Of a stretch of 39,396 bases of DNA, positions 1 to 39,396 are shown one piece after another. Source of the DNA: Nostoc sp. 106C (lineage in GTDB: Bacteria; Cyanobacteriota; Cyanobacteriia; Cyanobacteriales; Nostocaceae); contig NZ_MTAW01000139.1 of the NCBI RefSeq assembly GCF_002154725.1, positions 1 to 39,396 of the forward strand, written 5' to 3'. The notes beneath the pieces are model-generated. The model saw only the letters and a program-made list of their open reading frames with translations, made no database searches and was not told the DNA's origin. The translations under genes and the position numbers were made by a program. Each line of letters begins with the position of its first letter. Positions within the stretch are counted from its first letter, which is position 1.

Positions 1-43
1 TATCTTCTCAAATTTTTGTCCTGCATAGCTTAGAGTTGCCTTG

Positions 44-616
44 TCACCCTCTAAGCTTGTCGACTTTGAGAGTCTTTTCTATAGAAGCAGATATCACTTT
101 CTCGCTATTGGGAGTGACGGTGACTGCTGTTACTTCACCACTATGATCAATAGTGCGTAGCAATCGTCCTCCTGGACGAGTTAAACTAGCTGTTAAAGGA
201 TGCAACCAACTTGTTTGACTTTGTTTTGCTACCTCCAAAATCTTCTGAATCTCTGGTAATTCAAAACACTGCATTCTACCCCATAATTGCACTGCTAGCT
301 GTGTTTTATCTTGAGTCAAAATGTGAGCAGATAACCGTAAAGTTCCTTGTATTAATTTGAGTGCCCTGATTTGCTCCTGGTCAATCGCTGGGTTTTTTAA
401 AACCTCTGACATATGAATCAAATCATAATCTTCAATTAGCAGCTGTACTCCAAACTCAGGATGATTAAGCTTGGCATTGATGAAATCAAAATCAGCCAGG
501 GTTTGCGAATACTTCTCCAAGTTTCCCGACTTCACTAAGCTTGAGGCTAAACTACCCAAGTAAGCACGTTGAAAAGCGGGGCTTTGTGCCGCTAACTTGT
601 TAGCAAATTCTCCCAT
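44..616 (-). pseudogene. C-terminal part of a split NACHT-WD40 protein, truncated in its first WD repeat
   Basis: The 190-residue frame is largely alpha-helical (about residues 1-135) and then enters a WD40 repeat (GEVTAVTVTPNSEKVISAS). It stops at once after KTLKVDKLRG, where the usual Trp-Asp of the blade is lost. The helical linker plus WD onset is what normally follows the NACHT module in cyanobacterial NACHT-WD40 proteins. The upstream NACHT frame ends one base before this ATG and the two frames differ by one base, so a frameshift in a formerly single gene is the simplest reading. Translational coupling of two subunits is possible but less likely, because no complete propeller remains. 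Bases 1-43 stay open in another frame, so more relic may lie outside the window. Fairly sure of the family, less sure that it is not expressed. Confidence 0.6.
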
Positions 617-617
617 A

Positions 618-2189
618 TCACGCCATCTTCCTTACAAGGTAGTCTGCAATGCCTTGATTAACCTGTTGAAATAGCTTGCGTTTAGCATCCAAAACCCGTT
701 TTGCTTTCAAGAAATCTAAAAAACTAGCGTGATAAATGCTATAGCAGTTTTCTTCCGCCAAAATCTGCGGCTTCAAATACTCAACCCACTCATCTAAAAT
801 TGATTGCACCTCATATTCATCCTGTTGGGCAATATCCGCTATCATCTCACAGGGAATCGGTGTGCTAATCTCCACTAAAATAAACAGAATAAATACCTTT
901 ACTTCTTGGGGTTTTTCATCCATCCCCATGCGCTGCCAATGGACTTGATAATAATCTTGCAGACCAGCGGGTAATTGCTTTAAACTCAGGTCATTATAGT
1001 CACCTTTAGCAATTCCTGGTAAAACATAGCGCAGGTACATAAAGTTATTTTCACTCTTAGTTGCTACCTGCTCTACAAAATCGTTATCAGAAATATTGCG
1101 GTTTTGAATCCATTGTCTAATTGCATTCTTATAATCTTGATCCTCATTTAAGAAGAACCGAATATACTCTTTGATATCTTCACGACTCAAGTTAACATAC
1201 TGACTTCCCCTTAAATCTAGTTCTTCTACCGGAACATCTGGTGCAGACAAGCGTTTTTTATCTATAGTATATGGTCGTCTAGTCAGCAGAAAATAGACAC
1301 GTTCCGGTAGCGCCGTTGGTAAATCTAAAAGATTCTCCCCAGCTTCTTGCTCCACCTCATCCAAAGCATCAACTACAATTACCAAATGTTCACTCACAGG
1401 AATTTTCTTACTAACCTGTTCTAGTAAATCAGCTAAATTAGCCTTCTCAGCATTCTGCAACTGGTAACGCTTAATTAATTGTTTGCGAATACTTTCAAGA
1501 AATAGCTCCGGTCGGTTACGACCATCAGAGCGAATATTAAAATAGCATGGTGATTTATTGTCCCAGACGTATTTAGCAGCAATGGCACTTTTCCCCATCC
1601 CTGCATCACCCACCACAGTAAAATAACCACTGCGATTTTTGTCGCAAAATTGCTTAAATGCGTCAAACACAAACTGACGACCGCAAAACGAGCGAATTTT
1701 TTCTTTAATTAATGACTTAAATTCCCGTGGGTACTCATCTAAATTCCATTCCGGGAAAGGTTCAAAATCCTTTGACTTACTTCTTTTAGCAACTTTAATA
1801 AATATTTCCCCAAACTCCTCCAACTCCGATCGCAACTCAATTCTCTTCAATCGGATATCAAATTCTAAATCATTTCCCTGTAAAAACTTTTCTACTTCCT
1901 TGACAAAACCTAAGGGATTATTGGAAGTATAAGCACTCCAAAAAGCTTTTTTTATCTCTGTTTCTCGAAAAAGATTCAGCATTGCTTCCGGCTTACCGAC
2001 ACCATACTCAATTAAAGAGTAGATATAAACACCCTCAACATCTTTAGGTGGTTGTGCTGGGTCAAAATTGAATTGTTTTAAGGTTCTGACTACAGTTTCA
2101 TTGCGTTGAGCTTGATTAATAACTAGAGAAGCCGCAGGTTTAGCAATACTCTTAAGTGCATTAACTACAATATCAATACTCATTTTCAC
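618..2189 (-). CDS. NACHT-type STAND NTPase (N-terminal half of a NACHT-WD40 protein)
   Basis: A 523-residue protein with an N-terminal helical region (about 1-150), a P-loop GDAGMGKS at 194-201, a Walker B stretch LVIVVDALDE at 269-278, an LLTRRP sensor-like segment near 302-307 and a helical C-terminal part. This is the STAND/NACHT arrangement: an ATP-driven switch that oligomerises when a C-terminal sensor binds a ligand. In cyanobacteria the sensor is normally a WD40 propeller. Here it has been cut off: the stop codon is followed after one base by the ATG of a frame-shifted continuation. Such proteins act in signalling and, in some families, in phage defence or programmed death, but no effector is recognised here. 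The reading frame itself is intact, so a shortened protein may still be made. Confidence 0.75.
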   Translation of the reverse strand: MKMSIDIVVNALKSIAKPAASLVINQAQRNETVVRTLKQFNFDPAQPPKDVEGVYIYSLIEYGVGKPEAMLNLFRETEIKKAFWSAYTSNNPLGFVKEVEKFLQGNDLEFDIRLKRIELRSELEEFGEIFIKVAKRSKSKDFEPFPEWNLDEYPREFKSLIKEKIRSFCGRQFVFDAFKQFCDKNRSGYFTVVGDAGMGKSAIAAKYVWDNKSPCYFNIRSDGRNRPELFLESIRKQLIKRYQLQNAEKANLADLLEQVSKKIPVSEHLVIVVDALDEVEQEAGENLLDLPTALPERVYFLLTRRPYTIDKKRLSAPDVPVEELDLRGSQYVNLSREDIKEYIRFFLNEDQDYKNAIRQWIQNRNISDNDFVEQVATKSENNFMYLRYVLPGIAKGDYNDLSLKQLPAGLQDYYQVHWQRMGMDEKPQEVKVFILFILVEISTPIPCEMIADIAQQDEYEVQSILDEWVEYLKPQILAEENCYSIYHASFLDFLKAKRVLDAKRKLFQQVNQGIADYLVRKMA

Positions 2190-2284
2190 TAAGACTAGAG
2201 ATAATTTTTACACCTGTAACCTATCCTAACGACAGATGACAAAATTGAGCTTTTGTAAAGCCATATTGCAGCTAAAGCTTCCTC

Positions 2285-2376
2285 TTCCCTCTTCCTTCGT
2301 GTCCTTAGCGCCCTTGGCGGTTCGATTTTACATAGATATTTTTGTCTCACGCAGAGGCGCAGAGACGCAGAGAAGA
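2285..2376. repeat. Dispersed intergenic repeat of the 'gcgcccttggcgg / acgcagaggcgcagag' type
   Basis: Two familiar cyanobacterial repeat halves lie here: TCCTTAGCGCCCTTGGCGG (near 2302-2320) and CACGCAGAGGCGCAGAGACG (near 2348-2367), separated by an AT-rich spacer. Similar sequences recur between genes in Nostoc-like genomes (recalled, not searched). It produces spurious reading frames on both strands, which I do not annotate as genes. Confidence 0.6.
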
Positions 2377-2426
2377 ACAACAGAGGTGTTGTGATAGTGT
2401 CATTTCGAGTGATAAACAGCAAATTT

Positions 2427-2636
2427 CAACTTCTGAACTGCATCGTTCTCGTTTAGAACAGGAAGATTCTCGTTCGGAACACAAAACTTCGCCCTCTGAA
2501 CACGAACGTTCGCCTTCGGAACACGAACATTTGCCTTCAGAACACGAAACTTTGCCTTCAGAACACGAACTTTCCCCTTCAGAACACGAAACTTCACCTT
2601 CGGAACACGAACTTTCAGCCTTTAAGCCTCAACTGT
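2427..2636. repeat. Tandem array of ten 21-bp units (minisatellite)
   Basis: Ten consecutive 21-bp units start at 2427, 2448, 2469, 2490, 2511, 2532, 2553, 2574, 2595 and 2616. The core GAACACGAA is conserved in the central units and the ends are degenerate. Because 21 is a multiple of three, the array is open on both strands: plus reads heptads close to PSEHELS and minus reads heptads close to FRVLKAK. The plus-strand frame (2342-2713) begins and ends in dispersed repeats, so I treat it as intergenic repeat rather than a gene. There are no spacers, so it is not a CRISPR. Confidence 0.85.
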
Positions 2637-2668
2637 CATGTTCTAGAGCCGAAGCTTCAAGTAAAAAA

Positions 2669-2699
2669 GGCGTTGGCGTAGCCCGCCGCAGGCATCGCT
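2669..2699. repeat. Dispersed GC-rich repeat (GGCGTTGGCGTAGCC...GGCATCGCT)
   Basis: A 31-bp GC-rich block whose reverse complement starts AGCGATGCC and carries GGCTACGCCAAC. The block at 18391-18421 has the same plan (AGCGAT, then GGCTACGCTAAC), so it is a repeat family within the window. It is common between cyanobacterial genes. Confidence 0.6.
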
Positions 2700-2795
2700 C
2701 GATCATTATCTAAAATAAAACGTGGTGCGATCGCACCCATCTCCAAAATTACTCGGAACATAGTGCGATCGCTGACAAATATACTTCATCCTTGA

Positions 2796-4523
2796 CTAAT
2801 ATTTCCGCTCCTTGGGCTGAAACATCGTAATCGCTACTGGGCGATACTGGATATCAATGCCGGCTGGTGAATAGTAAGCCATTGTATGCTGAAGGAATTT
2901 GTCATCATCTCTTTGGGGATAATCTTCACGGAAATGTGCACCGCGACTTTCCTGACGATTCAGCGCTGATGCGAGAATTGTCTGTCCCACTACCATTAAA
3001 CTCCGCAATTCTAAGGCTTCTACAATTTCTGTATTCCAAGAATTGCCTTTATCATCTAAATATATTTGTGGATATTGCTGTTGTAATTCTTCAAGTTTAT
3101 GTAATCCTTCTTGCATTAAATCTGCGGTGCGGAAAACGCCGCAGTATTGAGTCATGCAATCTTGGAAAGCTTCACGAACTTGGTTAATCCGATATTTCCC
3201 TGGCTGTTCTAGCAAAGCTTGGATTTGTTGCTGGGCTTCGTTAATATAACGTTGTTCGTCCACCATCGGTAATTTGCGATTTTGCACAAATTGCGCGATC
3301 GCCGCCCCGGTTCGCTTGCCATAAACTACACATTCCAATAGGGAATTACTACCAAGGCGATTGGCACCATGCACGGAAACACAAGATGTTTCCCCAGCCG
3401 CAAAGAAGCCCTCGACAAAATCGTCGCCACTACTGCGGACTCGACCATCAGTGTTAACAGGGATACCACCCATACAATAATGAATGGTAGGACGTACAGG
3501 CATGGGCTGAGTCACAGCATCAACACCCACTAAGCGATGGGCTTCTTCCCAACAAAAGGGAACACGACTCATAATTTTTTCTCTGCCCATGTGGCGCAGA
3601 TCCAGATAAACAAAGGGGCCACCAGCACTACCATCAGGATGAATACCACGCCCAGCACGAATTTCGTAAGCGATCGCTCTTGAGGTAATATCGCGTGGAG
3701 CCAGTTCCATGCGACTAGGTGCGTAGTTTGCCATAAAGCGATCGCCTTCGGAGTTGATGAGATACGCTCCTTCTCCCCGAACTGCTTCTGAAATCAGCAC
3801 CCCTACCGGATATAAGCCAGTCGGATGGAATTGCACAAATTCCATATCTTCTAGGGGCAAACCTGCGATCGCAGTCATTGCCAAACCGTCACCAGTAGAA
3901 GCGTAATCATTTGAGGTGGTGTTATAAACGCGACCATAACCACCAGTGGCAAACATTACTGCCTTAGCCCGTAGCACCTCGATATGCCCATCCAAAAGAT
4001 GGTACATCACCACACCCTTTGCCTGCCCTTCTTCCAAAATCAGGCGCATCACGTACCATTCTTCGTAAACTTGCACACCATAACGCCGTAAGTTGTTCAC
4101 CAATTCGTGCAAAATTGCGTGACCAGTCTTATCAGCAGCGTAGCAAGTACGATTGTGGGAATGTCCGCCAAAAGCGCGTTGGGCAATGCGACCATCCGCC
4201 AAGCGCGAGAACAAAACGCCCATATGTTCCAAGTCAATCACCACATCTGGCGCTTCCTGAGCAAGAATTGCTACAGCGTCTTGGTCGGCTAAGTAGTCAG
4301 AACCCTTGACAGTATCAAATGCGTGTGCTTCCCAACTATCTTCTGAATCAACATTCTTCAGCGATGCTGCCATACCACCTTGAGCCGCCACCGAGTGGGA
4401 ACGAATAGGGTGAGTTTTGGCAACCACAGCAATATTTAAACTGGGGTTAATGCGGGCAATTTCCACAGCCGCGCGGCATCCAGCCAAACCACCCCCGACA
4501 ATAATCACATCATGTTCAAGCAT
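2796..4523 (-). CDS. sdhA: Succinate dehydrogenase / fumarate reductase flavoprotein subunit
   Basis: A 575-residue flavoprotein that oxidises succinate to fumarate and passes electrons to the iron-sulfur subunit, feeding the thylakoid or plasma-membrane quinone pool. An N-terminal dinucleotide-binding motif (VGGGLAG, residues 9-15) is followed by [10 protein letters not shown] at 41-50, where His43 fits the covalent FAD attachment site. Further family landmarks are the [16 protein letters not shown] segment, HPTGLYP, the catalytic-region [12 protein letters not shown] and RLGSNSLLE near the FAD-binding C-terminus. Length is normal for the family. No sdhB or membrane anchor lies beside it; in cyanobacteria these subunits are often scattered. 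The start is the first ATG, directly before the flavin motif; no strong ribosome binding site is seen. Confidence 0.95.
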
Positions 4524-5018
4524 AATTAGTTTTCACTAGCCCCCGACTGCAAAAAGCTGCTGTTCTATTGTAGAGATGCGATTCCTCTGGCAGTGTTGTA
4601 CCTGTTTAAATTTGTCACATCTTTCCTATGTGCAAATATTCAGCCACCAGGATATTTGGCACAATTAGCTTGTTCTGTTGAATTTTAAATTAGTTAATAA
4701 AACTTTTCCTACCAGCCTTGAAAGAGCGCTGAGTACTGAGTCAATTAGCAAGGGTTATTAATTCTCCGCCTTCCCTCGTCTGGCTTGTCCTCCCTGTCCC
4801 TGTTTCAGGCATGGCGATGAAATTTTTTCATTAGGGCTACCTTCGTCTTCTACCATTACTAGTCACAAAAAATTCCCTGCCACAGGACAGGGAGATGATT
4901 GCGATTTTGGATTCTGAATTGAGATTTTGCCTAATTAGGTAACTCGTCGGTAGATACTGATGATGCTTCAGCCAGACGACTCAATCCCAAAACGCAAATC
5001 TCCAATTTGAAAATCTGT
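4524..5018. other. Intergenic region upstream of sdhA with an imperfect inverted-repeat element
   Basis: No gene is seen. It should hold the sdhA promoter near its left end, but no clear -10/-35 pair can be named. The right part (about 4890-5016) holds an imperfect inverted repeat: GATTGCGATTTTGGATT near 4897 against CAATCCCAAAACGCAAATC near 4982, around a core with CTCGTC and GACGACTC. This is the build of a small non-coding dispersed or MITE-like repeat, ending at the stop codon of the next gene. Confidence 0.5.
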
Positions 5019-5339
5019 TCAGCTAGTTGCTTGTACAGGTTTTTGCTGAGAAACGTTACCTGGTATAGGCTCAGTCTTAGTTCCTGGCTCTACAGCAGTT
5101 AGTTCAATATGATTTAACAATGTAGTTACAAACGCAAATAACAAGAAAGGCAGCGATAGCAGAACTACGAGGCCAACAGTGGCTAAAGCATAAACTGGCC
5201 GTCTAGCACCCATCAGTGCCAAGGCTGATGCCAAACTAATGGTAATTGTAATTAACCAAACAATTATTTGACCATAGATATCACCAAAGGTCAACGTACA
5301 GACAAACCGATAGTTTTGAATATTATTCATGTTCATCAC
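5019..5339 (-). CDS. Small two-helix membrane protein of unknown function
   Basis: A 106-residue protein with two hydrophobic segments, roughly residues 24-42 (IIVWLITITISLASALALM) and 50-73, joined by a short basic loop (GARRPVY), then a hydrophilic tail rich in Pro, Gln and Thr. I do not recognise the family. The first ATG (MMNMNNIQNYRF) is used; an internal ATG two codons on is equally possible. It stands alone between an inverted-repeat element downstream and a terminator upstream, so it is probably its own transcription unit. Length and membrane pattern make it a believable gene. Confidence 0.6.
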   Translation of the reverse strand: MMNMNNIQNYRFVCTLTFGDIYGQIIVWLITITISLASALALMGARRPVYALATVGLVVLLSLPFLLFAFVTTLLNHIELTAVEPGTKTEPIPGNVSQQKPVQATS

Positions 5340-5522
5340 ATGTGCCTCAAGTCTCTCCTACTAGGTTCTACCTTAGAGCCAGGTTTGGCTAGCAGCCAAT
5401 TTCTCAATATTTTTCCAAGCTTTGTAATATTAGTTTACAATTAACTTGTTTTGATTAAGGCGCAATGTTCTGTTTCTCCGAGTAATTTTTAATTCCGTAA
5501 CATAAATATGGATTGTTGCGCT

Positions 5523-5559
5523 AAAAAACCAAGACACAAAGAAACTTTTTGCGTCTTGG
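5523..5559 (-). terminator. Rho-independent terminator of the PEP-CTERM gene
   Basis: Read on the minus strand, CCAAGACGCAAA pairs with TTTGTGTCTTGG (one mismatch in twelve) around a short loop, followed directly by a run of six T. It lies about 100 bases past the stop codon of the gene ending at 5663. The sequence resembles a dispersed 'CCAAGACGCAAAG' repeat, so a repeat may have been recruited as a terminator. Confidence 0.7.
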
Positions 5560-5662
5560 CTTCTTGGTTAAAGATGTTTAACTAACTAATTTACAACATC
5601 TCTGTCTCACCCATTGTCAGATAAGTGATAAGGTGCTGGTCGTCGAAATCTGATGAGTATGG

Positions 5663-6241
5663 TTAAGCTTTAGCCTGTTGAGAAGCTGCTTTTATCTTCT
5701 TCATTAGCAAGCCAATACCACCAGCTAGTACTGTACCACCTATGGTTAGGGGTTCAGGAACTGACTGAGCACTGACACTAACATCGTCCAAACGCAAATA
5801 ACCAGGATCGTTTCGGAAACCGAACTTCAACTCTGTAGATGCTGCTGTTGCTACAAAGTTGTATACGTATTTAGTGTAATCCTGAGCTTTAATATTCTCT
5901 TGGTTGAAGAATGTATTACCATTGACAATAGTTTGAAATTGGTTAGGTGTATACCCATCGCTTTTGAGAAAGTAACTAAGTTGATATGCCTGACCAACTG
6001 TTGTAGAAATGAACTGTGACAGGAAACCAAGTGAGCCTACTGGACCTAGAAAAGCAGAGAAATTACCACTATTGGCTTCAGCACTACTAAGTACAACACC
6101 AGTAGCACCAGTATTACCAGACTGAGTCCATCCTGTAAAATCTCCTGTCTCAAATCCTCCATTAACGACCGCTGCTTGCGTAACGGAAGTAGACGCACTA
6201 ATAATTACGGCTGTAAAGCCAAGTATTGGAAAAAGTCTCAT
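5663..6241 (-). CDS. PEP-CTERM sorted exported protein
   Basis: A 192-residue exported protein. A signal peptide (residues 1 to about 23, ending TQA) is followed by a beta-rich domain that opens with VNGGFETGDFTGW, the typical start of small carbohydrate-binding-like or discoidin-like folds in PEP-CTERM proteins. It ends with the sorting signal: VPEP at about 161-164, a hydrophobic helix, then a basic stretch with KKIK. PEP-CTERM proteins are processed by an exosortase and linked to extracellular polysaccharide or the cell surface; that is family knowledge, and no exosortase gene is present here. The tail after the basic stretch (AASQQAKA) is longer than usual. A good terminator follows the gene. 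Confidence 0.85.
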   Translation of the reverse strand: MRLFPILGFTAVIISASTSVTQAAVVNGGFETGDFTGWTQSGNTGATGVVLSSAEANSGNFSAFLGPVGSLGFLSQFISTTVGQAYQLSYFLKSDGYTPNQFQTIVNGNTFFNQENIKAQDYTKYVYNFVATAASTELKFGFRNDPGYLRLDDVSVSAQSVPEPLTIGGTVLAGGIGLLMKKIKAASQQAKA

Positions 6242-6280
6242 GGAATTTATGCCTCAAAAACTTAGATGTTGCAGAAATTA

Positions 6281-6339
6281 GGTATACAAAAGTTGCGTGT
6301 GATTGCGTGCAGTATGCAAGCCAACGCGTGGTGTATACC
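6281..6339. promoter_or_regulatory. Inverted repeat GGTATACA/TGTATACC upstream of the PEP-CTERM gene
   Basis: Two perfectly complementary 8-base arms sit 40-98 bases upstream of the start codon of the minus-strand PEP-CTERM gene. This is the right place for an operator or a 5' leader hairpin. No known regulator site is recognised. Confidence 0.25.
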
Positions 6340-6816
6340 CAATACAAATTATTGGAACAAGTGAATTACTGGAAGATAGATGCTAAAAGCTACACTAATA
6401 CTTCTGTATTAGTAGCTGCACACCTGGCACTGAAATTTATGTTTAAAGACAAATCCAGCCTTTAAATTTATTTTTATGTGCGTAGATAATTTAGGTATAA
6501 ATTATCTAAACCCGGAGAACATACCTAATTTACAGAAATTTAGTCAAAAAAACAACTTTATACCGTACCTTTACGCAAAACATATATTAAGTAAACTACA
6601 TAGTTATTATGTAAATATGTCAAAAGATAGATTTTCCCGTCTTGGGATGCAACTAGACAAGCTAAACAGATGTATAAAGTTTTAGTAAAGTGAGTGATTT
6701 TTAATACAAGTCATGTTATGCAAACAGGACGGGTTCAGCAAAGGCAAATTTTCCCTGTTTGATAACCCACAAGGCGTTGGTACTATGCCAGATGTGGAAG
6801 AGGCTAGTTTAACGAG

Positions 6817-6853
6817 CTGCGTAGACACGAATTGGCTTGTCCTCGGACATCGC
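6817..6853. repeat. Dispersed repeat, copy 1 (GCGTAG...GGCTTGTCC...GGACATCGC)
   Basis: This shares GCGTAG, GGCTTGTCC and GGACATCGC, in the same order, with 9150-9179 in this window. It lies in non-coding DNA downstream of the WD40 gene. Confidence 0.5.
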
Positions 6854-6913
6854 CCTGTCTGGCAAAATAGTGTAAACACTTGCGAGTTAGTTTTCCGACT
6901 ATCTCTGGATACT

Positions 6914-8707
6914 TTAACTCCGCTGCCAAATTTTAATTGTCTTATCCAAACTTCCACTTACCAGCATTTCGCCAGAAGCAGTAAACGTGACTGCTGTTAC
7001 CGTGTCTGTATGTCCGGTAAAAGTACTTAGTAATTCCCCAGTTTCTAAATGCCACAATTTGATAGTTTTATCAGCACTACCGCTAGCGATAATTTGTTCA
7101 TCAGGACTGAGGGTGATTGTGCAGACTTCATCGCTATGTCCCTTCAGGGTACGAATTAATTCCCCAGTTTCCAACTGCCAAATTTTAATTGTCTGATCGC
7201 GACTCCCACTGATGAGCAGTTTAGCATCGGCACTGATAGCTAGGGAACGAACGATGTGAGAATGGCCAGTGAAGGTATATAGGGGTTGCACATCCTTTAA
7301 ATCCGTCACACCTCCTAAATGAGAGGTGCACCAAACTTTGATTTTGCGGTAGCTACCCGTAACTAGCGTTTGACCATCTTGGCTCAATACCAGAGAATGC
7401 GCCGCTGTATCATCTAAAGAAAGAGCGATCGCTACCTGACGCTTCATCAAATCCCAAAACAGAATTTTCCGGTCATCTCCACCAGTCGCTAACATCCTGC
7501 CATCTGGGGTAAAAGCAACGCATCTAACTACCCCATTATGCTTGTGCAAGATATCTATCAAATCTAATGCCCCTACATGCCAAATTTTAATTGTGGAGTC
7601 TGCGCCCACACTAGCTAAAGTCTGCCCATCGGAACTAAAAGCTAAGGAATTGACTTCATCAACTAGCCCAGATAAAATCCAAGGAGACTCTGACAATGTA
7701 TCTATCAATTCACCCCTGGTTAAATCCCATAACTTCGTTTCGCCAAGACTCCCACTAGCTAATATTGGCGGCGTTTTGCTCAGACTACACCTATTAATAT
7801 TTGCCGTATGCGTTCCCGAAGAATAGGCAAGGCAATTAATTCCTCTAGTATGCCCTTTCAAAGTTTGCCAGTATTCCCAGTCACCAATTATCTTCTTAAG
7901 AGGATGTTCTGCCGGCACAGTTACAACCGTTTCTGCGATCGCTTTTTCATTAACTACTAGCGCTGTATCTTTTTTGTTTACTAGTGATTCTAAATACCAA
8001 CTTAATCCACCTGCATACAACAAGTTACTGGGAGTAATAGAAATTTTCTGTTCACTAGATTCCAGTTCAGTGCTAGGTAAAAATCCAGTAATTACTACTT
8101 GTTTTTCGTATCCTAATTTACTTTTACTAGGATAAAATAAAGTGAGAAAAATTAATATTTGGTGTTTTGTCAAGTCCTCTTGAGTAACTGACCACCTAAT
8201 TTTATTTTTCTTAATCGCATTAAAACTTTCGCCATCAGTAGCGTAAACTTGAATACTCAATTTTTGGTTAGCTGTGAGTACATAAGAAAATTTACTCTCG
8301 CCACGTAAATTTCCCTCATCATCTAAAACCATATTTTTTATAGTGTCTGGCGACACTTTTTTCACGAACTTACCAAAGCGTTCTGCCATGACCCGATCGA
8401 CAATTTGCTCACGCAAAATATAATCTTGCGCTTGCTGTCGAAAGTGTTGGGGAAAGGATATCGTCCAATCAGGTGGTTCAGGATATTCAGGTGGTGTTGG
8501 GGGTGGATTTTTTGCCACAATTTCTGCTTGTTGACGAGACAATTCCATGAGTTTGTCCAACGACTCACCCCAAAAGGTCATAATTTCACTGTGACAACCT
8601 TTAATTTGGCTTTTCAGTAAAGATAAGTCATTTGTTTTCAGTTTTTTGACCCTTTGTAGAAAGTCAGCTTGTTGAGCTTTTAGTAAGCTAATCCAATCCA
8701 TCTGCAT
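6914..8707 (-). CDS. WD40 repeat protein with a novel N-terminal region
   Basis: A 597-residue protein. Residues 1 to about 60 are helical with coiled-coil character, then comes a Pro-rich linker (NPPPTPPEYPEPPDW, about 67-81) and an alpha/beta region to about 270 that I do not recognise. The rest is seven WD40 repeats, enough for one closed propeller. The last three are near-canonical (ISGSRDQTIKIW, ASGSADKTIKLW, VSGSLDKTIKIW) and the first is stretched by an insertion. WD propellers are protein-docking platforms, so this is probably a scaffold or sensor; no enzyme domain is seen. Two ATGs sit two codons apart (MQMDW) and the first is taken. The gene is separate from the broken NACHT-WD40 locus and is not its missing half, since it has its own N-terminus. 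Confidence 0.85.
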   Translation of the reverse strand: MQMDWISLLKAQQADFLQRVKKLKTNDLSLLKSQIKGCHSEIMTFWGESLDKLMELSRQQAEIVAKNPPPTPPEYPEPPDWTISFPQHFRQQAQDYILREQIVDRVMAERFGKFVKKVSPDTIKNMVLDDEGNLRGESKFSYVLTANQKLSIQVYATDGESFNAIKKNKIRWSVTQEDLTKHQILIFLTLFYPSKSKLGYEKQVVITGFLPSTELESSEQKISITPSNLLYAGGLSWYLESLVNKKDTALVVNEKAIAETVVTVPAEHPLKKIIGDWEYWQTLKGHTRGINCLAYSSGTHTANINRCSLSKTPPILASGSLGETKLWDLTRGELIDTLSESPWILSGLVDEVNSLAFSSDGQTLASVGADSTIKIWHVGALDLIDILHKHNGVVRCVAFTPDGRMLATGGDDRKILFWDLMKRQVAIALSLDDTAAHSLVLSQDGQTLVTGSYRKIKVWCTSHLGGVTDLKDVQPLYTFTGHSHIVRSLAISADAKLLISGSRDQTIKIWQLETGELIRTLKGHSDEVCTITLSPDEQIIASGSADKTIKLWHLETGELLSTFTGHTDTVTAVTFTASGEMLVSGSLDKTIKIWQRS

Positions 8708-9110
8708 TAGAGCGACACACTATTGCATACCTAAGGTAAGCTATACCAATACAATTACTCAAGTTTATAATCTTTATTGATTAAAATTCAGTAATCCTAG
8801 CAGTCTAATAGAACACAAGCGTAAGCCTGCATTCACGGTAAAGATACACCTAGATAGCGCCCAAACATATCATTAACTGATATGGCTAAGGTATAGAGAG
8901 TTAATTGATGTCAAATCATTCTAACTAATATGGAGAATAATATATTGTTTCGCTGGAAACAGTTCCAGCAGCAAAGAATAGTGTGATTAAAAGCTGACAA
9001 AAAGGGGAGCGGCAGTGGTATTCTGTTAATATCTATGTCAAACTCATCTGATTTCGATGACTCTAAGGATTACGATACCAGATGAGTATAAATTACGATA
9101 TAAGCTCATT
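8708..9110. other. Intergenic region, no gene seen
   Basis: AT-rich DNA upstream of the WD40 gene. ACTCATCTGATTTCGATGA at about 9044-9062 is close to the reverse complement of the sequence just past the stop of the PEP-CTERM gene (about 5640-5658), so it is a small dispersed repeat. No tRNA, small RNA or peptide gene is recognised. Confidence 0.4.
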
Positions 9111-9509
9111 TTAAGCTTGATGTTCAGGAAGTGTCTGTTGAGTGTGTAGATGCGTAGCGGCTTGTCCCTGGACATCGCTTGCCTCTAAATGTTTAAATTT
9201 CATCTGCAAATCAAAGTCATTGCTGCTAATAATAGTTTCTAAATTCGCTATTCTTGTTTCTAAAAGTTCTATTTGCTGTTGTTGCAGATAGTTATTTTTT
9301 GATTTTTTATCATCAGAACGCCATACAACTACCGTACCAACTGCTGCACCACCAATAGCAGCTAAGGGCAGAATAGCACCACTTCTTGTAACAGCTGAGA
9401 GCGGAATGCATAATGCTAGGATTCCCACTGTAGTTCCCCAGATTTTTGAGGTAGCAGCTACTCTGACATCGTGGGATGACTCTAGGCTGTTGTGTGATTC
9501 TTTCGCCAT
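9111..9509 (-). CDS. Small membrane protein with a coiled-coil tail, unknown function
   Basis: A 132-residue protein: a polar N-terminus, two closely spaced hydrophobic segments (about residues 25-42 and 45-63), a basic patch (WRSDDKKSKNN), then a predicted coiled coil (QQQIELLETRIANLETII). The last ~25 residues (EASDVQGQAATHLHTQQTL) are encoded by the dispersed repeat at 9150-9179, which suggests that a repeat inserted at the 3' end and supplied a new C-terminus. I do not recognise the family. The start is the first ATG (MAKESHNSLESSHD). It is transcribed away from the large kinase gene that follows. Confidence 0.6.
   Translation of the reverse strand: MAKESHNSLESSHDVRVAATSKIWGTTVGILALCIPLSAVTRSGAILPLAAIGGAAVGTVVVWRSDDKKSKNNYLQQQQIELLETRIANLETIISSNDFDLQMKFKHLEASDVQGQAATHLHTQQTLPEHQA
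9150..9179. repeat. Dispersed repeat, copy 2, inside the 3' end of a coding region
   Basis: GCGTAGCGGCTTGTCCCTGG followed by ACATCGCT matches the copy at 6817-6853 in its conserved blocks. It lies in frame within the last codons of the gene at 9111-9509. Confidence 0.5.
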
Positions 9510-9935
9510 AAATTTATCCTAGATGATTTATCTATAGATTTGCATAATCGCCTCTAAAAATACTTCCTACATTTGGGTTAAGTATATTTACTCTATAGGC
9601 GATCGCGTCCTGAATAATTTCTTCAAGCTAGTAAACATATTGAGTAAAAACTGCAACATTGGATTTGCTAGCAGCATCTTAAAAGTAATAGGCAATCAAG
9701 CGTCGCCATTCTGTAATCTAACATCTACAACTATTAGAGAATTATAGAAAATGTCTTGTAAATTACTAAATTAAAATTCTGGGATGACTATTTTTTGATT
9801 GCTATATAAAGCCTGTGGTATTTACTTAATTAAATAAATGTGTGTATTTATATACACAATTTTAACATTTAAATGATAGTCGAAATTGTCAAATGGGAAT
9901 ACTAAATAGAGCCATGATTATGAACCTAAAGTACA
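9510..9935. other. Divergent intergenic region upstream of the large kinase gene
   Basis: No gene is seen. It must carry promoters for both the small minus-strand gene and the plus-strand kinase. A hairpin-forming sequence TGTGTATTTATATACACA lies near 9840, about 80-95 bases before the kinase start, and one HIP1 octamer lies near 9599. Nothing else stands out. Confidence 0.4.
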
Positions 9936-12900
9936 ATGCCAGCTTTAATAAATTCAGTAAATAATATTTCGGGCTATCGGATTACAGAAAAAATTTACTC
10001 AGGTAGCAAAACCCTTGTTTATCGGGGTATTAGAGAACAAGACCAAAAATCAGTCATCATCAAACTGATGCGGAATGAATATCCTAGCTTCACTGAAATT
10101 GCCCAATTCCGCAATCAATACAACATCACCAAAAACCTCGAAATTCCTGGCATTGTCAAACCTTTAAGCTTAGAAAACTATCGCAACGGCTATGCCTTAG
10201 TTATGGAAGACTTTGGCGGTATTTCCCTGCAAGAGTGGCAATTGACTAACAAGAGAACGGAAAAAAATCCTGTTTCTGTTGGTGAGTTTTTTTCTATGGC
10301 CATCGAAATTACATCTATTTTAGAGGGACTGCATCGCGATCGCATCATACATAAAGATATCAAACCTGCCAACATCCTGATTAATCCAACTACAGGCGAG
10401 GTGAGAGTCATTGACTTCAGCCTCGCTACCCTCCTACCAAGAGAAATTCAATTTCTTACCAATCCCAACGTTTTAGAAGGCACCTTAGCTTACATTTCTC
10501 CCGAACAAACAGGAAGGATGAATAGAGGTATCGACTACCGTACCGACTTTTATTCCTTGGGTGTCACTTTCTTTGAACTCCTCACTGGACAGTTACCCTT
10601 CACTACCACTGACCCGATGGAGTTAGTTTATTGCCACATAGCCAAAGAAGCGCCAAAAGCCAGCCGGATTAACTCCAATATCCCCCTGATGCTGTCTGAG
10701 ATTATCAGTAAGCTGATAGCAAAAAATGCGGAAGACCGCTATCAGAGTACACACGGACTTAAGCATGACTTAGAAAAGTGTCGCTATCTATGGCAAGATA
10801 CGGGAAATATTGCCGCCTTCAAGTTGGGAGTACGCGACTTTTCTGACCATTTCCTCATCCCTGAAAAACTCTATGGTCGCCAACAGGAAGTAGAAACTCT
10901 ACTGGCTGCTTTTGAAAGAGTGGCAGGTGGTACAACTGAAATGATGTTAGTCACAGGTTCATCTGGGATTGGCAAAACTGCTGTGGTTAACGAAGTTCAC
11001 AAACCGATTGTGCGGCAGCGTAGTTACTTCATCCAAGGTAAATTTGATCAGTTTCAACGTGACATACCTTTGTCAGGATTGGTGCAGGCTTTTCGAGACT
11101 TAATTGGGCAATTACTTAGTGAAACTGATGCTCAAATTCAACAATGGAAAGCAAAGATACTATCAGCCTTGGGTGAACAAGCTCAGGTAATTATTGATGT
11201 GATACCCGAACTAGAACTAATAATTGGTAAGCAACCTGAAGTGACAGAACTTTCTGGTAGCACCGCCCAAAATCGTTTCAATCTCTTATTTCAGAGATTC
11301 ATCCAAATATTTGCTACACAAGAGCATCCTTTAGTAATTTTTTTAGATGACTTGCAATGGACTGATGTGACTTCTTTGAAATTCATTCAACTATTAATGA
11401 GTGAAAATACATCTTCCCATGTTGTAGGTGAGTCTGTAAATAAAGTAGAAACTGGCGGAGGGATGCTACTGATTGGTGCTTATCGAGATAACGAAATTTC
11501 AAATGCACACCCACTTTATTTGAAACTACAAGAGATTGAGAAATTGGGAGTGACAATTAATTCTATTAATCTCGCGCCCTTAACTCAAGGTGATTTAAAC
11601 AGTTTGATCGCTGATACTCTTCATTGTCAAGAAGAAGCTGCTGCTCCTCTTACCCAAATGGTATTTGCCAAAACCAAAGGTAATCCGTTTTTTAGCAATC
11701 AATTTCTCAATACTTTACATGATGAGAATTTAATTACATTTAACTTAAATGGGGGCTTTTGGCAGTATGACCTTGTAGAAATAGAGGCATTATCTCTAAC
11801 GGATGATGTTGTCAAATTCATGGCAATCCAAATAGAAAAGTTGCCGATACATACTCAAAAGATTTTAATGCTAGCAGCATGTATTGGTAATGAGTTTGAT
11901 TTAAAAACTCTGGCGATCGTACATGAGAAATCAGCCCTAGATACATCATTAGACTTATTGCCAGCATTACGTGAGGGGTTAGTCTTAGCTCAAAATGATG
12001 CTTATAAGTTATTTCAACATGAGCCAGCTTCAGTAATGGCTGCTCAGCATCAAGAAGAGCAACATTCACAAATATCAAATTTCCAATTTCCCAAATATAA
12101 ATTTGTCCATGACCGTGTTCAGCAAGCCGCTTATTCTTTAATTCCCCTAGATCAAAAGAAGCCAATACATTTAAAAATTGGACTATTGTTGTTAAGTAAT
12201 ACCCCAATTGCAGAACGAGAAGAAAAGATTTTTGAGCTTGTTAACCAGTTCAATAGCGCATTAGAGTACATTACTCACCAGTCTAAACGCGATCATTTGG
12301 CTGAGATGAATCTGACTGCTGGACGTAAAGCTTTGGCATCAACAGCTTATTCATCTGCGCTCAAGTATTTAAAGATTGGAATTGAATTACTTGCTGATGA
12401 TAGTTGGGATCACAAATATGAGCTAACCATAGCTTTGTATGAAACAGCAACAGAAGCCGCTTACTTGGCTGGTGAATTTGAGGAGGTAGAGAAATTAGCA
12501 GAAGTAGTATTGGCACAGGCTAAAACGCTAGTAGAAAAAGTGAAAGTCTATGAAGCCAAAATTCAAGCTTATGGAGCACAAAATCGAACTCTTGAAGCTG
12601 TCAATATTGCTCTAGTTGTTCTTCAGCAGTTGGGAGTTTACTTCCCTGAAAATCCCAGTCAATCTGATGTACAACTGGCAATGCTAGAAATAACAGTACA
12701 TTTAACTGATAAGTATATTGAAGACTTAATTGATCTGCCAGAAATGGTAGAAGCTCAACAATTAGCAGCCATGCGTATTCTAACTACTATAGGTACTTTT
12801 TCTTATGCAGTTGCTCCAGAGCTATTTCCGCTGGTTATCTTGAAACAAATTGAATTATCGCTTCAATATGGTAATGCCCCTTTGTCTGCTTATGCTTATG

Positions 12901-15557
12901 TTACCTACGGATTAATACTTTGTGGCGTAGTCGGAGACATTGAATCTGGCTATAAATTCGGCAAACTGGCTTTATGCTTGGTAGATCGTTATAACTTCAA
13001 AGAAGTAAAAGCTAAGATAATGATGGTATTTTATGGTGCTATCAAACATTTTAAAAAGCATACAAAGGAGACATTACAATACTTACTAGATGCTTACTCT
13101 ACAGGACTAGAAACTGGTGATTTAGAATACGCAGCTTTTGCCCTTTACAATTATTCTTCGTATTCCTATTTTATTGGCAGTGAACTGACGGGGCTGGAAT
13201 TGCAAATAGCAAGCTATGGCAATGCCATTAGTCAAATCAAGCAAGAAAGAGCTTTTTACTGGAATACTATTTATCACCAGACAGTGTTGAACTTGCTCGA
13301 ATCAGGGGAAAATCCTAATTGTTTAATCGGTAATGCATACAACGAAGAGAAAATACTACCGATTCATCTTGAGGCTAAGGATGGAAGTGGGCTGTTATAT
13401 CTATATTTCTGCAAGCTTCAGCTAAGTTACTTGTTTCAAGACTTTACACAAGCAGTTAAAAATGCCGCATTGGCAGAAAAGTATTTATATGCTGGTGTAG
13501 GAAATCTCGTTTTTCCTCTGTTCCATTTTTACGACTCTCTCGCACAACTCGCGGTGTATTCTGATGCTGGCGAGACTCAACAAAAGTACATTATTGATAG
13601 AGTACAAGCTAATCAGGAAAAGATGCATCATTGGGCAAATAATGCTCCAATGAATTATTTACACAAATATTATTTAGTAGAGGCAGAAATAAATCGGGTT
13701 TTTGGTAAATATCTCGAAGCAATGGACTGTTATGAGCGCGCCATCACTCTTGCTAGAGAAAATGAGTATCTTAATGAAGAAGCTCTTGCTAACGAACTGG
13801 CTACTCGCTTTTATCTAGAATGGAGCAAACACAAGATAGCCCAAACTTACTTTACTGATGCATATTACTGTTATTTGCGGTGGGGAGCAAAAGCCAAAGT
13901 TGACGATTTGGAAAAACGGTATCCCCAATTACTGGCTCCGATTCTCAAGGAAGACCAATTAAGTTTATATACCAGCGAAAAAAGTACTTCTTCTCATCAC
14001 ACCACTTTATCTACCCAAAGCAGTCACCAGACTTTAATTAGCTCTTGCACAAGTATTTCTGATTCTTTAGATTTGACTGCTGTAATTAGAGCCTCACAAG
14101 CACTCTCTGGAGAAATTGAACTGGAGCAATTGTTATCTACTTTAATGAAATTAGTGAGGGAAAATGCAGGAGCTTCTAAATGTGCTTTAATGCTAAATCC
14201 AGGGGATGATTTGGACTTAACCGTTACTGCTATTAGTTCTAATTCTGCATTAGCATCCACTTACACAGAATTCCCTGCAATTAACCTTTCTTGTAGCTAT
14301 GACCTTCCGATTACTTTGATTAATTATGTCAAACGCACAAAGGAAAGATTTGTTGTTGATAATGCTAAAGTGGAAGGATTTTTAGCAAATGATCGCTACA
14401 TTCTTCGTGATCGTCCCAAGAGTCTGTTATGTATACCGATTATCAATCAGGGAAAATTTCTTGGTATATTGTATCTTGAAAATAATCTTACGACAGGAGC
14501 GTTTACACGCGATCGCCTAGAACTTTTACAAGTAATTACTACCCAAGCAGCAATCTCTCTAGAGAATGCTATCCTCTATAAAGATTTAGCACAAGCAAAA
14601 GAAGGCTTGGAGGAATATAGCCATACTTTAGAAGAGAAAGTTGAACGCAGAACTCATGAACTTAATGAGAATAATCAGCGCTTAAAACAGGCAATAGTGG
14701 ATTTGCAAAACGCCCAAACGAAACTAATTCAAAGTGAAAAAATGTCTAGTTTGGGGCAAATGATAGCGGGAATTGCCCATGAAATCAATAACCCCATCAA
14801 TTTTATTCATGGCAATATTACTCATACACAAGAGTACGTGCAAGATCTATTAGATTTGATTGCTACTTATCAGCAAGAATATCCCAATCCCTCTAATCAA
14901 GTTGCTGAAAAATCTGAAAAAATAGACTTAGATTTTTTAGTGCAAGACTTGCCAAAAGTATTGGATTCTATGAAGCTAGGAACATCGCGTATCCGGCATA
15001 TTGTTTTAGGATTACGCAACTTTTCACGCTTAGATGAAGCTGACATGAAGCCTGTAGATATTCATGAGGGCATCGACAATACTTTAATGATCTTGCAACA
15101 CAAACTTAAACTAAATAATGAGCGTCCTGAGATAAAAGTCATCAAAGAATATGGAGATCTGCCAGAGGTGGCTTGTTATGCTGGCCAGTTAAACCAGATG
15201 TTTATGAACATCTTGAGTAATGCGATTGATGCGTTAGATGATAACAATAAAGAATGGAGTACGGAAAATGAGAACAACCATCAAATTCAAGTTCCTAAAA
15301 TTCGCATTTTAACTGAGTTAGTAGACAAAAATACTATCAGGATTCGCATTGCCGATAATGGTCTTGGTATGAATGCTGAGGTGCAACAAAAAATCTTTGA
15401 CCCATTTTTTACCACCAAGCCAGTTGGGAGTGGTACAGGGCTAGGATTATCGATTAGCTATCAAATTGTTGTAGATAAACATAAGGGAAAGTTGTTCTGT
15501 GAGTCTACACCAGGAAAGGGAACTGAGTTTGTGATTGAAATTCCAATCAGACAGTGA
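9936..15557 (+). CDS. Ser/Thr kinase - AAA ATPase - GAF - histidine kinase (multi-kinase sensor)
   Basis: A 1873-residue cytosolic signalling protein. Residues ~14-275 are a Ser/Thr protein kinase: Lys43 in SVIIKLM, the catalytic loop HKDIKPAN with Asp141, and D160-F161-S162 in place of DFG. Next is an AAA/STAND-like ATPase with P-loop GSSGIGKT (341-348) and a FLDDLQW Walker B, then a long helical TPR-like region (~700-1350), a GAF domain (~1376-1545), a coiled coil, and a histidine kinase with H-box [10 protein letters not shown] (His1615), N-box [24 protein letters not shown] and GTGLGLSIS. This order is a known cyanobacterial/myxobacterial multi-kinase type. The histidine-kinase end closely resembles that of the kinase at 36196, including the long insert after the H-box. 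No receiver is fused, so phosphotransfer must go to a separate regulator. The ATG at 9936 lies just before the kinase fold; nearby upstream ATGs are out of frame. Confidence 0.93.
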
Positions 15558-15604
15558 GGAAGTACTAGACTATGGGGTTGAATATCATTGAAATAAGCAG
15601 GATT

Positions 15605-15639
15605 TAGATCCCTGACTTCTTGAAGAAGTCAGGGATCTA
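15605..15639. terminator. Perfect long hairpin between convergent genes (repeat, probable bidirectional terminator)
   Basis: TAGATCCCTGACTTCTT and AAGAAGTCAGGGATCTA pair perfectly around a single central G. It lies between the 3' ends of the plus-strand kinase and the minus-strand P450, as expected for a shared terminator, although the flanking T-run is weak. Similar GATCCCTGACTTCTT palindromes are scattered in Nostoc-type genomes, so it is also a mobile-looking repeat. Confidence 0.6.
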
Positions 15640-15674
15640 GACAGCAATTTTTGCTTAAGTTAAGTGACATTCAA

Positions 15675-17069
15675 CTATAGGGTTGGTGTAGTTACCATAG
15701 CAGTTGGAGACTGTTGATGCATACGCTGCCCTGTAATTACTATCTTGACTCCATTACCCGGCCTAATCACAACACCTCTACGTTGAGGTCTCTCAGAGCG
15801 TTGGTCTGCCAATCCCAGTTGATACTTAGAGAGAATAGTTGCCAATACTAGCTTCATTTCAAATGTAGCTAAAGCCTGACCAATACAACCACGGGCACCA
15901 CCACCAAAAGGCAGAAATTCATAGGGAGAAAATTGCCGTTCCAGAAAACGCTCTGGTCTAAATTCCTCAGGCTGCGGATATAAATCCGTACGCCGATGTG
16001 CTAGATAAATACATCCTACGACTATTGTATCAGGCTCTAACTGATGCCCCAGTAGTTCAACTGGTTCTTGCACTACTCGAGGGAGGGTCATAACCGACAC
16101 TGGATAAATCCGCATTGCTTCATTACAGACAGCGGTCAGATAAGGCAACTGAAAAATTTTCATGGGATCTGGAGAATCACCCAAGCTATGCAGTTCTTGG
16201 AGAAGTTTTTCACTAATTTCTGGTTTTTTCAAAAGCCAATATAATCCCCAAGCCATTACTGTTGCCGTAGTTTCATGCCCAGAAATCATTAAATTAATCA
16301 ATTCATCATGCAACTCCCGATCTGTCATCTGCTTACCAGCTTCATCCCTTGCTAACATCAGCAAAGAAAGAATATCAATACGATCAGCAGCAAGATGCTT
16401 CCGGCGTTCAGCAATTTCTGCATCAAGCAATTCATCAACTTGCTCTCTTAAGCGCAGAAATTTCCCCCAAGGTGTCAAAGAACCTAAATCTCTTTGTAGA
16501 AAAGGAAAAAATAGAAAGCTAGAAATTAATGGAGAGCGAAACAACTCCATAACTAAGGTTGGTATTAAATGCTTGAGTTGTTGGCAACGTTCTCCTTCAT
16601 AAAAGCCAAAAACAGCCTGTAATATAACTTGTAAAGAAATCTCCTGCATTGTAGAAAGCGCAGAAAAAGGCTTGTTTAATGGTAACTGACTAAATATATT
16701 TTCTGTCAGATTGATAATTAGGTGACCGTAAGCTCGCATCCGTTCTCCATGAAAGGAGGGCATCAACAATTGTCGTCGTTGTTTATGGGACTCGCCATCC
16801 AACATCATGAGTGAATAGTCTCCCACTATGGGTTGCAAAATTCTATTCACTTCACTGGAGGCTACAAATGTGCTTCTATCGTTAGTTAAAATTTCTTTTA
16901 TTGCTTGGGGATGGTTCACAAATACTAAGGTGTCCCCAAAACCAATTACTTCACCAGTGAAAATATCAGGATATTCTTGAACAGCGTTTTCTATATACTT
17001 TACAGGATCAGCAATCCATTGAAGCTTTTGTAGAAAAGAGGGAGTTTTGAGGCGATTAGGTAGTTGCAT
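15675..17069 (-). CDS. Cytochrome P450, CYP110-like (copy 1)
   Basis: A 464-residue soluble-type P450 monooxygenase. The I-helix oxygen-activation motif is SGHETT (about 260), with Ser where Ala or Gly is usual. The K-helix ExxR is EAMR, the PERF motif is RPERFLER, and the heme loop is FGGGARGCIG with Cys395 as thiolate ligand. The N-terminal MQLPNRLKTPSFLQKLQW is typical of the cyanobacterial CYP110 group as I recall it. No redox partner gene is adjacent; ferredoxin would serve. The next gene upstream on the same strand, 179 bases away, encodes a UbiA-type membrane enzyme with terpene-cyclase-like motifs, so an isoprenoid or fatty-acid-derived substrate is plausible. A close paralogue lies at 32761-34143. 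Confidence 0.93.
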   Translation of the reverse strand: MQLPNRLKTPSFLQKLQWIADPVKYIENAVQEYPDIFTGEVIGFGDTLVFVNHPQAIKEILTNDRSTFVASSEVNRILQPIVGDYSLMMLDGESHKQRRQLLMPSFHGERMRAYGHLIINLTENIFSQLPLNKPFSALSTMQEISLQVILQAVFGFYEGERCQQLKHLIPTLVMELFRSPLISSFLFFPFLQRDLGSLTPWGKFLRLREQVDELLDAEIAERRKHLAADRIDILSLLMLARDEAGKQMTDRELHDELINLMISGHETTATVMAWGLYWLLKKPEISEKLLQELHSLGDSPDPMKIFQLPYLTAVCNEAMRIYPVSVMTLPRVVQEPVELLGHQLEPDTIVVGCIYLAHRRTDLYPQPEEFRPERFLERQFSPYEFLPFGGGARGCIGQALATFEMKLVLATILSKYQLGLADQRSERPQRRGVVIRPGNGVKIVITGQRMHQQSPTAMVTTPTL

Positions 17070-17162
17070 TTAATTTGTTCTCCAAAAATTTTGCTCAATG
17101 TTTTTCTTTTATTTTGAGTATTACTAGTGCTAAGTAGCTCAAAATAATTAAAGGTGAAATGC

Positions 17163-17205
17163 CATTACGAGCGTAACGCAGCGGAGCAAAGTAATCGCAA
17201 ATAAT
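17163..17205. repeat. Dispersed repeat (ATTACGAGCG...GCAAAGTAAT)
   Basis: An imperfect inverted repeat with ATTACGAGCGTAACGCAGCG followed by GAGCAAAGTAATCGCA, a familiar cyanobacterial intergenic repeat form. It lies between the P450 and UbiA-type genes and could form a hairpin in a shared transcript. Confidence 0.4.
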
Positions 17206-17248
17206 CTATCTTACATTTTTCAAATTTGACCTCCTTAAACAAGTAAGT

Positions 17249-18163
17249 TTAAAGGATGAAGATTGCACTAGCTAGTGTTAGACAAAACCAGTAGGTAAAT
17301 AGCATATAAGTGCGATGATCTGACTGTGGAGAACGATATAAGATAATACGTACTGCAACTGTCAAACTCAAAACTGCAAGACCTATATCACAAAGTAATA
17401 CTTTTACCGTTATTCCTACAGGCATCATTAATAATAAATGAGTCGCGAATGGCAACAATGCAAAGCCCAAACTCAGTATTACTCGACTTGCAGTTTCTCC
17501 AAAAGCAATTGGCAATGTATTTCTACCAATAGCGCGATCGCCTTCAATATCTCGCAGATCCTGAACAGCAGATATGGTTAGCCACACACCAGCCAACATT
17601 AAAATCCAACGCCATGCAATAGGAGACAAAGGTGCTACTAGTTGATAAGCCGCTGCAAGTAGAGCAACGGTACCAACTCCCATCATAATATTTTTGGTAA
17701 TCCAGTGCTTGTCCCAGCTACCAAAGTTATTCAGAATAATGCAGATTTGCCAAAGTAGTGCCCACTCTAAAACCCCAAACCACCAACCTACCAACGAAAA
17801 CAAAATCATGCTGACAACCCACCTTATAAAAGCTGCATGAACAGAGACAAGCCCTGTAACAAGTGGGCGATTAGGTTTATTAAGCTTATCTTCTTCTATG
17901 CCAACAATTTGGTTTGCAATACAAAATGACAAAATGTACAACCAAAAATAAATAATGCCGCGGCCTATTTGCAAGGGTAATTCATTTAAAGATAATAAAT
18001 TAACTTTCCAAGCAGCTATTAAAAATAGTAATCCAGGTAGCAAGGCGCTTGAGTAATCACGCCATATGAATTGCCACATTAGAAATAGTTCGTACAGCAA
18101 ATTCCGACAAATGCGTGTTAACACAAATAGCGGTGAAATTAATGCTTTTGTGTGTGTATTCAT
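17249..18163 (-). CDS. UbiA-superfamily membrane enzyme; candidate terpene cyclase or prenyltransferase
   Basis: A 304-residue protein with about eight or nine hydrophobic helices, normal for UbiA enzymes. Aromatic prenyltransferases carry NxxxDxxxD in the first loop and DxxxD in the second. Here the first motif is NQIVGIEED (84-92): Asn84 and Asp92 are kept but the middle Asp is Gly88. The second is DLRDIEGD (202-209), giving D205xxxD209. As I recall, Nxxx(G/A)xxxD plus DxxxD marks UbiA-type terpene cyclases such as Fma-TC of fumagillin biosynthesis and its bacterial relatives. A P450 lies directly downstream on the same strand. I infer an isoprenoid-modifying pair; a prenyltransferase with a variant motif is the alternative. 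The first ATG (MNTHTK) is taken. The gene has a long AT-rich upstream region. Confidence 0.8.
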   Translation of the reverse strand: MNTHTKALISPLFVLTRICRNLLYELFLMWQFIWRDYSSALLPGLLFLIAAWKVNLLSLNELPLQIGRGIIYFWLYILSFCIANQIVGIEEDKLNKPNRPLVTGLVSVHAAFIRWVVSMILFSLVGWWFGVLEWALLWQICIILNNFGSWDKHWITKNIMMGVGTVALLAAAYQLVAPLSPIAWRWILMLAGVWLTISAVQDLRDIEGDRAIGRNTLPIAFGETASRVILSLGFALLPFATHLLLMMPVGITVKVLLCDIGLAVLSLTVAVRIILYRSPQSDHRTYMLFTYWFCLTLASAIFIL

Positions 18164-18390
18164 AAGCTATACTCACGACTCAAAGTAGTGTTAAATCAAA
18201 GTAGGCTCTCTAGTATTTTTAAGCATGATTTATCTCAAATAGGCATCTTGAAAAATGCTTATTTAAGTCGTATATGGTTAATCACAAGGGTGCGGCTCTT
18301 TTAGGAAGCCGTAATACTAAATTTGTAATACAATCTTCAATCTCCTTCCATATAGACCTTTTGCTTATCGGCTTATTTTGGACTTATTTA

Positions 18391-18421
18391 AGCGATACTC
18401 CGGAGGAGTGGCTACGCTAAC
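18391..18421. repeat. Dispersed repeat (AGCGATACTCC...GGCTACGCTAAC)
   Basis: This has the same layout as the reverse complement of 2669-2699 (AGCGAT, a short palindromic GC core, then GGCTACGC-AAC), here with core ACTCCGGAGGAGT. It is a member of a HIP1-flanked repeat family. Confidence 0.5.
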
Positions 18422-18621
18422 ACAAGAAATAAACACTTTTACTCCCATTCTTATGTAATGGGTTACTAAAGCCTAAAAATAAAGATCGTTTTTAAAATTT
18501 GAGCGAAACTATTCCTAGAAGATTTACGAACTCAAACTCTTGTTAAGTATGCAATTAAGACTTTATACCAAAGCAAAAATTGTCCTCTAAAAAGAGTTGC
18601 ACCCAACTCGAATAGTAGCCT

Positions 18622-18698
18622 TATATGTTTACTTTTGTTCTAGAAATTAAAGTGAGGCACCCATAAGTAAGCATATTGTTCTAGAACATGAACATATA
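18622..18698. repeat. Imperfect inverted repeat with TTCTAGAA cores
   Basis: The left arm (18622-18645) contains TATATGTTTAC and GTTCTAGAA; the right arm (18679-18698) reads TTCTAGAACATGAACATATA. The arms are complementary apart from a small indel, and each contains the palindrome TTCTAGAA. It may be a cruciform, a paired operator or the ends of a decayed element. Confidence 0.35.
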
Positions 18699-18767
18699 GC
18701 CTTAACAGAAAAAAGCTAATTATTTAGCAAAGAAAACTAGTTACTACTTAATCACTTGGAGATACAA

Positions 18768-18887
18768 ATGCACAATGACAATACTAATTTCAGTCACACA
18801 GAACATTTTAATCTCTTAATAACCATTAAGCGATATTTTGGGGCGAAAATTAAATTCCATACTACCCTTCCAACAGTTTGTAAATAA
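18768..18887 (+). CDS. Possible 39-residue small protein
   Basis: An ATG preceded by GGAG with a six-base gap opens a 39-codon frame (MHNDNTNFSHTEHFNLLITI, then a basic-aromatic segment KRYFGAKIKF and a single Cys near the end) before TAA. The good ribosome binding site in otherwise AT-rich DNA is the only support. There is no signal peptide or known family. It may be chance. Confidence 0.2.
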   Translation: MHNDNTNFSHTEHFNLLITIKRYFGAKIKFHTTLPTVCK

Positions 18888-19623
18888 TATTTACTTCTAC
18901 TGCTGGGAGTGTGTAATGTGCATAATTTAAAATTCCAAAAATTAATCTATGCAATTATTGTTTAATTTTTAATTAAAAAAAGTATCCGTAATTCTCTGTA
19001 ATTACTAATAATAAATAAAGTTATCAAATACGTTGTAATAAAAATCACAATATTTGCATTAAGATTGATATCTTGTAACTCTTGGACTGAAAAGCTTTAC
19101 ATATATACATCTAATTAAATTTATGTTAAAAAATGTACTTTGTTTGTACTTAATATTATGTTTATTCAATTACAAAAAGCTCAACTTTTACTTATAATTT
19201 TTAGATTTTATTATAAATTAGATTAATCTATTTAAGTTACTGAATTTACATCTTTAATTAAATATAAATACTGAAATGTCAAATTTTCTTGACATAATCA
19301 ATGTATCGCGTAGATAAAGTGTGAGTTGTGCTTACCAGTACTTATACAAGGCAAACCTTAAGGATCTGATAAAGCTGAGGACGGATGCAGTATTTATGCT
19401 TAAAGCAAAATACTTTTGTGATGAGGCATTACTCCAGGAAATAATAGGAGAGGGTTGGTTTTTCCTGAATAAATGTGAGGCATAATTCTCTACCCAATTA
19501 CAGATATATAAAAGAGCATCTATCTTAAGTATTAAATTAAACTAGTAAATAAATATCCGCTATAGCAATCTGTAATCAAGATATGTTTTAGCAAAAATAC
19601 TACGCATTTTAGAGGTATCTTAG

Positions 19624-19635
19624 CTACTTAAGTAG
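19624..19635. promoter_or_regulatory. Perfect palindrome CTACTTAAGTAG upstream of the SDR gene
   Basis: A 12-base perfect palindrome lies about 80 bases before the ATG at 19715, inside a looser symmetrical TAGC...GCTA frame (19621-19641). This suits a dimeric repressor such as a TetR or MarR type. No regulator gene is adjacent, so this is only a candidate operator. Confidence 0.3.
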
Positions 19636-19714
19636 TTGCTAAATGCTGTCCATCCTTTGATAAAATCCTTGAAACATCAGCAATTCAGTCGTTAAAGAAA
19701 AATAACAGTAAGCT

Positions 19715-20392
19715 ATGACAATGACATCTTACATTTTTCTGGCAGGGGCAAGTCGTGGTGTTGGTCGAGAAATTGCGAAATCTGTAACAGCACAACAGCT
19801 AAAAGCCAAAGCCTTGCTGAGAAAGGAGACTGCGGCGGCTGAACTAAAAGCATTAGGTATTCAGGTGGTTTTTGGAGATGCCTTGAATGTAGGTGATGTA
19901 GAACGTGCAATCCTTACAGATGAACCTATCCATACTATTATCAGTACTTTGGGTGGTTTACCTGATGACACTGACAGGCCTGATTACCCTGGTAATAAAA
20001 ATCTGATTGATGCAGCGCTCAAAGCTGGGGTACAAAAGTTTATTCTTGTTTCTTCCATTGGAGCGGGGAATAGTGTTGGTGCTTTATCTCCTCAAGCTTT
20101 GGCAGCCTTGAGAGAAATTCTGGTAGAAAAAGATAAGGCTGAACAATATCTGATTGCCAGTGGACTCACTTATACCATCATCCGTCCCGGTGGGCTAAAG
20201 TCGGAACCTCCAACTGGCAATGGAGTTCTAACTGAAGATCCGCGGGTTGTTGGTAGTATTCATCGTGCAGATGTAGCGCAGTTAGTTGTCCGTGCTTTAA
20301 ATTCTGACAGTACTAATAATAAAGTCTTATCAGCAATAGATAAAAATCAGTTATTTGGACAACCAGAATTTGTAGAATTCAGATTAGATTAG
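19715..20392 (+). CDS. NAD(P)-binding atypical short-chain dehydrogenase (NmrA-like)
   Basis: A 225-residue Rossmann-fold protein. The nucleotide motif is GASRGVG (11-17). A mid-chain FILVSSIGAG strand, LTYTIIRPGGL and VGSIHRADVAQLVVRAL are typical of the atypical SDR group that includes NmrA/YwnB-like NAD(P)H-binding proteins. The classical YxxxK catalytic pair is not evident, so it may be a reductase with altered chemistry or a redox-sensing regulator; substrate unknown. Two ATGs (MTMTS) are available and the first is taken; the ribosome binding site is weak. It lies alone on the plus strand behind a long AT-rich leader with a candidate operator. Confidence 0.85.
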   Translation: MTMTSYIFLAGASRGVGREIAKSVTAQQLKAKALLRKETAAAELKALGIQVVFGDALNVGDVERAILTDEPIHTIISTLGGLPDDTDRPDYPGNKNLIDAALKAGVQKFILVSSIGAGNSVGALSPQALAALREILVEKDKAEQYLIASGLTYTIIRPGGLKSEPPTGNGVLTEDPRVVGSIHRADVAQLVVRALNSDSTNNKVLSAIDKNQLFGQPEFVEFRLD

Positions 20393-20642
20393 TTCCTGAT
20401 GCGATCCTATCTGAACCAATTACTCTGGCGATCGCATTTCTCGTGAAATCATACTAATCAACACGATATAACAGGAGCGATCGCTGACTTTCGTTCTAGC
20501 TGGAGTTTTCTGCTGTTATTCTACAAATACTCAGTAATTTCACTACAACTTTAAGATAAATTCATCATCATGCCACTCACTTTGTTGGAGGATTAAGGAT
20601 AATTCTCGCTATTAGATGATGCAATAGTACGAGGTAAGTTTA

Positions 20643-21416
20643 GTGACATTAGCTACAAATAAATTCGTAAAAGTGTCAAGCAAACATTTACCTGCCATTG
20701 CTATGAATTTAGCAATCACAGCTTTCATAGCAATTCTGCCATTACAAGTTAAAGCAGCTACATTAGTAACTTCACGCGCTGCTTTAGAAAGTAATGACCA
20801 AATTGATTGGTCGAGTTTGGGTAAAGTCTTCAACCCTCTTAATCCTAACCCATCGGCTTTTCTGCCTAACTCTTTTCTAACAACATCTCAACATGGATTA
20901 GGTCTAACTGTGGATATACCTAATCTTACTGGCGTTACTCCACCATTTGTCTTTCAAACCACTTCTTTTCCTAAGGGTATTCCGACTAACTTTGACGATG
21001 GAGATTTTGTCTTATTCACTGGTTTGCAACCAGGTACATTTCCTGCTGTTGGCAACCCTGGTCCTATAACCATTAGCTTTGCACAACCTGTTTTCGGTGC
21101 TGGTACTCAGATAACTGTAGATGATACTCCAGATTTTACAGCATTGATCTCAGCTTTCGATCAAGCGGATAACCTCCTGGGTAGCTTCTCAATACCAGGA
21201 ACTTCCTCACTATCACTTGATAATTCTGCATCATTCCTAGGGATTCGCAGTGACACCGCCAATATCTCACGTCTTGTTTTTAGCAGTTCTGTGCCAAATC
21301 GCGCTTTGGGCATCAATAGGGTGAGCATTGTTACAGTTCCGGAACCAACTCCTACTTTGGCTTTATTAGCTGTTGGTGTTTCAGGCGTTATTTTGAGAAG
21401 ACGCCAACGTAGATAA
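20643..21416 (+). CDS. PEP-CTERM sorted exported protein (second)
   Basis: A 257-residue exported protein. I take the GTG at 20643 because GAGG lies eight bases upstream; ATG 20703 (residue 21, MNLAIT) would start directly at the hydrophobic core and is a fair alternative. The signal peptide ends at about QVKA/ATL. The middle is a beta-rich domain with Asp/Gly/Pro turns (FDDGDFVLFTGLQPG, GAGTQITVDD) of a kind common among PEP-CTERM proteins. The end is VPEPTPTLALLAVGVSGVIL followed by RRRQRR, a full PEP-CTERM signal (232-257). It is predicted to be anchored or released at the cell surface by an exosortase encoded elsewhere. No close similarity to the other PEP-CTERM protein of this window is apparent. 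Confidence 0.85.
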   Translation: MTLATNKFVKVSSKHLPAIAMNLAITAFIAILPLQVKAATLVTSRAALESNDQIDWSSLGKVFNPLNPNPSAFLPNSFLTTSQHGLGLTVDIPNLTGVTPPFVFQTTSFPKGIPTNFDDGDFVLFTGLQPGTFPAVGNPGPITISFAQPVFGAGTQITVDDTPDFTALISAFDQADNLLGSFSIPGTSSLSLDNSASFLGIRSDTANISRLVFSSSVPNRALGINRVSIVTVPEPTPTLALLAVGVSGVILRRRQRR

Positions 21417-21462
21417 GAGTTATTGGTAGATTAAGAGGCATCATACCCACCTTATATCTGAG

Positions 21463-21900
21463 CTACTCGCCAAAAATTTGCACGAATACCGTACGTTTAC
21501 GCGGGCCATCTAACTCAAAAAATAATACTGATTGCCAAGTTCCCAAGGCTAATTTGCCATCGACAATTGGAATAACTTCGCTAGTGGTTAACATCATAGC
21601 CATTAAGTGAGAGTGAGCATTTATTGGTTCATCTTCCGGTACATCCCTTAAATGCAAATCATTATGTAAGTATCGCTCAGATTCCGGTGCTAATTTCCGT
21701 AAAAAGACTTTGATATCTTCTAATAAGCGTTCTTCATTTTCATTGATAGCTAAAGCTGTTGTCGTATGACGAGAAAAGACTAGAGCTTGTCCATTTTGAA
21801 TCGATGTGGAAGCAATCAAATCCTGAATTTTTGGGGTGATGTTATGAATATTTATTCCTTCATCAGTTGCGATTTCAATTAGCTTATTGATAATTGCCAT
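21463..21900 (-). CDS. YjbQ family protein (UPF0047)
   Basis: A 145-residue protein of the widespread UPF0047/YjbQ family. Landmarks are VFSRHTTTALAINENEERLL, LRDVPEDEPINAHSHLMAMM with its clustered His and acidic residues, and LGTWQSVLFFELDGPRKR. Members form trimers with a metal-like site, and a weak thiamine-phosphate synthase activity has been reported; the physiological role is still open. Length is normal. It begins 36 bases after the aminotransferase stop and is probably the last gene of a shell protein - aminotransferase - yjbQ transcript, although the functions have no obvious link. Confidence 0.9.
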   Translation of the reverse strand: MAIINKLIEIATDEGINIHNITPKIQDLIASTSIQNGQALVFSRHTTTALAINENEERLLEDIKVFLRKLAPESERYLHNDLHLRDVPEDEPINAHSHLMAMMLTTSEVIPIVDGKLALGTWQSVLFFELDGPRKRTVFVQIFGE

Positions 21901-21936
21901 ATCTTCAATTTAATTTTTATATTCACTAAATATTGA

Positions 21937-23106
21937 CTAATTCCCCAATATCGTTTGCAAGCCTTGAACTAATCGTGCGATACCTTCTGTTGCTGTCTTT
22001 TGTTGCAGCGCACCGTAAGCAACCCGCAGATAACATCCATCTTCCATGCCAAAGGTAGTACCGGGAATAACTGCTACTTGATGTTCCTGAATTAATCTTT
22101 TAACTAACTCAAAGGCATTGATTTGGGTATGAACTCTTAGGAAAAAATAGAAAGCGCCATCAGCAGGGGTAATAGTACACAAGCCTTGTAAGCGATTGAG
22201 AGATTCCAGCACCAATTGTCGCACTTGAGCGATCGCACCAATATTTTCTTTTAAATACTCGTCTTTTGCTTGCAATGCCCCCAAAGCTGCATACTGAGAA
22301 ATGACTGGCGCACAAATCAAAATCGTATCTTGGACTTTTTTGACAGCAACTAGCAGGTGTTGGGGAATCACCATATAACCTATACGCCAACTAGCAAAAC
22401 CATAAGCTTTAGAAAGGCTGTAAAGAGAAATGGTGTAGTCGCTGCTGCCAGCAAAACTACCAGGAGAAACGTGCTTAACTCCGTTATAGGTAAAGTATTC
22501 ATAGGCTTCATCGCTAATGTGATAAATGCCGCGAGTGCCACAAATTTGATTAACTTCCCGCAATGCTGTTTCCGAATACACCACGCCTGTGGGATTATTG
22601 GGGGAAATTGTGACTATAGCCCGTGTTTTGGGAGTAATTGCTTGGGCGATCGCTTCAACACGCAGTTGATAATTTTCATCCGTTTCTACTAACACCGGAC
22701 GACAACCCGCCATTGTAATGGCCATTTCATGATTGAAATAGTAGGGCTTATTCAAAATAATTTCGTCGCCTGGGCTGGTGATTGCCAGAATGGCGTTCAT
22801 AAACCCCATGTTGCTCCCAGCCGTGACAACTATGCAGTTTTCTTCGTTAATTTCAATGCTATTAAAAGCTTGTAACTTTGTGGCTAATGTTGCTACTAAC
22901 GGCGGAATTCCCTCAACTGCTTTATATAAATTGTTAGTAGGTTCCGCGAGGAATTTGGCTAAAAACTCTATTGCTGACTGTGGAGGACTGTAAGAAACCA
23001 CACCTTGTCCTAAAGAAATGGTTCCGGGGGAGTTGTTAATCAGTTCCCCAACAACAGGAATGATTGGCGATTGTACCGCCTGCATACGAGATGTTAGGGG
23101 TTCCAT
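21937..23106 (-). CDS. PLP-dependent class I/II aminotransferase
   Basis: A 389-residue fold-type I aminotransferase. SLSKAYGFASWRIGYM contains the Schiff-base lysine (Lys233), with NNPTGVVYSE and the Asp of ISDEAYEYF for cofactor binding, and an Arg (CYLRVAYG) near the C-terminus for the substrate carboxylate. It belongs to the aspartate/aromatic aminotransferase-like group; the donor and acceptor cannot be fixed from sequence. The start ATG lies 9 bases after the stop of the BMC shell gene, so the two are very likely co-transcribed. Confidence 0.92.
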   Translation of the reverse strand: MEPLTSRMQAVQSPIIPVVGELINNSPGTISLGQGVVSYSPPQSAIEFLAKFLAEPTNNLYKAVEGIPPLVATLATKLQAFNSIEINEENCIVVTAGSNMGFMNAILAITSPGDEIILNKPYYFNHEMAITMAGCRPVLVETDENYQLRVEAIAQAITPKTRAIVTISPNNPTGVVYSETALREVNQICGTRGIYHISDEAYEYFTYNGVKHVSPGSFAGSSDYTISLYSLSKAYGFASWRIGYMVIPQHLLVAVKKVQDTILICAPVISQYAALGALQAKDEYLKENIGAIAQVRQLVLESLNRLQGLCTITPADGAFYFFLRVHTQINAFELVKRLIQEHQVAVIPGTTFGMEDGCYLRVAYGALQQKTATEGIARLVQGLQTILGN

Positions 23107-23115
23107 AGGAATTTT

Positions 23116-23454
23116 TTAAGCTGATAGAGGCGGTGGAAACCGGATATCGGCACTGAACTGCTCAACATTGGTACTGCGATGAATCGGTAACACATATTCT
23201 AAATTTTCATGGGGACGCGGAATTATATGATGCGAAAGCACCTCGCCACCATTAACTCGCCTCACCGCCTCTAAACCTGCGGACACGGCAACATTTACCT
23301 CACCCACTTGTCCTCGAATTAACACTGAAATCCGCCCCAAATCAGTATTTTCATAACCAACAAGAGTGATACGGGCAGCTTTACACATAGCATCTCCGGC
23401 TTCCACTGCTGCGGGAATGCCATAAACTTCAATCATGCCAAGTGCCAGTGTCAT
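23116..23454 (-). CDS. ccmK: CcmK-type carboxysome shell hexamer protein (satellite paralogue)
   Basis: A 112-residue single-BMC-domain protein that should form the hexagonal tiles of the beta-carboxysome shell. [30 protein letters not shown], the [20 protein letters not shown] segment and EYVLPIHRS follow CcmK1/CcmK2 closely. The pore loop differs: where CcmK1/2 have K-I-G-S at positions 36-39, this protein has N-T-D-L, so the pore loses its Lys and Ser and gains an Asp. No other ccm gene is present, so it is a satellite copy; CcmK3/4/5/6 classes exist outside the main locus and I cannot say which this is. The extended tail (FPPPLSA) is also unlike CcmK2. It is probably co-transcribed with the aminotransferase. 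Confidence 0.9.
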
Positions 23455-23580
23455 ACTGCTAACAAGTAATACAATCTAAATCCTATCACCTGTTGGTTAA
23501 GCTAATGTGCGTCCAATTTGCACTGTGTGTTAGGTTCTTTACACCTAAAAATCGTGGCGATCGCAGGTATTTTACTTTAG

Positions 23581-23970
23581 CTATAGTTCGTATACAAGAC
23601 CTAGAACTTCTTGCGATTTTTCCAATACTTCATCGGGGTCAAAAGGCTTAGTTAAGTATAGATTTGCGCCTACTTCTTTACCTTTTTGTTGGTCAAACTC
23701 CTGCCCTTTAGCCGTCAGCATAATGATGTAAATATCTTTCATACCCAGAACATTTTTCACTTCATTACAAACATCAAATCCACTGAGCTTTGGCATCATT
23801 ACATCTAAAAATACGAGATTAGGTTGTTCAGATTTAATTTTTTCCAAGCCTACCTCTCCGTTCTCGGCAACTAGTAACTCTACTCCTGCATCTTCCAATT
23901 CTTCCAGGGTTTGCTCTAGCAACAACCGGATATGTACTTCATCATCCACAATTAAAATTTTTTTACTCAT
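23581..23970 (-). CDS. Single-domain response regulator (CheY-like receiver)
   Basis: A 129-residue receiver domain with no output domain. The acidic pair Asp9-Asp10, phosphoacceptor Asp56 (VFLDVMMP), the Thr of MLTAKG and Lys108 (LTKPF) are all present, so it should be phosphorylatable. It lies 173 bases downstream of the VOC gene, on the same strand as a long signalling operon with a hybrid histidine kinase, and is a natural candidate for the phosphate acceptor of that kinase or of the receiver-less kinases in this window. It may have its own promoter in the AT-rich gap. Confidence 0.93.
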   Translation of the reverse strand: MSKKILIVDDEVHIRLLLEQTLEELEDAGVELLVAENGEVGLEKIKSEQPNLVFLDVMMPKLSGFDVCNEVKNVLGMKDIYIIMLTAKGQEFDQQKGKEVGANLYLTKPFDPDEVLEKSQEVLGLVYEL

Positions 23971-24143
23971 AATTACCCCTATTTTTGGTTATATAATATA
24001 TAACTTTCTATTTTTTTATCAGCTATAGACGACATACAAAACAGATGAATATGCCAAGATTGCTCAGATATCTGAAAATATGGATGACATTTTTATTTTA
24101 AATAAAATTAGGCTAATACTATGGCATCTGAGCTATTGTTCTG

Positions 24144-24545
24144 TCAATACATCATCTCTGAATTTAAATAATATTTAAATTCTAATAAATTATTAGACGG
24201 GTCTTTTAAGAAGAATGTTATATGTTCTTCTGGTTTGTTTGCAAACCTTACCATGAGTTTCTGGAAGAGTACAATCTGTCGTTGCTCAACCAAATTAAGC
24301 AAATATTCAAAATCACTTTTGTTTTTAAAAGTAATGCCAAAATGTCGAGGATAAATTTGGGGATTTTGGTCGATTTTTTCTGGAGAAAGGTGACAAACTA
24401 ATTGCTCGCCAAAAAAATTGAACGTGGCGCGATCTGAATACCTACGAGCCAACTGACAATCGAGTTTATTTACATAAAAATCTACTGTCTCTTCAAGTTC
24501 TTTACAAGGAATTGCTAAATGAAAGACATTCTCTGGACTTTTCAT
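24144..24545 (-). CDS. VOC (glyoxalase/bleomycin-resistance fold) protein
   Basis: A 133-residue vicinal-oxygen-chelate protein with one beta-alpha-beta-beta-beta module pair. His9 (FHLAIP), His68 (RHFGITF) and Glu122 (NLLEFKYY) sit where VOC enzymes bind their divalent metal. DPSNNLLEFKYY is the family's C-terminal signature. Its ATG overlaps the stop of the ComA-like gene by four bases (ATGA), so it is translationally coupled and should act in the same pathway. I infer a role on a small hydroxy- or keto-acid-like compound made or sensed by that system; the substrate is unknown. Confidence 0.88.
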   Translation of the reverse strand: MKSPENVFHLAIPCKELEETVDFYVNKLDCQLARRYSDRATFNFFGEQLVCHLSPEKIDQNPQIYPRHFGITFKNKSDFEYLLNLVEQRQIVLFQKLMVRFANKPEEHITFFLKDPSNNLLEFKYYLNSEMMY

Positions 24546-25327
24546 ACTAAAGCGCCTTCAAATAAAAGTAATGTATCCGACCTCAATCCTAATCTAAGAC
24601 TTTCTAAACTCAGAACCTGATCGAAGCTAATATTAGCTAAATTTACATTTGCTCCTACTTTAGTAATAAAGTATGTTTGTAAATCTTTAGTTGGAGCTTC
24701 AAAAATAAGATTTTCTGCGTTAATCCCAGAATTAAGAATCTCAGATATAATTCCATACCGCAATTCCCCGTTTTTTTGGCATATACCAGATCGGCCACTT
24801 TCTCTGGCTTCGGTAATTACTTTGGTTGCACCCGCTTCTAAATCTTGCCAGATATATTCCACCCAATTATTTGCAGATAATTCTTGAGATTTTTCTGCAT
24901 CTTTGTAACCCACTTCACTAAAGATAGTAAACTCTAGGGATAACTCCGCAATATATTTAGCTTTTTCACGGTTGCTGAGGTCGATAGTGCCATTAGAGAT
25001 CTCCATATGAGTGCAGCCAAAATACTTATGATACTCATAAAAATTATTCAGCTTGTCTTGAGTCAGACATTTTTCAAAGAAAGTTCCGCCAAAATAAAAT
25101 TGCACTCCATTTAATTGCAGAAATTCAATTTTTTGATAAATATCTTTTGTGATTAAAGAACTACACCAGCCAAATTTGACAATATCAATGAACTCTCTAT
25201 GGCTATTAATCACATCAGCAAAATATCCAGTGGGAACACCATTATCAATTAAAATTGTTAGTCCAGCTTGTCTATTCTTTTTTGTGCGTAATGGGAGATC
25301 AAGAAAAATATTCATCTTAAAATACAC
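24542..25327 (-). CDS. comA: Phosphosulfolactate synthase (ComA) family protein
   Basis: A 261-residue TIM-barrel protein of the ComA family. Known members add sulfite to phosphoenolpyruvate to give (R)-phosphosulfolactate, the first step to coenzyme M in methanogens and to sulfolactate in some bacteria. Signature blocks are KFGWCSS (51-57), FGGTFFE, MEISNGTIDLS (108-118), SEVGYKD, ITEARESGR (171-179), IFEAPTK (208-214), NVNLANISFD and LRLGLRSDT. Compared with my memory of the archaeal enzyme, EISDG has become EISNG and FGWGTS has become FGWCSS, so activity could differ. The gene sits between a GAF sensor (6-base gap) and a VOC protein (4-base overlap) in a signalling operon. It is not related to competence ComA. 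Confidence 0.88.
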   Translation of the reverse strand: MYFKMNIFLDLPLRTKKNRQAGLTILIDNGVPTGYFADVINSHREFIDIVKFGWCSSLITKDIYQKIEFLQLNGVQFYFGGTFFEKCLTQDKLNNFYEYHKYFGCTHMEISNGTIDLSNREKAKYIAELSLEFTIFSEVGYKDAEKSQELSANNWVEYIWQDLEAGATKVITEARESGRSGICQKNGELRYGIISEILNSGINAENLIFEAPTKDLQTYFITKVGANVNLANISFDQVLSLESLRLGLRSDTLLLFEGALV

Positions 25328-25333
25328 CTTAAT

Positions 25334-26146
25334 TTAAAAATATCGTTCCATTTTGCTAATAACTTGTTGTTCTTGCAGCATCTTTTCATGGAGAATAGCA
25401 TTAGCGATCGCTGATGTTACTTGAGTAGCTAAAGCCTTGATTATTTTGAGGTCTGCTGCTTTGTAAAAAGTAGATTTTTCACTGCTAATACTAATAACAC
25501 CAATCGCTTTATCTTTACTCAGTAGTGGCACACAAATTAGCGAGTTAAGGGGGTCACTTATCTGAACAAATCTCGGATCGGAAAGGACATCATTGACAAT
25601 TTCGCCTCTACCTTCAAGAAGTACATGACCGATAATTCCAGTGATTGGTATTAAAGTTGATTTGTGGTGATATTGCTGACCGAATGCAGAAATAATTTCT
25701 AATTGCCGTTTGTCTCGATCGAGGAGCATAATTGCTCCACTAGTCGCAGCAATTCTCTTTTTGATTTCTTCAATGATAATCTGGGTAACTTCTTGTAATT
25801 TTAAATTAGCAGTTAGTTTATCAGAAATACTATAGATGAGATTAATCTCTTGATATTTATCCAGTGCTTCTTTAGCCAGTTTTTTGCGCTCTATTTCCCG
25901 ATTTGCTAAATAGGTTAACAGGGATGCAATTGCAGTAGCCCTAAAATCTCCTTGAACCCAACCAATAACTAAATCTTCTATTTCAATGGGTATTGATACT
26001 GAAAAATTTTCTTGTTTTTTACCTAGTAAAAATTGCTTACTATCATCATATATACCTACAGTGTTGTTCACAATATTTAACATCTCTTGGACAATAAATA
26101 ATATTTCTGTTTGAGATAGTAACTTTTTTATATTCAAAGTTTTCAT
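25334..26146 (-). CDS. GAF sensor protein with the operon's shared N-terminal module
   Basis: A 270-residue cytosolic protein without an output domain. Residues 1-75 form a small PAS-like module (VGIYDDSKQFLLGKK, then IPIEIEDLVIGWVQG), 76-110 a signalling helix (IERKKLAKEALDKYQEINLI), and 110-260 a GAF domain. The same order and wording occur in the SpoIIE phosphatase at the head of the operon, so the two are paralogues and this one lacks the phosphatase. Its ATG directly abuts the stop of the hybrid kinase (TAA then ATG), implying translational coupling. It may sense the metabolite handled by the ComA-like enzyme or modulate the kinase. No chromophore-type Cys is seen in the GAF. Confidence 0.85.
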   Translation of the reverse strand: MKTLNIKKLLSQTEILFIVQEMLNIVNNTVGIYDDSKQFLLGKKQENFSVSIPIEIEDLVIGWVQGDFRATAIASLLTYLANREIERKKLAKEALDKYQEINLIYSISDKLTANLKLQEVTQIIIEEIKKRIAATSGAIMLLDRDKRQLEIISAFGQQYHHKSTLIPITGIIGHVLLEGRGEIVNDVLSDPRFVQISDPLNSLICVPLLSKDKAIGVISISSEKSTFYKAADLKIIKALATQVTSAIANAILHEKMLQEQQVISKMERYF

Positions 26147-29100
26147 TTACTTTTTATCCTCCAAGAGTATAAAAAATAGATTTTCTAAACCCTTCTCAAA
26201 TCGTAAGGTTTTGACCAGACTATGACGAGACGAAATTAAGGAATCTACAATAATTAAATCAGGTCTGTCAGACATGGCTTTTTCAATAGAATCTTGATAA
26301 TTGAGAGCTTCTACAATACTGAAACCTTTTGTCCGTAAGGCTTCAGCTAAGGTTTTGCTGGTAGGAACATTTTCATCTACAATTAGAACTCGCTTTTGCG
26401 AGCGTCCAAAAGACATCAAGATAGCTACTTCCTTCAGCAGTTCTTCAGCATTAATAGGTTTATTTAAAAATCGGTCTACCCCAAGTGCATAACCACGATT
26501 TTCGTCTTCTACAACTGACAAAATAATAATGGGAATATGCATAGTATGCGGGTCATTTTTGAGGACTGCGGCTGTATCAAACCCGTTCATTCTTGGCATC
26601 ATCACGTCCAGTACGATCAAATCTGGAAGCTCTTGTTTGACTAATTCAATAGCCTCTAAACCATCGTTGGCTTCGACAATTTTGTAGCCTTCGGAACTTA
26701 AATATTGTTTAGCAAGTTCTCGCATTGCAGCTTCATCATCAACAATCAGAATAGTTTTCTGCTCATTGTCAGAAACATTACTAGGAAGAGACGTTGGGAA
26801 ATTTAATTGCTGAATTAAACTTTCTAAATCGATAGTTTTGACACCCCTGATTGGTGCAAGGGGAATGGGTAAGCTAAATGAAAAATTACTTCCTTTACCG
26901 ATTTCGCTGTCAACCCAAATTCGCCCACTATGATGTTCGATAATTTCTTTAGAAATGGGTAGTCCTAAACCAGTACCTTGGGGTTTATCCGTGAGAGTAT
27001 CACCTACTTGTTTAAATTTTTCAAAGACTTTGGCTTGGTCTTCTTTTGCAATACCAATACCACTATCGATAATGCTGATAATTATTTCTTGCCCTATAAG
27101 TTTTGCTTGGCAGATAATAAAACCTGTGGTTGTAAATTTGACAGCATTAGAGATGAGATTAATGACTACTTGAATCAGACGCTCGCGATCGCCAATAATT
27201 TCTGGTAATTCTGGTTCTATCTCTGGGATTAGTTGTAAACCTTTTTGTTCAAACAGAGCAGTGGTAGCAGCAAACGCTTGGTCTAGCATCTTTTGTACAC
27301 AGAGAGATTGCATATTCCACTGCACCTTCCCGGCCTCGATTTTTGCTAAGTCGAGGATGTCGTTAATCAGGGATTTTAGCCGCTCACCTTCTGAAATGAT
27401 GATGTTGACGTTTTCTGACACCTGCCGCATGGAACGCTGTATCTTTTTATCGTCGGCAGATACTAAAGGAAATAAAGTTTCGTCGAGTTTTTTCTTAATT
27501 AATTTGGCAAAGCCAATTACAGAGGTGAGGGGAGTCCTCAATTCATGGGAGACGGTAGAAATAAAGTCCGTCTTCATCCGATCTACTTCTTTCTCAAAAG
27601 TAATATCTCGGATTAAAATTACTGAACCAATGTAGCTGCTGTCACCGTTTTGTGGCGAGTCTTTGAGGATAGCTGTGGCTACAGCTTTACCAGTGCGTCC
27701 TTGAGCCAGTTCTACCTCAGCAGTGAACATTTCCTGACACTTGCTACTAGTTAAGGCTACGAGTTTAGCGATCGCACCATTAAACAGTGTTTGTGCGTCA
27801 ACACCAACTAAATTTTCGTCTGCTACCTCCAAAAAGCTGGTGAGCGCCGGGTTGTACTGAGCAATCTTGCCATCGGGGTCTACGACTAGCAAAGCATCTC
27901 CCAGGCTTTTAATAATAGCGCTCACGTACCCTAAGGTATCTTGTAATTGGGTTGTGGTAGCCGTTAATTGTTCGGCTTGGTTACTGACGATCTCAAACTG
28001 TTCTTGAGTTTGGCTATAAAGTTGTGCCTGTTTGATAGCGATCGCTACTTGGTCGGCTACAACTTCCAACAGTTCAACTTCCCAATCCTGCCACACCCAA
28101 GCATGAGCGCGAGAGCAGATCAAATAACCGTGGTGTAGATTGTCAGGAATTAATACAGGTAAAGCCAGACAACTACCGATTTGCGCTTGCTGGCTAGCAG
28201 AGTCAACATTTACCTTGCTGCAACGCACGATCTGCTTTTGAGCGAGGCGATCAGCCAGGTCGCCAAAGTATTCCAAACTCAAAATTCCGGTGATTGCTGC
28301 CAGATTTGGCAAACGATGTTCGCAGGTGACTTCCAGACTGCGGTTTTCTCGGTTATACCAACCAAACATAACGCGGTTGAGATCAAGGAGATTGGCAACT
28401 TCATTCACCGTAGTTTGCAAGGTGGTTTGAAGATCCAAAGACTCCCGAATGCGAGCTGTGATGCGATTCACCAGCGCCTCCTGCTCGGCTTGGGCACGGG
28501 TGCGCTCAAAGGCTTTGATTTGGCGTGTGGCTGTAATGGTGGCTAATACCAACAAACCTCCCACTACTACCGCCAGCAGGTTCAGAGCATAAAGATTTTC
28601 TTCTAGCTTCTCACGAGGAATCACTAATGCCACCGACCACTTGGCATGTTTGAGAGGTGCATAGGCTACGTAAACCGAGCTTTTCTGTCCCTGCAAATGC
28701 ACCAGTTGAGTTCCGTGGTTGCCATTAACCATATTTTGGGCAATTTTTGCTAACACTGGATCTGGTGCATTAAAGAAGCTTTTTTTTTGGTCGATAGTTT
28801 TATCCTGGTGAGCGATGGGAAATCCTTGGGAATCCAGGGCAAAGGCGTAACTACCTTGGCTAAAGTGAGTAGCGGCGATTACTTGAGAAATTCGGTCTAC
28901 GGCCACTTGACCAGAGAGTTCGCCAATCGGTTTGGGGTTTTGGTCAGCAGCAGTAGAAAAGCCTAATGCTTGCAAACTACGAGCACGAATCGTAGCAGCT
29001 TTGGCATCCAGTGGAGTGTGCCGCAAAGGTGACACTGACCAAATCGGTACGGCAATGTTGACATGGCGGATACCTGTAGAGCGAGAAATAACAGGATCGT

Positions 29101-29560
29101 CTACAAGGCTTTTTCCTGTTATTGCTCGTTGAAAGTGGCGGCGATCGCTAATATTTTTATCCTTCACGAAACCAGCTTTAGTGGTGTAGTAAGAGCCATC
29201 TGGTAAAGCCAGCAAAAATGAATTCATATCTGGCAAGTGGTTGACTTCCAGTTGCAAATACGGCTCTGCTTGTGACCAATCTAAACTGCGTACCGCTTGA
29301 CTATTTGCCACAAGTTCTACTTGCGCTAACAGCGTTGCTAGCCACTGATCGATTTCATATCCTGCCTTCTGTACGCGCAACAAGGCATTTTCTTGCAAGC
29401 CTTCTAATATGAGTTTCCGTACAAACCAGTAGCTGGCTACAGCAGTTGTTCCTACTACTAAAATAGTCCCAGCAATTAATAACAAGGAAACATAGCGGCG
29501 AGACTGCCACGGGTATTTATATCTGTGCTGCCAAAATTTCAGTTTGCACCAATTAGACAT
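26147..29560 (-). CDS. Membrane hybrid histidine kinase (Cache-GAF-PAS-HK-REC-partial REC)
   Basis: A 1137-residue sensor kinase. Transmembrane helix 1 lies at about 25-48, a periplasmic double-Cache-like sensor follows (with DRRHFQRAITG and HVNIAVPIWSV), and helix 2 lies near 325-345. Then come a GAF domain (~380-515), a PAS domain (~545-640), a dimerisation domain with H-box VSHELRTPLTS (His672), and an ATPase domain with DSGIGI and GTGLGLPIS. A full receiver (about 936-1050) has its Asp near 985 in VLDVMMP and Lys in NKPIN. A second receiver (1056-1137) keeps DE and VDSL but ends right after its fourth strand, lacking the conserved Lys and the last helix. Cache domains usually bind small acids or amino acids outside the membrane, in line with the AEC permease encoded just upstream. 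Confidence 0.93.
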   Translation of the reverse strand: MSNWCKLKFWQHRYKYPWQSRRYVSLLLIAGTILVVGTTAVASYWFVRKLILEGLQENALLRVQKAGYEIDQWLATLLAQVELVANSQAVRSLDWSQAEPYLQLEVNHLPDMNSFLLALPDGSYYTTKAGFVKDKNISDRRHFQRAITGKSLVDDPVISRSTGIRHVNIAVPIWSVSPLRHTPLDAKAATIRARSLQALGFSTAADQNPKPIGELSGQVAVDRISQVIAATHFSQGSYAFALDSQGFPIAHQDKTIDQKKSFFNAPDPVLAKIAQNMVNGNHGTQLVHLQGQKSSVYVAYAPLKHAKWSVALVIPREKLEENLYALNLLAVVVGGLLVLATITATRQIKAFERTRAQAEQEALVNRITARIRESLDLQTTLQTTVNEVANLLDLNRVMFGWYNRENRSLEVTCEHRLPNLAAITGILSLEYFGDLADRLAQKQIVRCSKVNVDSASQQAQIGSCLALPVLIPDNLHHGYLICSRAHAWVWQDWEVELLEVVADQVAIAIKQAQLYSQTQEQFEIVSNQAEQLTATTTQLQDTLGYVSAIIKSLGDALLVVDPDGKIAQYNPALTSFLEVADENLVGVDAQTLFNGAIAKLVALTSSKCQEMFTAEVELAQGRTGKAVATAILKDSPQNGDSSYIGSVILIRDITFEKEVDRMKTDFISTVSHELRTPLTSVIGFAKLIKKKLDETLFPLVSADDKKIQRSMRQVSENVNIIISEGERLKSLINDILDLAKIEAGKVQWNMQSLCVQKMLDQAFAATTALFEQKGLQLIPEIEPELPEIIGDRERLIQVVINLISNAVKFTTTGFIICQAKLIGQEIIISIIDSGIGIAKEDQAKVFEKFKQVGDTLTDKPQGTGLGLPISKEIIEHHSGRIWVDSEIGKGSNFSFSLPIPLAPIRGVKTIDLESLIQQLNFPTSLPSNVSDNEQKTILIVDDEAAMRELAKQYLSSEGYKIVEANDGLEAIELVKQELPDLIVLDVMMPRMNGFDTAAVLKNDPHTMHIPIIILSVVEDENRGYALGVDRFLNKPINAEELLKEVAILMSFGRSQKRVLIVDENVPTSKTLAEALRTKGFSIVEALNYQDSIEKAMSDRPDLIIVDSLISSRHSLVKTLRFEKGLENLFFILLEDKK

Positions 29561-29601
29561 AATTTTGATACCCTTTTGACTCTCAGAATAAAAATTTAAA
29601 A

Positions 29602-30744
29602 CTAACTATCGCTGTTGCCAGGTTTTAATATATTTTTATGCTCAAAAATCAGGGATTTTGATTTAACAAATTCCCAGCCAAATTGTAAAGATACAGCAGC
29701 TATCAAAACTAAACCTCCAACAAGACATAAATGTTGCGGAGTAGTAAAGAAGCTGCCTTGGCATAAAACAAATAAAATGATGCAGATCGAGAAGGGAATC
29801 GACATCGCTAATAAACCCAAGGCAAATTCTGTATCAAAAGTTGTCGTGCGGCGGAGGTTTTCGCCTTGCATCTGCTGGATTTCTTGGGTGTTGATTTGAG
29901 AAGCATAAATTAGAGGCCAGACGCTTAAACCCGCTTGTGGCAAAATAGCTATGAGCAGGAGATTAATTCCAGAACTGGAGTGAATAAGTGCGATCGCCAC
30001 TGCACTAAACCAAAATCCCAACCCCGATCGCAGCAACAATACAGTCCCGATTGTTTTTAGTTCCAAACCCCTAAGATTCAGAGAAACACCTACAAAAAAG
30101 AGAATCAGTGGAGTACCACAAGCTGCCAATTTTTTCACTGCCTCTAGAGCCAGAGGTGGCACTGCATTATTGAGCTTAAACATTACCAAGAATAATCCTA
30201 AAATAATAGCTATATTCATCGGTTCGTTTAATAACCCCAAAATTACTTTGTGCCATCGAGTTGTTTGTTTTGTAGACGCAGCCGTTCTTTGATAAAACCA
30301 ATACATAGCTAAAGCATAAAGACCAATCAGCACAAACATTTTGTTACCAATATCTGCTACTGCTACTTCTGCTAAACCTGTTTTTCCTAAAAATTCTTCT
30401 ACAAATGGGTAAGTGGTTAACCCAGTACCTAAAGATGGAAAAATCAAAATTAGTGAACGTGCTTTGCGTTGGTCTTTACCCGGAATAATTAGACGTGCAA
30501 GTAGAAATCCAGAAACTAAGAAATAAATATTAATTGCTAACGCTAATAATGTTAAGTAAAGTAGATTTATTTTAGTATTAATATCTAAAATTGATAAAAA
30601 AATCATTCCTGGCAGTGCTGCATTCACAATAAATGTTTTTAAAGCTCCAACAGCAGCAGCCTCTTGAAACTTTTTTTGCAGACAATAGCCAGCAGCAATT
30701 AATAATAGTAAGGGAAATGCTTTTTGCAAGCCCAAGTCATTCAT
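29602..30744 (-). CDS. AEC-family (auxin efflux carrier / malate-type) permease
   Basis: A 380-residue membrane protein with about ten hydrophobic helices in two repeats. Recognisable AEC landmarks are LKTFIVNAALPGMIF in the first half, NEPMNIAIILGLF in the middle and PLILFFVGVSLN at the start of the second half. Family members move organic acids such as malate, malonate or auxin-like acids across the cytoplasmic membrane. The start codon overlaps the end of the SpoIIE phosphatase gene by eight bases, so it belongs to that operon. I infer transport of a carboxylate or sulfonate that the Cache sensor detects or the ComA-like enzyme makes. The C-terminal ~30 residues are hydrophilic. Confidence 0.9.
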   Translation of the reverse strand: MNDLGLQKAFPLLLLIAAGYCLQKKFQEAAAVGALKTFIVNAALPGMIFLSILDINTKINLLYLTLLALAINIYFLVSGFLLARLIIPGKDQRKARSLILIFPSLGTGLTTYPFVEEFLGKTGLAEVAVADIGNKMFVLIGLYALAMYWFYQRTAASTKQTTRWHKVILGLLNEPMNIAIILGLFLVMFKLNNAVPPLALEAVKKLAACGTPLILFFVGVSLNLRGLELKTIGTVLLLRSGLGFWFSAVAIALIHSSSGINLLLIAILPQAGLSVWPLIYASQINTQEIQQMQGENLRRTTTFDTEFALGLLAMSIPFSICIILFVLCQGSFFTTPQHLCLVGGLVLIAAVSLQFGWEFVKSKSLIFEHKNILKPGNSDS

Positions 30745-32344
30745 TAGTTAAATATTCTCTATGTACTGCTAGCATCGTAATGTCATCAAATTGGTCTGCT
30801 TCATCAATATGAGCTATTAAATTACCTTGAATCTCTTCTAGCAATTTATTAAATTTCAGCGCTGGTCTATCTAATATCGACAACAATTTATTCTCTGTGA
30901 AAAAATCTCCTTGAGGGTTGCGTGCTTCTGGCACACCATCCGTATATCCAAAAAGAATATCGCCCGCTTCTAGGTGAATCTGCTCCATTTTAAATTTCAT
31001 ATTCGGCATAAAACCAACTGCTGGACCAGTTGGTTTTAGACGTTGTTTCACACCTTTTGTATCAATGACTAATAGAGATTCATGTCCTCCATTGACATAA
31101 TTAAACAGCCCTGTATTGATGTCTAAAATGCCAAAAAATAGCGTGGCAAACATATTTAAATTACTATGATTTTGGGCAACATAATTATTAGTCATTTCTA
31201 CTGCTTTTAAAGGATTGCTAGTATCATAGTTACTAGCTAAATGCTGATAATCAAAATTGCGATGAGTGTTTGACTCCTGAGGATGATGACAATCACTACT
31301 GAGATATGTTTGACCAGAAAATATCCGAATCAAGCTGCGGAATAGCGCCATAAACAGTGCCGAACCTACACCTTTATCGCAGACATCAGCAATTACTAAA
31401 CCCAAGTGGTTATTAGGAAGTAAGAAAGCATCATAAAAATCACCTGCAACTTGACGAGCAGGGGCAAAAACTACCGCTAAATTCCATCCGGGAATCTCTG
31501 GTAATCGCTCCGGTAGAAAATCTTTCTGCATTTGCTGGCCTTTTTGCAGCTCACTGCGAGCGATCGCTTCTTTAATCTGATTTTTATGGCGAATTGCATT
31601 TTCAATTGCAGCAGCAGCTTGTGAAGCTAATGTGGTAAGTAATTTTAGATCTTCTGATGTATATTCAGCAAATTGCTTACTGCTCAGTTCGATTGCACCA
31701 ATCACCTCATTTCTAATTTTCAGGGGAGCGCAAATTAGAGAACTGATTTGAGTTTCTCTGTTAACATACCTAGGATCGGACAATACATCATTGACGATTT
31801 CTGCCCTTCCTGTATGTACGACGCTACCGACAATGCCTTCCTCAGACTTTATGCTTGTTTGCGGTTTATAGCGCGTTCCCAATGTGAAAACTATGTCCAG
31901 ATGCTTTGTGTCTCTATTCAGTAATATTAGTGAGGCATCTGTTGCTTTGATAAGTTTTTGCGCTTCTTCAAATACTAATCTCGCGACGGTTTGAATATCC
32001 AGACTTCCAGATAATTCTTCAGAAAGGTTATAAAGAAGGCTAATTTCTCGATATTTATCTAGAAGTTCACTTGTAAGGGTTTTTTTCTCAATCTCTTGAG
32101 TTGCTAAATGAACGAGTAAAGATGCTACCAAAACAGCATTTTCGCTACCCCTTACTGCTCCAATAACTTCTTGTGCGACTTCTATAGGATATAAAAATGT
32201 ATGCTTTTCGCTAATTTCTCCCAGCAGTAATCTGCTAGAATGATCCAAAATTGCTATGGGTTTTTCTAAAACATTGATAGTGCTTTTAACAATAGCAGCC
32301 ACTGTTTCTTTCGCAAGAAGCTTTTTAAGGCTGATTTGAATCAT
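30737..32344 (-). CDS. GAF - PP2C (SpoIIE/RsbU) phosphatase
   Basis: A 535-residue regulator. It has an N-terminal PAS-like module (1-80, AILDHSSRLLLGEISEK), a signalling helix (KTLTSELLDKYREISLLYN), a GAF domain (~115-260), a linker with KGQQMQKDFLPE, and a SpoIIE-type Ser/Thr phosphatase (~285-535). Metal-binding acids are visible in VAGDFYDAF, IADVCDKGVG, YTDGVPEA and FDDITML. Such enzymes dephosphorylate anti-sigma-antagonist (STAS) proteins in partner-switching cascades; no STAS or anti-sigma gene lies in the window. It is the first gene of the operon and overlaps the AEC permease by eight bases. The GAF lacks the Cys motif of bilin-binding domains. Confidence 0.92.
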   Translation of the reverse strand: MIQISLKKLLAKETVAAIVKSTINVLEKPIAILDHSSRLLLGEISEKHTFLYPIEVAQEVIGAVRGSENAVLVASLLVHLATQEIEKKTLTSELLDKYREISLLYNLSEELSGSLDIQTVARLVFEEAQKLIKATDASLILLNRDTKHLDIVFTLGTRYKPQTSIKSEEGIVGSVVHTGRAEIVNDVLSDPRYVNRETQISSLICAPLKIRNEVIGAIELSSKQFAEYTSEDLKLLTTLASQAAAAIENAIRHKNQIKEAIARSELQKGQQMQKDFLPERLPEIPGWNLAVVFAPARQVAGDFYDAFLLPNNHLGLVIADVCDKGVGSALFMALFRSLIRIFSGQTYLSSDCHHPQESNTHRNFDYQHLASNYDTSNPLKAVEMTNNYVAQNHSNLNMFATLFFGILDINTGLFNYVNGGHESLLVIDTKGVKQRLKPTGPAVGFMPNMKFKMEQIHLEAGDILFGYTDGVPEARNPQGDFFTENKLLSILDRPALKFNKLLEEIQGNLIAHIDEADQFDDITMLAVHREYLTNE

Positions 32345-32760
32345 ATCTGGTTTTTGAAAATGCTAATATTATCTGTATAACTCCTAATAATTGATTGGTA
32401 ATCGGTAATATTACGACAGATGAATCAATTAGATAGGATAATTTAAGCTCGCAGCGATCGCCCACATTGCAGAAAATGCGCGTAAATGCGGTGCTGACCA
32501 AGTAGTTGGTATCAAAACTTATGTTTATCAGTTGGGTAGTGGCATTATTGAGTTTATGGCGATCGGTACTGCTGTGAAAAAAATGCCTGGGGTAAGCACA
32601 CACTCTCCTATGCTCATACCTCAGGCAATCATTCAAGATAAAGACTACTTTTGTGAATACCGCAGAAGCTACATTAAGGACGCAATTAAATCAAATGGCA
32701 AGATAATAGTCATTTGTCATTTGTCAAGAGTTAGGGATTCACCCCTGGCTCCATCTTTCC
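32345..32760. other. Intergenic region between the signalling operon and the second P450
   Basis: This should contain the operon promoter near 32345-32440 on the minus strand. Most of the rest is the remnant of a YbjQ-like gene on the plus strand. GTCATTTGTCATTTGTCA near 32709-32726 is a short tandem motif common between cyanobacterial genes. Confidence 0.4.
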
Positions 32761-32777
32761 TCAAGTACTTGCCATAG
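32442..32777 (+). pseudogene. C-terminal remnant of a YbjQ/UPF0145-like protein
   Basis: Directly after an in-frame TAA the plus strand reads FKLAAIAHIAENARKCGADQ, then VVGIKTYVYQLGSGIIEFMA and IGTAVKK. This is the helix-strand pattern ENARxxGADxVVG...AxGTAV of the C-terminal half of YbjQ-type (UPF0145, putative heavy-metal-binding) proteins. The N-terminal half is missing and no ATG or ribosome binding site precedes it. After about 32660 the frame drifts into unrelated sequence and runs into the 3' end of the convergent P450 gene. I read it as a decayed gene fragment; an internal TTG (32532) start is unlikely. Confidence 0.6.
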
Positions 32778-34143
32778 TCAGTTGAGATTCTTGACGCGCA
32801 CGCCTTCCTGTAATTACCATTTTGACACCATTGGCAGGCGCAAGAGTCACACCTCGACGCTTGGGTTGCTCTGGTTGATTATCAACTAGCGCCAGATCAT
32901 AACCTGAGAGGATTTTCGCTAACACTAGCTTCATTTCAAACTGTGCCAAAGCCTCACCAATACAGCGACGTGAACCACCGCCAAAGGGGATAAATTCGTA
33001 GGCAGAAAATTGGCGTTCTAGAAAGCGTTCTGGCTTAAATTGCTTTGGTTCTGGATATAAATCTTTACGCTGATGAACCAGATACATACAGCCGACAACT
33101 GTTGTCTCAGGCTCTAACAAATATCCAAGTAATTCCACAGGTTCTTGCACTACCCTAGCAAAGGTCAACATTGCAACTGGGTAAATCCGCAAGGTTTCAT
33201 TACAAACAGCCGTGAGATACGGTAGGCGGAATATACTCATGGGGTCTGGATTGTCTCCCAAGGTATCGAGTTCGCGGAGCAGTTTTTCGCGAACTTCCGG
33301 CTGGTGATGAGTCCAATATAATGCCCAAGCCATTGCTGTTGCCGTGGTTTCATGTCCAGCAAATAGCAGAGTCATCAACTCATCCCGTAACTCTTGATCG
33401 GTCATCGGCTCACCTTCTTCATCTCTAGCTGACATCAGTAACGAGAGAATATCAATACCATTTGAATTAGGTTTCTCTCGTCGTTCAGCAATTTCAGCGT
33501 AAAGCAATTTATCCATTTGCTCGCGATCGCGCACAAATTTGCCCCAAGGACTCCAAGCTCCTAGATCCTGTTGCAGAAAGGGAAAAAAGAGGAAGCTAGA
33601 AGTCAAAGGTGAGCGAAATAGATCCGACATCAACGCCATTAGATGCTTGAGTTGTTGGCAACGTTCTCCCTGATACAAGCCAAATACAGCTTCTAAAATT
33701 ACCTGTAAGGAAATATCCTGCATCACAGTTCGAGCTGAGAACGGCTGGTTAGTTGGTAACTGACTCAACACTTTTTCAGTGATCTTAGAGATGATTTGTC
33801 CATAGGAACGCATCCGATCGCCATGAAATGAAGGCATTACCATCTGTCGCCGCCGCTTGTGGCGATCGCCATCCAGCATAATCACTGAATAGTCGCCGAT
33901 TAGCGGTTGCAAAATCTTGTTTTTTGTACTTAAAGCAGCAAATTTCTTGCGGTCATTTATTAAAATTTCTTGAATAGCTTGGGGATGGTTTACGAATACC
34001 CAAGGGTCCTGAGAACTCAGAAGAACAGTTGTGAAAATGTCAGGATATTGTTGCGCTGCTTTTTCCATATATCCAATAGGATCAGCAACCCATTGGAGCC
34101 TTTGGAGAATAGATGGAGTTTTTAGAAGATTTGGTAATTGCAT
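32761..34143 (-). CDS. Cytochrome P450, CYP110-like (copy 2)
   Basis: A 460-residue P450, clearly paralogous to the enzyme at 15675-17069: the same N-terminus (MQLPNLLKTPSILQRLQWVA), the same LMLDGxxHKxRRQ and PSFHGxRMR region, and alignable with hardly a gap. The I-helix is AGHETT, the canonical form, where copy 1 has SGHETT. ExxR is ETLR, the PERF region is KPERFLER, and the heme loop is FGGGSRRCIG with Cys394. The function is an NADPH/ferredoxin-dependent hydroxylation of an unknown, probably lipid or isoprenoid, substrate. It stands alone between the signalling operon and an exonuclease gene; a duplication followed by separation is likely. Confidence 0.93.
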   Translation of the reverse strand: MQLPNLLKTPSILQRLQWVADPIGYMEKAAQQYPDIFTTVLLSSQDPWVFVNHPQAIQEILINDRKKFAALSTKNKILQPLIGDYSVIMLDGDRHKRRRQMVMPSFHGDRMRSYGQIISKITEKVLSQLPTNQPFSARTVMQDISLQVILEAVFGLYQGERCQQLKHLMALMSDLFRSPLTSSFLFFPFLQQDLGAWSPWGKFVRDREQMDKLLYAEIAERREKPNSNGIDILSLLMSARDEEGEPMTDQELRDELMTLLFAGHETTATAMAWALYWTHHQPEVREKLLRELDTLGDNPDPMSIFRLPYLTAVCNETLRIYPVAMLTFARVVQEPVELLGYLLEPETTVVGCMYLVHQRKDLYPEPKQFKPERFLERQFSAYEFIPFGGGSRRCIGEALAQFEMKLVLAKILSGYDLALVDNQPEQPKRRGVTLAPANGVKMVITGRRARQESQLTMAST

Positions 34144-34208
34144 ATAAAAACAGGTTAGTTTCTGCCTGTGCTAAATATGCAGTGTACCTTTTTCCTCTTG
34201 CCATTGAC

Positions 34209-34781
34209 TTAACTTCGGGCGTGGGTCTGAATATATCTATAGATAGCCGCTATATTGCGAGCATCATCAATGCCTCGATGATGTGTGCCTTGCAATTCCA
34301 AACCTAAATGCTGGAGAGCCTGTGCCATACCAAATCTTTTGGAAACACCAAGATGTTGTGAGAATTCCTCTTTAATATTTTTATGTTCAAAAGCAAAAGG
34401 ATAAGGAATATTATGATATTTACAATCTTGAATAAATTGATTTTTATCGTAGTTTCCCCAAGAACAAAAAATATAATTAGGAAATGATTTCATCCATTCT
34501 GTAAGGCTAACGATTGCTTCTGAAAATTGGGGTGCTTGCTCAACATCTTGCTGCTGAATACTAGTTAATTTTGTACAAAATGCTGTCAGTTGCGGATGTC
34601 TCACAGGTTGGATGAATTGCTGAAACTCTGAGTCAATTTCCCATGTTGTGCTATTGAGCATTACTGCACCAATTTCGATGATTTCCATTTCATGCCTGGG
34701 AATTGTACCATCATCACAACAGGTAGCTTCCAAATCTACTATTAGATAATATTGGTAAGTTTTAATTTTCATATAAATCAT
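34209..34781 (-). CDS. DEDDh 3'-5' exonuclease (ERI-1/DnaQ-like)
   Basis: A 190-residue single-domain exonuclease. Exo I is VDLEATC with Asp16 and Glu18, Exo II contains SWGNYDKNQF with its Asp, and Exo III is HHRGIDDARN with His168 and Asp173, which defines the DEDDh class. The SWGxYD wording is typical of the ERI-1-like branch (histone-mRNA / small-RNA exonucleases in eukaryotes and uncharacterised bacterial relatives), rather than the Pol III epsilon subunit. It should remove nucleotides from RNA or DNA 3' ends with two metal ions. It lies 65 bases upstream of the P450 on the same strand, and no functional link is evident. The first ATG (MIYMKIKTY) is used; Met4 is an alternative. Confidence 0.9.
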   Translation of the reverse strand: MIYMKIKTYQYYLIVDLEATCCDDGTIPRHEMEIIEIGAVMLNSTTWEIDSEFQQFIQPVRHPQLTAFCTKLTSIQQQDVEQAPQFSEAIVSLTEWMKSFPNYIFCSWGNYDKNQFIQDCKYHNIPYPFAFEHKNIKEEFSQHLGVSKRFGMAQALQHLGLELQGTHHRGIDDARNIAAIYRYIQTHARS

Positions 34782-35019
34782 TAAAAATATGTCAAGTTTT
34801 AACTGAGTTACAAATTCGTAATGCAGTTATGTCCAATATTTTCTTTATAATACATATACTACATAAATAATAGATCGAAGTCAAATAGTCTACTATTATT
34901 GATAGTCACCGGAAGGGTAAGTACAAAGTGTGCTTAAAAATCTAGGTCTAAAATCCTGAAGATAAATTTATTTACCCAAGAGACCTAATGAAACAAAGCA
35001 ATAGTTAATTGCAGAAAAA

Positions 35020-35484
35020 TTAGGTTGAAGCAAAGGGTTTAAGCCAACCAAGTTGCATAGCGGTATCGAGCGCGATCGCGGCGATTGCAAACCACGATAC
35101 ACTCTCAAGAGCCAATACCAAATAAGGCAAGATTGTAGCAGTAGAATACCAGCCAATTTCTATCTGAGTTAAACCTCTTACTAAGCCAAAGGCAAATATA
35201 CCACCAGCTTTCAGTTGAGGATTCTTATCTTGGCGGATGATATAGCGGTAGGTGACACCAAACAGCAAGCCAGAGAAAGAAGCGATCGCCCCACTTAGCA
35301 AAAAATCTAAATTCAGCGGCTCAATCTTTAGACTTGCGAGTGTCGGGTAATACTTTGCTAGCACTAGGGTATTCAAAAGACTAGTAATAATGAAGGCTAA
35401 ACACAGGCAAATACCCCCAATTATCGCAGCTTTCAGCGATTCTAGGCGTTCTGCCATCAGTTGAGGCTCTAAAATTCTGTTCAC
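35020..35484 (-). CDS. Four-helix membrane protein of unknown function
   Basis: A 154-residue integral membrane protein with four hydrophobic stretches at about 20-45, 60-82, 93-110 and 118-143. Conserved-looking features are GAIASFSGLLFGVTYRYIIR and GGIFAFGLVRGLTQIE, both rich in small residues, and a short cytosolic N-terminus with LMAERLESLKA. I believe relatives occur across cyanobacteria as hypothetical proteins, but I cannot name the family. It is transcribed divergently from petN, across a gap of about 170 bases. Confidence 0.75.
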   Translation of the reverse strand: MNRILEPQLMAERLESLKAAIIGGICLCLAFIITSLLNTLVLAKYYPTLASLKIEPLNLDFLLSGAIASFSGLLFGVTYRYIIRQDKNPQLKAGGIFAFGLVRGLTQIEIGWYSTATILPYLVLALESVSWFAIAAIALDTAMQLGWLKPFAST

Positions 35485-35653
35485 AATTGTGCAATGTCAC
35501 TTTGCAGAGTCATTAGTCTTTAGTTAACCACACTACTGACCTATGCCCACCTGCCCTGAGCGCAGCCGCAGAGATGCCCAATGACTAATCAACTGCCTTT
35601 TCCCAGTATGATGAATATTAGAAACGTTTTGTAATTATTTTAAAAGTGGGACT

Positions 35654-35743
35654 ATGGCGATTTTGACACTGGGTTGGGTATCACTCTTGGTCGTATTCAC
35701 TTGGTCAATTGCAATGGTAGTTTGGGGTCGTAACGGACTATAG
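35654..35743 (+). CDS. petN: Cytochrome b6f complex subunit VIII (PetN)
   Basis: A 29-codon gene whose product, starting [20 protein letters not shown] and ending WGRNGL, matches PetN along its whole length. PetN is a single-helix subunit at the periphery of the cytochrome b6f complex in thylakoids, needed for its assembly or stability. A GTGGGA just before the ATG is a fair ribosome binding site. It is too short for usual gene callers. A 53-codon ORF starts eight bases after the stop, suggesting a small two-gene transcript. Confidence 0.96.
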
Positions 35744-35750
35744 AGGAATC

Positions 35751-35912
35751 GTGGAAAGCCCATTCCTGAGTATTTTGGCATTGCTAGCTATACTACTACT
35801 AGTCGCAGTGACCGGAGGCGTTGGTTATTTAACCTTGGCAGATTGGCGCGATCGCCGTCGTCAAGAAAATGAAAAACTCGAAACCCGGCGCAGCGCTCCC
35901 AAGCGGCGATGA
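35751..35912 (+). CDS. 53-residue single-helix membrane protein downstream of petN
   Basis: A GTG start after a GAGGA motif (only a three-base gap) opens a 53-codon frame. Residues 4-30 form one hydrophobic helix (FLSILALLAILLLVAV, then TGGVGYL), followed by a strongly charged tail (ADWRDRRRQENEKLETRRSA). The charge layout puts the tail in the cytoplasm. It begins eight bases after the petN stop, so it is likely co-transcribed and may be a thylakoid or plasma-membrane small protein. I believe similar proteins occur near petN in other cyanobacteria but cannot name one. The helix-plus-basic-tail pattern makes chance unlikely. Confidence 0.7.
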   Translation: MESPFLSILALLAILLLVAVTGGVGYLTLADWRDRRRQENEKLETRRSAPKRR

Positions 35913-35963
35913 TTTTTGTGTGACATAATACACTCTAGGTTTCTAGGGTCAAAAATGCTTTTG

Positions 35964-35991
35964 TAGGGACACGATGCGATCGTTGTCCCTA
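35964..35991 (+). terminator. Hairpin after the petN pair
   Basis: TAGGGACACGAT pairs with ATCGTTGTCCCTA (one bulged T) around a three-base loop, about 50 bases past the second small gene. There is no T-run directly after, so it may be a weak terminator or a 3' stabilising hairpin. Confidence 0.4.
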
Positions 35992-36195
35992 TCTTGTCAT
36001 ATTTATTATCTAAACTACGCAATAAAAATATTGTTAAAAAATATTGTTATTAATATTACTAAAAATAGATAAACTGAACTTTTCTATGGTTGATTTTACT
36101 ACTTAAGGCATATATCTTTGGATAGCTGTTACCTTTAGATTGGTTCAGGGAATTCTGAATATAGAAGACTTTCAACATTTAAAGTCCTATTTGGC

Positions 36196-39100
36196 ATGGA
36201 AAACTCCTCTACGCTACAACCTATACAACCGAATTCAGCGCCACAAGAACATTTGCCAGAACAGACACTACCTTCCCACCAAGGTGAGAAACATAAAGCT
36301 TTATCTAGAGTAATCGCCAGGATTCGCGAGTCACTAGATATAGACATCATTTTCAAAGTTACAGTCACTGAGGTACGTCAGTTACTAAACACTGACCGAG
36401 TTGGAGTGTTTCGTTTTTATCCTGAATTAGATTGGGAAGGAGAATTTATTTATGAGGACGTAGGAGAGCAATGGAGTTCTGCACTAAAAGCTAAACTGCG
36501 TGACCACTGCTTTGCTGCGGATTTTGCCGGACTTTATCAGCAAGGTCGAATTAAAGTCATGGACGATATCTATCAAGCCATGATTAGTGATTGCCATATC
36601 CAGATTTTAGAAAAATTTCAAGTACGCGCCAATATTGTTGCCCCCCTGATGAAAGGTAAAGATTTATGGGGATTGTTGTGTATTCATCAATGTAGTGAAC
36701 CTCGGCAATGGCAAGCATCTGAAGTTGAATTTGTGCAACTCATCGGCGAACATTTGGGAGTAGCCTTGCAACAGGCAGATTATCTAGAAAAAGCGAAATT
36801 ACAATCAGCACAATTAGCACAAGCAACAGCCAGAGCAAAAGTAGCAGAATGGCAGAAAACTATATCTATAACGATTGAGAAAATTCGTCAGTTTCTCGAT
36901 TTGGAAAGTATTTTTCGCGCTAGCACAGAAGAACTGAGAAAGCTGCTGAATGCTGACCGTGTTGCTATCTACCGTTTCCATCCAGATTGGAGTGGTGAAT
37001 TTGTATTTGAATCAGTAGCAGCGGGTTGGAAGTCCCTGATGCAAGAACAGTTGCAGCGTCCAGAGTTGGGCGAAAACGTTAGCGACTGTAGCGCCAAAGA
37101 TTTAGCTGAAATCCCAGTCATGGATACTTACTTACAAGATACAGACGGTGGTCGCTTCACAAGAGGCGAAGTGTATCGTGTTTGTAATGATATTTATAGC
37201 GCTGGGTTTACCGACTGCTACATTAAAGTTCTAGAGATCTATCAAGCAAGAGCTTATGTAATCATTGCTATTTACCACGGACAAAAGCTGTGGGGTTTGC
37301 TAGCTGTTTACCAGAACAATGGAAGCCGCGATTGGCAAGAAGATGAGGTCTACTTGCTCACTCAAGTTAGTACCCAACTAGGTGTAGCTTTGCAGCAAGC
37401 CGAGTTCTTGCAACAATTACAGACCCAAGCAGCAGAACTGACTAAAGCCGCCGAAAGGCAAAGGGCCCTGGCGAATACTGTGGAAAAAATTCGTCAGTCC
37501 TTAGATATTGACACTATCTTTAAAGCTACTACTCAAGAAGTGAGGCGGCTGTTAGAAGTAGAAAGAGTTTCAATCTATCGCTTCTATCCTGATTGGAGTG
37601 GTGAATTTGTTGCTGATTCAATTGCTGATGAGTGGACACCAACAGCTAGAACGCAGTCTGCAACAGATCAAGTACTATTACCAGGAACGCCAGCAGGCAA
37701 ATATGCACGTCATGAAGTCTTTGTACCAATTTCTCAAGGAGAGAAACTTTGGGGATTGTTGGTAGCTTATCAAAACTCCCAAGCACGTTATTGGCAAGAT
37801 GAGGAAATCAATTTGCTGGCACAAGTAGGTGTGCAATTAGGAGTAGCAATACAGCAAGCAGAAACCTTAAAGCAGGTACAGATACAAGCACAGCAACTAG
37901 CTCAAGCTGCGGAACGAGAACGGGAAGCTGCGGAACGAGAACGCAAAGCTACCGAAAGGGAGAAGGCATTAGCTGCAACGGTAGAGAAAATTCGCCAGTC
38001 ACTTGATCTTGATAGGATCTTTGCTACCAGCACTCAAGAAGTCCGACGGCTATTAGAACTTGATCGAGCAACAATTTATCGCTTCCGCTCTGATTGGACT
38101 GTGGAATTTGTTGCTGAATCATTAGCCCATAATTGGACACCAAATAGGGAAGTTGTACCTTTAATTATCAAGGATTATTTGCAACAAACCCAAGGTAGAG
38201 ACTACGCTAATAGTAAAATTTTAGTTATTAAAGATATTTATAGCACTGAAGATTACACTAGTCAGATTGCTCTACTCAAACCAATTGTAGCTAGAGCATA
38301 TATGATTGTTCCGATTTTTCAAGGTGAGAAAATCTGGGGATTACTGGCAGCATATCAAAACACCAAACCCCGCGATTGGCGACAAGATGAAATTGATTTG
38401 TTAGTACATATTGGTAATCAATTAGGAGTAGGTCTCCAACAAGCAGAATTACTGGAACAGACTCAGCGTCAAAAAGAAGAACTTAAGGAGACTCTGCAAG
38501 AATTGCAGCAAACTCAAAGCCAGTTGATTCAAAGTGAAAAAATGGCTGGTTTAGGACAGTTAGTTGCTGGAGTAGCCCATGAAATTAATAATCCGATTAA
38601 TTTCATTTATGGCAACATCACCCACGTGACTGAGTACGCTGAAGACTTATTGAAATTACTACATAGTTATCAAAAACATTATCCTAGTCCGAAAGCAGAA
38701 GTTCAACGGCAAGCAGCAGCACTGGATTTAGATTTTATTGCGAAAGACTTACCTAAAATTCTTAATTCCATGACTGTTGGGGCAGAACGCATCAGTGAAT
38801 TAGTACTGTCATTACGTACTTTTTCACGCCTGGATGAAGCGGAAATGAAGCCAGTTAACATCCATGAAGGTATTGAGAGTACCTTATTGATTTTACAACA
38901 CCGTCTAAAACCACAGGCTGATTTTATTGCTATTGAGGTAGTTAAAGAATACGGTGAATTACCAAAAGTACAATGCTATGCTGCTCAGATAAATCAGGTT
39001 TTGATGAATGTTCTCAGCAATGCGATTGATGCTCTAGAACAATCAGTAATGGTAGAAAAAACCTTAGAAAATCCTCAAATTCAGATTTGTACAGAAGTAA

Positions 39101-39345
39101 TAGATGAAAACTCGATCTTGATTCGCATTGCCGATAATGGTTGTGGCATTCCAGAAAGCCTGCGATCGCGGATTTTTGACCCTTTCTTTACTACTAAAGA
39201 ACCTGGTAAAGGAACTGGCTTAGGGCTATACATTAGTTACCAGATTGTTGTAGATAAACACGCTGGCCAAATCAAATGTTTTTCCGAACCTGGTAAAGGT
39301 TCTGAGTTTAGGATACAAATACCTATTAAACATTCGGTTAGTTAG
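36196..39345 (+). CDS. Four-GAF histidine kinase; probable cyanobacteriochrome photoreceptor
   Basis: A 1049-residue soluble sensor kinase: GAF1 (~30-195), GAF2 (~220-400), GAF3 (~425-555), GAF4 (~600-755), coiled coils between and after them ([18 protein letters not shown]), then a histidine kinase with H-box [10 protein letters not shown] (His795), N-box [24 protein letters not shown] and [12 protein letters not shown]1 carries D103-H-C105-F, the DXCF motif, and the canonical chromophore Cys133 followed by His in [21 protein letters not shown]2 keeps the canonical Cys341-Tyr ([16 protein letters not shown]) but has DTYL at the DXCF position. GAF3 has lost the lid region and GAF4 has no Cys. 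So one DXCF-type and one canonical-Cys bilin site are predicted. There is no fused receiver. The kinase end resembles that of the protein at 9936-15557. Confidence 0.93.
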
Positions 39346-39396
39346 AGGATGTTTTAAAAGTGGGGGGTGTGGTAAGAAAGCTCACAAGGCGTATGC
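39346..39396. other. Window end, no feature
   Basis: Fifty-one bases after the kinase stop with a G-run (AGTGGGGGGTGTGG). No gene or clear terminator can be seen before the window ends. Confidence 0.3.

Follow-up and report, generated by a model that had tools for sequence, protein, structure and literature searches.

A conserved ComA-VOC gene pair within a strain-specific block of permease and signalling genes in Nostoc sp. 106C

Phosphosulfolactate synthase (ComA) has been described in coenzyme M synthesis and in connection with spore sulfolactate. The occurrence of a ComA-family gene in the cyanobacterium Nostoc sp. 106C, within a tight row of sensor genes, raises the question of which neighbours this enzyme acts with and what they make. 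The stretch of DNA analysed, hereafter the window, comprises 39,396 nt (GCF_002154725.1, contig NZ_MTAW01000139.1, positions 1-39,396). Its real content is a conserved ComA-VOC pair lying in a strain-specific block, and a conserved sensor system is absent.

Gene layout and the strain-specific block

A first-pass annotation had read six genes of the window as one sensor operon wired to ComA. The six minus-strand open reading frames are all present according to the ORF list and its coordinates (Table 1), and the junctions it described are exact: running from the phosphatase gene to the VOC gene, these are an 8-base overlap, a 41-base gap, a direct abutment, a 6-base gap, and a 4-base ATGA overlap. 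Each of the domain identities it gave to the six genes is backed by Pfam. The 6-base gap presupposes the annotated GTG start of ComA. An ATG at 25315 would give 18 bases instead, and appears to be the likelier start because it matches the N-terminus of the B. subtilis ComA. The block holds a seventh gene, for a stand-alone response regulator, which is also missing from the relatives. The GAF protein and the N-terminal half of the SpoIIE protein share 40% identity over 268 aa.

Table 1. Genes of the block and extent of the block in the window
Feature	Positions	Strand	Basis
GAF-SpoIIE (PP2C-type) phosphatase	30737-32344	-	Pfam GAF and SpoIIE
AEC-type (Mem_trans) permease	29602-30744	-	PF03547 (Mem_trans), 35.2 bits (cut-off 25.7); sole match in 208 family genomes
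Hybrid kinase, dCache-GAF-(weak PAS)-HisKA-HATPase-REC-REC	26147-29560	-	Pfam dCache_1, GAF, HisKA, HATPase and two Response_reg stretches
GAF-domain protein	25334-26146	-	Pfam GAF; paralogous to the SpoIIE protein's N-terminal half
ComA-family phosphosulfolactate synthase gene	24542-25327	-	PF02679, 268.3 bits (cut-off 25.2); annotated start GTG
VOC/glyoxalase-fold partner	24144-24545	-	Pfam Glyoxalase, 39.4 bits (cut-off 20.6); 4-base overlap with ComA
Stand-alone response regulator	23581-23970	-	Pfam; within the block absent from the empty site of relatives
Block missing in 7/7 same-genus genomes	23499-32755, approximate		Ends judged by eye from sequences

The 12.8-kb neighbourhood was used as a query against the seven same-genus relatives. 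All of them contain the flanking exonuclease gene, as well as the BMC-domain and aminotransferase genes that border the block (window 22000-23455). The flanking P450 gene was kept in six of them, in which the P450 and BMC stretches are separated by just 99-229 bp; in G012, the remaining genome, about 300 bp separate the matches to the exonuclease and BMC genes. No block DNA aligned at this site in any of the seven genomes, except for one 41-base match in L140. Therefore, about 9.3 kb, from the response regulator through the SpoIIE gene, are private to the Nostoc sp. 106C genome.

Gain of the block, in one step or several, fits best, because among the family genomes ComA was found only here and in one other genome, G082 (2 of 217), and the permease gene was absent from the other 207 searched. 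The repeat scan revealed no readable pair of insertion-sequence ends or target duplication at the block ends. Paralogous DNA of the kinase and response regulator occurs elsewhere in genomes of the genus (e.g., G012) at 65-71% identity, and so the sensor genes of the block look like ordinary cyanobacterial ones. No known RNA, riboswitches included, was matched by Rfam within the window. Promoter-like sites (54 versus 27.2 expected) and terminator-like sites (6 versus 7.9 expected) were regarded as uninformative.

Several other features of the window were observed. At the block edge, an 81-aa ORF (32532-32777, plus strand) resembles by eye the end of a YbjQ-type protein, and is perhaps a gene fragment derived from rearrangement. 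The P450 genes at 15675-17069 and 32761-34143 share 73% DNA identity along most of their length. A lone BMC shell-protein gene (23116-23454) directly precedes the aminotransferase gene, an order kept in all seven relatives. Further off, the window encodes a NACHT-type protein with an NNH5 domain (618-2189) and a 1873-aa kinase-AAA-GAF-histidine kinase protein (9936-15557).

ComA and its conserved VOC partner

Sequence comparison supports a real ComA-family gene in the window. The closest PDB chain is that of B. subtilis (1u83, E 9.5e-89), with which the protein shares about 55% identity, on the same bacterial branch of the family. An alignment of 85 ComA rows, including those of M. jannaschii and the window, displayed 32 invariant columns, and the window protein retains 75 of the 101 columns common to the M. 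jannaschii and B. spizizenii enzymes. Among the invariant columns is K142, paired in the alignment with M. jannaschii K137 and presumably catalytic. Archaeal ComA, which serves coenzyme M synthesis (M. jannaschii, 1qwg), is of the same family, but the window protein scored 227 bits against the archaeal equivalog model TIGR03849, below the cut-off of 280. Coenzyme M synthesis was rejected as the purpose of this locus, as Pfam detected no other genes of that pathway in the window. Plasmid-borne ComA homologues of Xanthobacter Py2, Nocardioides JS614, and Mycolicibacterium NBB4 are tied to coenzyme M and alkene use, but are only 34-36% identical to the window protein.

In the ComA tree, the window sequence fell outside the main Bacillaceae group and, without starred support, within a group of 34 rows made up of Actinomycetota, Alicyclobacillus, and single members of other phyla. 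It had no supported sister, and the ComA of G082 was not one either. Labels mostly follow phyla, thus the tree itself gives no sign of frequent transfer, and we infer transfer of ComA from its patchy occurrence. Neither ComA nor VOC had a PHROGs match that would point to a phage origin. Across the phylum, ComA was detected in 4 of 386 sampled genomes, namely Nostoc sp. 106C and three small genomes of a single genus. The ComAs of this trio are distant (37-39% identity), and a VOC gene stands beside ComA in only one of them (locus L007). In two of these loci (L007 and L008) the divergent ComA lies, judging from translations by inspection, beside apparent cation-antiporter subunits, an ion channel, a binding protein, and a carboxylate symporter. 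G082 carries the ComA-VOC pair in a different setting, at 57% (ComA) and 65% (VOC) identity to the window.

The linkage between both genes extends far beyond Cyanobacteria. When 84,980 species' genomes were scanned with a three-row alignment, 314 relatives of ComA were recovered, and the best 80 of them were kept; an earlier scan of the same collection with a single protein had returned none. In 59 of these best 80 of 314 loci, ComA is followed immediately by a VOC gene in the same orientation, at 0-135 bp between the matched stretches. Counts describe those 80, which are rich in Bacillota (54): the arrangement was found in 34 of the 54 Bacillota loci, 17 of 18 from Actinomycetota, both from Campylobacterota, and one each from Nitrospirota, Cyanobacteriota, Pseudomonadota, Planctomycetota, Bacteroidota, and Saccharimonadota. 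These nine phyla are given as labelled in the database records, several of which are metagenome bins, where labelling errors are possible. ComA and VOC are thus a conserved gene pair. The first-pass annotation had listed the VOC protein as a member of the set with no role of its own; its membership holds, and it proves to be the conserved partner of ComA.

In the remaining 21 of the best 80 loci ComA has no VOC directly downstream, counting one (L064) in which a VOC gene lies 3.3 kb upstream. A VOC of the ComA-linked type was absent genome-wide from 19 of 20 searched genomes lacking it at the locus, two genomes having only matches of 22-24% identity; the exception (L097) encodes one at 63% identity on another contig. 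The B. subtilis group is among the ComA genomes devoid of this VOC. Mapping adjacent VOC presence on the ComA tree requires at least seven changes.

The VOC protein of the window was assigned to the VOC superfamily by its Pfam match and by the beta-alpha-beta-beta-beta fold of its predicted structure (pLDDT 96.1). The nearest PDB entry, 3RRI from Alicyclobacillus acidocaldarius (59% identity, TM-score 0.95 to the model), falls into one family with the ComA-linked VOCs, and its title gives no function. Subsequent structures, at TM-scores of about 0.6-0.7, included FosA from rank 2, FosB from rank 13, and several unannotated VOC proteins. Fos enzymes are small metalloenzymes acting on a PEP-like phosphonate. 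FosA and FosB are the closest functionally named folds, yet they share only about 16-23% identity with the VOC protein, and the NCBIfam model Fos_GSH (FosA-type thiol transferases) scored 19.6 bits against a cut-off of 180, so that by NCBIfam it does not count as a Fos enzyme.

Searching 148 genomes of the order with the window VOC detected ordinary VOCs in 138, Nostoc sp. 106C included, and none above 46% identity outside Nostoc sp. 106C. The 61 linked VOCs formed one clade (SH-aLRT 100, in a quick tree with few columns) apart from 11 ordinary cyanobacterial VOCs, a non-random set of the best-scoring matches in the order sample; the VOC of L007 was counted in neither group. A signature of seven residues (Y36, D38, R39, T41, C51, T72, and E106) was found in 61 of 61 linked VOCs versus none of the 11 ordinary ones, and the distant VOC of L007 retains five of the seven. 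Meanwhile, H9, H68, E122, R34, R67, R100, and K124 occur in linked and ordinary VOCs alike, and fit a metal site with an anionic substrate. Among linked rows, H9 and H68 are present in 61 of 61 and E122 in 59 of 61 (one gap, one X); by the superfamily pattern, these three would form a putative His-His-Glu metal site. Most residues of the presumed anionic site are likewise common to ordinary VOCs.

A proposed role for the pair

Based on these findings, we postulate that the ComA-VOC cassette makes phosphosulfolactate and processes it further, beside permease and signalling genes in the private block of about 9.3 kb, a reading we hold to be reasonably probable. ComA would most likely join sulfite to phosphoenolpyruvate, yielding (R)-2-phospho-3-sulfolactate, as its family membership and conserved residues suggest. 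The VOC protein, a putative metal-binding enzyme of Fos-like fold, most likely acts on the ComA product or on sulfolactate, considering its linkage and its conserved arginine-rich site. As for the AEC permease, its cargo may be that product or a carboxylate related to it. Tentatively, the signalling genes (GAF, Cache-kinase, SpoIIE, and response-regulator) probably either control the block or are simply carried with it.

Gene neighbourhoods place the pair in varied contexts. Within 9 kb of ComA, VOC is accompanied by ComB in 30 of 84 loci, by an AMP-binding ligase in 24, and by both in 2, and stands without either in 6; 12 further loci have ComB but no VOC, and 10 have none of the three genes. 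These loci are the best 80 of 314 plus L006-L009, and two of them (L006 and L035) are one region of G082. Within 7 kb, ComB was found in 44 of 83 loci and genes read as sulfate assimilation were recurrent: cysH in 26, sat in 19, and cysC in 19. Pfam confirmed ComB, AMP-binding, and Acyl_transf_3 on chosen members, while cysH, sat, cysC, and a permease of Bacilli were named by reading cluster representatives. The window has no ComB beside ComA, but two ComB-family genes, one of them strong, lie on other contigs of Nostoc sp. 106C; ComB homologues also occur in ComA-less cyanobacteria, S. elongatus among the controls.

The presence of a VOC partner beside ComA in nine phyla, with and without ComB, suggests that a sulfonate is produced, for which the literature searched describes no later steps. 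That search, in which subscription literature was thinly covered, returned no paper pairing phosphosulfolactate with the glyoxalase/VOC family. The closest known system is B. subtilis YitCD (ComB-ComA), which makes spore sulfolactate; it differs from the window in its ComB, and no VOC was found in the searched genomes of the B. subtilis group. Sulfolactate is reported from spores of this group (PMC517825); since its searched genomes lack the VOC, this enzyme is not required for making sulfolactate. More tentatively, the ComA-linked VOC clade might constitute a metalloenzyme family that has so far gone undescribed, with phosphosulfolactate or one of its derivatives as substrate. It would then define a widespread bacterial organosulfonate pathway distinct from the coenzyme M and spore sulfolactate routes, joined here to a permease and to sensors of its own. 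ComA and VOC are two small soluble proteins, hence this is directly testable in vitro.

Sensors, ligases, and other readings of the locus

The sensors were examined by searching the window proteins against the 84 ComA loci, with flanks of up to 8 kb (less at contig ends). No match to AEC, GAF, or SpoIIE was found in any of them, a set that takes in three loci of picocyanobacteria and 80 of other bacteria. Generic matches to the hybrid kinase occurred in six (L047, L049, L050, L079, L096, and L104), none of which are orthologues of the window gene set. The conserved six-gene sensor-ComA system thus fails, because the sensors do not accompany ComA homologues, the very outcome by which the first-pass annotation had proposed to judge its idea. 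Its broader claim that these genes belong together stands in part: they share operon-like spacing and a block lacking in all seven genus genomes, but they are not conserved with ComA elsewhere.

A dedicated seven-gene system, in which a sulfonate or carboxylate is sensed by the Cache kinase, GAF, and SpoIIE proteins, with ComA-VOC and an AEC exporter or importer under their control, is accordingly unlikely. The tight spacing and the confinement of all seven genes to one block that relatives lack speak for it, as do the by-inspection carboxylate symporter and binding protein beside ComA in L007 and L008, and the genes for a response regulator and a kinase that closely follow VOC in two Alicyclobacillus loci (L047 and L049). 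These are outweighed by the unmatched AEC, GAF, and SpoIIE proteins, and by G082, whose ComA-VOC locus holds no AEC, GAF, SpoIIE, or other block member. In addition, AEC homologues elsewhere in the order reach 50% identity at best and have unrelated neighbours in the three loci inspected. The permease itself scored 41.6 bits against the NCBIfam model 2a69, which requires 246. That it moves a sulfonate, or that the Cache domain senses one, remains inference.

Quite improbable is a pathway for natural products or surface decoration, in which an AMP-forming ligase, here supplied from another contig, activates a sulfonated acid that an acyltransferase attaches. In 26 of 84 loci, ComA-VOC has an AMP-binding ligase within 9 kb, and frequently Acyl_transf_3 as well, although this count includes G082 twice (L006 and L035) and a ligase at 6 kb in L087 that may be there by chance. 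A ligase-PCP-condensation gene lies downstream of ComA-VOC in G082, and contig C90 of Nostoc sp. 106C carries tandem AMP-ligase-PCP-thioesterase genes (L150, 3887-6592 and 7691-10339), 77% identical to each other and 64% to the G082 ligase (next best 32%). However, the window has neither ligase nor acyltransferase, and the tandem genes also occur in the relatives G017 and G018, which have no ComA, so they need not serve ComA. The natural-product link through C90 is thereby weakened to a lead only. As a separate observation, a four-gene cluster of ComA, VOC, AMP ligase, and Acyl_transf_3 recurs mostly in Actinomycetota (L041, L045, L060, L080, L098, L105, and others), and might serve to decorate a surface glycan or lipid with a sulfonated acid.

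A further reading is that ComA carries out ordinary phosphosulfolactate synthesis, with VOC as a passenger, amid a chance assembly of unrelated genes without common purpose. It agrees with the absence of VOC from B. subtilis-type ComA genomes and with the lack of conservation of the sensors, but is very unlikely, since adjacency in nine phyla and a VOC signature specific to the linkage are hard to obtain by chance.
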